From Microcystis aeruginosa Ma_MB_S_20031200_S102 (GTDB taxonomy: Bacteria; Cyanobacteriota; Cyanobacteriia; Cyanobacteriales; Microcystaceae): DNA of 42,483 nucleotides. A model generated the notes under the pieces. The model had not been told where the DNA came from. It was given only the letters and a program-made list of their open reading frames with translations, and searched no databases. A program made the translations under genes and the position numbers. Of the stretch, positions 1 to 42,483 are shown one piece after another (the first letter of the stretch is position 1; each line of letters opens with the position of its first letter). The stretch spans positions 1-42,483 of the forward strand of contig SFBI01000143.1 of NCBI GenBank assembly GCA_007095845.1, read 5' to 3'.

Positions 1-85
1 TTGTTCGTGGATGCCGCGCTCTTAACGCCTCTTCTCTTAACGTTTCTAGGCTTTGATTCCACCGTTCGCAATCTACTTTCAGCAT
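1..85 (-). CDS. N-terminus of a transposase-like HTH protein, cut by window edge
   Basis: Reading leftwards from an ATG at 83-85 gives 28 codons beginning MLKVDCERWNQSLETLREEA and continuing off the window. This start resembles, from memory, the N-terminal helix-turn-helix region of IS630-type transposases that are abundant in Microcystis. Only the first 28 residues are visible, so neither integrity nor family can be settled here. The other strand is also open through this stretch but shows nothing recognisable. Confidence 0.5.
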   Translation of the reverse strand, partial: MLKVDCERWNQSLETLREEALRARHPRT

Positions 86-263
86 TTTAGGTCTCTTCTT
101 AGTTCTGGGGCTCTAGATTCAGTCTATCTGCTCTTGCCAAAAAACTCCAGTTCTCTAGCTGGTCGGGGTTTAAATGCAATTTTTGTCTTTTTCTCTTGCC
201 TTGAGAGATTTGCCTGCAGCTAAAGTGTATAATCCAATTAGAGCGAGTTCTAAACCCACAGCT

Positions 264-650
264 ATGATTAGTCGCTACATTGTCCTATGGCTCCCGATGA
301 TCGTAATAGGAATTAGTAACGGTATTCTCAGGGAAAGCACCTACGGAAAATATCTCGATGAATTACGCGCTCATCAAATTTCTACCCTGACAGGAATTCT
401 CTTTTTTAGTCTTTATATTGGCACTCTTGTCTATTTTTGGGGTCTAGAATCGTCCGGTCAAGCAATTACCATCGGTTTAATTTGGTTAGTATTAACAGTA
501 GGTTTTGAGTTTCTGTTCGGCCATTTTATCGTCGGTCACTCTTGGTCAAGATTAGGTCAAGATTATAATCTTTTAGCGGGACGAGTTTGGATTTTTGTTC
601 TCTTGGTCATCACTTTTGCTCCCTTACTATTTTATCAACTTTTTTCTTAA
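264..650 (+). CDS. Small four-helix membrane protein of unknown function
   Basis: The 128-residue product is almost wholly hydrophobic, with four likely membrane helices near residues 5-22, 47-66, 72-92 and 108-127, joined by short polar loops. I do not recognise a named family. The ATG at 264 is preferred over an in-frame ATG at 174 because the extra 30 residues are polar, unlike a leader, and the protein from 264 starts directly with a helix. Its stop is 2 bases before the next gene, so the two are probably co-transcribed and translationally coupled. Function is unknown. Confidence 0.7.
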   Translation: MISRYIVLWLPMIVIGISNGILRESTYGKYLDELRAHQISTLTGILFFSLYIGTLVYFWGLESSGQAITIGLIWLVLTVGFEFLFGHFIVGHSWSRLGQDYNLLAGRVWIFVLLVITFAPLLFYQLFS

Positions 651-652
651 TT

Positions 653-1597
653 ATGAAAGCTATTATCATTAATCGCTATGGCGATAGTAATGTTCTCCAA
701 TACACAGACATAGAAAAGCCAATTCCCCAAGGAAAAGAAGTCTTGATTAAGATTATGGCAGCGGGAATTAATCCGATTGATTGGAAGATTCGTCGGGGAA
801 TGCTCAAAATAGCCACAGGTAATAAATTTCCCCTGCAATTAGGTTTTGATTATGGGGGAATTATCGTTGAAAAAGGCAGTCAGGTGGAACAATTTCAGAT
901 CGGAGATGAGGTTTTTGGTTTTCTCAATCAATTACCTGGTAGAACCTATGCTGAATATGCAATTATTCCCGCTTCCCTATTAGTTAAAAAACCGCATAAT
1001 CAGAGTTTTATTGAAGCTGCCGCCACTCCTTTGGCTGCTTCTACCGCTTTGCAAGTCTTGCGCGATTTTGGCGGTATTCAAGCAGGAAATCGGATTTTAG
1101 TTAATGGTGCATCGGGAGGAGTGGGTAGTTTTGCTGTGCAGATAGGAAAAATTTTCTCCGCAGAAGTAGATGGAGTTTGTAGTAGTAAAAATATTGATTA
1201 TGTCACCTCTTTAGGAGCAGATAAAGTTATAGATTATACCCAAGAAGATTGGAGAAAAACTGAGCAGAAATATGATATAATCTTCGATGCTGTGGCTAAG
1301 TCTTCTTTTTGGCACTGTCGTCAGCTTTTAAAACCCCAAGGCACTTATATAACCACCCTACCAAATCCCAGAATTATCCTTTTAAATTATCTCACTTCTT
1401 GGTTGCCCCAAAAAGGGAAACTGATATTTTTTGCTCAAGCACAAGCGTCTGACTGGCAATTTCTCAAAGAAGCGATCGAATCGGGAAAATTAACTGTTAG
1501 AATCGATCGCACCTATACTTTTTCCCAGGTGGCAGCAGCTCATAATTATAGTGAATCGGAAAGAGTGCGCGGAAAAATAGTCTTGATCCCCGATTAA
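653..1597 (+). CDS. NAD(P)-dependent quinone oxidoreductase-like protein (zinc-free MDR family)
   Basis: The 314-residue protein has the medium-chain dehydrogenase layout: an N-terminal GroES-like fold starting MKAIIINRYG, then a Rossmann domain with the nucleotide-binding stretch NGASGGVGSFAVQ. The structural-zinc cysteine cluster of true alcohol dehydrogenases is missing, which fits the quinone oxidoreductase/enoyl reductase branch. It probably reduces quinones or activated alkenes with NADPH in the cytosol; the substrate cannot be read from sequence. The start at 653 is chosen because the conserved N-terminus begins there; an upstream in-frame extension would overlap the preceding gene by 64 bases. 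Confidence 0.88.
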   Translation: MKAIIINRYGDSNVLQYTDIEKPIPQGKEVLIKIMAAGINPIDWKIRRGMLKIATGNKFPLQLGFDYGGIIVEKGSQVEQFQIGDEVFGFLNQLPGRTYAEYAIIPASLLVKKPHNQSFIEAAATPLAASTALQVLRDFGGIQAGNRILVNGASGGVGSFAVQIGKIFSAEVDGVCSSKNIDYVTSLGADKVIDYTQEDWRKTEQKYDIIFDAVAKSSFWHCRQLLKPQGTYITTLPNPRIILLNYLTSWLPQKGKLIFFAQAQASDWQFLKEAIESGKLTVRIDRTYTFSQVAAAHNYSESERVRGKIVLIPD

Positions 1598-1607
1598 GGA
1601 TAAAATG

Positions 1608-2843
1608 TTAGGAATTTTCCCGATTTTTTTGGGAACGAGTAAATAGTTTTAAGTAGGTAGAAACAGAGAATTCCTTAATTGGAAAGGTGATAAAAGTCAA
1701 GGGATTAATAGTAATAATAATGTTGCGGCTATCCCTTTGTACCGCCTTGATAATCTGTTTAGCCACCCAATCGGCGGACATAATACCCACAGGATTTAAA
1801 TTACTCTTAAAAGGGCCAAGAATTAGCTTTCTTACCACACAGGGAGCATCTAAACGACGCAGGGTAATCATATCACCGATCGCTCGTTTACTGAGTTCGT
1901 AGAGGGGACTAAAGGCAGGATTAACCTCCGCTTCCGAGGTATTCACCCAGACTTCCTTGCGAGCAATTTGCTCGTTAGTGCGGACAGTTTTAAAGAATAA
2001 TTCCATTAAACGCCAGACGGAAAAAGTATTCACTTGGTAGGCTAATTCGATCGCTTCTGGAGTTCTTTGGCCGTGGACATTAACGCCATGATTTAAAATC
2101 AGTATATCTACAGACTTAAATAGGTCCTCAAGTTGCGTTTCTTCACCGATTTGCCATTTTACGGTTTTTATGGGTACTGATTCGCCGTTAATTTCAATAG
2201 CGATCGCATTTTCCCCAGAAGTGAGCGCGATCACCTTGGCTCCCTTCAGTTGTAGGTACTTTAACAGCGATCGCCCTAAAGTTCCATTCGCTCCGGTAAT
2301 GGCGATCGTTTTACCCTTGAGAGAAAGTGCCGTCCCCATCAATTTATCCATAAAGGTGAAAGTTCCACAATAATAAGCCTTTTGGTTATCAAAATGGTGT
2401 CGCCAGTGGTAAGTACGATTAACGCGCCATTGAGCCGGTAAACTCTCAAATTCCCCCGGACGATGGGTTAAATCGGTTAATTCGTCCAAATTGGCGATGC
2501 CTAAACCTCGACCGATCGCCGTACTGAGAAAAGCCAAAGTATAGAGGGAACCTAACCAACCCAACCAAGGGCGATCGAACCCCCAAGAGTAGGCCAATAG
2601 TACAGGTAAAACACTGGCAGCCAACATCACCAAGGCTTCCGGTACATCATTGTACCAGTGGGCCCGACGATAAATTTCCTCGCTCATTACCGACAGATCG
2701 GGACGAAAAACCCGATGATGCCAGACGTGCAGACGATAAAGGGGCTGCCAATGGTGGGCCAGAGCATGATAGCAATCACGCACGATCTCCACCCAAATAA
2801 TTGAGCCACAAATCAGTCCGACACAGAGGAGCAGGTTTGACAT
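1608..2843 (-). CDS. Bifunctional sterol desaturase / short-chain dehydrogenase
   Basis: This 411-residue fusion has two parts. Residues 1 to about 175 are membrane-embedded and rich in histidine clusters (HALAHHWQPL, HVWHHRVF, WRHHFDNQKAYYCG), the pattern of the fatty acid hydroxylase/sterol desaturase superfamily, whose histidines bind two irons. The C-terminal half is a short-chain dehydrogenase with the Rossmann motif TGANGTLG and a YELSK catalytic YxxxK. Fused proteins of this kind are known in cyanobacteria, but their substrate is not established. It converges with the oxidoreductase gene, stops only 10 bases apart, and stands alone on its strand. The family assignment is firm; the reaction is not. 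Confidence 0.85.
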   Translation of the reverse strand: MSNLLLCVGLICGSIIWVEIVRDCYHALAHHWQPLYRLHVWHHRVFRPDLSVMSEEIYRRAHWYNDVPEALVMLAASVLPVLLAYSWGFDRPWLGWLGSLYTLAFLSTAIGRGLGIANLDELTDLTHRPGEFESLPAQWRVNRTYHWRHHFDNQKAYYCGTFTFMDKLMGTALSLKGKTIAITGANGTLGRSLLKYLQLKGAKVIALTSGENAIAIEINGESVPIKTVKWQIGEETQLEDLFKSVDILILNHGVNVHGQRTPEAIELAYQVNTFSVWRLMELFFKTVRTNEQIARKEVWVNTSEAEVNPAFSPLYELSKRAIGDMITLRRLDAPCVVRKLILGPFKSNLNPVGIMSADWVAKQIIKAVQRDSRNIIITINPLTFITFPIKEFSVSTYLKLFTRSQKNRENS

Positions 2844-3054
2844 AGGGGATAAATGTTAAATTTTCTCAACGAATGTAAACAAAGCAATCTTAGGCAAAAA
2901 AGCTCATTTATCGGGTTAAAAGAACCAATAGCTTGGAAAACTGGGGTTTCCTTCCCGAAAAAACTTAAGATTCCGTTAAAAATTTTAACAATTTTCGGTA
3001 AGATAAAGCAAGAAATAAGCTTCTATTTGAACAGTTACTTAACCTGAGTCGATT

Positions 3055-4482
3055 ATGGCAGAAAATTATTGGTCGCGAGAGGATGATAACGAAGAATTAG
3101 ACCCGATTGGTTCCCTCCTATCTGACTGGTCCGATCCCGAAGATGAGGAGGACGAATTTAGGAGCGAAATTTTTCAAGGCCGATCGGGACGCAGACAGAA
3201 AGCGGCTTTTAGCCTCATGGCGATCTGGACAATAATTATCGGACTTCATTGGCTGAGTTGGGGTTATTGGGCAATTATCGCCCTAACTATGGTACTATCG
3301 GCCCAAGCTTTGCGGCTGCTGTTCACGAAACCAGAAACGCCGCCAATTCCTTTACCAGATTGGGATTTAACCTCTGTCCCCAGGGTGTCCCTCTTAGTAG
3401 CGGCCAAAAATGAAGAAACCGTAATCACGAAACTGGTTAATTATCTCTGTCATCTAGACTATCCCCAAGATAAGTTAGAAGTTTGGATCGTCGATGACTA
3501 TAGTACCGATAACACCGGTGCAATTCTCGATCGCCTTGCTTTAGAATATCCCCAATTAAAAATTCTCCATCGTCCTGCTAATGCTGGAGGTGGCAAATCC
3601 GGCGCCTTGAATCAGGTTTTATCCCTGACTAACGGGGAAATTATCGGCGTATTCGATGCGGATGCGGGATTATCCTCCGATTTACTGCGTCATGTCGTCC
3701 CAATGTTCGACGATCGAGAAGTGGGTGCGGTACAGGTGCGAAAAGCGATCGCCAATGCTGCCGAAAACTTCTGGACCAAAGGACAAGCGGTAGAAATGAT
3801 CTTTGATAGCTGTTTCCAACAGCAACGGATCGCAGTGGGAGGGATCGGAGAATTGCGCGGAAATGGTCAATTTGTCCGTCGTAGTGCCTTAAATCGTTGC
3901 GGGGGTTGGAATGAACAAACGATCACCGACGATCTTGATTTAACTATTCGTCTCCATATCGATAATTGGAAAATTAATGTCTTAAATTTTCCCGCAGTAG
4001 CGGAAGAAGGGGTGACAACTGCGATCGCTTTATGGCATCAGCGCAATCGTTGGGCCGAAGGTGGTTTTCAGCGTTATCTCGACTATTGGAAAGCGATTTT
4101 AAAGTCTCCCATGCCTTGGCCGAAAAAGTTTGATTTAATTGCTTTTTTGATCGTTCAATATATCTTACCTGCGGCCGCTATTCCCGATCTTTTAATCACT
4201 ATTACCCAGCATCAAGCTCCGATTTTAACTCCTTTAACTGGTTTGGCTCTTTCCCTTTCTGTCTGGGGGATGGTGACAGGATTAATCCGAGTTAATACGG
4301 GTAAAAAATTGACTTTTGCTCTCGGTTTGGACATCCTTGCTCAAACCATTCGCGGCATGATTTATATGATGCACTGGTTTATTATTATTCCTAGTGTCAG
4401 CCTGCGGATGGCTTTGCGTCCTAAACGTTTAAAATGGGTGAAAACCGTTCATCTGGGGGAACATCTCAGCGCCGAAGTTTAA
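3055..4482 (+). CDS. mgdA: Family 2 glycosyltransferase, likely monoglucosyldiacylglycerol synthase MgdA
   Basis: The 475-residue membrane enzyme has an acidic N-terminus (about 1-45), two helices (52-90), a GT2 catalytic domain and a C-terminal membrane region. Visible GT-A motifs are VDDYS (D147, D148), DADAG (201-205), TDDLD (291-295) and QRNRW (329-333), as in processive-type GT2 enzymes. Length, the acidic head and overall sequence resemble Synechocystis Sll1377 (MgdA), which moves glucose from UDP-glucose to diacylglycerol, the first step of galactolipid synthesis in cyanobacteria. The alternative is another GT2 lipid or polysaccharide synthase. No epimerase or partner gene lies beside it, so the call rests on sequence alone. 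Confidence 0.75.
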   Translation: MAENYWSREDDNEELDPIGSLLSDWSDPEDEEDEFRSEIFQGRSGRRQKAAFSLMAIWTIIIGLHWLSWGYWAIIALTMVLSAQALRLLFTKPETPPIPLPDWDLTSVPRVSLLVAAKNEETVITKLVNYLCHLDYPQDKLEVWIVDDYSTDNTGAILDRLALEYPQLKILHRPANAGGGKSGALNQVLSLTNGEIIGVFDADAGLSSDLLRHVVPMFDDREVGAVQVRKAIANAAENFWTKGQAVEMIFDSCFQQQRIAVGGIGELRGNGQFVRRSALNRCGGWNEQTITDDLDLTIRLHIDNWKINVLNFPAVAEEGVTTAIALWHQRNRWAEGGFQRYLDYWKAILKSPMPWPKKFDLIAFLIVQYILPAAAIPDLLITITQHQAPILTPLTGLALSLSVWGMVTGLIRVNTGKKLTFALGLDILAQTIRGMIYMMHWFIIIPSVSLRMALRPKRLKWVKTVHLGEHLSAEV

Positions 4483-4690
4483 TTTTCGAGGATAGACTCC
4501 CAAAACTTTGGCCTTATCAGACCTGAAATCCCCGGTCAGTCAAGGTTATAGCCTTTGGAAACCCCTTTGGTAAAAATTTCCAATTTCCTTAATCGTGCTT
4601 GCTGCCAATAATGTGTTAATTTAGATACAGAATTGAATTCCGTGACAGCACTGGGGTGGCGAAAAGCGCTCGCTCCAGTTTTTTTTCTCG

Positions 4691-4723
4691 AGAAAACGGG
4701 TTTCTTCAAGAAACCCGTTTTCT
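4691..4723. repeat. Perfect hairpin, 16-bp arms with a 1-base spacer
   Basis: AGAAAACGGGTTTCTT at 4691-4706 is followed after one C by its exact reverse complement at 4708-4723. A T-rich run precedes it and GGGGTTTTTT follows, so it could serve as a terminator on either strand, but it lies more than 200 bases after the nearest stop codon. A dispersed palindromic repeat is equally likely. Confidence 0.7.
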
Positions 4724-4866
4724 GTGGGGTTTTTTGCGGGAAGCATCCCCCTTTCCTCGTAGGTTAAGGGGGTGAGATCATAACAATCCGTTGCCAAAAC
4801 CGACTTTTCAGAATACAATAGGGAAGAGTAGTCATTCATCGCTCAGATTAGTTAAGATGATATTAC

Positions 4867-4953
4867 ATGACTAACAATATTGACCATGATCGATTATTTA
4901 AGGAGTTAATCTCGGGTGCATCCCACTTAAGAGCGAGTATAAATACTCATTGA
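4867..4953 (+). pseudogene. 5' remnant of an Rpn/DUF4351-type nuclease gene
   Basis: An ATG at 4867 opens MTNNIDHDRLFKELIS, which matches the usual start of cyanobacterial Rpn-family (recombination-promoting nuclease, DUF4351) proteins as I remember them. After about 16 residues the similarity ends and a stop follows at 4951-4953. Members of the family usually run to about 250-300 residues, so this is a stub, probably cut by an insertion or deletion. Confidence 0.55.
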
Positions 4954-5395
4954 GAGAATTATGAGAGAATAGAGAGAAAAAATCGGAAAAATTTCATGTT
5001 AAACATCCCTCCAGAAGAAAAAGCGCAAGTATAGAACTCAGGAATCAAAAGCTTCAGATTAAAAGCTTTAACTAGGGCTTGCTAAAAATTACTGTAAGCC
5101 TTGCTAGGAAACGTTTTTGGCACTTTTTAGCCTAAAAAGTGCAAGAAAAAGACGTTGAGCAATCGAAATAGAGACTCAAAACCCTTGCACTTTCATTGTC
5201 GATTGCAAAGGGTTCTACTTCCCAGTTCGCGAGATCATTCTGTTATTCTGACTTCCCCGACCGACGATCTGATAGTGACTCCTAGCCCCACCAACAAACT
5301 TTTTCATAGGAACAGCTTACCATGAAAAAATTATGCAAGAAGTCTAATCAAGACTGTCCACTAATCGATTACTGAAATGAGGATAGTTCTGGGAA

Positions 5396-5773
5396 TTATC
5401 GGTTAAAAAGACCGCAGTTTCCTCGCGACCACCCCCATTCTTCCACTCCCACGGAAATTTGCGAACCGGGACGGACATCTCCCTTCGATAAATCTATCAG
5501 AGTCACACTGACTGCGGAGAATAAACTGCCACGATAAATCGGTTGTCCTTTGTTGTTAGTATTTTTAAAACTAAGACTAGAAACTTGGGGAGGTTGACTG
5601 GAGCTTGTCCAGCGAATGCGCTCAAAACGTCCATTGATAAATTCTGCTGAATAGGACCAACCGTTATTCATGCGGCCTCGACAAAAAAGCTGTTGTGTGG
5701 CTACGGTAGCAGGAATATTGACAGATAAACTCAGAAGGCTGAATGCAGCGAGGGTGATCGGCAAAAATTTCAT
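5396..5773 (-). CDS. Small secreted protein of unknown function
   Basis: The 125-residue product starts MKFLPITLAAFSLLSLSV, a typical signal peptide with likely cleavage after the alanine-rich stretch near residue 25. The mature part is polar, probably all beta, with one cysteine near each end (LFCRGR and RGNCGLF) that could form a disulphide in the periplasm. The ATG at 5773 is chosen because the signal peptide begins there; an 11-residue upstream extension has no such character. It lies 42 bases after the hydrolase gene on the same strand and may share its transcript. I do not recognise a family. Confidence 0.7.
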   Translation of the reverse strand: MKFLPITLAAFSLLSLSVNIPATVATQQLFCRGRMNNGWSYSAEFINGRFERIRWTSSSQPPQVSSLSFKNTNNKGQPIYRGSLFSAVSVTLIDLSKGDVRPGSQISVGVEEWGWSRGNCGLFNR

Positions 5774-5815
5774 AAAAGTTGGCACTATAGGGTCAAATAA
5801 TCCCATTATAAGTTT

Positions 5816-6739
5816 TTAGCTCGCAAATTTAACTATTGCAGCCCCGGTAAGTTCTGGTTTTTCGAGGTGGGGAACATGACCACAGCGAGGAATCCAAACC
5901 AGTTGATTATTACGTAAGGCCTGCTGAAATTTCTCCGCGTCTTTTGTGCCTAAGATTTGATCGTTTTCTCCCCAAATAATCAGAGTTTCTTGGTTAATTT
6001 GGCTTAATTTTGGTAAAAATGACCCATAACCGCCACTTTTGGTAAAGGAGATTAAAGCCTCACTCCAGTGGGGACAATTCAGGTGCAGATTAGCACAGGT
6101 GCAAGCATCAACAGTGGCTAAAGTTGCATCGAAATAGGCAGTACGACTGATATTTTGACGCACGCGGGGATTAGCTAAAAAATTAGTTGCCCACTTATAG
6201 AGGGGAGAAAACATCAATTTACCCAAAACCGGGGGATTAGCTAGTCCGGCGCTGTCAATCAGGACTAATTTCGCCACTATTTCTGGGTAGGAGAGGGCAA
6301 AATCCAGGGCCACTGCACCCCCCATGGAAGCACCGACTAAAATTATCGGTTCGGCGATCGCAGTTTGCCAGAAATGGTAAAGATGGCTTTTAATAGTTTT
6401 GGGAGATACTTCTAAATCTGGGTATCGCTCAGTAAAACCGAAGCCGAGTAGATCTATCGCCCAAGTCTCCCTATTTTGGGCAAGTAAAGGTAGTAAACGC
6501 CGAAATTCCAGTAGGGAACTATCAAAACCGTGCAGGAGGAGAAAAGGCGGTTGACCTTGCCCTTGTTGACTATAGGTGGTTAGAATCGATCGAGGATAGA
6601 TGGGGCTATCGATGGCAATTTGTTGGATATTCTGGAGGAGAGCAAGGGAGGTATCTTCGCTCAATCCCTCGCTAAAAGTGGGTAAAAAGTTAGGATAATT
6701 CACGGATGAGGGCGAAAGTTTTCTAGATTTTCCGAGCAT
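5816..6739 (-). CDS. Alpha/beta hydrolase
   Basis: The 307-residue protein has the full alpha/beta hydrolase signature: an oxyanion-hole HG (70-71), nucleophile elbow GASMGG with Ser138, acidic residue Asp260 in WGENDQIL, and catalytic His288 in CGHVPHLEKPE. No signal peptide or lid fusion is evident; the first 45 residues are a variable extension. It should be a soluble esterase, lipase or related hydrolase; the substrate cannot be told. It lies 151 bases downstream of the SIMPL-domain gene on the same strand. Confidence 0.88.
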   Translation of the reverse strand: MLGKSRKLSPSSVNYPNFLPTFSEGLSEDTSLALLQNIQQIAIDSPIYPRSILTTYSQQGQGQPPFLLLHGFDSSLLEFRRLLPLLAQNRETWAIDLLGFGFTERYPDLEVSPKTIKSHLYHFWQTAIAEPIILVGASMGGAVALDFALSYPEIVAKLVLIDSAGLANPPVLGKLMFSPLYKWATNFLANPRVRQNISRTAYFDATLATVDACTCANLHLNCPHWSEALISFTKSGGYGSFLPKLSQINQETLIIWGENDQILGTKDAEKFQQALRNNQLVWIPRCGHVPHLEKPELTGAAIVKFAS

Positions 6740-6890
6740 CGGTGCTGATTTTAAGCTGTTGACTATCTAAATTACTCGTTAGGACTGTCCAGGAGCAGGA
6801 GAGCGAGGAGAGAGAGTTCGAGCATTTGTACTAAAATACTCAATAGGCAGTTTAAATGCAGTACAGCTTAACTGATAGCTAAAGGTTATA

Positions 6891-7598
6891 TTAATAGCTA
6901 ATTTCGAGGGTGACAGCAGCGCGCAGGGTTTGTTCCCCTCCGATAACCGGGCTACTGGCAGCATCGGCACTCCGAAAAACCGCTTCTGAGCGGGCTATTG
7001 GCACGGGATTACTGGTATTACCCACTTGGATAGAAACCGTTTCTTTCGGGACTAAACCGAGGGCCTGTAACACGATTGTGGCCTGTTCTCTAGCTTGTTC
7101 CGTGGCTTTGATGAGAGCGGTTCTTTGGGCAGCTGCGATCGCTGATTCCCCAGCAGTAAAACTTACCCCATCGATGCGTGTTGCCCCGACTTTCACCGCT
7201 TCATCGATTAAACTCCCCGCTTGGGCTATATCAATCTGAAAACTAATCAAATTAGCCCCGATATAACCGATTAAACGTCTTTGGTTGTTGCTGAAGTCGT
7301 AATTGGGCTGTAAACTAATGCCGGTGGTTTCCAATTTTTCCACTTGACGGGAACGGAGAAATTTAACCACCGCATCGCTACGATTGGCGGTTTCCCGCTG
7401 CACCTTACCCGCTTCTTTGCCTTGAACTTCTACCCCTAAGCGCACTATTGCTTGAGAAGTGGCGATATTCTCTATTCCTTCTCCCGTCACGGTAATTGTC
7501 CTCAATTCTCTTGGGTTTGCGTAGCTGGGCATAACTAATCCGGTGTTGATGAGGATAAGGGACAGTAAAAAAGCCAAGCAAAATTTTTTGTAATTCAT
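6891..7598 (-). CDS. SIMPL (DUF541) domain protein, periplasmic
   Basis: The 235-residue protein has a signal peptide (residues 1-27, FCLAFLLSLILINTGL core) followed by a DUF541/SIMPL domain beginning RTITVTGEGIENIAT and ending ITLEISY-like (AAVTLEISY). The length is normal for the family. SIMPL proteins such as E. coli YggE and BP26 are periplasmic or outer-membrane proteins, some forming ring oligomers; a role in oxidative stress is reported for a few, but biochemical function is poorly known. It is the first gene of a possible minus-strand run with the hydrolase and the small secreted protein. Confidence 0.9.
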   Translation of the reverse strand: MNYKKFCLAFLLSLILINTGLVMPSYANPRELRTITVTGEGIENIATSQAIVRLGVEVQGKEAGKVQRETANRSDAVVKFLRSRQVEKLETTGISLQPNYDFSNNQRRLIGYIGANLISFQIDIAQAGSLIDEAVKVGATRIDGVSFTAGESAIAAAQRTALIKATEQAREQATIVLQALGLVPKETVSIQVGNTSNPVPIARSEAVFRSADAASSPVIGGEQTLRAAVTLEISY

Positions 7599-7696
7599 GA
7601 AAATCCGTAGCGATCGATACTATATATCGATTCTAGTGTTTATTTTGGGCAATTGAGTGGAAGATTATCCCTTTTCTGTCACTTTAAAAGGTCTAT

Positions 7697-7984
7697 TTAA
7701 TGATCGCTGGCGTTTTCATCTACCGATTCTAACTGTTGACGCACATCATCGATCGCTAGATTTAACTGGGCAATTTTATCTTCTAAACTGCGGCGGGCCA
7801 TTTCCATGCCTTCCTCTGGAGTCAAGCGCCCATTGCGGATGCTCTCCAAAAAAGATTGATTGTCGGCATCTTCCAAACTGCGACGACTGCGATTAGCCAA
7901 CACCGTCCCTAAAACACCGCCCACTAAACCACCGACAATCGCACCGGCTAAAAAACCGCCCGTAAACCCATCTCGCTGACTCAT
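7697..7984 (-). CDS. Glycine-zipper membrane protein, hypothetical
   Basis: This 95-residue protein has one hydrophobic segment at about 8-30 rich in small residues (GGFLAGAIVGGLVGGVLG), the glycine-zipper pattern of YtxH-like proteins, then a charged tail at 34-95 predicted helical and probably coiled-coil. Similar short proteins are widespread in cyanobacteria with no assigned role. It starts 14 bases after the upp stop on the same strand, so it is probably co-transcribed with upp. Confidence 0.75.
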   Translation of the reverse strand: MSQRDGFTGGFLAGAIVGGLVGGVLGTVLANRSRRSLEDADNQSFLESIRNGRLTPEEGMEMARRSLEDKIAQLNLAIDDVRQQLESVDENASDH

Positions 7985-7998
7985 AATCCCTTTTTCTC

Positions 7999-8652
7999 CT
8001 AATAGGTTCCAAAAGCTCGATCGCCGGCATCGCCCAACCCCGGCACGATGTAACCGCGGCTATTTAATCCTTCATCGATAATAGCCGTATAAATGTTCAA
8101 ACTGGGATAATTTTGACTCAATTTCTGTAAAGCTGGCGGAGCAGCCACCACGGAAATCAGGCGAATCAGGGCAGGATCAACGCCTCTGCGGGTAATTTCT
8201 GCCATTGCCATTGAAATTGATCCCCCTGTGGCTAACATCGGTTCAAGAATTAACACTCTCGTGGCCGGATCAAAACTGGCAGGTAATTTATTTAAATAAC
8301 AACTCGTCTCTAAGGTTTCCTCATTTCTGGCCAAACCGAGGTGATAGGTACTAGCTAGAGGTAAAAGGCTTTGGGCCCCTTCCAACAGAGCTAATCCTGC
8401 CCGTAAAATCGGGACTACGGCGATCGGTACGCTAGGATCGATAAAAGTAGCGGCACATTCCGCTAGAGGGGTTTTAACGCTAGTTTCCAGGGTCGGCAAC
8501 CATTGCCGCGCCGCTTCGTAGGTTAACCAGCGCCCTAGTTCCGTCATCGCTGTTTTAAACAGTACCGAGGGGGTATTTTGATCGCGAGCGATCGCTAACC
8601 AATGCTTAACTAGAGGATGTTCAGGAACATAGACGCGCAGTTGTAAAACCAT
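7999..8652 (-). CDS. upp: Uracil phosphoribosyltransferase
   Basis: The 217-residue protein is a full-length UPRTase: it contains the PRPP-binding loop VLILEPMLATGGS at 133-145, the core PILRAGLALLEGA at 81-93, and the C-terminal uracil-binding region ending GLGDAGDRAFGTY. It salvages uracil with PRPP to make UMP in the cytosol. The length and ending match the bacterial family closely. The glycine-zipper gene follows within 14 bases. No pyrimidine transporter or regulator is adjacent. Confidence 0.96.
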   Translation of the reverse strand: MVLQLRVYVPEHPLVKHWLAIARDQNTPSVLFKTAMTELGRWLTYEAARQWLPTLETSVKTPLAECAATFIDPSVPIAVVPILRAGLALLEGAQSLLPLASTYHLGLARNEETLETSCYLNKLPASFDPATRVLILEPMLATGGSISMAMAEITRRGVDPALIRLISVVAAPPALQKLSQNYPSLNIYTAIIDEGLNSRGYIVPGLGDAGDRAFGTY

Positions 8653-8780
8653 GAAAACACTAGAACTCGATCGAGGGCTAAACTTTATCTTAAGGGAAAA
8701 AGCCGTCGGGATTCAGTTATCAGTTATCACCTTTTTTTTCCCTTCTCCCCTAACACCCAAAACTGGGTTAAAATATAAAG

Positions 8781-8813
8781 CAAGCCAGAAGCTTGTGAGT
8801 TGCTTCTGACTTG
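8781..8813 (-). terminator. Rho-independent terminator after rpsU
   Basis: On the minus strand CAAGTCAGAAG pairs with CTTCTGGCTTG (11 bp, one G-U) around an 11-base loop and is followed by CTTTATATTTT. It begins 8 bases after the rpsU stop codon. Confidence 0.75.
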
Positions 8814-8820
8814 GGTAATT

Positions 8821-9003
8821 TTAACGACGACGGGTTCTTTGTCGTCTCCGGGCTACTGCTTTACGCTTTCTCTTTTCTTGAGGGGTTTCAAAAAATTGAT
8901 GCTTTTTGATATCCGCATAAATTCCCGCTTTCGCTACCTGTCGCTTAAAACGACGCAGGGCTGATTCGATCGCCTCGTTCTGACCAACTACCACTTGGGT
9001 CAT
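8821..9003 (-). CDS. rpsU: 30S ribosomal protein S21
   Basis: The 60-residue basic protein starts [20 protein letters not shown] and ends in an arginine-rich tail (RRRQRTRRR), typical of bacterial S21, which joins the small subunit near the anti-Shine-Dalgarno end of 16S rRNA. A very strong ribosome binding site, AGGAGGTG, lies at 9014-9021, ten bases before the ATG. It is a single-gene unit with its own terminator. Cyanobacteria often carry two S21 paralogues; only this one is in view. Confidence 0.96.
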
Positions 9004-9069
9004 TAACCTAATTCACCTCCTGTAACTGCTCTCTGCCTAAAAAATGCCAACTTCTCATTATAGCATAAT

Positions 9070-9423
9070 CTAGGGTAAAAAGCGATCCAAGGCGGCCTTT
9101 AATTCTTCGATTTCTGTCTCGATACTACCTTCCTGGGCAGCTCGGGCAATACATTCGCTCAGATGTTCGTCGAGAATAATTCTGGCGACGCGATCAATCG
9201 CCCCGCGAATAGCGGCAATTTGCATCAAAACTTCGGGACAGGGGCGATTTTCCGATACCATCGTCTTGATGCCGCGAATATGTCCTTCGATCCGCGAGAG
9301 ACGGTTAATAATTTGCTTCAGGGAAGCTTCGCTATGGACGTGGGGAGTCCCTTTTGACTCGTGGTCATGGCCCGTCTCGTCGTGGTTGTGAAGGGGGTCG
9401 AAAGGGGTAATTTGATTAGTCAA
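9070..9423 (-). CDS. inrS: Nickel-responsive CsoR/RcnR-family repressor, InrS-like
   Basis: The 117-residue protein has a histidine-rich N-terminus (residues 12-30) and the all-helical DUF156 fold. Candidate metal ligands are His30, Cys62 (NRPCPEV), His87 and Cys91 (DEHLSEC). Their spacing of 32, 25 and 4 residues equals that of His21, Cys53, His78 and Cys82 known for Synechocystis InrS, which releases DNA on binding Ni(II) and so de-represses the nickel exporter gene nrsD. The conserved DNA-contact arginine region SRIEGHIRGI is present. No exporter is next to it here. A copper-sensing CsoR is less likely given the full InrS ligand set. Confidence 0.85.
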   Translation of the reverse strand: MTNQITPFDPLHNHDETGHDHESKGTPHVHSEASLKQIINRLSRIEGHIRGIKTMVSENRPCPEVLMQIAAIRGAIDRVARIILDEHLSECIARAAQEGSIETEIEELKAALDRFLP

Positions 9424-9757
9424 GGGTTTACTGTCAATTCAGTTCTACTTTCTAGTGTGCCACAGTTGCGAACCCCCAGTCCCTAGGATGGTTTTGTCTG
9501 GGTTAAATTTCAGTTTCGGGGTCTTCGGTTTGCCAATCGGGGCAATTTTTCTCTTGATTCCAACCGGAGGGATGAAATCCACGGGAGGGGGTGGAACGAA
9601 CCACAAAGACACAAAGGACACAAAGATCGATCAATCATAATGTAAGTTAAACTTATCACACAGAACCTAGAAGAGCCGATAAGGGTGTGGGGTATGGGAA
9701 GCAAAAAGTTGATCACTGATCACTGAAATAACCTACTAATGATAGTTTAGATTGACC
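9424..9757. other. Intergenic region with a truncated MITE
   Basis: This 334-base gap between the divergent InrS-like and secreted-protein genes holds a truncated copy of the GGCTCT-ended element at 9584-9677 and one iteron-like GATCACTGATCACTGA stretch just before the next gene. Promoters for both flanking genes must lie here, but I cannot place them with confidence. Confidence 0.55.
9584..9677. mobile_element. Truncated MITE-A copy (GGCTCT family)
   Basis: This stretch matches the inner part and one end of the complete element at 12275-12416: the run ACCACAAAGACACAAAGGAC, then AAACTTATCACACAG and the terminal AGAGCC. The other end (GGCTCTCCCAGG) is missing; similarity starts abruptly near 9584. 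Confidence 0.75.
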
Positions 9758-10228
9758 ATGAAAAAGATGATATTGACTTTACTATTAGCTTGGCTTTTAG
9801 TTGCTAATATGAATAGCCAAGGGGTTTTAGCGATGACGATCGATTTTCAATGGTCGGGAAATCAAGGCTATACAGCTAAAGGTTCTTTTAGTTATGATGA
9901 AAAAACGGCCCCAGCTATCTTTTCGGAAAAAGGTTCGGGAAAAACGCAAGTTTTAGAAAATTTTCAGGTATCTTTTTATGATAACAGTGGTCAAGAGATC
10001 GCTAAATACGATAATGTCAGCGAGGGAATTTCCTCCGCTAATTATTTTCAGTTTAATTTTAATACCAAAACTGGTCAAGTTTTTGGCTCGATCGATCTAG
10101 GAGGTGAAGGGATGGGGGAAATCTATCTTCAAGGGGTGGTTAAGGATAATTTGGCACTCTTGCGGGTGGAGTCGGCAGATCTGATCATGGATGAAGATGA
10201 TTCACCAGAAATTATCACTCAGTTTTAA
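9758..10228 (+). CDS. Secreted protein of unknown function
   Basis: The 156-residue product begins MKKMILTLLLAWLLVANM, a clear signal peptide with probable cleavage after VLA near residue 25. The mature part looks like a small beta-rich domain (FQWSGNQGYTAKGSFSYDE) and ends in an acidic tail (DEDDSPE). The start of the mature domain recalls beta-sandwich proteins common in cyanobacterial secretomes, but no PEP-CTERM anchor is present and I cannot name the family. The ATG at 9758 is used; a TTG two codons upstream is an unnecessary alternative. Confidence 0.72.
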   Translation: MKKMILTLLLAWLLVANMNSQGVLAMTIDFQWSGNQGYTAKGSFSYDEKTAPAIFSEKGSGKTQVLENFQVSFYDNSGQEIAKYDNVSEGISSANYFQFNFNTKTGQVFGSIDLGGEGMGEIYLQGVVKDNLALLRVESADLIMDEDDSPEIITQF

Positions 10229-10257
10229 CTCAATCGATCGGGAGAGTAGGGATCATC

Positions 10258-12147
10258 CTAGCCTGATTTTTCTGCTAATTCTAACCAGCGATCGGTTAAA
10301 TTATCAATTTTTTGACTTAATTGAGCTAATTCTTCGGTCAGAGCGGTTATTTTGGTAAAATCTTCTAGGGGTTTTCCATAAAGTACCTGTTCAATTTCAG
10401 CTTTTTTTGCTTCTAAAATTGGTATTTGTTTTTCGATGTCTTCGTATTCTTTTTTCTCTTTAAAAGAGATTTTTTTATTGATGGGTGAGGGAGAAGCTTT
10501 AACAGTTTTTGGGGTGACTTTTTTTTCTTTTGGTTCCTCCTCGTCTTTTTTCTGATCGAGATAAAGGGAATAATTACCCGGATATTGACGGATATTACCC
10601 CCGGTTTCAAAGGCAAAAATAGTATCAACTACTCGATCGAGAAAATAGCGATCATGGGAAACGACAATCACACAACCGTTAAAGTCCTCTAAATATTCTT
10701 CCAAAATTGCTAAAGTCTGCACATCGAGATCATTGGTGGGTTCATCTAAGATTAAAACATTAGGCGCACTCATCAAAACTCGTAGTAAAAATAAGCGTCG
10801 TCTTTCTCCTCCAGAAAGTTTATAAATTGGTGCATACTGTTGATCGGGAGGAAAGAGAAATTTTTCTAACATCTGGGAAGCAGTAATCACGCTACCGTCT
10901 AGGGTTTTGACTAATTCGGCCACACTTTTCAGATATTCGATCACTCTTTGATTTTCGTTGATATTGAGATCATCGGATTGTTGATCAAAGTAACCAATAT
11001 GAATAGTGGAACCGATGTCAACCGTGCCTAAATCGGGAAGAGTTTTCCCGGTAATAATATCCATGAGAGTAGATTTTCCTACCCCATTACTGCCAATAAT
11101 ACCGATGCGATCTTCGGGAGTAAAAATATAGGTAAAATCTTTAATTAAAGTGCGATCTCCGTAAGCTTTCGAGATATTTTCTAGTTCAATAACTTTTTTG
11201 CCGATGCGTCTTCCTGCGGTGGCAATATCGACTTTTCCCTCCACCTGTTTAAATTCCTTATTACCCATGGACTGAATGCGATCAATCCGCGCTTTTTGTT
11301 TGGTACTGCGAGCTTTTGGTCCTCGGGATAACCATTCCAATTCCCGTCGTAAAACTCCCGCGTGTTTGCGTTGACTACTGGCGATCGATTCTTCCGCTAA
11401 AGCTTTTTTTTCTAGATAATAAGCGTAATTTCCCCCATAAGTAGATAAGTCTCCCCGATCGATTTCAATGATGCGATTAGTCACTCGATCGAGAAAATAG
11501 CGATCGTGAGTAATTAATAATAATCCTCCCCGAAAACGGGACAAATAACTCTGTAACCACTCCACGGAAAGTGCGTCTAAATGGTTGGTGGGTTCATCCA
11601 TCAATAAACAGTCAGGATCGGCTAAAAGTGCGGTAGCGATGGCGATTCTTTTGCGATATCCCCCCGATAAATCTCCCACGCGAGCATTAAAATTATCGAT
11701 GCCCAGTTTACTTAAAATAACTTTAGCATTAGTTTCTAAATCCCAGGCGGCAAGTTTATCAATTTGTTGCGAAACCCTTGACAAACGTTCCATAATAGTA
11801 TCCAGATTTTCTGGCTCATGGACAAGGCGATCGGACAATTCCTCGTATTCCTTAATTAAAGTCATACTTTCGCCACTATCGGCGAAAACCTGCTCTAAAA
11901 CCGTTTTATCGTCGTCTAGCTCGGGTTGCTGGGGTAAATAGACGATTTTCATCCCCGAATTGATTTGAATTTCGCCACCATCGATCGCTTCTAAACCGGC
12001 GATCATTTTCAATAGGGTCGATTTTCCCGATCCATTTGTACCGATCAGTCCGACTTTATCGCGATCATCGAGGCTAAAACTGGCATCTTTGAGAATTTCC
12101 TTAATACCGAAGTCTTTTTTGAGCGATCGAACCGTCAGCAGTGTCAT
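10258..12147 (-). CDS. uup: ABC-F family ATPase, Uup-like
   Basis: The 629-residue protein has two ATP-binding cassettes and no membrane domain. Domain one shows Walker A GTNGSGKST, signature LSGGYRKR and Walker B LLMDEPTNHLD; domain two shows GSNGVGKST, LSGGERRR and LILDEPTNDLD. A linker rich in basic residues joins them, and a C-terminal lysine/glutamate-rich coiled coil (about 540-629) is typical of the Uup branch. Uup and its relatives act at the ribosome and on branched DNA rather than in transport. It converges with the secreted-protein gene. Assignment to Uup rather than another ABC-F subgroup rests on the C-terminal coiled coil. Confidence 0.9.
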   Translation of the reverse strand: MTLLTVRSLKKDFGIKEILKDASFSLDDRDKVGLIGTNGSGKSTLLKMIAGLEAIDGGEIQINSGMKIVYLPQQPELDDDKTVLEQVFADSGESMTLIKEYEELSDRLVHEPENLDTIMERLSRVSQQIDKLAAWDLETNAKVILSKLGIDNFNARVGDLSGGYRKRIAIATALLADPDCLLMDEPTNHLDALSVEWLQSYLSRFRGGLLLITHDRYFLDRVTNRIIEIDRGDLSTYGGNYAYYLEKKALAEESIASSQRKHAGVLRRELEWLSRGPKARSTKQKARIDRIQSMGNKEFKQVEGKVDIATAGRRIGKKVIELENISKAYGDRTLIKDFTYIFTPEDRIGIIGSNGVGKSTLMDIITGKTLPDLGTVDIGSTIHIGYFDQQSDDLNINENQRVIEYLKSVAELVKTLDGSVITASQMLEKFLFPPDQQYAPIYKLSGGERRRLFLLRVLMSAPNVLILDEPTNDLDVQTLAILEEYLEDFNGCVIVVSHDRYFLDRVVDTIFAFETGGNIRQYPGNYSLYLDQKKDEEEPKEKKVTPKTVKASPSPINKKISFKEKKEYEDIEKQIPILEAKKAEIEQVLYGKPLEDFTKITALTEELAQLSQKIDNLTDRWLELAEKSG

Positions 12148-12274
12148 GATTTCTGGGAATAATCCTTCTTTTCTATTGTAATGTCTCGACTAATATAAGC
12201 AGCGTGGTTTCAAAAAATTAACCAACTAATACCATTTGCATCTGGTAAATTACCTAATTTTCAGGAAAAAAGTT

Positions 12275-12416
12275 GGCTCTTCTAAGTTCTGTGTGATAAG
12301 TTTAACTTACAATGTGATCGATCTTTGTGTCCTTTGTGTCTTTGTGGTTCGCTCCACCCCCTCGCTAGGAGTAATGTATCTTAGAATACATTTTACTCAC
12401 CAAACCTGGGAGAGCC
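12275..12416. mobile_element. Complete MITE-A, 142 bp, with target duplication
   Basis: The element runs from GGCTCTTCTAAGTTCTGTGT to its imperfect inverted end CACCAAACCTGGGAGAGCC. The 7-mer AAAAGTT lies on both sides (12268-12274 and 12417-12423). GGCTCT ends with roughly 8-bp target duplications are the hallmark of ISL3-family elements, so this is probably an ISL3-mobilised non-autonomous element. It has no coding capacity. Related copies are at 9584, 28147 and 38806. Confidence 0.85.
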
Positions 12417-12505
12417 AAAAGTTCCGAAAATTTCCCCCCGATCCTTCCAAAGACTGGCACTTTTTGATTTCCAAAAAGCCTAAAAGTTTTACCCAACAAG
12501 GTTTT

Positions 12506-12563
12506 GGCTCTTCGGTTTGTGTTATGCAGTCGATTTATGCTCCCCTATTGAAACATACTAAGT
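12506..12563. mobile_element. 58-bp deletion derivative of MITE-B with 8-bp target duplication
   Basis: It joins GGCTCTTCGGTTTGTGTTAT (one end of the 187-bp element at 33359-33545) to GTCGATTTATGCTCCC, which in the full element lies near the other end, so about 120 bases of interior are missing. AAGGTTTT flanks it exactly on both sides (12498-12505 and 12564-12571), although the terminal CCGAAGAGCC of the right end is absent. Confidence 0.75.
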
Positions 12564-12576
12564 AAGGTTTTTAGAT

Positions 12577-12593
12577 TTATTCAGCAAGTCCTA
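12577..12593 (-). repeat. IS-end-like motif TAGGACTTGCTGAA
   Basis: Read on the minus strand this is TAGGACTTGCTGAATAA. Close variants occur at 5073 (TAGGGCTTGCT), 16384 (TAGGGTTTGCTGAA) and 19529 (TAGGGCTTGCTGAAAA), suggesting ends of one insertion sequence family left behind. No transposase is beside any of them. Confidence 0.5.
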
Positions 12594-12622
12594 AATAAAA
12601 TCGTTCAGTTCAAGGGATAAGT

Positions 12623-12684
12623 GGTGCGTTACGATGGATTGTTACCTTGAAGTCAAAACAGCAATTTTTGCCGTCTAACGCACC
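12623..12684. repeat. 62-bp hairpin element (GGTGCGTTA family)
   Basis: This element has arms of about 14-15 bp, GGTGCGTTACGATGG and the near complement of it ending in TAACGCACC, around a spacer. Copies of exactly the same length are at 33762-33823 and 35556-35617. It is intergenic, about 45 bases downstream of the DnaJ-like gene stop, where it could also act as a transcript-end structure. Confidence 0.75.
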
Positions 12685-12729
12685 CCCGGTTTTAGTGACA
12701 AGATAACTGCTCTGGGTATAGCTAGGAAC

Positions 12730-13737
12730 TTAAATTTGCACCTGTTTGAGATGACGACGGGGATCAGTGGTACGCTGAGATTTAATTTTCTCGTATAATT
12801 CCCGTTCGATCGCCGTTAACTGTTTGGGAGTATCGATGACAATTTTGACTAATTGATCGCCGCGTTGTCCTTTATTATCGATCCAACCTTTACCTCGTAA
12901 GCGTAGGGATTGACTGGAACGAATACCTGCGGGAACTTTTACCGTCACCAGGCCATCGGGGGTAGGAACTTCGATCGCTGTACCTAAAACCGCCTCATCG
13001 GGAGTAATCGGCACTTCACAGGTTAAATTGTCGCCTTCAAAAGTAAAGAAAGGATGGGGTTCTAATTCCACATCGAGAAATAGATCTCCCCGTTGTTTAC
13101 TCAAGGGATCGATTAGTCCTTTACCCCGTACCCGGAGACGATTACCGGTTTTGGTTCCTGGGGGGATTTTGATATCGATCATTTCTCCGGCTAAATTAAC
13201 CCGTTTTTGTACTCCTCGTAAAGCTTCCCCAAAAGTCAGACGCAGTTTAGCGGTGGAGATACCAGAAGTGACCGATTGCGGTGGAGTGCGAGCGCCGGCA
13301 AAGTCGTTAAAATTGCTAAAATCGCCAAATCCTCCCCCCGGAGTCCCGTAGGAATGGGAACCGGGGCGAGTACCGCCGGAGCGGCCCATGCGACCGAGCA
13401 GTTCATTGATAAAATCATCAAAGGTGCTGTACTGGCTAAAGTCAAAACCGTCGGAACCAAAGTCAACCCCCCCATTGCCGCTGGGCCTATTCGATCGCCC
13501 GGCCTGTTGCCAATATTGTCCAAATTGATCGTATTTTTGGCGTTTTTCGCTATCGGAGAGGACTTCGTAAGCTTCACTAATTTCTTTAAAACGTTCTTCG
13601 GCGCTTTTATCGTTAGGATTGCGATCGGGGTGATATTTGACGGCTAATTTGCGAAAAGCTTTTTTAATTTCTTCGGCGCTGGCAGTTTTACCTACTCCCA
13701 GAACGGCATAATAATCTTTATAATCTGCGGCAGGCAT
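12730..13737 (-). CDS. DnaJ-type (CbpA-like) co-chaperone
   Basis: The 335-residue protein begins with a J domain (about 8-72) carrying the HPD motif at 36-38 that stimulates Hsp70 ATPase. A Gly/Phe/Ser-rich linker (about 80-150) follows, then the two-lobed DnaJ C-terminal substrate domain (about 160-320). The four CxxCxGxG zinc repeats of type I DnaJ are absent, so it is a type II protein like CbpA or Synechocystis Slr0093. It delivers unfolded clients to DnaK in the cytosol. No dnaK or grpE is adjacent. A good ribosome site (AGGAG) precedes the ATG. Confidence 0.92.
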
Positions 13738-13817
13738 TGATACGCTATCTCCTTAGCAATGAGGATTCAGTCGGGATATTCCTAATCTAACTTAATTTTA
13801 TCGCTGTCAGGCTTGAA

Positions 13818-13868
13818 TCAGTGATCGGTGATCGGTTAACAGTAACCAGTAACCGGTGATCAGTGAAA
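13818..13868. repeat. Iteron cluster (GTGATCGGTGATCGG / AGTAACCAGTAACC)
   Basis: Short 7-8 base units related to CAGTGATCA and CAGTAACC are repeated head to tail between two minus-strand genes. A second run, ACTGATCACTGATCACTGAT, is at 13922-13946 and enters the end of the TVP38 gene. These are the short iterated repeats common in Microcystis. Confidence 0.7.
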
Positions 13869-13941
13869 ATAAAGTGCCGAAGTTTTCACTTAACACTATC
13901 TACTTAAAACTCCAATCTGATAACTGATCACTGATCACTGA

Positions 13942-14592
13942 TCACTGAAAGGGGAATTGCCGACGACGACGATACCAAGTTCCCACAGCTACTAACAAAG
14001 CAATGAGGGTAAAAGCCATCATTAGGGGCAGTATATCGCCTTTTCCTAGAGATTTTAAACCCGCACCCATCATGACAAAGGGTAAAATTCCGGGTACAGT
14101 GCCTAATAAAGTACCGATAAAATAATCGCGAAAACGAATAGAAGTTAATCCTGCAACAAAGTTAACAATACCGTAGGGAATAATCGGTAATAGACGGATA
14201 GCAAACATATAAAATAGTCCCCCTTGCTGCATTTCTGCATCGATCGCTTGCCATTTTCCTTGAAATTTTTTGGCGGTATATTCCCGGCCAATAGTACGGG
14301 TAAACGCAAAGGCAACTATAGCGGCAACCAAAGCGGCGATCGTTGTCCAAACTGTTCCCATAACCACCCCAAAGATGGCCCCACCGCTAAGGTTTAAGGG
14401 GGTAGAAGGCAGAATTAAAATTGTCCCGATCGTATAGAGAATAATATACAAGATGGGGGCGATAATTCCCATTTGTTTTAACCAAATCTGTAATTGTTGG
14501 GAGTCGATACCACCGATCAGATAAACTCCGATCGCCGTGGCCATAATACAAATTATGGTTAGGATCATGACACCACTTTTAGTTTTAGACAT
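13942..14592 (-). CDS. TVP38/TMEM64 family membrane protein
   Basis: The 216-residue protein has about six membrane helices and the SNARE-associated (DedA/VTT) domain with the family core GGAIFGVVMGTVWTT and FALRL-like segment MFAIRLLPIIPYGIVNF, followed by the glycine-rich YFIGTLLGTVPG. Such proteins sit in the inner membrane; eukaryotic relatives are lipid scramblases and some bacterial ones help in phospholipid or undecaprenyl-phosphate handling, so a lipid role is plausible but unproven. Its last codons and stop (FQ, TGA) come from the CAGTGATCA iteron run, so the native C-terminus may have been altered by repeat insertion. Confidence 0.88.
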   Translation of the reverse strand: MSKTKSGVMILTIICIMATAIGVYLIGGIDSQQLQIWLKQMGIIAPILYIILYTIGTILILPSTPLNLSGGAIFGVVMGTVWTTIAALVAAIVAFAFTRTIGREYTAKKFQGKWQAIDAEMQQGGLFYMFAIRLLPIIPYGIVNFVAGLTSIRFRDYFIGTLLGTVPGILPFVMMGAGLKSLGKGDILPLMMAFTLIALLVAVGTWYRRRRQFPFQ

Positions 14593-14825
14593 TTAACGGC
14601 AATTTTTGGCTAAGTTCGGGTTGCAAAACACAAGATGCAGCCGGGGTCTATACTTCCCTGTTGCCAAAAATATAGCAGAAATCCGCTTTTGCCACAAACC
14701 CTAAGTAGCATCATGTTCAACGAATTGACGATAATTATTTTTCTGGTCTGAAAAGCCAACTCTTGAAAAAGGGGACAATTGTTAATTATTATTAAAAGTA
14801 TATTTACTAATTAACCAAAATACCA

Positions 14826-15614
14826 GTGAAACTAGCTCAAGCTCAGACGATATTAACAGACACTTTAACCGTATTTTGGGGAGAATGGTTAGATTTACGG
14901 GCGAGAGTCCTTCAGATCGCCGCTACAGGTCTAATTTCTCCCCTAATCTATATTATTGGTTTCGGGTTGGGGTTGGGAAGCGCCCTCGATCGCTCGATGA
15001 AACCCTCGATCGGCGATTCTTATCTAGAATTTATTTTACCCGGAATGGTGGCCCTGTCCTCAATGGCGATCAGTTTCGTGGGAACTACCTTTTCTATCTG
15101 CGGCGATCGCTTATTTAGTAAAACCTTCGAGGAATTATTATTACTTCCCGTCCATCCCCTCTCATTATTTTTAGGCAAAGTTCTTGCGGGAATTTTGCGG
15201 GGTGTAATGACTTCTGCATCAGTGATTCTTGTTGCTATCTTATTTACAGGAAAATTTGCCAGTTTTCTCAATCCGCTCTTTTTATTAGTTTTAATCTTAA
15301 ATTGTGCTGTCTTTGCTGGTTTAGGGGCAGTTGTCGGATTGCGAGTTACATCCATCGAAAGTGTCAATCTGTATAATAATTTTTTGATCGTGCCGATGTC
15401 TTTTTTAGGAGCAACTTTTTTCGATCCAAAAACCTTACCCTGGGCATTAAAAATTATTGTTTATGCCTTGCCCCTCACCTATACTAGTCTAGCATTAAGA
15501 GCCGCAGCCTACGATATTAATCAATTTCCTTGGTTCGCTATCCCCATTTTATTAATCTTCGCTATTCTTCTCTCGATCGTCGGCGCTTATCAATTCTCCC
15601 ATCAACGGGATTAA
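14826..15614 (+). CDS. ABC-2 type transporter permease
   Basis: The 262-residue protein has six hydrophobic segments and the ABC-2 permease layout (YLEFILPGMVALSSM, LFSKTFEELLLLPVHPLSLF). It would form the membrane part of an exporter driven by a separate ATPase; no ATP-binding subunit is next to it, so the partner and cargo are unknown. The start is a GTG at 14826: the family N-terminus (WGEWLDLRARVLQI) follows closely and no better ATG exists upstream in frame. It is a single gene flanked by a divergent gene and iterons. Confidence 0.87.
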   Translation: MKLAQAQTILTDTLTVFWGEWLDLRARVLQIAATGLISPLIYIIGFGLGLGSALDRSMKPSIGDSYLEFILPGMVALSSMAISFVGTTFSICGDRLFSKTFEELLLLPVHPLSLFLGKVLAGILRGVMTSASVILVAILFTGKFASFLNPLFLLVLILNCAVFAGLGAVVGLRVTSIESVNLYNNFLIVPMSFLGATFFDPKTLPWALKIIVYALPLTYTSLALRAAAYDINQFPWFAIPILLIFAILLSIVGAYQFSHQRD

Positions 15615-15634
15615 ATCAGTTATCAGTTATCAGA
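15615..15634. repeat. Iteron CAGTTATCAGTTATCAG
   Basis: A short direct repeat of TATCAGT directly after the permease stop codon; the same family occurs at 34646, 37419 and 41344. Confidence 0.6.
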
Positions 15635-15750
15635 TTTTAGTTTTCAGTGAATAGTATTAAGTGGCAAGTTTTGATCTTTCTTTTCACCGATTACTGTTTA
15701 CCGATAAAAGCAACAAGCTCCTGACTTATATTCCCTGACTTCTTTTTACT

Positions 15751-16335
15751 TTGAATAAACATATCCTTTTTTATAAACCCTACGATGTATTATGTCAGTT
15801 TACTGATGAACATGGTCGCTCAACTTTAAAAGATTATCTTCCCATCCCGAAGATCTATTCCGTCGGTCGTTTAGACAGGGATAGTGAGGGATTATTATTA
15901 CTCACAGATAACGGTCAATTACAGCATCGTTTGGGTCATCGTCAATTTGCCCATTTGCGTAGCTATTGGGTACAAGTAGAAAGAATTCCTGACCTAAATG
16001 CTTTAGAAAAATTGCGTCAAGGTCTTCATATTCAGGATTATATTACTCGACCAGCAATAGTTAATTTACTAGATTTTGAACCAGATTTACCACCGAGAGA
16101 GCCACCGATTCGTTATCGAAAATCTGTCCCCACCGCTTGGTTAGAAATTACTTTAACTGAGGGGAGAAATCGTCAGGTAAGACGGATGACTGCTGCCGTT
16201 GGTTATCCGACTTTAAGGTTAATTAGAACAGCTATTACTATTGACAAAAACAATAAATTATGCTTAACAGGATTGCAACCCGGTCAATGGAGAGAAGTGA
16301 CTGAAAAAGAGAGAAAAGCCTTAGAAAGGTTATAA
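15751..16335 (+). CDS. RluE/RsuA-family rRNA pseudouridine synthase
   Basis: The 194-residue protein has no S4 domain and starts directly with the catalytic domain. The active-site motif [14 protein letters not shown] contains the catalytic aspartate, and [14 protein letters not shown] is the family's C-terminal motif. Length and N-terminus ([13 protein letters not shown]) match RluE, which modifies U2457 of 23S rRNA in E. coli. The start is a TTG at 15751: a stop codon lies 15 bases upstream in frame and the conserved domain begins within four residues, leaving no room for another start. RluE is the best guess; RluF or RsuA-like targets cannot be excluded. Confidence 0.88.
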
Positions 16336-16383
16336 TTTATCTAAGCAACTGCATCCAGATTAAAATCCTTTTGTTTCTATAGA

Positions 16384-16397
16384 TAGGGTTTGCTGAA
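16384..16397 (+). repeat. IS-end-like motif TAGGGTTTGCTGAA
   Basis: One of four scattered copies (5073, 12577, 16384, 19529) of a short terminal-looking motif; no transposase nearby. It sits between the pseudouridine synthase and RecQ stops. Confidence 0.4.
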
Positions 16398-16479
16398 CAA
16401 ATCTAACTCCCTTCTCCCTTCTTCTCAGTCTCCTATACCTTTTAAAGTGGGGGTTTGCATTAAAAGAGTTCCTCCAGCG

Positions 16480-18591
16480 TTATTGCCGGGGTCGTCTTTG
16501 CCAAGCAACAACTAATTTAATTTCCTCATAACTATAATTATCTCCTAGACTTTCTTTGAGAGTTTTTAGGGATTGATTACCCACTTTTTTAATCGCTAAA
16601 CAAATATATTCCTGTTTATTCTTAGAAACCAACTGATTAATATCAATTGCGTAACCAGCTTCCAGTAATTTAGCTAAATGTTCATAGATAGTTGAGACTT
16701 TTAAGCTTCTTTTGCGAGCGATTTCTTCTGCATTCAAACCATCTTGATAGTATTGGAGAGTGAGGAATTGAGTAGAGGGAAGACTATCCTGACAAAAATC
16801 ATTAATTGCCGCTATAAATATATTCCCATACTGTTGAACTTTGCTTTGTACTACTCCAGAAATTTGACGAAACTGCTCTAAACTCCGGGGTTTTGATTGG
16901 GCCATCAAACGCAGACTAGAATCATGGAAAATAACGTAGGGAGGAATCCCTTGACTATCGGCAATTTTCTTCCGCAATTGCCGCAAGCGATCGAATAATA
17001 AATCACTTTCCATCGTATTGGGATTGTCGTCTCCCAAGATTGGACCGTTAGCTTTTTGGGGGACGGCAATAAACACGGAACGTTCTTTCCGCATCACTTC
17101 CCAACTGTGTTGATTAAGTTTCAAGATTCTAAAATTGTCTTCTGTTTCTACCAGCAGATTTTGTTGGACGAGGGAACGACTTAAACGTTTCCACTCCCCG
17201 AGAGTTTTATCCTTACCGATGCCATAAGTGGATAATAAATGATGTTGATATTGGGTGATTTTTTCACCTTTTCCTCCCCTGAGTACGTTGATTATGTGCA
17301 TCATACCGAATTTTTGTCCCGTCCGCGCCACACAGGATAAAAATTTTTGTGCCTCGATTGTCCAATCCTCAGAATTGTTCCCATTCCGACAGTTATCACA
17401 GTTACCACAGTTACCCGCAAAACTTTCTCCAAAGTAGCCTAGTACACTCGATCTTCTGCATTCAGTCCCTTCGGCATAATCTAACACCTGTCGCAATTGT
17501 TGACGAGCTTTCTGTTGTTCATTTGGCTCGGTTTTTTGATTAATAAAATACTCTATTTTTCTGGCATCTGCAAAGCTAAAAAAGAGGGTACATTTAGCCG
17601 GTTCTCCGTCCCTACCAGCGCGGCCAGATTCTTGATAATATCCCTCTAAATTGCGAGGTAAATCGTAATGAACGACAAAGCGCACATCGGGTTTATTAAT
17701 CCCCATACCGAAGGCAATTGTCGCCACCATAATCTGCACATCATCCCGAATAAAACGGGTTTGATTTTGGCTTCTTTCTCGATCATCCATACCCGCGTGA
17801 TAGGGTAGGGCATCAATACCATCTTTTTGTAACTGTTCGGCCACTTGATCGACGGTTTTACGGCTGATACAGTAAACTATTCCTGCTCCTTTTTGTCCCT
17901 TAATATATTGATACAATTGCTGATAAGATTTACTGGTTTTAGGTTGAACTTCATAATAAAGATTAGGACGATTAAAACTAGCAATATGAATGGAAGTATC
18001 TCGCAATCCTAATTGTTGGATAATATCTTCCCTCACCTGTTGGGTAGCGGTGGCAGTTAAAGCCAGAATTGGCACGGAGGGAAAGCGTTGACGAACTTGT
18101 TTAATTTGTCGATATTCAGGGCGAAAATCATGACCCCAATCGGAGACACAGTGAGCTTCATCTACCGCTAAACAGGCTAAACCGAGGTAATTATCAATAA
18201 CAGCTAAAAAGTCTAAAAAACTAGGCGATAATAATCTTTCTGGGGCGACATATAACAGTTTAATTTTTCCTTGCAGGATTAAAGATTCTCTTTCTCTGAC
18301 TTGTTTAGCGTTTAAAGTGCTATTGAGAAATGTTGCCCCGATGCCATTATCAGCTAAAGCAGTTACTTGATCCTGCATTAAGGCAATTAAGGGAGAAACC
18401 ACCACCGTCACCCCTTTTTTGATTAAAGCAGGTAGCTGGAAACAGAGAGATTTACCGCCTCCAGTGGGCATAATTACTAATAAATCCTGATTGTTTAAAG
18501 CAGCCTCAATTATTTGGCGTTGATTCGGTCGAAATTGATCGTAGCCAAAGTGATATTTTAAGACTTTTTCTAAAGAGTCAATTGCAGCCAT
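16480..18591 (-). CDS. recQ: ATP-dependent DNA helicase RecQ
   Basis: The 703-residue protein carries the superfamily 2 motifs: Walker A PTGGGKS with Lys47, DEAH in LAVDEAHCVSDWGHD, and QESGRAGRDGEPA. The RecQ C-terminal zinc region follows (GTECRRSSVLGYF and NCGNCDNC), then a winged helix, an HRDC domain (about 530-600) and a terminal helix-turn-helix extension (about 605-690). It unwinds DNA 3' to 5' in recombination and fork repair. The length is slightly above E. coli RecQ because of the last domain. It stands alone, convergent with the pseudouridine synthase gene. Confidence 0.95.
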   Translation of the reverse strand: MAAIDSLEKVLKYHFGYDQFRPNQRQIIEAALNNQDLLVIMPTGGGKSLCFQLPALIKKGVTVVVSPLIALMQDQVTALADNGIGATFLNSTLNAKQVRERESLILQGKIKLLYVAPERLLSPSFLDFLAVIDNYLGLACLAVDEAHCVSDWGHDFRPEYRQIKQVRQRFPSVPILALTATATQQVREDIIQQLGLRDTSIHIASFNRPNLYYEVQPKTSKSYQQLYQYIKGQKGAGIVYCISRKTVDQVAEQLQKDGIDALPYHAGMDDRERSQNQTRFIRDDVQIMVATIAFGMGINKPDVRFVVHYDLPRNLEGYYQESGRAGRDGEPAKCTLFFSFADARKIEYFINQKTEPNEQQKARQQLRQVLDYAEGTECRRSSVLGYFGESFAGNCGNCDNCRNGNNSEDWTIEAQKFLSCVARTGQKFGMMHIINVLRGGKGEKITQYQHHLLSTYGIGKDKTLGEWKRLSRSLVQQNLLVETEDNFRILKLNQHSWEVMRKERSVFIAVPQKANGPILGDDNPNTMESDLLFDRLRQLRKKIADSQGIPPYVIFHDSSLRLMAQSKPRSLEQFRQISGVVQSKVQQYGNIFIAAINDFCQDSLPSTQFLTLQYYQDGLNAEEIARKRSLKVSTIYEHLAKLLEAGYAIDINQLVSKNKQEYICLAIKKVGNQSLKTLKESLGDNYSYEEIKLVVAWQRRPRQ

Positions 18592-18647
18592 TGAGCAAGG
18601 GGAAAAATATTTTTGTGGCAGTTATTTTAAGGTTAGGGATTTAAGTA

Positions 18648-18672
18648 GTCAGTGATCGGTAATCAGTAAAAA
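18648..18672. repeat. Iteron-like CAGTGATCGGTAATCAG
   Basis: Short imperfect direct repeat in the gap between recQ and the DUF3318 gene, same family as 13818. Confidence 0.5.
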
Positions 18673-18699
18673 GAAAGCTGATAGCCAAAACCACTGACC

Positions 18700-19311
18700 C
18701 TAGGATTGTCTCACCTGATCGGGAACACCCACAAAGGAGAGATTAGCTAATTTTTTCAGATTCTGACAGCGCAATAACTCGTTAAAATTGAGACTCGATC
18801 GCCCCTCAATTTCAGCTATAGTCTCAATAGCCGATAATAAGCTTTTAGCGGCCTCGGTTTCCGTGTAACCGCGTCTAACGGCCACTTTTAGGGCTGCTTC
18901 ATCCGCGTCTAATTCCCGTTGGGGGCTGCGTTTTTCTCGCCAAATCCGGTTAATTGCCAAGGCAGTTAAACCCCCCGCTACTGCCATACCGACGGCATCG
19001 GTTTGCAGGGTTTCCACGGTTAAACCGATCATACCAGCCAGAGCAATTACTCGATCGAGATCGGGTTTAAACCATTTTACTCCCGTTAAAACACAGACGG
19101 CCCTTAACAAGACTAAATCCCGTTGGGGTCTTGATAATTGCCGCCAGAGGTCAAAATTAATTGGAATCGGTCTGACTCCTCTTTGCCAGGGTAGGGGAAA
19201 ATTAGTTTCGATTACCTTGCCGCTTTCGGGTTTGCTGACAATGCGGGTCATCATCCGTCCCGAAGCAGGCATGAGGTCTAGTAAATGACTAATCTCGTGG
19301 TCTTGGTTCAT
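18700..19311 (-). CDS. DUF3318 protein, cyanobacterial
   Basis: The 203-residue protein matches the cyanobacterial DUF3318 family: conserved start RIVSKPESGKVIETNFPLPW, a middle with two weakly hydrophobic helices (about 84-100 and 104-122), and a C-terminal region ending in PDQVRQS. The function is unknown; the weak hydrophobic pair suggests membrane association. It lies 108 bases before recQ on the same strand and could be read with it, though iterons lie between them. Confidence 0.82.
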   Translation of the reverse strand: MNQDHEISHLLDLMPASGRMMTRIVSKPESGKVIETNFPLPWQRGVRPIPINFDLWRQLSRPQRDLVLLRAVCVLTGVKWFKPDLDRVIALAGMIGLTVETLQTDAVGMAVAGGLTALAINRIWREKRSPQRELDADEAALKVAVRRGYTETEAAKSLLSAIETIAEIEGRSSLNFNELLRCQNLKKLANLSFVGVPDQVRQS

Positions 19312-19528
19312 CGATCGCCGGCCAATAGTCTTCGATCATTGAGTATAATCGCTTTCTGAGTTAATATCTCTTTTCCGGCAATTTTCTCAAAGTTGAGTTT
19401 TGTTAAGATAGAAAAAACGTTGGGGTTTGCCGACGGAAAGGACAAGGGGAGCAAAAACCGCTTCTTCCCACTTCCCACTCTGCGATGCCTTTTCAACAGG
19501 ATTTAGTATTCAACTTTGCCCGATTAAT

Positions 19529-19579
19529 TAGGGCTTGCTGAAAATTAAGCTGTTCGTAATTTAAATTACGAACAGCTTA
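19529..19579. repeat. 34-bp perfect palindrome beside an IS-end motif
   Basis: TAGGGCTTGCTGAAAA at 19529-19544 is followed by a perfect 34-bp palindrome at 19546-19579, each arm reading TAAGCTGTTCGTAATTT from outside in. It lies 37 bases past the EcfT stop. There is no T-run beyond what the palindrome itself offers, so insertion-sequence debris fits better than a terminator, but either is possible. Partial matches (AATTTAAATTAGGAACAGCT) lie at 22117. Confidence 0.75.
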
Positions 19580-19616
19580 CCTGGTCTATTAACTGAAAAC
19601 TCACATCTGATAACTG

Positions 19617-20492
19617 CTATAACCCACCCCAAACTAATCGGGATACCCAAAAGGGAATTAACAAAAATAAGGCGATAAAATCAGCCCATCTTAACTGTAA
19701 TTGGTGCCAGCGTACTTGATGCTGATCGGGACTGGTAAAACCGCGAACCTCCATAGCAATTGCTATTTGTTCGGCACGCAAAAGCAAATTATCTAGTAAT
19801 TTTTCCACGACTGTTAACCAGACGTTTAAACTTCTTTTAATCCCTAATTTTTGCCAATCGATCGCCCTAGTTCGCACTGCCCTGGCTAGATTTTGCACTT
19901 CTTCTAAAACCAGAGGAATAAAGCGCAAAGAGAGGGTAAGAGTCAGAGAAATTTCTGTCACTGGCACATTAAATCGCCGTAAAGGACTGATTAAATTCTC
20001 TAAACCTTCGGTAATTTCTTCCGGGGCCGTCGTCAATAAAAAGAGATTAGTGCTATAAATTAAAGTAAAAATTAGGGTACTAATTCTCACTGCTAATTCC
20101 AAAGAACGTCGGGTAACAAATAAACGGCCTCTATCCCATAAAACATACTGATAATCACTTGCTGGCTGTAAATTCAGCCCTTCCTCCGGTAAACGCGGCT
20201 GAATACTGACCGCTAAACCATCGGGAGTGATGGCAGTAATCAGAAAGACGATAATCGCTAAAAATATCAGCCAGCCCATCTGTTGCCGCCAGACCCGGGG
20301 GGGAATAGGTGCAAGCAGGGTTAATAATATTAATAATCCCACCAAAGCTAAACGCCACCAAGCATTAGCCAATAAAGGTGCTGCTAAAAACGCCATTAAC
20401 CAGATAAATTTTACCCTGGCATCTAGTTGATGTAGTCGGGTGATCGGTTGATCGAGATAAAGACCGATGGGCAAACTTCGCAATAAATCCAT
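19617..20492 (-). CDS. Energy-coupling factor transporter membrane subunit (EcfT/CbiQ family)
   Basis: The 291-residue membrane protein has about five helices and the EcfT coupling region with two conserved arginine motifs, RAVRTRAID and AMEVRGF, which contact the ATPases in ECF vitamin and metal importers. The usual length is about 230-270, so this is slightly long through a periplasmic loop near 100-130. No ATPase (EcfA) or substrate-binding S subunit is adjacent. It starts 3 bases after der on the same strand, indicating co-transcription; the pairing does not explain its cargo. Confidence 0.87.
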   Translation of the reverse strand: MDLLRSLPIGLYLDQPITRLHQLDARVKFIWLMAFLAAPLLANAWWRLALVGLLILLTLLAPIPPRVWRQQMGWLIFLAIIVFLITAITPDGLAVSIQPRLPEEGLNLQPASDYQYVLWDRGRLFVTRRSLELAVRISTLIFTLIYSTNLFLLTTAPEEITEGLENLISPLRRFNVPVTEISLTLTLSLRFIPLVLEEVQNLARAVRTRAIDWQKLGIKRSLNVWLTVVEKLLDNLLLRAEQIAIAMEVRGFTSPDQHQVRWHQLQLRWADFIALFLLIPFWVSRLVWGGL

Positions 20493-20495
20493 AAA

Positions 20496-21854
20496 TTAGA
20501 CCTTGGTGGCTCTATTAACCGTTTTTTCCACTTCTCGCGCTGGTTTGCCGCGCCAGATTAAGCGGATCGGGGTTCCTTTAAAGCCTAACTGTTGCCGGAA
20601 TTGCCCTTCGATGTAACGGCGATAGTTATCATTAAAGCGCTGGGGATCGTTAACGAAAAGGGCGATCGTGGGGGGTTGACTCGATACTTGCGTGCCATAG
20701 TATAGTTTCCCCTGTTTTCCGCCTCTGGTGGTGGGGGGATTGTGCCATTTAACCGCATCTTCGATCACATCGTTGATTACCGAGGTACTAACGCGACGAC
20801 GGTGAGATTCGGCGGCAATATCGACTAATTCGAGGATTTTGGTGACTCTTTGCCCCGTCATGGCGCTGACAAAGATCATTTCTGCCCAATCCATGAAATA
20901 CAGCCGATCCTGGAGCATTTTGGTGTAAGTATTGATGGTGTAGGTGTCTTTCTCCACTGCATCCCATTTATTGACCACTAGCACCACCGCACGCCCTTCT
21001 TCAATGATTCTTCCCGCTAATTTTAAATCCTGCTCGGTGACACCATCTAGCACATCGATGACGAATAGCACCACGTCAGACCGGCGAATTGCCTTAAAAG
21101 CACGGTTAATACTGAAAAATTCGGCTCCATAGTCCACATTCTTCTTACGGCGAATGCCTGCGGTGTCAATCAACCGATACACCTGTCCTTCTCGTTCAAT
21201 TAAAGTATCGATCGAGTCTCTGGTGGTTCCCGAAATCGGACTAACGATCGCCCGTTGTTGTCCGGTTAAAGCATTGAGGAGACTGGATTTACCCACGTTA
21301 GGACGGCCGATAATTGCCACTTTAATCTCTTCATTTTCGGGAATTTCCGCCCCTGGTGGCAAATATTTAATCAGGGCATCAAGTAGTTCACCTGTACCAG
21401 AGCCGTGAATGGCCGAGATGGGGAAGGGTTCACCGATGGCTAATTCCCAGAATTCCGTCGCTTGCAGGATACCCTGTTCCACCGATTCACATTTATTGAC
21501 TGCCAAAAGTATCGGGACATTTTGCTGTCGTAACCAAGCGGCAATTTCTCGATCACCGGCGGTAATTCCTGCCTGGCCATCAACTACAAAAATCGCCACA
21601 CTTGCCTCTGCTAGGGCGATTAAAGCCTGTTCGCGGATTAAAGGGAGAAATTCGCTGTCATCGTTAAAAACTAGCCCTCCTGTATCGACAATTTGAAAAT
21701 CTCGATCGCACCAGAAAGCTGGTTGATAGGTGCGATCTCTGGTAATCCCGGGTTGGTCGAAAACGATCGCCTGTTGATCTCCAGCGATACGATTGACGAG
21801 GGTGGATTTGCCCACATTGGGACGACCGATAATAGCGACGACAGGCAGTTTCAT
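20496..21854 (-). CDS. der: Ribosome biogenesis GTPase Der (EngA)
   Basis: The 452-residue protein has two tandem GTPase domains, each with a P-loop GRPNVGKS (residues 8-15 and about 182-189), a switch with DTAG, and NKWD or NKCE as the base-recognition motif, then a C-terminal KH-like domain. This duplicated layout is unique to Der, needed for 50S assembly. Starting at 21854 gives the standard length; an 11-residue upstream extension that is mostly proline has no family support. It is followed closely by the EcfT-type gene. Confidence 0.96.
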
Positions 21855-22228
21855 AAGAGGGGGAGGGGGCGTAAATTCAAGGCCCAATATTCTATCATAG
21901 CGATTTGCGATCGAACTTGGTTGATTTAAATGTTGGTTTGCACAAAGATAGTCAGGAGACTATTTTTATTTATTCTCCCCGCACCTCACTTCCCCACTCT
22001 TCTATAGCTTTTAAACGGGATTTAGCAATCTAAGACGTATCTAAACCGCTTATTCTTAGATTGGCCGAATCTCCCCCAATCCCTTTACTTTTGCCTCTTG
22101 TCTCGTCTCAACAAGCAATTTAAATTAGGAACAGCTTATGGCCGGTCTAGTGACCCAGAAAACAAGGAAGCGCGAGCGATTCATGTTAATTTTTATTAAG
22201 AAGCGATCTTTGATGAGAACAGACAACT
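21855..22228. other. Intergenic region with repeat fragments
   Basis: This 374-base divergent gap holds GGAGACTATTTTTATTTATT at 21955, also found at 42225 and inverted at 41494, and an AATTTAAATTAGGAACAGCT fragment at 22117. I see no gene. The promoters of der and the DUF4079 gene must be here. Confidence 0.5.
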
Positions 22229-22699
22229 ATGAACTTCGAGATTCCCAGTGCCGTAAAAACTTGGTCACAATTTGGCCATCCCATTCTCATGTGGGTTTTA
22301 TTAGGATTAACTATCTATGCGCTCTATTCGGGGCTACAATGGCGACGGACGCGGACAGCAGATAAAGACCTAAAAAAAGAATTATTACCCAAAAATTTTC
22401 GCACCAAACACTATCAAATTGGCTCCCTAATCCTCGCTTTAATGGTGTTGGGAACGATCGGGGGTATGGCGGTGACTTATATTAATAACGGTAAATTATT
22501 TGTTGGTCCCCATCTACTGGCCGGTTTAGGAATGGTGGGTTTAATCTCGATCAGTGCCGCTTTAGTGCCTTTAATGCAAAAAGGCAACGAATTGGCTAGA
22601 ATCACCCATATTACCCTTAATGTCGTCATTTTAGGTCTTTTTGGCTGGCAAGCCTTCACAGGAATGGATATAGTCCAGCGTATTCTTAGCAAAATGTAA
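22229..22699 (+). CDS. DUF4079 membrane protein
   Basis: The 156-residue protein has four likely membrane helices (about 17-34, 66-83, 92-110, 122-142) with histidines at helix borders (GHPILMW, GPHLLAG, RITHITLN), the pattern of cyanobacterial and plastid DUF4079 proteins. Paired histidines suggest a possible haem-binding bundle, but that is inference. The start MNFEIPSAVKTW is the only one that keeps the first helix intact. It stands alone before a hairpin at 22717. Confidence 0.85.
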   Translation: MNFEIPSAVKTWSQFGHPILMWVLLGLTIYALYSGLQWRRTRTADKDLKKELLPKNFRTKHYQIGSLILALMVLGTIGGMAVTYINNGKLFVGPHLLAGLGMVGLISISAALVPLMQKGNELARITHITLNVVILGLFGWQAFTGMDIVQRILSKM

Positions 22700-22716
22700 G
22701 AAACTCCGGAAAGATA

Positions 22717-22738
22717 GGATGCGTCCGATGACGCATCC
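22717..22738. repeat. Hairpin GGATGCGTC-CGAT-GACGCATCC
   Basis: A perfect 9-bp stem with a 4-base loop lies 18 bases after the DUF4079 stop. There is no T-tract, so an intrinsic terminator is doubtful; it may be a small dispersed palindrome. Confidence 0.55.
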
Positions 22739-22749
22739 AACCCTAAATC

Positions 22750-22863
22750 TCATACCTCTTCGACTAAATTTTCAATATCTCAGTCGGAAACCCGACCAGA
22801 GGCTAATAAATCAGCCATTTGTTCTTCCCAAAGTCCACAGTCTTGCTCGTAGGATACCATCAT
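22750..22863 (-). pseudogene. DUF29 gene remnant with internal stop
   Basis: Reading from ATG at 22863 gives MMVSYEQDCGLWEEQMADLL to residue 27, then a TGA (22780-22782), then in the same frame DIENLVEEV and a stop. The order YEQD, LW, then D-I-E-N-L-x-E-E is that of the N-terminus of DUF29 proteins, common in cyanobacteria and usually about 150 residues. Two stops and loss of the rest make this a decayed fragment. Confidence 0.75.
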
Positions 22864-22907
22864 CGGTTTGTCTCCTTCTAAGCTCAATTAACATTACATT
22901 TGTGGTG

Positions 22908-24659
22908 TCATAATGTGTTGTTTTCCTGATTGTCTGAAGATTGAACGCGAAAGGGAGGCGCGACATAATCGGAAGGTAAATAATTTTCGGGAATGGTTGT
23001 TGTATTTCCATCTCGTAGGGAAGTGTAACTGGGAGAGAGAATCTCAATCCCGACTTCATTACACTTATCTTGAATATTTTGATGGAGTTCTGAATAAATT
23101 ATTACCATCAAATTGGGTTGATTAGTGTAAGCGTTTAATTGATAACTGATGTAAAAATTATCTAGGCTAGTTTGCAGGACAAAAGGTGCGGGTTCTTTGA
23201 GAATATGCTCAGTTTCTAGAGCAGCTTCAATTAAAGTTTTGTGGGCTTTTCGCCAGGGCAGATCGTATCCTAGGGTAATCGTTGTCTGAATAATAAGATT
23301 TCTGTTTAACTCCCGCGAGGAAATACTAAAGTTAATCACATTACTACTTAATAAAGATGAGTTAGGAATAGTAATGATTTTATTAGTGGGAGTACAAATG
23401 CGAATAACTAGGAAGTTTTTTTCAATTAGATCGCCAATTACATCTCCTATTTGAATGTGATCTCCGATGCGAAAAGCACGGGTATAGATAAGAATAATTC
23501 CCCCAATAACATTGGCGATCGCTGAGGTTGAACCAAGGGATAAAAGAAGACCTAGAAACACAGAAATGCCTTGAAAAGCTGGAGAATTAAAACCGGGTAA
23601 GTAGGGAAAAGCAACTATTGCTGCTATGGCAATAATTATGACTAATAGGATATTGTAAGTAGGTGTAGCCCAATCAGTATAAAAACCCGGAATAATCAGA
23701 TTTCCTCTTTCTATTGCCGTAAAAAATGGCTTGATAAGCCGGATTAAGTAGTAAGTAATAAAAATGATTATGGCAATAATAAAGCCATTGGGAAGATATT
23801 TGCCAATGGAGTATAAAACCAGTTCTAATGATTGAGAAAAATAACCTAAAATACTCTCGCCAAAAACTCTTGTCCAGGGAAATAAACGAAGTACGAATGT
23901 AGCGTAATTAAATAATAATAAAAACAGGACAAACAAGCGAATTATGCGAAGAACTCGCAACCAAAAGAAGCTGATTTTAGAGGAAGATATAATCTCAACA
24001 TTCCCGATTTGAATGCCGGGTGTCAAGGATTCAATCAAACGTCTAATGAAGGGAAATAGTTTTCCTGAAATTTTGATAACTGCAAAGCTAATAATCAGGA
24101 AGGTAAAGCTGGCTATAACCGTATAAATGATGTTCTTAAGTAGTTGTTCGGGTTTTCGATCTTGTCGATATTGAGTGATAGCAAACTGAATTTTTTGTAA
24201 AGCTTGTTGAGCTAAAACCTCTGGCGTTGAACGATAGGCTTTTGCATCTTGCTCCGTCACCGTTAGAATTACTTCTTGATCTACACTTAAATACAGTGAG
24301 TTATCATCAGGGAGCTGCTCAATTGTCAGGTTCTCCACAGGAATAGAGTCATTTTGAGCAATTCTTTCAATTCTCCGGGTAATAGTGTTAGCTCTTTCCT
24401 CCGCCGAAAATGAAGAAACTCCCCGCCGGATAAAAAAGAGAGGTTTTCCATCTAACATAACTGGAAAACCATCAATTTTGTTTTCCGGTTGTGTCGGATT
24501 TTGAGCTATCCCCAAAAGAGGGGAAGTTAGAGTCATTAGTAAAACTACGATAAATATTACTAAAGTATGCCCAGTTTTTTTCATCCATCCTCTAGTTCTA
24601 GATGGTTTACTTGGCATTAAAGCTCTTTGATTCATGTCGAAAAATGGTACAGATTTCAT
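22908..24659 (-). CDS. Mechanosensitive ion channel, MscS family
   Basis: The 583-residue protein has a signal or first helix near residues 28-50, a periplasmic domain to about 165, several membrane helices, and the MscS pore and beta domain: a glycine/alanine-rich pore helix (LGLLLSLGSTSAIANVIGG) followed by RAFRIGDHIQIGDVIGDL. It would open under membrane tension to release solutes during hypo-osmotic shock. Size and N-terminal extension place it among large MscS homologues. The start is uncertain: ATG at 24659 gives the longest form, but ATG at 24584 opens directly onto the signal-like helix. It is followed by a DUF29 remnant. Confidence 0.88.
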   Translation of the reverse strand: MKSVPFFDMNQRALMPSKPSRTRGWMKKTGHTLVIFIVVLLMTLTSPLLGIAQNPTQPENKIDGFPVMLDGKPLFFIRRGVSSFSAEERANTITRRIERIAQNDSIPVENLTIEQLPDDNSLYLSVDQEVILTVTEQDAKAYRSTPEVLAQQALQKIQFAITQYRQDRKPEQLLKNIIYTVIASFTFLIISFAVIKISGKLFPFIRRLIESLTPGIQIGNVEIISSSKISFFWLRVLRIIRLFVLFLLLFNYATFVLRLFPWTRVFGESILGYFSQSLELVLYSIGKYLPNGFIIAIIIFITYYLIRLIKPFFTAIERGNLIIPGFYTDWATPTYNILLVIIIAIAAIVAFPYLPGFNSPAFQGISVFLGLLLSLGSTSAIANVIGGIILIYTRAFRIGDHIQIGDVIGDLIEKNFLVIRICTPTNKIITIPNSSLLSSNVINFSISSRELNRNLIIQTTITLGYDLPWRKAHKTLIEAALETEHILKEPAPFVLQTSLDNFYISYQLNAYTNQPNLMVIIYSELHQNIQDKCNEVGIEILSPSYTSLRDGNTTTIPENYLPSDYVAPPFRVQSSDNQENNTL

Positions 24660-24772
24660 AGGATTAAGTCAGATTTTGATCTTTGTAGTAGGGTAAGATT
24701 CAGCGATTACTATCTTCAATAAGATACAGATGTACTGAATTGAGACAGGAGGGGAATTTTCATATCGGAAAG

Positions 24773-25696
24773 CTATTCTTGCAACATTTCAGGAATCATT
24801 AAATAACTACCTCCTAAAAACAAAAGTGAACCCGATAAAAAGGAAAAATTTGTTCCCCATTCCTGACAGCAAATAATTGCTCCCTGTCCGAAAAAGCCGA
24901 AAATACTGCCACTCAAAAAGCCAAGAGAACCACCTAAATTTAACACCACTATCCACCATTCTATATCTTTAAAATGCCAAGACCAATAACTATGAGAAAC
25001 TTCGACAACAGCTAAATAACTAGCGGTGCAGAAATGAAGGGAAGCCAGGCTACTAGGAATCCAAATTAACAGATCATCACTCTGCCAACTTAAACCTTGC
25101 ACCATGGCAAAAAAACAATTAATATTGAATAGACAAGCTCCGATAAATTGAATGAAAGTTCCCCAATATTCAAGGCGATCGGGTTGCCAAGCAAACCATT
25201 TAATTTTAATCAGTTTGGGGACGGGATGGGAGATAGTACCGATTTTTTCCTCCAGTATTTCTGCATCCCGAATCAGAGTAACATCTAAATTTAAATTAAT
25301 AGCTTCTAAAAAGGCAGCATAGGAACCAAAAGTAAAACAAACTGAACCGATAAAATTAATAACAGAAATCCTCTCTAAGGGGGGATGGGGAAACATCATC
25401 GGAATTGCCCCGACGACGAATAAAATTGAACCAAGGGTAAAAATAAAACCGATCCACCAGGTTAAATTATCCAATTGCCAAGTCCAGTATTTAAACCGCT
25501 TTAACTTTGAGGAAATTAAGTCAGAAGTGCTAGATTTAATTTCACTGCTATGGCGCTTACGAAAGCGCCGAGATGACCAAATATGGAGATTTCCCTCGGC
25601 AGTTCTGTGAATAATTCGTGTGGAAAAATTGGCAACACCAAAACTTTGTAAGGGTTGCCAAGTTTTAGGAAATTTAAGTGAGTTTTTCCTCAACAT
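24773..25696 (-). CDS. Membrane protein with three YrhK-like repeats
   Basis: The 307-residue protein contains a module repeated three times: W-Q/H-x2-D/K-x2-E/T-Y/W-W followed by a membrane helix (about 73-97, 170-194, 240-264) and then a second helix ending in GSYxxxxE or ASYxxxxE (about 115-132, 215-233, 285-304). The module resembles the YrhK domain of unknown function. The N-terminal 60 residues are basic and cytosolic. It begins 3 bases after the glutamate decarboxylase stop, so the two are almost surely one operon. A role linked to GABA or acid stress is inference from context only. Confidence 0.72.
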   Translation of the reverse strand: MLRKNSLKFPKTWQPLQSFGVANFSTRIIHRTAEGNLHIWSSRRFRKRHSSEIKSSTSDLISSKLKRFKYWTWQLDNLTWWIGFIFTLGSILFVVGAIPMMFPHPPLERISVINFIGSVCFTFGSYAAFLEAINLNLDVTLIRDAEILEEKIGTISHPVPKLIKIKWFAWQPDRLEYWGTFIQFIGACLFNINCFFAMVQGLSWQSDDLLIWIPSSLASLHFCTASYLAVVEVSHSYWSWHFKDIEWWIVVLNLGGSLGFLSGSIFGFFGQGAIICCQEWGTNFSFLSGSLLFLGGSYLMIPEMLQE

Positions 25697-25699
25697 CTG

Positions 25700-27103
25700 T
25701 TAGTGATGGAAATGGGAACCAGATAATTTTGACTGATAATTAGGCTGAGATTTAAAAAATGCGATCGCTGAATGAATATCCCGCAGCAACAGATCCGCCA
25801 TATCGCGACTAAATCCCTCCTTAATCACCACCCGCTGCACGGTTAAATCTTGGCGATTTTTGGGCATTGTATAAGCAGGAACTAACCAACCCCGCTCGCG
25901 CAATTTATCGGCTAAATCAAATAAGCTATAATTAGCTTGATCGCTAATTGTGTCCTTTAATTTCCAAGCAAAAACCGGAATAGTGCTACCATCGGTAATC
26001 AATTCAAACGGTCCAATCTTAGCGATTTCCTCCGATAAATATAAGGCCGTATCTCGACAAGCTTGATGAATTTGTCGATAACCCTCCTTACCCAGTCGTA
26101 AAAAATTATAATATTGGGCAACTACTTGATTGCCAGGGCGAGAAAAATTCAGAGCAAAATTAGGCAGATCACCACCTAAATAATTACAATGAAAAATTAA
26201 TTCTTCTGGCAATTCTTGCCGATCTCGCCAGATAATCCAACCGACACCGGGATAGACTAAACCATATTTATGGCCAGAAGCATTAATCGATTTAACCCAT
26301 TGGAGGCGAAAATCCCAGACTAAATCGGGATCAAGAAAAGGGGCAATAAAACCACCACTAGCACCATCTACGTGCAGGGGAACTTCCCAGCAGGTTTCTC
26401 TGTTCAATTTTTCTAGAGCATCATTAATTTCTTGGACGGGTTCGTAGCTACCATCAAAGGTACTACCCATAATTGCAATTACCCCGATCGTATTCTCATC
26501 AATTAGTTTAATTGCTTCCGTCGCATCAAGGTGAAAACGATTCCCTTCCATCGGCACAAAACGCGGTTCTACCTCCCAATAACGACAGAATTTTTCCCAA
26601 CAAACCTGCACATTAATACCCATGACTAAATTAGGTTTATCGGTGGGTTTACCCTCTTTTTGTCGGCGTTTGCGCCACTGCCATTTTAAAGCCATGCCTC
26701 CCAACATCGCCGCTTCACTGGAACCAATGGTAGAACAACCGGTTGCCGCTTCGTCTTTGGGAGCATTCCAGAGTCTAGCGATCATATTCACACAACGCAA
26801 TTCAATTTCGGCAGTTTGTGGGTATTCATCCTTGTCGATCATGTTTTTATCGAAGGTTTCCGTCATTAATTGTTTGGCTTCCGGTTCCATCCAAGTGGTG
26901 ACAAAAGTAGCCAGATTCAGACGAGAATTACCATCAAGGGCCAGTTCATCCCGAATTAAATTGTACGCCACCGCCGGCGGCATTTCCCGATCGGGAATTT
27001 CGTATTTAGGTACAGCGGAAGTCAAGAACCTAGAAGCATAGGTGGGGGTAATTACTGCCTCTTCCGGACTGAGGCGATCGAGATTAATTTTCTGATGAAC
27101 CAT
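25700..27103 (-). CDS. gad: Glutamate decarboxylase
   Basis: The 467-residue protein is full length for the bacterial family (E. coli GadB has 466). The PLP-binding motif SINASGHKYG carries Lys279, with Asp246 in HVDGAS above the cofactor ring. It converts glutamate to GABA and CO2, using a proton, and in cyanobacteria feeds the GABA shunt around the TCA cycle. No GadC antiporter is adjacent; instead a three-repeat membrane protein follows 3 bases later, then an MscS channel. The C-terminus ends KLSGSHFHH, keeping the histidine-rich tail used for pH gating in E. coli. Confidence 0.95.
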   Translation of the reverse strand: MVHQKINLDRLSPEEAVITPTYASRFLTSAVPKYEIPDREMPPAVAYNLIRDELALDGNSRLNLATFVTTWMEPEAKQLMTETFDKNMIDKDEYPQTAEIELRCVNMIARLWNAPKDEAATGCSTIGSSEAAMLGGMALKWQWRKRRQKEGKPTDKPNLVMGINVQVCWEKFCRYWEVEPRFVPMEGNRFHLDATEAIKLIDENTIGVIAIMGSTFDGSYEPVQEINDALEKLNRETCWEVPLHVDGASGGFIAPFLDPDLVWDFRLQWVKSINASGHKYGLVYPGVGWIIWRDRQELPEELIFHCNYLGGDLPNFALNFSRPGNQVVAQYYNFLRLGKEGYRQIHQACRDTALYLSEEIAKIGPFELITDGSTIPVFAWKLKDTISDQANYSLFDLADKLRERGWLVPAYTMPKNRQDLTVQRVVIKEGFSRDMADLLLRDIHSAIAFFKSQPNYQSKLSGSHFHH

Positions 27104-27131
27104 GACTTCCTTAATAAAATATCTTTTTTGC

Positions 27132-27368
27132 TTAGAGTAAATTACCGATCATGCCAAAAATAATAGCAATAATCGAGACGGATAAACAATAGGAAAGCAT
27201 CCCCTGGGTTGCTACCAGCTGCCCCATCGTCCTATTATTAACACTTGTATCGGAGCTTTGATAACAAGCCACCATACAAAAGCCTTGATCGAGAAATTCC
27301 CTCCAATTGATTTGATCGCAATTGGGAAAAACTAGCCCCCTACCATCATAACAGTAGCGCAGTGCATC
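27132..27368 (-). pseudogene. 5'-truncated small membrane-protein gene
   Basis: An open frame of about 78 codons on the minus strand ends at 27132 and encodes a polar part (RYCYDGRGLVFPNCDQINWR, EFLDQGFCMVACYQSSDTSV) and a C-terminal hydrophobic helix ending FGMIGNLL. It looks like real coding sequence, but there is no ATG, GTG or TTG near its beginning and an in-frame stop (27369-27371) blocks extension. It is either a fragment that has lost its start or begins at an internal ATG (FCMVAC). The family is not recognised. Confidence 0.45.
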
Positions 27369-27514
27369 CTAAATCCTGTTTAATTACTGCTACTATGGCA
27401 AGAGTACCTCTCGTTTGACTTCCACCAGAAGTCTGTTTATAGCTTCGGGAATCGTCAAAACCGAGATGTAGTTAAGATTGGACACCACAAAGGCTAAAAC
27501 ATGGATTGTTATTT

Positions 27515-28069
27515 ATGAGCCATTTATCCCTATCCGAACAGATTACCGAGGAACTTCTAGCAATCCTGATCGAAGAAGAAGACACCTATCCCTGGGATGT
27601 AACCGCTGTTGAGAGTCATGATCCCTTAGACGTGACAGAAACTCCTTTTTCTCTGTGTGAAGGTTTGGAAGCAACAGCGATCGCAGCACAAGCTCATAGA
27701 TTCTTTGACAGTTTACACCAAAAATTCCCGACAGTTTCCCTTTCATCCCAGTCTAAGATCCTTGATAAATTTGCCTCTTTACTGCCAGCCGAACATTTAA
27801 ATCGTCTAGTAGAAAGTGCTGAAAATCTAGTTAATAGTCAATTAGATAACTTTGATCGCCTTGTTGTTTGTCTTAGCTCTCTTTTTCCCCAATGGTCTTC
27901 AGAAGATTTACAGGTTTTTGCTCGTCCCTACGCCTATACTATGCGTAATGGCCAGAGCAAAACCACTATAGACACCGAAGATTGGCAAAGTCTTTCCGAA
28001 ATTGAACAAATTCGCCGGAGTGCAGCCATCGCCAGCCAGATTTTCCGCGACTTGTCTTCTCCTGAATAG
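27515..28069 (+). CDS. Conserved hypothetical protein, acidic
   Basis: The 184-residue soluble protein starts MSHLSLSEQITEELLAILIE and has an acidic N-terminal 50 residues and a mostly helical remainder. No membrane segment, signal or catalytic motif is visible. ATG at 27515 is preferred over a TTG three codons upstream. I do not recognise the family. It is read toward the histidine kinase cassette, but a complete MITE lies between, so it is probably not part of that operon. Confidence 0.7.
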   Translation: MSHLSLSEQITEELLAILIEEEDTYPWDVTAVESHDPLDVTETPFSLCEGLEATAIAAQAHRFFDSLHQKFPTVSLSSQSKILDKFASLLPAEHLNRLVESAENLVNSQLDNFDRLVVCLSSLFPQWSSEDLQVFARPYAYTMRNGQSKTTIDTEDWQSLSEIEQIRRSAAIASQIFRDLSSPE

Positions 28070-28146
28070 TCATCTCGTTATCAGCTGCACTGCATTGAAA
28101 CTGCCTATTAGACCTCGACCTAATATTATCTTAAGACTAAAAGTTT

Positions 28147-28291
28147 GGCTCTCTTGGGTTTGGTGGGTAAAATGTATTCTAAGATACATTATTCCTGGCG
28201 AGCAAGTGGAAGGAATCACAGAGACACAGAGGACACAAAGATTGATCTATCCTCTATAATTTAAACTTATCACACAGAACCTAGAAGAGCC
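28147..28291. mobile_element. Complete MITE-A copy, 145 bp, upstream of the kinase gene
   Basis: It runs from GGCTCTCTTGGGTTTGGTGG to CACAGAACCTAGAAGAGCC, same family as 12275-12416. The flanks AAAAGTTT and GATTTTGG do not match, so no target duplication remains. Its right end is 21 bases from the histidine kinase ATG. Confidence 0.85.
28255..28260 (+). promoter_or_regulatory. Candidate -10 box TATAAT inside the MITE
   Basis: TATAAT at 28255-28260 is a perfect bacterial -10. The equivalent positions in other MITE-A copies read CATAATGT or ACATTGT, so this copy differs. No convincing -35 is seen 17 bases upstream (GACACA), so strength is uncertain. Confidence 0.4.
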
Positions 28292-28312
28292 GATTTTGGA
28301 GAAAACTAAGCC

Positions 28313-30523
28313 ATGCGAACTGCTCAAGATGTAATTAAACAAATATCTGGTTTGTCTCAGAAATTGACAAAGGTTCCTCCTGAGCAGTTTATTCGTGATT
28401 TGCCTGATGAGCTTTGTACCATTTTAGAAGCAGATGCCTGTGTTCTCTGGCAAAAGGATGAAGATAATTTTTTTACTGTCTTAGCAAAATCGAAACAAGT
28501 AAGCGAGGATTATAAACTATTAAAATTAGATGGGAATCTTGAGCAGATCCAAAAAGGTTATCAGAAGCAAGGCTGGGTTTCAATGTTAAGTGCGCCTTTA
28601 GTGGTGGGGGGAGAAATGATCGGTATTTTACAGATTTTTACAAGCAGTGAACATCATTTTTCAGACATAGAAAAAGAAGCCTTCAAACTTTACGCAAATC
28701 TGTGCGCAAATCTGGTTGCTTTATCTTTTGAGAAGGCTTTATACCAAGATAAGGAAACTTTAAAAAAGTTAACAAATATCATGATAGCTATGCTTAGTGC
28801 GAAGGAGATTCATGAGATTATCAACTCTCTTTTAAATGGGGCATTAGATTTAGTAAGTTTAGGTATCAATTCTCCGAAGAAAGAAAGCTTAGTTGGTGAA
28901 ATCAGTATGTTAGATTATTTTACAGGAGAATTAGAAATTATTCGCCAGAGTAAAAATATAGAGCAACATCCTCACTTAAAATTGGGAGAAGGTTTAACGG
29001 GTCGAGCATTAAAAGAAAAGAGGGTCGTTAGAGTCAATAATCTTTCTGATAGTAAGGACTATAAGCAATACTGGCAAGAGGCACATTCAGAGATTGCTGT
29101 GCCAATTTTTGTAGAAAATATTCCTGTTAGACGGGAAGATAAGGTTACATTAGGTTCTAAGCTGATCGGTGTTTTGAATATCGAAAGCCGAGAATTAGAG
29201 GCTTTTTCAGAAATAGATGAAAAGTATCTCGGTTTATTAGCTCGATATGCGGCGATTTTAATTGATAAGCAACAATTCGATCACAAGTTGAGTGACTTGC
29301 GAGAAAGAGAGAGAGAAATCACTAATTTAGTGAGACATAATGAGATTATGGAGAAAGTAATGGATAGTGTTTTTGATGTTTTAGATTTTCACATGGTTAA
29401 CATTTCCTTAGTTAATTTTGAAGCTAAAAGGATTAAAACAGAGTTTGTTAAAATTCGAGGAGAAGATGATTTATTAGTAATAGAGCAATTTAAAAAAGCG
29501 GCTGATCACCTCTTGGAGAGTACTGATATTCAAGCTTGGGTTGTTAACGAAAAAAAGATTGTTGTCCCCCAAGACGTAAATGATTCGCGTTTTAACACTA
29601 CAATTCGTGATAAATTTGGACACAAGAGGCTAATTAGGGTTTTTATGCCGATGATTGACCCTTTTAGCAGTCGGGTAATTGGCACCTTAGAAGCAGGCTA
29701 TCTTAAGACTTATCGAGAGGATATTTATGAACGAGATGTACAAATCCTAGAAAATTTCGTTGATCATGTCGTTTATACTTTAGAACGTAAAAGATCGGGA
29801 TTTTTAGACAAAATTGCTCATGAAATTCGCTCTCCTCTAGTCGGAATAAGAAGCAATGCCAGTTTTCTACAAAAAAGGTGGTCAGAGTTACCCGACGATT
29901 TAATTGATCGCAAGCTAGAGGATATTTTGACTGACAGTGCTATTCTCTTATATCAGTTCGCCGATCTAGAATATATCCTGAAGGGTCATATTACTCGAAA
30001 AGCTAAAATCGAGAGAACTTTTATTTTTAGAGATGTAATTATTAAAACCATTAATCAATTGCGTCCCCTTATTGTAGAAGCTGGTTTTTCAACTGATAAC
30101 ATAAAATATGAGCAGATTGATCCTTCTTTGTTCAAGGTTCAAATTCAAACCGATAAACCTAAAATCAATCAAGTTGTTTATAATTTATTGATTAATGCCA
30201 TCAAATATGCTAAGGTTGATCCTAATCAGTTTAAAATCATTGTTGATATTGACAATAAAAACCGAGATGCCTATATTCTCAAATTTAAAGATTGGGGTAT
30301 TGGTATTAAGGACGCTGATAAAGAGAATATCTTTAGAGAGGGCTTTCGCTCTTCCGAAGCCATCACTAAAAATGTTCTTGGGTCTGGTTTAGGATTGGCT
30401 ATTTCTAAAAGCATCATGAGAAATTTAGGGGGTGATCTAATTTTGGCTAATCTTGCTGAACCTACAGAGTTTCATTTAATCATACCTAAAAAATTTTCAT
30501 TTCCCATTAAAGCTAAAGCTTAA
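28313..30523 (+). CDS. Multi-GAF sensor histidine kinase
   Basis: The 736-residue soluble protein has three GAF-like sensor regions (about 15-150, 150-315 and 335-490) and a C-terminal kinase. The phosphoacceptor is His503 in KIAHEIRSPLVG; the ATPase domain shows Asn624 and Asn628 (YNLLINAIKYA), the G1 box DWGIGIKD and the G2 box GSGLGLAIS at 690-698. There is no membrane segment, so the signal is probably internal, for example a small molecule or redox state. A stand-alone receiver follows 29 bases later, its likely partner. The gene opens a five-gene cassette that ends in a CHAT protease and is more AT-rich than the neighbouring core genes. Confidence 0.9.
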   Translation: MRTAQDVIKQISGLSQKLTKVPPEQFIRDLPDELCTILEADACVLWQKDEDNFFTVLAKSKQVSEDYKLLKLDGNLEQIQKGYQKQGWVSMLSAPLVVGGEMIGILQIFTSSEHHFSDIEKEAFKLYANLCANLVALSFEKALYQDKETLKKLTNIMIAMLSAKEIHEIINSLLNGALDLVSLGINSPKKESLVGEISMLDYFTGELEIIRQSKNIEQHPHLKLGEGLTGRALKEKRVVRVNNLSDSKDYKQYWQEAHSEIAVPIFVENIPVRREDKVTLGSKLIGVLNIESRELEAFSEIDEKYLGLLARYAAILIDKQQFDHKLSDLREREREITNLVRHNEIMEKVMDSVFDVLDFHMVNISLVNFEAKRIKTEFVKIRGEDDLLVIEQFKKAADHLLESTDIQAWVVNEKKIVVPQDVNDSRFNTTIRDKFGHKRLIRVFMPMIDPFSSRVIGTLEAGYLKTYREDIYERDVQILENFVDHVVYTLERKRSGFLDKIAHEIRSPLVGIRSNASFLQKRWSELPDDLIDRKLEDILTDSAILLYQFADLEYILKGHITRKAKIERTFIFRDVIIKTINQLRPLIVEAGFSTDNIKYEQIDPSLFKVQIQTDKPKINQVVYNLLINAIKYAKVDPNQFKIIVDIDNKNRDAYILKFKDWGIGIKDADKENIFREGFRSSEAITKNVLGSGLGLAISKSIMRNLGGDLILANLAEPTEFHLIIPKKFSFPIKAKA

Positions 30524-30552
30524 TTTACAAATTAATGAGAAACTAGAGGATA

Positions 30553-30975
30553 ATGACTATGAAATCCAAAATTTTATTTGTAGATGATGAACTTACAAAC
30601 ATGAATAGTTTCATTTTGGAACTACAACTTACATTAACAGATTATGAAGTTGTTCAAAAGAGAGATGTAGATTCTGGGTTTAAATATCTTGAGGAGAATT
30701 ATGGCGAGATTAAATTACTGATCTTAGATATTCTTATGCCATCGGGAAAGATTACTGAAAATATGGATACAGCAGATGGAGTAGAAACCGGACTTCGTTT
30801 TCTAGAAAAGGTTCGGGAAAGGTTCAGCGATTGCATTTCAATCCTTATTTTTACCAACACACGTAATGACATGACAAAAAAAGCAGAAGATTCTAAGAAG
30901 CTACGTATTCTTTATAAACAAGATTTATTACCTTTTGAACTAGCAGAAGAAATTCAAAAAATCTTAACTGATTGA
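30553..30975 (+). CDS. Stand-alone receiver-domain response regulator
   Basis: The 140-residue protein is a single receiver domain with all canonical residues: acidic pocket Asp11-Asp12, phosphorylation site Asp59 (LILDILMP), Thr101 and Lys122. A loop longer than usual follows Asp59 (residues 63-78). There is no output domain, so it must act by binding another protein, plausibly the next gene products. It is preceded by a good ribosome site (AGAGGA). Pairing with the upstream kinase is inferred from order and 29-base spacing. Confidence 0.9.
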   Translation: MTMKSKILFVDDELTNMNSFILELQLTLTDYEVVQKRDVDSGFKYLEENYGEIKLLILDILMPSGKITENMDTADGVETGLRFLEKVRERFSDCISILIFTNTRNDMTKKAEDSKKLRILYKQDLLPFELAEEIQKILTD

Positions 30976-31038
30976 GTTCAATGAAATTCATGAAAATACA
31001 CTATTCACAATTTATTTTAATCAAAAATAGAGGTTGAT

Positions 31039-31851
31039 ATGCCTGCAATAACAATCGAACATGTTAAAAAACAAAAACAAGAGATTGTATCTAATGTTAA
31101 GGAGCTTGCAATTATTTCGGAAACTCTTAATCGTGAATATTTATCCAGAAAGATACAGCGACTTGAAACGTTGGACAGAAAAATTCAGTCATTGCTAAGT
31201 GAAGTTACCACTGGGGAGCATGGACAAATTCTTAAAACGGATACCGCACTTAAACAAGAAATTAAAGATTTACGAAATCATCATGAATATTTATCCAGAA
31301 AGATACAGCTTTTTTATCCTGATACTTCAGACAACTTTAAGAAAGCAATTTGGTGGTTTCTAGACTCAGGAATAAGCGATGGGTTATCTCTGATACAAGA
31401 CGTTAAGGGTAAACCGCCTTATAATGATCAGGAGATTCAAAACTTATTTAAAAAAGCTGAAACAAGGCTTGCCCAAACTTCCCAAGAATCCCCTGAAACT
31501 ATGATCGCGATCGCCGAGATTAAAAATTATTCCCCCGACCAGCCCTTACAAATGGGTCAATCCTATTGTCTTCAGACTGGCATTAAAAATGAAGGTTTAG
31601 ACGAAGAAGATCCAGATCTTGCTAAATTAGATGTTGTCGTTTGGGCCGAAGGAATGGAAATCTTACCTAAATGGACACAAACTTATTTGCTAAACAAAAA
31701 TCAAGAATTATCCTTGATACAGTTTCAGCTAAAACCGACTAGCTTAGGAAAGAAGAAAATTTGCGTTGAATTTTACTATGAACTTCATTGGTTAGGTGAA
31801 GTCAAATTTGAAATCCAAGTGGTGGAAGCAAAACAGCTTGTGAATATCTAA
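31039..31851 (+). CDS. Coiled-coil / beta-sandwich protein of unknown function
   Basis: The 270-residue protein has a charged helical N-terminal half (about 1-95) with coiled-coil character and a repeated EYLSRKIQ segment (33-40 and 83-90), a short helical region (about 96-150) and a C-terminal beta domain from about 155 (IAEIKNYSPDQPLQMGQSYC) that resembles CARDB/Ig-like folds. The helical part recalls the effector-associated adaptor domains found with CHAT and NACHT proteins, but this is pattern-level only. It lies between a receiver and a CHAT protease gene, so an adaptor role is a fair inference. No enzymatic motif is visible. Confidence 0.7.
   Translation: MPAITIEHVKKQKQEIVSNVKELAIISETLNREYLSRKIQRLETLDRKIQSLLSEVTTGEHGQILKTDTALKQEIKDLRNHHEYLSRKIQLFYPDTSDNFKKAIWWFLDSGISDGLSLIQDVKGKPPYNDQEIQNLFKKAETRLAQTSQESPETMIAIAEIKNYSPDQPLQMGQSYCLQTGIKNEGLDEEDPDLAKLDVVVWAEGMEILPKWTQTYLLNKNQELSLIQFQLKPTSLGKKKICVEFYYELHWLGEVKFEIQVVEAKQLVNI
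31134..31309 (+). repeat. Two exact 26-bp direct repeats, 150 bases apart
   Basis: The 26-bp unit at 31134-31159, beginning TGAATATTTATCCAGAAAGA and ending TACAGC, recurs identically at 31284-31309. The spacing of 150 bases keeps the reading frame (50 residues). Confidence 0.85.
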
Positions 31852-31887
31852 ACTATTACGTCTATCTTCACATTGAGGAATAAAATC

Positions 31888-33006
31888 ATGCCTGAGCAAG
31901 GAAAACTTTCTAAAATAAAATATCAAAGTTATCCAATAGATATAGCTTTTAGAATTGAAAAATCTGATGGTAGATACGAATTATTGATTAGAATAAGTGG
32001 CTATGAATCGAAAAAGTTTTCTTTGCAAATCAGAGAACATGATTTAGCACAACTCAGTGAAGAACTGCATAAAAAACTTAGTAATATGGTCAGGAATAAC
32101 GGTGATATTGATTTAACAAATGAGGACTTATATTCTCTTGCCAAAGTAGGAAATGATGCTTTTATACAGATTTTTGGTAATATTGATGAAGCTCTTTTAG
32201 AAATTATTAAAGAAATTATTGCGGATGGAGATAAATGTCTTGAAATTACTTCTGATGAATTTCTTTTTCCTTGGGAATTAATTTATCCTAACGATCCCCA
32301 TGAAGAAGATACGCTTTCTATTAAAAGCTTTTGGGGATTAAAACATATCGTTAATCGCGTACTTTGTTTGAAAATACCATCACCATCACTGATAAATTTC
32401 TGTCCAAGATTAGGACTATTGGCTTATGAAGGACTACCGACCGTAAAATCTTCAGAAGTTCCTCAATTTTATGATTATCAAGACCAGAGTCTTATCAATC
32501 TCATACACTTAGTTTTTACAACAACAGAAGCGGAAGATTTGAGAACTGAGTTTAGAGAATTTTGGCAAAATGATTTTGACTTAACGCATTTTGCTTGCCA
32601 TGCTCAACATGATAATGCTTATGGAAAATCTTATATTCGTATTAACGAAAATTTTGATGTTACCATTCAGGAACTTCGTACTTTTGGTATTGAAATTAAA
32701 GACAAGCCTCTGGTGATTATTAATGCTTGCGAAGCTGGAATAATGAATCCGTTATCTGTTTCAAATTTTGTCAATATTTTTTTAAATCTTGGAGCAAGGG
32801 GAGCTATTGCAACAGAATGTACGGTTCCTGATCAGTTTGCGGCTGACTTTTCAAGAAAGTTTTACGAATACTTTTTAGAGCAGAAGCGACCACTAGGAGA
32901 AAGCCTACTAGCAACAAGACAATACTTCTTAAACGAGTATAATAATCCTTCAGGTTTGCTATACTCTATGTATGCCCCTCCCAATATTCAATTAGCAGGA
33001 GATTAA
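31888..33006 (+). CDS. CHAT-domain cysteine protease (caspase-like)
   Basis: The 372-residue protein ends in a CHAT domain (about 130-365). The predicted catalytic pair is His238 (THFACHAQHD) and Cys281 (VIINACEAG); a structural core with RGAIATECTVPD and LGESLLATRQYF follows. Residues 1-125 are a variable N-terminal region. CHAT proteases are relatives of caspases and separase; some cleave partner proteins in bacterial defence, as in gRAMP-associated TPR-CHAT. The start at 31888 has GAGGAATAAAATC before it; a TTG 15 bases upstream is less likely. The stop is 2 bases before the next gene. The target is unknown. Confidence 0.88.
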   Translation: MPEQGKLSKIKYQSYPIDIAFRIEKSDGRYELLIRISGYESKKFSLQIREHDLAQLSEELHKKLSNMVRNNGDIDLTNEDLYSLAKVGNDAFIQIFGNIDEALLEIIKEIIADGDKCLEITSDEFLFPWELIYPNDPHEEDTLSIKSFWGLKHIVNRVLCLKIPSPSLINFCPRLGLLAYEGLPTVKSSEVPQFYDYQDQSLINLIHLVFTTTEAEDLRTEFREFWQNDFDLTHFACHAQHDNAYGKSYIRINENFDVTIQELRTFGIEIKDKPLVIINACEAGIMNPLSVSNFVNIFLNLGARGAIATECTVPDQFAADFSRKFYEYFLEQKRPLGESLLATRQYFLNEYNNPSGLLYSMYAPPNIQLAGD

Positions 33007-33008
33007 CC

Positions 33009-33293
33009 ATGAGTGATGACACTATTTTAGTACGAGCTAGTGATGCCACCGTAAGACGAGGTGACGGGCCAAAAGAACTGAAAGTGGAAGTTCTTGCAGA
33101 AAACGTAAACCTCTTTTTAACTCAAGTTGAAACCATTCTGCAAAAGGCTCCTGATCAAGTAGGCAATTTTCACTTTACCGAGTTTTCCGTTTCCGCAGAA
33201 GTTTCTGCCGATGGCAAACTGGTTTTGTTTGGTTCTGGAGTGGAAACAGGCATTAAAGGCGGTTTAACTTTTAAATTTCAAAAGAAAAGTTAA
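33009..33293 (+). CDS. Small Pepco-like partner protein
   Basis: The 94-residue protein is beta-rich, with a central helix (about 29-47) and C-terminal strands reading FTEFSVSAEVSADGKLVLFG and GGLTFKFQKKS. The pattern of SVSAEVSADG, GSGVE and GGLTFKF resembles the small Pepco domain described next to CHAT and trypsin-like peptidases in bacterial conflict systems; I make this match from memory, without a search. It starts 2 bases after the CHAT stop, and its ribosome site (AGGAG) lies inside the CHAT gene, so the two are coupled. It could be a substrate, inhibitor or targeting subunit of the protease. Confidence 0.65.
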   Translation: MSDDTILVRASDATVRRGDGPKELKVEVLAENVNLFLTQVETILQKAPDQVGNFHFTEFSVSAEVSADGKLVLFGSGVETGIKGGLTFKFQKKS

Positions 33294-33358
33294 CAAACAT
33301 TGCCCACAATTCTTTGGAGATACAAACTTGCTTTAAGTTCAAAAACACACAAATTAAG

Positions 33359-33545
33359 GGCTCTTCGGGACTTGGTATGGTTCGATATGGGAGCATAAAT
33401 CGACTAAATCCTTATTTGGCAAGAGATTTAATTGATTAGTTCGCTCTAGATCAAAAACAATTGACAAAAATCGCCAAATGTCTTTCTATATAAGGGTTCC
33501 ATCCCTTATAAACCCCGTCCATTGCATAACACAAACCGAAGAGCC
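33359..33545. mobile_element. Complete MITE-B, 187 bp
   Basis: It begins GGCTCTTCGGGACTTGGTAT and ends ATAACACAAACCGAAGAGCC, inverted ends typical of ISL3-family elements. The flanks AAATTAAG and GGAATCTA do not match, so no target duplication is visible. Other copies are at 37217-37405 (diverged) and 12506-12563 (deleted). Confidence 0.85.
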
Positions 33546-33656
33546 GGAATCTAACCAAATAAAAATGACCTTAATTGTCTCATATTTTTTCAGTGAAATT
33601 GAATTAGCAAAGATAAGTACCTAAGCAAAATTAATTACACACTTCGATGAAGCTTT

Positions 33657-33683
33657 TGCCTCTTGCCTATTGCCTCTTGCCTA
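33657..33683. repeat. TTGCCTC/TTGCCTA short tandem repeat
   Basis: Four heptamers of the form TTGCCTM in a row (TTGCCTCTTGCCTATTGCCT and one more), a short tandem repeat of the kind frequent in Microcystis intergenic DNA. Confidence 0.65.
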
Positions 33684-33753
33684 TCTTCACTGGGAAATTT
33701 ATTTTGCATGACTACTTAGATACACATTTCAGCTTAGAACTATTCATTTAGAC

Positions 33754-33868
33754 AAACGTAGGGTGCGTTAGACGGCCAAAATTTCTGCTTTAACTTCAAG
33801 CTAACAATCCGTCGTAACCCACCACCACCATTGACTGTGATTGGAATGATTAAATGATGAACTACAAT
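33754..33868 (+). repeat. Left copy of a 115-bp direct repeat bracketing the TA island
   Basis: It starts AAACGTAGGGTGCGTTAGAC, contains the 62-bp hairpin element (33762-33823), and ends ATGAACTACAAT. The right copy at 35548-35663 is the same length within a base and in the same orientation. The 1.7 kb between holds two toxin-antitoxin pairs. Confidence 0.8.
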
Positions 33869-33970
33869 GATGGATAATTATAGGAGGATGCTGTCTGGAC
33901 TGTGATTAGGAGAGATTGTTAAATCCCTACAATAATTTTTATTATTTCATCATCAAAAAAAGGATTAATT

Positions 33971-34234
33971 ATGATCAAAAAAATTAAAATAGCCGATGCT
34001 CAAACCGATTTACAGAGTCTCGTTAAATCGGTTACAGAAGATAACAAAATTTATGCCATTGAGAATCAGCAGGACTCTGTAATTTTGATTTCCCAAAAAA
34101 ACTATGAAAGTTTACAAGAAACCATCGAATTACTATCTATTCCCGATTTAAGAGAAAGCTTACAACTATCTCTACAGCAAATTAATGAAAATGAAACCTA
34201 TTCTCTTGAGGAAGTGTTGGGAGACATTGATTAA
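33971..34234 (+). CDS. YefM/Phd-family antitoxin
   Basis: The 87-residue protein has the YefM/Phd start (MIKKIKIADAQTDLQSLVKS) and the conserved SQKNYESLQET stretch that forms the DNA-binding N-terminal fold, followed by an acidic C-terminal tail that would wrap the toxin. Its stop overlaps the toxin start by one base (TAATG), giving translational coupling. It should both neutralise the toxin and repress this promoter. A ribosome site (AAAGGA) precedes it. Confidence 0.9.
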   Translation: MIKKIKIADAQTDLQSLVKSVTEDNKIYAIENQQDSVILISQKNYESLQETIELLSIPDLRESLQLSLQQINENETYSLEEVLGDID

Positions 34235-34488
34235 TGGTTTATGAAGTCAGATTTACCAAAGAAGCTAAAAAAGATGTTGATAAGCTAACCCCTAAACTTA
34301 AGAAAAAACTGAAATCAATTATCCAAGATACCCTGAGTATTTCTCCCTATAGTGGCAAAAAATTAGTAGGAGATTTAACGGGTTTCTATTCAATTCGCTT
34401 AAGTTATCAAGATAGAATAATTTACACCATTAATGATGAACAGAAGTTAATCTATATTCATCGTGCTAAAACCCATTATGGCGAATAA
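34234..34488 (+). CDS. RelE/ParE-superfamily toxin (YoeB-like)
   Basis: The 84-residue basic protein has the RelE fold pattern: MVYEVRFTKEAKKDVDKL, an internal GDLTGFYSIRLSYQDRIIYT and the terminal RAKTHYGE whose His and Tyr are placed like the catalytic end of YoeB. Such toxins cut mRNA at the ribosome. With the overlapping YefM-type antitoxin it makes a complete pair. The exact subfamily cannot be settled. Confidence 0.9.
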   Translation: MVYEVRFTKEAKKDVDKLTPKLKKKLKSIIQDTLSISPYSGKKLVGDLTGFYSIRLSYQDRIIYTINDEQKLIYIHRAKTHYGE

Positions 34489-34515
34489 ACTAGACCTTGA
34501 AAATCCGTGAAAAGA

Positions 34516-34600
34516 GGGTCTGTAGGCGCAGGGATTTTCCATTACGAATATAATATCATGTCAAGTCGCCTTTGTCAAGAGAAAATTTAACAACATCCAG
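34516..34600 (+). repeat. 85-bp direct repeat, left copy
   Basis: The unit from GGGTCTGTAGGCGCAGGGAT to CAACATCCAG recurs at 35461-35545 with only two differences seen. The two copies flank the orphan antitoxin and HicBA genes. The last third also occurs at 34904-34936 inside the orphan antitoxin gene. Confidence 0.85.
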
Positions 34601-34645
34601 ATTTAGTCGTAACCCATCACCTATCATTGACTATAATTGAATTAA

Positions 34646-34668
34646 TCACTGATAACTGATAACTGATT
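34646..34668. repeat. Iteron ACTGATAACTGATAACTGAT
   Basis: Direct repeats of TAACTGA before the orphan antitoxin gene, same family as at 37419. Confidence 0.6.
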
Positions 34669-34684
34669 AGCAAGGAATAAAACC

Positions 34685-34963
34685 ATGAATACTAAAGAGA
34701 GACTATTACAAGAGATTGAACAAGCGCCGGATTCTTTAATAGAAGAAACTTTAAACTTCCTCCTTTCAGCAAAATCTAGTTATGCTAAATCTGAAAGTAA
34801 TGTAGGAGAGGCAATATTAAAGCTTCTGGAAGAGATACCATTAGACAATGACGACTTAGAAAAGTTACCTATAGATCTTGCTAATCAACATGATTATTAT
34901 CTTTCAAGAGAAAATTTGACAACATCCAGAAAAACGGGGACATTAAGCTTAAATCAAGATTGA
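34685..34963 (+). CDS. Orphan antitoxin-like protein (DUF2281-like), altered C-terminus
   Basis: The 92-residue protein starts MNTKERLLQEIEQAPDSLIE and continues ETLNFLLSAK, the pattern of DUF2281-type antitoxins usually paired with PIN or RelE toxins. No toxin follows; the next gene is on the other strand. The last 20 residues (from SRENLTT) are encoded by a fragment of the 85-bp repeat (34904-34936), so the native C-terminus was probably replaced. Expression and function are uncertain. Confidence 0.6.
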   Translation: MNTKERLLQEIEQAPDSLIEETLNFLLSAKSSYAKSESNVGEAILKLLEEIPLDNDDLEKLPIDLANQHDYYLSRENLTTSRKTGTLSLNQD

Positions 34964-34965
34964 AA

Positions 34966-35190
34966 TTACAGCAGACGAATAAATTCTTCCTGTGTCAGTT
35001 CAGCATCGCGTAAAATTTTTAAGAGTAATCCTTTCCCGACAGTTTTCCCCCGATGAACAGGTACGGTGACAACTCTTCCATCTTCATGTTTTAAGCGCAG
35101 ATGACTTCCTTTTTGTCGGATAGATTGAAACCCTATTCTCGTTAAAGCTTTGATAACTTCATCACCTGTTACTACCGGTAATTTTGGCAT
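34966..35190 (-). CDS. hicA: HicA-family mRNA interferase toxin
   Basis: The 74-residue protein has the HicA double-stranded RNA-binding-like fold with the catalytic histidine in GSHLRLKHEDG and the start VTGDEVIKALTRIGF. It inactivates translation by cutting mRNA. Its ATG overlaps the hicB stop by one base, so the antitoxin is translated first. It converges with the orphan antitoxin gene, stops 2 bases apart. Confidence 0.93.
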   Translation of the reverse strand: MPKLPVVTGDEVIKALTRIGFQSIRQKGSHLRLKHEDGRVVTVPVHRGKTVGKGLLLKILRDAELTQEEFIRLL

Positions 35191-35402
35191 CAGATAGACA
35201 CCTTTTCAATTCCAACAAACTCCGATACATCTTCAGGATTGTCATCTTCCAAGCAAAGTTCAATCACTTCCCTGATATTCTTCATCAATTCATCAATCGT
35301 TTCCCCTTGACTGTAACAACCCCGAAGTTGAGGAACTTCCCCAACATAATACCCATCCTCATCTCGTTCAATGACAACATAAAACTCTCTTTGATGGTTC
35401 AT
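35190..35402 (-). CDS. hicB: HicB-family antitoxin
   Basis: The 70-residue protein is the short HicB type: partial RNase H-like fold (FYVVIERDEDGYYVGEVPQL, RGCYSQGETIDELMKNIREV) without an added DNA-binding domain. It binds HicA to neutralise it. ATG at 35402 is preferred; three upstream codons are possible. The order hicB then hicA is the reverse of the common hicA-hicB order but is frequent in cyanobacteria. Confidence 0.92.
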   Translation of the reverse strand: MNHQREFYVVIERDEDGYYVGEVPQLRGCYSQGETIDELMKNIREVIELCLEDDNPEDVSEFVGIEKVSI

Positions 35403-35460
35403 GGTTCTCAATCCTTAAAAAAATTATCGCTATCTAAGCGATTATTGAGACTTGAAAATA

Positions 35461-35545
35461 GGGTCTGTAGGCGCACGGATTTTCCATTATGAATATAATA
35501 TCATGTCAAGTCGCCTTTGTCAAGAGAAAATTTAACAACATCCAG
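35461..35545 (+). repeat. 85-bp direct repeat, right copy
   Basis: Matches 34516-34600 over the full 85 bases. It lies between the hicB start and the right 115-bp repeat. Confidence 0.85.
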
Positions 35546-35547
35546 AA

Positions 35548-35663
35548 AAACGTAGGGTGCGTTAGACGGCAAAAATTTCTGCTTTAACTTCAAGCTAACA
35601 ATCCGTCGTAACGCACCACCAATCATCAACTATGATTGGAATGATTAAATGATGGACTACAAT
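35548..35663 (+). repeat. Right copy of the 115-bp direct repeat
   Basis: Starts AAACGTAGGGTGCGTTAGAC, contains the 62-bp hairpin element at 35556-35617 and ends ATGGACTACAAT. Same orientation as 33754-33868. Confidence 0.8.
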
Positions 35664-35678
35664 TGAATTAATAACTGA

Positions 35679-36983
35679 TTACTGATTGGGTGTGACCTGA
35701 TCGATAACCTTGAGAGTCCCGTCATCCTTGACAGTCCAGACATCGTAACTACCGACCACATCGCCATTTTCATCGATATCCACATTGCCACTGGCCCCCT
35801 GATAGTTAATATCCTCGCCTTTGCGAATCATTTCCATAGCTTGACAAGGATCGGTTACTTCCGTCCCCGGACCATTAGCCACCTCACGAATCTTGCTTTG
35901 AATCCCTTCACCAGTGTTAGATTTAGCCGCCTCGGCTGCTAACATCAATAAAACGGCCGCATCCCAAGTATGGGGAACAAAAGCAGTGACATCCTTGCCA
36001 GTTTTTTCCTTCCAGAGAGTAGTAAAAGCGCTTAAAGCTTGACCGTCGGCCCCCGGGACTGTACCTAGGGCGCCGGCAATAATTGACTTACCATCGGTTC
36101 CTTTTCCCACCTGTTTGGTGAAATCTTCCGAAAAAACCCCATCGGTGAGGAGGACAGTAACTCCTTTGGTCAACCCCTGTTTATAGGCCGCTTGTAGTAA
36201 TAAACTGCCCGTTTCAGCGTAAAGGACTGCCGCTACAGCATCCGGTTGGTTAGCGAAGGCAGCCGCCGCTTCACTATCGAGAGTGGCAGCTTTCGGGTCA
36301 TAACGGACGGGATTTTGCTTATTAGTGATCGTGCCGCCTAATTTATCGAAAGCGCTCACGAATTCCCGCTCAAATCCGACCCCATAATCGTTATTGATAA
36401 CGACAGTGGCCACATCTTGAAAACCCTTTTTCTTAGCTAGGACTGCTAAAGCTTGAGCTTGGTAGGTGTCCGGGGGAGCCGTCCGCGCCCAAAAACCTTG
36501 AAAATCGCCTTTTTTCGCCCTGTCAGTAAATACGGGACTGGTGCTACCCGGAGAGACTAACATCACTTTATTTCTCACCGCCACATCGACGGCTGCTCCC
36601 GAGACGCTACTGGCAAAGGAACCGACCACACCAGCTACTTTATCCACCTCCGCTAGTTTTGTCATCGCTGAAGCGCCGGCAGCGGGATCGGTTTGGTCAT
36701 CTTCTTTCACGAGGGTGACGGGTTTGCCATTGACTCCACCACAGGCATTGATAGTCTCTACCGCTAGGGCGGCTGCTTCGGGCATATTTTGACCAATAGC
36801 GGCTAAATCTCCAGTAATGGGCAGTAAAGCCCCTAATTTTAGTCCCTCATCACCGGGGGCAGTGGTGGTGGGACTAGAGGCGTTGTTATTCGGGGTTTGG
36901 GCATTATTACAAGCGCTTAAAAAATTAGCTAAGAGGCTAATGCTCAGGGTTAGGGCTAGGGGCGATCGAATATGTCTCTGCAT
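35679..36983 (-). CDS. Amino-acid ABC transporter substrate-binding lipoprotein
   Basis: The 434-residue protein has a lipoprotein signal with lipobox LSAC (Cys25), a low-complexity Asn/Thr/Pro linker (26-44), and a type 1 periplasmic binding fold (LGALLPITGDLAAIGQNM). It is of the branched-chain or neutral amino-acid class, comparable to cyanobacterial NatB. It would be anchored on the outer face of the plasma membrane and feed a permease pair and two ATPases that are not in this window. The exact substrate is uncertain; urea-binding UrtA is another member of the class but less similar in the linker and length. Confidence 0.88.
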   Translation of the reverse strand: MQRHIRSPLALTLSISLLANFLSACNNAQTPNNNASSPTTTAPGDEGLKLGALLPITGDLAAIGQNMPEAAALAVETINACGGVNGKPVTLVKEDDQTDPAAGASAMTKLAEVDKVAGVVGSFASSVSGAAVDVAVRNKVMLVSPGSTSPVFTDRAKKGDFQGFWARTAPPDTYQAQALAVLAKKKGFQDVATVVINNDYGVGFEREFVSAFDKLGGTITNKQNPVRYDPKAATLDSEAAAAFANQPDAVAAVLYAETGSLLLQAAYKQGLTKGVTVLLTDGVFSEDFTKQVGKGTDGKSIIAGALGTVPGADGQALSAFTTLWKEKTGKDVTAFVPHTWDAAVLLMLAAEAAKSNTGEGIQSKIREVANGPGTEVTDPCQAMEMIRKGEDINYQGASGNVDIDENGDVVGSYDVWTVKDDGTLKVIDQVTPNQ

Positions 36984-37216
36984 GGCAGTAAAATCAAGGA
37001 TGAGTTAAGGTTGCAAGGCTGAAAAACCCTGACTGGGAAAATTCTAATCGATGTTAGCATTCTCTCCAAATCAAACAGGTTTTCATCTTAATTTAGATAT
37101 TGATGGAAAAAATGGCTAATTTGTTCGATTTATGCCGTGGGGTGTGGGAAGTGGGAAGTTTTTTCAGTGTTGCCAAAGGCACGGCGTAGCCGTCCAGTAA
37201 AAAGTAAACTGAAAAC

Positions 37217-37405
37217 GGTTCTTTTTGTTTGTCTTAGGTAATAAACGGGGCTATAAGGGATAAAACCCTTATGTATAAAGACATTGATGCGCTCTTTGTC
37301 AATTGTTTTCCCTCTCTAACGAACTAATCAATTAAGTCTCTTGCCAGATAAGGATTTAGTCGATTTATGCCCCTCGATCGAACTATACCAAGTAACGAAG
37401 AATCC
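37217..37405. mobile_element. Diverged MITE-B copy, 189 bp, with target duplication
   Basis: It begins GGTTCTTTTTGTTTGTCTTA and ends TAACGAAGAATCC and aligns along its whole length with 33359-33545 in inverted orientation, with many substitutions. CTGAAAAC occurs at 37209-37216 and again at 37405-37412, an 8-bp duplication if the last C is shared. The flanking sequence is iteron-rich, so chance is possible. Confidence 0.75.
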
Positions 37406-37418
37406 TGAAAACTCGCAT

Positions 37419-37487
37419 CTGATAACTGGTAACTGATAACTGGTAACTGATACTGGTAACTGATAACTGGTAACTGATAACTGAAAA
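37419..37487. repeat. Iteron block TGATAACTGGTAAC
   Basis: About nine units alternating TGATAAC and TGGTAAC with one deletion, ending just before the CtpA stop codon. The longest such block on this side of the window. Confidence 0.8.
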
Positions 37488-37494
37488 CCCCACT

Positions 37495-38733
37495 TTAGGA
37501 AGCTTTGGCTAAAACAGTGTTCTGGTTTAAAAACTGAATCGCCGTTTGGTATTGACTATCTTTTTCGGTGCCGATTTCCTGATATGTGATCGGTTCCTGT
37601 GCCACCACTTGATCCGGGATAATTCCTAACTTATGAATATCATGGTGGGCAGGAGTTTCATATTTAGCGACAGTAATCGCTAATCCTGCCCCATCGGGTA
37701 ACTCGAATAGGGACTGAATTAATCCCTTACCGAAAGTCTTTTCTCCCACTAAAACCCCCCGTTGATTATCCTGTAATGCTCCGGCTAAAATCTCGCTGGC
37801 GCTGGCGGTTCCCTGATTGACTAAAACGACTAAAGGCGAGTCGGTTAAAGCATTGCCAGAAGCGGTAAAACTATCGGCAATTCCCTCACGATTAACCGTA
37901 TAAACGATCGTTCCCTGATTAATCCACATCCGAGCGATTTCTATGCCCGCTTGCAGTAAACCACCGGGGTTATTTCTTAGATCCAAAATATAACCCTTGG
38001 CTCCTTGTTTTTGTAAATTCGTTACAGCTGCCGAGACTTCTTTGGCAGCGTTAGCACTAAATTGATTTAAGCGCACATAACCGATGGGCAAAGAACTAGA
38101 ATTTTTATCCAAAACCGCTACCACTGGACTTAAAGAAATGCGTTGACGGGTTAAAGATAGGGTTTTTGTTTGACTTTTTTGATAGGGAAGAATGACTAAG
38201 GAAACTTCTGTTCCGGCGGTCCCGCGCATTTTGGCCGCCGCCGCATCGAGGGTTAAAGTAGTGGTATCGATGCCATCAATAAACAAAATGCGATCGTGGC
38301 TAGTCAAACCAGCGGCCTCAGCAGGAGAACCGGCAAGGGGGGCAACTACTTCTAAGTAACCATTGTCGGGATTGATATTAATTTGCAGTCCTACCCCCGA
38401 TAATTCCCCCGTGGTGCTAATTTGTAGGTTATGGTATTGATCCGGTCGCAAGAGACGGGTAAAGGGTTCATCGAGAGTAGCTAACATCTGTTCGATCGCA
38501 TTATAGGCCGCCGTCCGATCGTTGAGGGGTTTTTTGATGAATTGTTCCCGCACCTGCCACCAGTTTTGATGATTAAAGGTGTCATCATAATAAGATTGGT
38601 TGACTAATCGCCAAGATTGTAGTAATAATTTTTGTTCTTCGCTAAAGGCGGCTGCTGTGGGTGTCCATGCCATCCAAGTCAGACAAAACCAAAATCCCAC
38701 TAATAGTCCCACCCACAACGATTTTTTTCTCAT
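37495..38733 (-). CDS. ctpA: Carboxyl-terminal processing protease CtpA (S41)
   Basis: The 412-residue protein has a signal peptide (1-29), a PDZ domain (about 105-190) and an S41 peptidase domain with Ser311 (GTASASE) and Lys336 (FGKG), 25 residues apart as in the D1 protease. Sequence around AFSEEQKLLLQSWRLVNQSY matches Synechocystis CtpA, which removes the C-terminal extension of the D1 precursor in the lumen so the photosystem II manganese cluster can assemble. CtpB and CtpC paralogues exist in cyanobacteria; this resembles CtpA best. Confidence 0.9.
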   Translation of the reverse strand: MRKKSLWVGLLVGFWFCLTWMAWTPTAAAFSEEQKLLLQSWRLVNQSYYDDTFNHQNWWQVREQFIKKPLNDRTAAYNAIEQMLATLDEPFTRLLRPDQYHNLQISTTGELSGVGLQININPDNGYLEVVAPLAGSPAEAAGLTSHDRILFIDGIDTTTLTLDAAAAKMRGTAGTEVSLVILPYQKSQTKTLSLTRQRISLSPVVAVLDKNSSSLPIGYVRLNQFSANAAKEVSAAVTNLQKQGAKGYILDLRNNPGGLLQAGIEIARMWINQGTIVYTVNREGIADSFTASGNALTDSPLVVLVNQGTASASEILAGALQDNQRGVLVGEKTFGKGLIQSLFELPDGAGLAITVAKYETPAHHDIHKLGIIPDQVVAQEPITYQEIGTEKDSQYQTAIQFLNQNTVLAKAS

Positions 38734-38805
38734 CTTGCTTCTCTTATAAATCCAGTGCTGATCTGCTGATTATTTTCAGTATAGTCTTTTCTCTGAAATC
38801 GATTT

Positions 38806-38900
38806 GGCTCTCCCAGGTTTGGTGGATAAAATGTATTCTAAGATACAGTCCTCCCGGCGAGCGCGTAGAAGGAACCACAAAGACACAAAGGACACAAAGA
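38806..38900. mobile_element. Truncated MITE-A copy
   Basis: Starts GGCTCTCCCAGGTTTGGTGG and matches the family up to GGACACAAAGA, then diverges; the AGAGCC end is missing. It lies between ctpA and the aldolase gene. Confidence 0.75.
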
Positions 38901-38913
38901 GCGAACGTTCTTG

Positions 38914-38945
38914 ATAAAAAAGAGGGTAGTTATGGTTAACTACCC
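38914..38945 (-). terminator. Likely rho-independent terminator after fba
   Basis: On the minus strand GGGTAGTTA pairs with TAACTACCC (9 bp, 4-base loop) and is followed by TCTTTTTTATC. It lies 55 bases past the aldolase stop. Confidence 0.75.
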
Positions 38946-38971
38946 CCAAAAAATTCTACTAAATCGGTGCC

Positions 38972-38989
38972 ATTAAGCGATCGCTTAAT
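38972..38989. repeat. 18-bp palindrome centred on a HIP1 site
   Basis: ATTAAGCGATCGCTTAAT is a perfect palindrome that extends the HIP1 octamer by five bases each side, 10 bases after the aldolase stop codon. Confidence 0.6.
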
Positions 38990-38999
38990 TGTTCAGCCA

Positions 39000-40079
39000 C
39001 TAGACAGCCACAACTTTTTTGCTGACTTGGGTTAATTGCCCTTTAGCATATTTGGCTGCGTAATCATCGAGGGACATTTGTTTGATTTTGCTGGCGTTAC
39101 CGGCGGTACCAAATTGTTGATAGCGATCGGCACAAACTTTCTGCATATAGGTGATCGAGGGTTTCAGGAAGAAACGGGGATCAAACTCTTTCGCGTTGCT
39201 GAATAGCGCTTCCCGAACTGCGGCGGTAATTGCTAAACGGCAGTCGGTGTCGATATTGATTTTACGCACACCACTCTTGATGCCTTTTTGGATTTCTTCC
39301 ACGGGAACACCGTAGGTTTCAGGGATAGCGCCACCGAATTGGTTGATTAATTCGAGGAGATCTTCAGGAACCGAGGAAGAACCGTGCATAACCAAGTGAG
39401 TATTGGGTAAGCGGTTATGAATTTCTTCAATGCGGCTAATAGCGAGAATTTCGCCGGTGGGTTTGCGGGTAAATTTGTAAGCGCCGTGGCTAGTACCAAT
39501 GGCTACTGCTAAAGCATCTACTTGGGTTCTTTCGACGAAATCCACCGCTTCATCGGGATCGGTTAACAGCATCGAGTGATCTAATTCTCCCTCAAAACCG
39601 TGGCCGTCTTCCGCTTCTCCTTTACCGGTTTCTAGGGAACCTAAACAACCGAGTTCCCCTTCCACACTAGCACCGATCGAGTGGGCAACTTTTACTACTT
39701 CAGCAGTAACGTTAACGTTGTACTCGTAGGTGGCGGGAGTTTTAGCATCCGCTTCTAAGGAACCATCCATCATAACACTGGTGAAACCGTTACGGATCGC
39801 CGAGTAGCAGGTGGCGGGTTCATTACCGTGATCTTGGTGCATCACGATGGGGATATGAGGATAGGTTTCCACCGCGGCGGTGATCAAGTGACGCAGGAAG
39901 TTTTCCCCTGCATATTTGCGCGCACCGCGAGAAGCTTGCAGGATAACGGGGCTATCGGTGGCTGCCGCCGCTTGCATGATCGCTTGGATCTGCTCCATAT
40001 TATTTACGTTAAAAGCGGGGATGCCATATCCGTTCTCAGCCGCGTGATCCAACAATAACCGCATGGGGACGAGTGCCAT
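39000..40079 (-). CDS. fba: Class II fructose-bisphosphate aldolase (Calvin-cycle type)
   Basis: The 359-residue enzyme has the class II core: HQDHGNE with His81, catalytic Asp83 and zinc ligand His84, and the later GTSHGAYKF and HGSSSVPE motifs. It joins glyceraldehyde 3-phosphate and dihydroxyacetone phosphate, and in cyanobacteria also makes sedoheptulose 1,7-bisphosphate for the Calvin cycle. The length suits the Calvin-cycle subtype. A GGAG site lies 9 bases before the ATG and a terminator follows, so it is a single-gene unit, probably highly expressed. Confidence 0.96.
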
Positions 40080-40211
40080 ATCCTTTACTCCTTAATCTAT
40101 TTCTTGTTTTTTGTCTCTTTAAATTCAAGAAAGTTAATTCTCTTACCTGTTAATCTTAAGATAGTTTTTACACTTTGACGATCCCCAAAAAAAATTTTTT
40201 CGGGTTTCGTC

Positions 40212-41339
40212 CTAAGATGACCACAATCTCCGTTGCGCTGGTCCGTTAAGTAGTTCGTGTGTATCAAATAGCAGCTGGGGAATCGGCAATTTTTCCGGGC
40301 AGCGAGGTAAACAATCACCACATTCAGTACAATTATTGGCCTTGCGTCCGGGGAACCAATGACCAGCATTTTCCAGCATTCGATAGCGATACTGGCCAAA
40401 ATCGGTCATTTCGTAAGCTACTGCCAGATTCCGCAGTCTCAACACTTCAGGGATGTTAATATTTTCGGGACAGGGTAAACATTGATAACATTGGCTACAT
40501 AAATCTGTAGTCAATTTATCGGTTAAATGTGCCTCTAAACGCTTAAAAACGGCAATTTCTGCCGCATCTAGAGACTGATCTTCTTCGCATACGTTAATAA
40601 TTGTCTCTAATTCCTCTGGGATCGCTGCCCCGACGCTGAGGGTAGTAATGCGCGGATCGCTCAATAAAAAGCGATAATTTAGCTCTAGGGGTGAAAAAGG
40701 GGCGCATAATTCCTCTAGCTTCTTGGGAGGTCTGTGGAGACTACCTCCCTTATCAGCAGGGGAGATAATAAACACACCCATGTCCTTTGTTTGGGCCAAA
40801 GCAATCGCTGGTTGCTGTCTTTGCCAAAAAAAATAGTAATGGATATTGACAAAAGCGAAGAAATCTGTATTGATTGTCTCCAGAATAATTTCTAGGGGTG
40901 CATGGGTAGAAAAGCCAATATGACCAATTTTTCCAGCTTCTTGGGCCATAAAAACGGCTTTCATGCAGCCTTGCGGGTCTTTAATCCAGTTTAAATGCTC
41001 GCAGGTGTTAATACCGTGAATTGCTAGACAATCGAGGTAATTTAATTGTAATCGTTCTAGGCATTCGGCGATCGCTTTTTCCATAGTTTGGCGATCGGGA
41101 GTGGGGACTAATTTCGTGGTCAGATAAACCCGCTCCCGCACCCCTTGACGCTGCAGATAGCGACCGAGAAAAACTTCGCTATTACCGTAACCTCTGGCTG
41201 TTTCTAGGTGATTAATCCCCAATTCTAGGGCGCGATCTAGTGTTGCAATAAACATCGACTCTGAGGACAAACAGCGCATTGTACCCAGGGAAAACAGCGA
41301 AAATTGCCAATTAGTACGGCCAAATCGTCGATAACGCAT
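40212..41339 (-). CDS. Aldo/keto reductase with C-terminal ferredoxin-like domain
   Basis: The 375-residue protein joins an aldo/keto reductase barrel (1-270) to a cysteine-rich tail with two iron-sulphur motifs: CSQCYQCLPCPEN and CTECGDCLPRCPEK (Cys337, 340, 343, 347). The barrel keeps Tyr51, Lys76 and His108 of the catalytic tetrad, but the usual Asp is Glu46 (HLETARGYG). The fused family is common in bacteria and plants' relatives, with unknown physiological substrate; iron-sulphur clusters suggest electron transfer from ferredoxin rather than NADPH. It lies between the aldolase and an iteron-rich gap. Confidence 0.87.
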   Translation of the reverse strand: MRYRRFGRTNWQFSLFSLGTMRCLSSESMFIATLDRALELGINHLETARGYGNSEVFLGRYLQRQGVRERVYLTTKLVPTPDRQTMEKAIAECLERLQLNYLDCLAIHGINTCEHLNWIKDPQGCMKAVFMAQEAGKIGHIGFSTHAPLEIILETINTDFFAFVNIHYYFFWQRQQPAIALAQTKDMGVFIISPADKGGSLHRPPKKLEELCAPFSPLELNYRFLLSDPRITTLSVGAAIPEELETIINVCEEDQSLDAAEIAVFKRLEAHLTDKLTTDLCSQCYQCLPCPENINIPEVLRLRNLAVAYEMTDFGQYRYRMLENAGHWFPGRKANNCTECGDCLPRCPEKLPIPQLLFDTHELLNGPAQRRLWSS

Positions 41340-41343
41340 TGAT

Positions 41344-41426
41344 TCAGTTATCAGTTACCAGTTATCAGTTGTTAGTTATCAGTTGTTAGTTACCAGTTAT
41401 CAGTTATCAGTTATCAGTTGTTAGTT
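41344..41426. repeat. Iteron block CAGTTATCAGTTGTTAGTTA
   Basis: Continuous direct repeats of CAGTTATCAGTT with TTGTTAG variants, just upstream of the aldo/keto reductase gene start. Promoter elements of that gene must overlap it or lie beyond. Confidence 0.8.
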
Positions 41427-41436
41427 AGAAGGTATT

Positions 41437-41495
41437 GGGGTGTGGGGTGATGGGGTGTGGGGGTGATGGGGTGATGGGGAAGTGGGGAAATGGGG
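41437..41495 (+). repeat. G-rich tandem run with eight G-tracts
   Basis: Eight runs of four or five G separated by 3-4 bases, for example TGGGGTGATGGGGTGTGGGG, make a strong G-quadruplex candidate on the plus strand. Intergenic. Confidence 0.75.
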
Positions 41496-41517
41496 AGAAT
41501 AAATAAAAATAATCTCC
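41494..41517 (-). repeat. 24-bp repeat GGAGATTATTTTTATTTATT family
   Basis: The inverse of 42225-42248 and 21955-21978. It is followed by a CTCCTATCTCCTATCTCCTA tandem at about 41515-41562. Confidence 0.7.
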
Positions 41518-41566
41518 TGTCTCCTATCTCCCGACTCCTATCTCCTATCTCCTATCTCCTGAATGT

Positions 41567-42067
41567 TCACTGATCACTAAAATCACCGTGACGTTGGATC
41601 AGGTCTGAGGGGCTAAGATTGGAGACGAAATTGCGAAAAGCTTGACGTTCCTGCTCATCGGCGTCACGATCGACAGGGATAGAAGCGGAAGCGATCACTT
41701 CTTCCATTACCCAGACAGGAGTGTTGGTACGCAGGGCAATAGCGATCGCATCACTGGGACGACAATCGATTTCTTTTTTGACTTCGCCGCGCTGGAGACA
41801 GAGGACAGCATAAAAAGTATTATCTTGGAGAGAATGGATGATAATCTTTTCTAAATCCATGTCCCAAGCTTTAAAAATATTAGCGATCAAATCGTGGGTG
41901 AGGGGACGAGGGGGTTTTTGTTGTTCGAGGACGGTGATAATAGCCTTAGCCTGATCTTGTCCGATGTAGATAGGTAGGGCGCGACGCTCGGAACCATCCT
42001 TCAGCAGTACAATGGGACTGCGAGTGATAGCGTCTAGGGCAATTCCAGCGACTTTCATTTCGATCAT
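41567..42067 (-). CDS. DUF151 bifunctional nuclease-like protein
   Basis: The 166-residue protein matches the DUF151 family: start MIEMKVAGIALDAITRSPIV, core LPIYIGQDQAKAI, and DCRPSDAIAIALRT. Plant relatives were described as bifunctional nucleases; the bacterial role is not settled. ATG at 42067 is preferred because the family begins with MIEMKVAG and a GGAG site lies 12 bases upstream; an upstream TTG would add six residues. The terminal part (about 130-166) is charged and variable. Confidence 0.88.
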   Translation of the reverse strand: MIEMKVAGIALDAITRSPIVLLKDGSERRALPIYIGQDQAKAIITVLEQQKPPRPLTHDLIANIFKAWDMDLEKIIIHSLQDNTFYAVLCLQRGEVKKEIDCRPSDAIAIALRTNTPVWVMEEVIASASIPVDRDADEQERQAFRNFVSNLSPSDLIQRHGDFSDQ

Positions 42068-42224
42068 GACTAATGGCTTCTCCAAGATAGAGATTCAGCT
42101 AGGGAAGGAGTGGGAAAGCAACCTGAATAATATAGTGCTTCGTTACACTCACAGTATGCCCTAAGATGGCAGAGATTAGCCTCATCTTTAATGAAAAAAA
42201 TACATCAGCTGCCGTCAGGAGTCA

Positions 42225-42248
42225 GGAGATTATTTTTATTTATTCTCC
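42225..42248 (+). repeat. 24-bp repeat GGAGATTATTTTTATTTATT
   Basis: With the preceding GTCA it matches 21951-21978 with one change, and 41494-41517 inverted. It lies between the DUF151 gene and the 5S terminator. Confidence 0.7.
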
Positions 42249-42334
42249 GGCGCTCCCATCTCTGGCACACCCCACACCCCACATCACCAGCAATTCCAAT
42301 GCCCAGTCCTAAAAGAGGAATACACAAAACCAAA

Positions 42335-42360
42335 CCCCCCAATCTGGTGAGATTGAGGGG
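42335..42360 (-). terminator. Terminator of the rRNA operon
   Basis: On the minus strand CCCCTCAATCT pairs with AGATTGGGGGG (10 of 11 bases) around CACC, then TTTGGTTTTGTGT. It starts 13 bases after the 5S rRNA 3' end. Confidence 0.8.
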
Positions 42361-42373
42361 TAGGAAAGAATAA

Positions 42374-42483
42374 TCCTGGCATCGAGCTATTGTCCCGGTC
42401 GGCAACCCGACAAGTATCTTGGCCACGGTGAAGTTTCACAACCGAGTTCGGGATGGAATCGGAGTGGTGCCATCACGTTAAAG
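42374..42483 (-). rRNA. rrf: 5S rRNA, 3' part, cut by window edge
   Basis: The minus strand reads CCATCCCGAACTCGGTTGTG, the conserved 5S loop, and ends ATAGCTCGATGCCAGGA, matching cyanobacterial 5S rRNA. About 110 of some 118 bases are in view; the 5' end and the rest of the rRNA operon lie beyond the window. No tRNA is seen after it. Confidence 0.93.

Follow-up and report, generated by a model that had tools for sequence, protein, structure and literature searches.

Five open reading frames, all on the plus strand, occupy positions 28313–33293 of the 42,483-nt window (the whole stretch of DNA analysed) from Microcystis aeruginosa Ma_MB_S_20031200_S102 contig SFBI01000143.1. The intergenic gaps are 29, 63, 36, and 2 bases; the third, between the adaptor and CHAT genes, is counted from ATG 31888 and falls to 21 bases if the CHAT start is TTG 31873. 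An earlier note on this DNA described five tightly spaced plus-strand genes, including a kinase with His503 and a receiver with Asp59; the coordinates and gaps are confirmed, as are both residue positions. The features are:

28313..30523, plus strand: sensor histidine kinase of 736 aa, soluble (two GAF domains in tandem, HisKA with His503, HATPase_c)
30553..30975, plus strand: stand-alone receiver, 140 aa, Asp59 (Response_reg, conserved residues)
31039..31851, plus strand: putative bridging adaptor protein, 270 aa (open reading frame; N-terminal kinase-linked domain plus C-terminal CHAT-linked domain)
31264..31470, plus strand: helical EAD-like adaptor domain, aa 76–144 of the adaptor protein (leave-one-out HMM)
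31531..31824, plus strand: beta (Ig-like) domain, aa 165–262 of the adaptor protein (hhalign against CHAT-protein profiles)
31888..33006, plus strand: CHAT (caspase-like) cysteine protease, His238/Cys281 (PF12770; dyad alignment)
33009..33293, plus strand: Pepco small protein, 94 aa (PF24393)

The kinase carries the elements of a two-component kinase: HisKA and HATPase_c domains, the phospho-acceptor His, and the ATP-binding boxes. Its Pfam scores are 87.2 bits for GAF_2, 77.2 for GAF, 56.8 for HATPase_c, and 28.4 for HisKA, and it contains no clear membrane segment (maximum 19-residue Kyte-Doolittle mean, 1.64). Full-length relatives share 39–56% identity with it, and residues H503, N624/N628, D660/G662/G664, and G690–G694 are invariant in eight of eight aligned kinases. 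A plasmid search with the kinase hit 1,906 records, all through partial matches, at 21.9–30.7% identity among the 40 matches listed, and no relative turned up when viral contigs were scanned with an alignment of the kinases.

The receiver scores 24 bits for Response_reg, under the curated Pfam cut-off of 30.2. Despite this score it has the Asp pocket, phospho-Asp, T/S, and Lys of a receiver: D11, D12, D59, and K122 are invariant, with T/S at 101, in all nine aligned receivers (from eight loci). The Pfam scan found no output domain in it, DNA-binding domains included. No specific receiver was found in any of 11 other genomes of the genus. Matches to the receiver in 46 other genomes, at about 20–23 bits, were discounted as generic receivers or chance hits.

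Nine loci, all cyanobacterial, contain a full-length kinase relative: that of the window, L106, and L107–L113. In every one, kinase, receiver, and adaptor domain follow immediately downstream of one another on the same strand. The third gene of the eight other loci is itself the effector, with the adaptor domain fused to a subtilase in seven (L107–L113) and to an nSTAND1 NTPase in one (L106). The window alone pairs the adaptor domain with CHAT and Pepco; no CHAT gene stands beside kinase, receiver, and adaptor in the subtilase or nSTAND1 loci, and the exact five-gene set was found only in the window. The sensory half is shared by nine of nine loci; the effector half differs.

Subtilase D/H/S motifs are complete in L107–L112 (the six checked), Pfam S8 scores are 155–168 bits for the three of seven subtilase effectors scanned, and the L106 nSTAND1 domain scores 327.8 bits (Pfam) with an intact P-loop. 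L113 reads as L111. A further adaptor-nSTAND1 protein, in genome G039, is cut by a contig end, and no specific receiver was found in that genome. In small, unrooted trees, the window kinase clusters with that of subtilase-type L107 (support 1.000), and the receiver and adaptor-domain trees give the same grouping (0.876 and 0.864). Because all three elements group with L107, it is simplest to suppose that the window lineage changed its effector.

With leave-one-out HMMs, the adaptor domain is detected in eight of eight members (six groups) at 40.2–80.1 bits, that of the window at 61.2 bits (E 6.5e-19); the best of 212 decoys reaches 9.9 bits. Residues L91, F100, W106, and G111 are invariant in all eight. 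Three weak matches, at about 17 bits, were set aside as chance. None of the eight members has a noteworthy Pfam-A match at E≤1 (the best, at 0.12, is to something unrelated), and none matches the known EAD, Death-like, or TRADD-N models, with which the domain may nonetheless share fold-level kinship.

The CHAT protein scores 56.6 bits for PF12770 (curated cut-off, 24). It is 372 aa long from ATG 31888, or 377 aa from TTG 31873, so that the H238/C281 dyad of the first numbering is H243/C286 in the second. The dyad that the earlier note placed at His238 and Cys281 therefore keeps its numbers from the ATG, and the two residues, whose variation in relatives would have counted against the proposal, are present in every one of the 10 CHAT proteins aligned, a count that includes the window's own. 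In other genomes, matches are limited to roughly the last 150 residues, and plasmid matches reach back to residue 121; an alignment with L072, a multidomain CHAT protein, left the first 200 residues unaligned. A first scan of genome contigs with CHAT alone found no match, nor did phage records contain one; a PDB sequence search gave chance-level matches only, and a structure model made without an alignment (pLDDT 37.5) is unusable.

Pepco scores 60.5 bits for PF24393 (curated cut-off, 27). Among 72,556 plasmid records it has a single match at E≤0.001, a Streptomyces gene directly 3' of a CHAT gene; the CHAT query, run separately, reaches the same plasmid locus, near which no kinase or receiver is annotated. 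A C14 caspase gene lies within 1.5 kb of Pepco in 25 of the 30 best-scoring loci, and is present in four of 10 further loci. Another Pepco in the window's own genome pairs with a caspase-FGE protein. Here and in Streptomyces, CHAT is the caspase-superfamily neighbour.

This pairing raises the possibility that Pepco is a cognate, antitoxin-like inhibitor of the protease, and that the kinase branch controls only its release or expression. Pepco's habit of accompanying caspases fits such a role, as does its form in both the window and Streptomyces: a separate small gene abutting the protease gene. However, no open reading frame of the subtilase-type loci L107–L113 matches the window Pepco, so gating in those loci must come from elsewhere, and the receiver lacks a DNA-binding output domain. 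We consider this explanation doubtful.

The genomic setting bears on what the cassette does. The window's flanking proteins that were scanned (a subset of its open reading frames) are mostly housekeeping products and toxin-antitoxin pairs, and the surroundings are not an obvious defence island. PADLOC matches within the cassette are weak or generic (kinase, PDC-M43B, 40.4 bits; receiver, PDC-M60B, 22; CHAT, BovA, 17.7). Three subtilase-type loci were scanned for a few neighbours each: in one, L112, a PbeC restriction gene stands about 1.6 kb from the triad and is the clearest defence neighbour found, and another has a match to the candidate family PDC-S03. A role in defence is thus more weakly supported than receiver gating. 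Multicopy repeats adjoin the cassette's site, and genes resembling transposases (judged by eye) stand at the equivalent position in two further genomes of the genus. Comparison with four near-complete genomes of the genus revealed no empty site, the sequences to the left and to the right of the cassette being widely separated in them.

Cytosolic GAF kinases often sense small molecules, and several of the loci lie among metabolic-looking genes (judged by eye). Together with the single PbeC gene as the clearest defence neighbour among the few scanned, this would suit endogenous stress or housekeeping proteolysis, in which light, redox, or nutrients would lead the kinase to tune a protease whose targets are the cell's proteins, outside any conflict. 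Such a function is unlikely, however, given the patchy distribution (the specific receiver being found, within the genus, in only one of the genomes searched) and the swapping of effectors between loci. Moreover, CHAT, subtilase, and nSTAND effectors recur in conflict systems, as documented in part in PMC10907252.

The adaptor protein bears on whether the two halves of the cassette belong together. It matches no Pfam family above cut-off. Its AlphaFold model places helices within residues 6–148 and strands within 157–263, which fits the earlier description of a coiled-coil/beta protein, although model confidence is low (mean pLDDT, 56.0; residues 71–140, 67–78; beta part, 31–55). Against a profile of six CHAT proteins, the adaptor C-terminus scores 42.9 in hhalign (E 1.6e-5; best of 200 shuffles, 23.9); against the CHAT-protein beta domain alone, E is 6e-8 and the probability 94.7. 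A similar beta domain precedes CHAT in multidomain cyanobacterial CHAT proteins of about 750 aa. The N-terminal half has no hhalign match to CHAT proteins. On sequence grounds, then, the adaptor protein appears to bridge the halves, with a kinase-linked domain at its N-terminus and a CHAT-linked beta domain at its C-terminus.

Plasmid searches with the adaptor protein and with the L107 adaptor region found no match, Foldseek with the model found nothing at E≤0.001, and a PDB sequence search with the adaptor profile gave chance-level matches only. A Streptomyces protein upstream of CHAT, similar by eye, is not supported as a carrier of the beta domain (hhalign 13.3–14.2, the higher score compared with a maximum of 20.2 in 60 shuffles), and scoring a CHAT protein from Agrobacterium against the beta-domain profile likewise gave no match (13.9). 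A Hymenobacter TerB protein upstream of CHAT scores 26.5 (≤18.0 in 100 shuffles) with the window adaptor in the profile, 20.7 without it, and 17.2 directly against the window adaptor; that it carries a CHAT-type beta domain is only suggestive.

Independence of the two halves, with a signalling operon (kinase, receiver, adaptor) lying next to CHAT and Pepco but not linked to them in function, is highly improbable: each half is found without the other (kinase-receiver-adaptor without CHAT, and CHAT-Pepco without an annotated kinase, the separation proposed earlier as a test) and the site borders repeats with transposase-like genes in relatives, but one polypeptide unites a domain from each half, the third gene is itself the effector in eight other loci, the genes share one strand with gaps of 2–63 bases, and four of the five share a low GC content (0.314–0.358; Pepco, 0.404; rest of the window, 0.425). 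Because the adaptor joins kinase-linked and CHAT-associated domains, chance adjacency appears unlikely. A receiver-gated effector seems more likely than sequence alone had allowed, because the fused adaptor contradicts chance adjacency and because the CHAT dyad is so uniformly conserved.

The cassette is probably a two-component-gated protease system, one variant within a modular family whose members retain the sensory unit but exchange the effector. In the proposed mechanism, the cytosolic GAF kinase would sense a small molecule or a redox or metabolic change, autophosphorylate on His503, and pass the phosphoryl group to receiver Asp59, as the conserved residues and gene order suggest. Lacking an output domain, the receiver may bind the helical domain of the third protein as its output, in keeping with their co-occurrence. 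The adaptor beta domain would hold the CHAT protease, a separate protein, or set its position. Pepco may be CHAT's own small partner (inhibitor, chaperone, or first substrate), by analogy with caspase-type pairing. During infection or stress, the likely outcome is controlled proteolysis that ends in dormancy or death.

Among known ideas, Detocs and the EAD-linked conflict systems come closest; features of each that the analysis checked are lacking here. Detocs wires a kinase to a receiver and to varied effectors, and its effector carries a receiver domain. The present family shares the two-component wiring and the effector variety, but its effectors share a separate helical adaptor domain and are proteases or nSTAND proteins, not PNP; Response_reg has no Pfam match in the adaptor, CHAT, Pepco, or the four sister effectors scanned. 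Detocs is described as a phage-defence two-component system, a three-gene family whose best-described member has a PNP effector (PMC11249213).

The EAD-linked ternary systems (VMAP, iSTAND) are presented as having effectors with small swappable adaptor domains and caspase- and trypsin-type peptidases, in multicellular prokaryotes including cyanobacteria (Kaur et al. 2020, 2021). These traits are the points of likeness. Those systems, however, have MoxR and vWA as their core (Kaur et al. 2020, 2021), whereas this cassette has a kinase and receiver; no MoxR, vWA, or known EAD model matched the window proteins scanned with Pfam (a subset of its open reading frames). Kaur et al. 2020 report no histidine kinase domains in effectors associated with vWA, and Kaur et al. 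2021 describe receivers that occur independently of kinases.

Craspase (TPR-CHAT, Csx29) is likewise described with a CHAT His-Cys dyad, autoinhibited until its partner signals (PMC9729208). Here the proposed switch would instead be a phosphorelay, and in the Pfam scan the CHAT protein showed no TPR, nor did the cassette show a gRAMP, CRISPR, or TPR part. Pepco adjoins a caspase-like protease as in Pepco-caspase pairs, but the partner is CHAT, with Pepco 3' of it, as in Streptomyces. Finally, the L107 effector, the only one scanned with PADLOC, matches the models "subtilase" (88.9 bits) and IetS (43.4 bits), recalling IetAS and other subtilase defence candidates; in contrast to these, kinase and receiver precede it, and no IetA-like AAA partner occurs among the few neighbours scanned.

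Two-component systems are known mostly as transcription controllers. In these loci, an interchangeable adaptor domain appears to connect the kinase-receiver pair straight to effectors that are proteases or NTPases. With about even odds, they represent a conflict or cell-suicide family, not found described in the literature searched, in which a canonical histidine kinase and a lone receiver act on effectors protein-to-protein via a new adaptor domain, the effector slot being filled by a subtilase, an nSTAND1 NTPase, or a caspase-like protease that comes with Pepco and is joined through a CHAT-type beta domain. If true, this would tie classical phosphosignalling in bacteria to the caspase-like machinery of cell death.

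The five closely spaced plus-strand genes described in the earlier note are present in the window, which is the entire contig C50 of a 4.57-Mb genome, and the kinase, CHAT and Pepco assignments all hold:

28313-30523, plus strand: kinase gene; Pfam GAF, HisKA and HATPase above cut-offs
30553-30975, plus strand: receiver gene; Pfam 24 bits, below the cut-off of 30.2
31039-31851, plus strand: adaptor gene; no Pfam family
31888-33006 (alternative TTG start at 31873), plus strand: CHAT gene; Pfam CHAT above cut-off
33009-33293, plus strand: Pepco gene; Pfam Pepco above cut-off

Judged by its sequence, the second product is a recognisable yet divergent receiver. Within the adaptor gene, a 30-base duplication (97%; 31130-31159 and 31280-31309) repeats the peptide YLSRKIQ, with one copy ahead of the adaptor domain and the other within it.

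The sensory half (kinase, receiver and adaptor domain) recurs as a conserved unit. When the genome_contigs collection (84,980 species) was scanned with the kinase alignment, via two short peptide patterns, 19 kinase relatives emerged: seven full-length (L107-L113) and 12 partial, the latter matching only within query residues 331-734 at 22-34% identity. A receiver and an adaptor-subtilase protein are encoded next to the kinase in all seven full-length loci. With the window and the nSTAND1-type locus L106, receiver and adaptor domain adjoin a full-length kinase in nine of nine loci; these represent about seven lineages, because L108 and L109 are mutually close and L111 and L113 near-identical. 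Searched with the window proteins, the 12 partial-kinase loci yield nothing for the adaptor and, for the receiver, a single weak match (L118, 14.8 bits).

The adaptor-protein search covered 386 genomes of the phylum, with up to six first-look candidates scored per genome; besides itself, the window protein retrieved a single relative, in G333. There the order is kinase, receiver, and then a 987-residue protein with an N-terminal adaptor domain and a C-terminal subtilase, a triad common to G333 contig C53 and Tolypothrix brevis record JAHHIJ010000022.1. The receiver search led to G038, in which a kinase and two tandem receivers precede an adaptor-nSTAND1 protein. In the nSTAND1-type locus L106, a stop codon interrupts the match of the first of the two tandem receivers after the kinase (8587-9449); directly upstream of that kinase lies a 639-residue protein (11703-13619) with no Pfam family above cut-off.

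Profile comparisons show that the adaptor domain is real. It was aligned over about 70 residues in eight members, with L91, F100, W106 and G111 (numbered as in the window protein) invariant, and none of the eight has a meaningful Pfam-A match. Leave-group-out profiles score (in bits) the window at 61.2, L107 at 80.1, L108 and L109 at 70.4 and 66.7, L110 at 40.2, L112 and L111 at 57.1 and 56.8, and L106 at 42.9, while none of 212 decoy proteins exceeds 9.9; the near-copy L113 is represented by L111. Across the 386 genomes, the profile finds four strong places: G333, G000, G038 and G039. (Three further matches, at about 17 bits each, were set aside.) The newly found G039 protein is a near relative of the G038 protein, is cut by the contig end, and has its nSTAND1 part assigned from similarity to L106 only. 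The specific receiver was not found in G039 (the top score, 29.8 bits, came from a partial match within a 703-residue frame), so this locus either lost its partners to an assembly gap or is without them. Between adaptor domain and subtilase, the L107 protein (11707-14358) has about 250 residues (160-410) that match no Pfam family and recur in the other subtilase-type proteins read; this stretch may be a pro-domain or an inhibitor.

Kinase His503 and the ATP-binding boxes are invariant in all eight aligned kinases, as are receiver residues D11, D12, D59 and K122 in nine of nine aligned receivers (T or S at 101). All six subtilases checked retain their D, H and S motifs, and the histidine and cysteine that the earlier note assigned to CHAT are kept in ten of ten proteins, the window's included.

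The effector half, CHAT plus Pepco, also exists alone, without the sensory half. Among 72,556 plasmid records, window CHAT matched 11 and window Pepco one; queried separately, both match Streptomyces NBC_01006, where Pepco (65.4 bits) is the small gene immediately 3' of CHAT. The annotation of the surrounding 10.4 kb shows neither a kinase nor a receiver; two hypothetical proteins there were read from annotation only. Pepco occurs in 45 of the 386 genomes of the phylum. A C14 caspase gene lies beside it in 25 of the best 30 loci (exceptions: L037, L042, L047, L054 and L061) and a caspase gene is present in 4 of 10 further loci (L063, L065, L069 and L071), chosen largely because their Pepco matches were short or partial; L071 and L050 are one place. 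Window CHAT detects no CHAT gene in any of these 40 loci, which makes CHAT-Pepco a rare combination. The window's genome has a second Pepco (L071 8833-11095, contig C15), directly 5' of a caspase-FGE-sulfatase protein. By its annotation, an Agrobacterium plasmid cluster (L153 1201-10735) comprises three CHAT genes, two TIR-domain genes, a metallophosphoesterase gene and a caspase-family gene.

Of the evidence for cooperation between the halves, the adaptor fusion is the strongest. Over residues 165-262, the adaptor matches the beta domain of cyanobacterial CHAT proteins of about 750 residues (L072, L156-L159 and L152), with a score of 42.9 (E 1.6e-5; 6e-8 against the beta domain alone); controls reached 23.9 (200 shuffles), 13.6 (reversed sequence) and 18.9 (ten kinase chunks). 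Because beta domain and CHAT share one chain in those proteins, the window adaptor and CHAT resemble one such protein divided in two, with the kinase-linked domain apparently placed at its front, a likeness limited by the first 200 residues of window CHAT, which did not align to L072. The earlier note had allowed that the halves might be independent and adjacent by chance. Each does occur apart (subtilase and nSTAND1 loci; Streptomyces CHAT-Pepco), but they are unlikely to be unlinked neighbours here: the adaptor fuses domains of both. A TerB-domain protein lies directly upstream of a similar-sized CHAT gene on a Hymenobacter plasmid (L154 3190-5729), with a possible, weakly supported version of this beta domain; this is possibly a third way of wiring CHAT.

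In small, unrooted trees of kinase, receiver and adaptor domain, the window pairs with subtilase locus L107 (supports 1.000, 0.876 and 0.864). The simplest reading is that the window lineage exchanged a subtilase effector for CHAT-Pepco. The cassette behaves like an acquired, variable one. Its GC content is 0.343 overall (Pepco alone, 0.404; rest of the window, 0.425). In eleven other genomes of the genus, searches found neither a full-length CHAT relative (some have weak generic matches) nor the specific receiver (five have only partial matches, at most 27.2 bits). Homology with four near-complete genomes of the genus ends at 28079-28112 and restarts at 35671; parts of 33814-35653 match too in two of them (G005 and G009). 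An empty site was not seen in these four, because the cassette flanks lie far apart there.

Short repeats flank the cassette (28146-28291 and 33359-33545) and are multicopy in the same four genomes; the right-hand one is MITE-like, with imperfect terminal inverted repeats (33359-33379 and 33525-33545, 76% complementary). To the left, a 187-residue gene (27506-28069; no Pfam family above cut-off) is shared with four other genomes of the genus. Next to it, on the side facing the cassette, G009 has what by eye is a TnpB-like gene and G005 a transposase-like gene, an arrangement suggestive of an insertion hot spot. Two toxin-antitoxin pairs follow shortly after the cassette: Phd/YefM with a YoeB/ParE-like toxin, and HicA with HicB (33971-34488 and 34966-35411).

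The effector classes make an anti-phage role plausible, with little direct support. PADLOC was applied to eight neighbouring genes. Of three in L112, from a Crocosphaera MAG, one encodes PbeC of phosphorothioate-based restriction (16378-18444; 965.7 bits), about 1.6 kb downstream of the triad. Among three in L107, one matches candidate family PDC-S03 (56.2 bits); the one in L110 gave a weak repeat match, and the one in L106 none. Passages of PMC7159879, PMC8195603, PMC11249213, PMC10907252 and PMC9729208 served for comparison. The kinase-receiver-adaptor-CHAT-Pepco arrangement is not named in the titles or abstract openings that searches of the open-licence literature listed, a body that excludes most subscription papers; its novelty is limited to that literature.

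Together, these comparisons establish co-conservation, domain sharing, effector exchange and intact active-site residues. In the proposed mechanism, Pepco would be a CHAT partner, inhibitor or substrate, the last possible because CHAT substrates, according to a passage of PMC9729208, are commonly encoded close to the protease. The kinase would transfer phosphate to the receiver, the receiver would bind the adaptor domain, and CHAT would be activated or released as the outcome.
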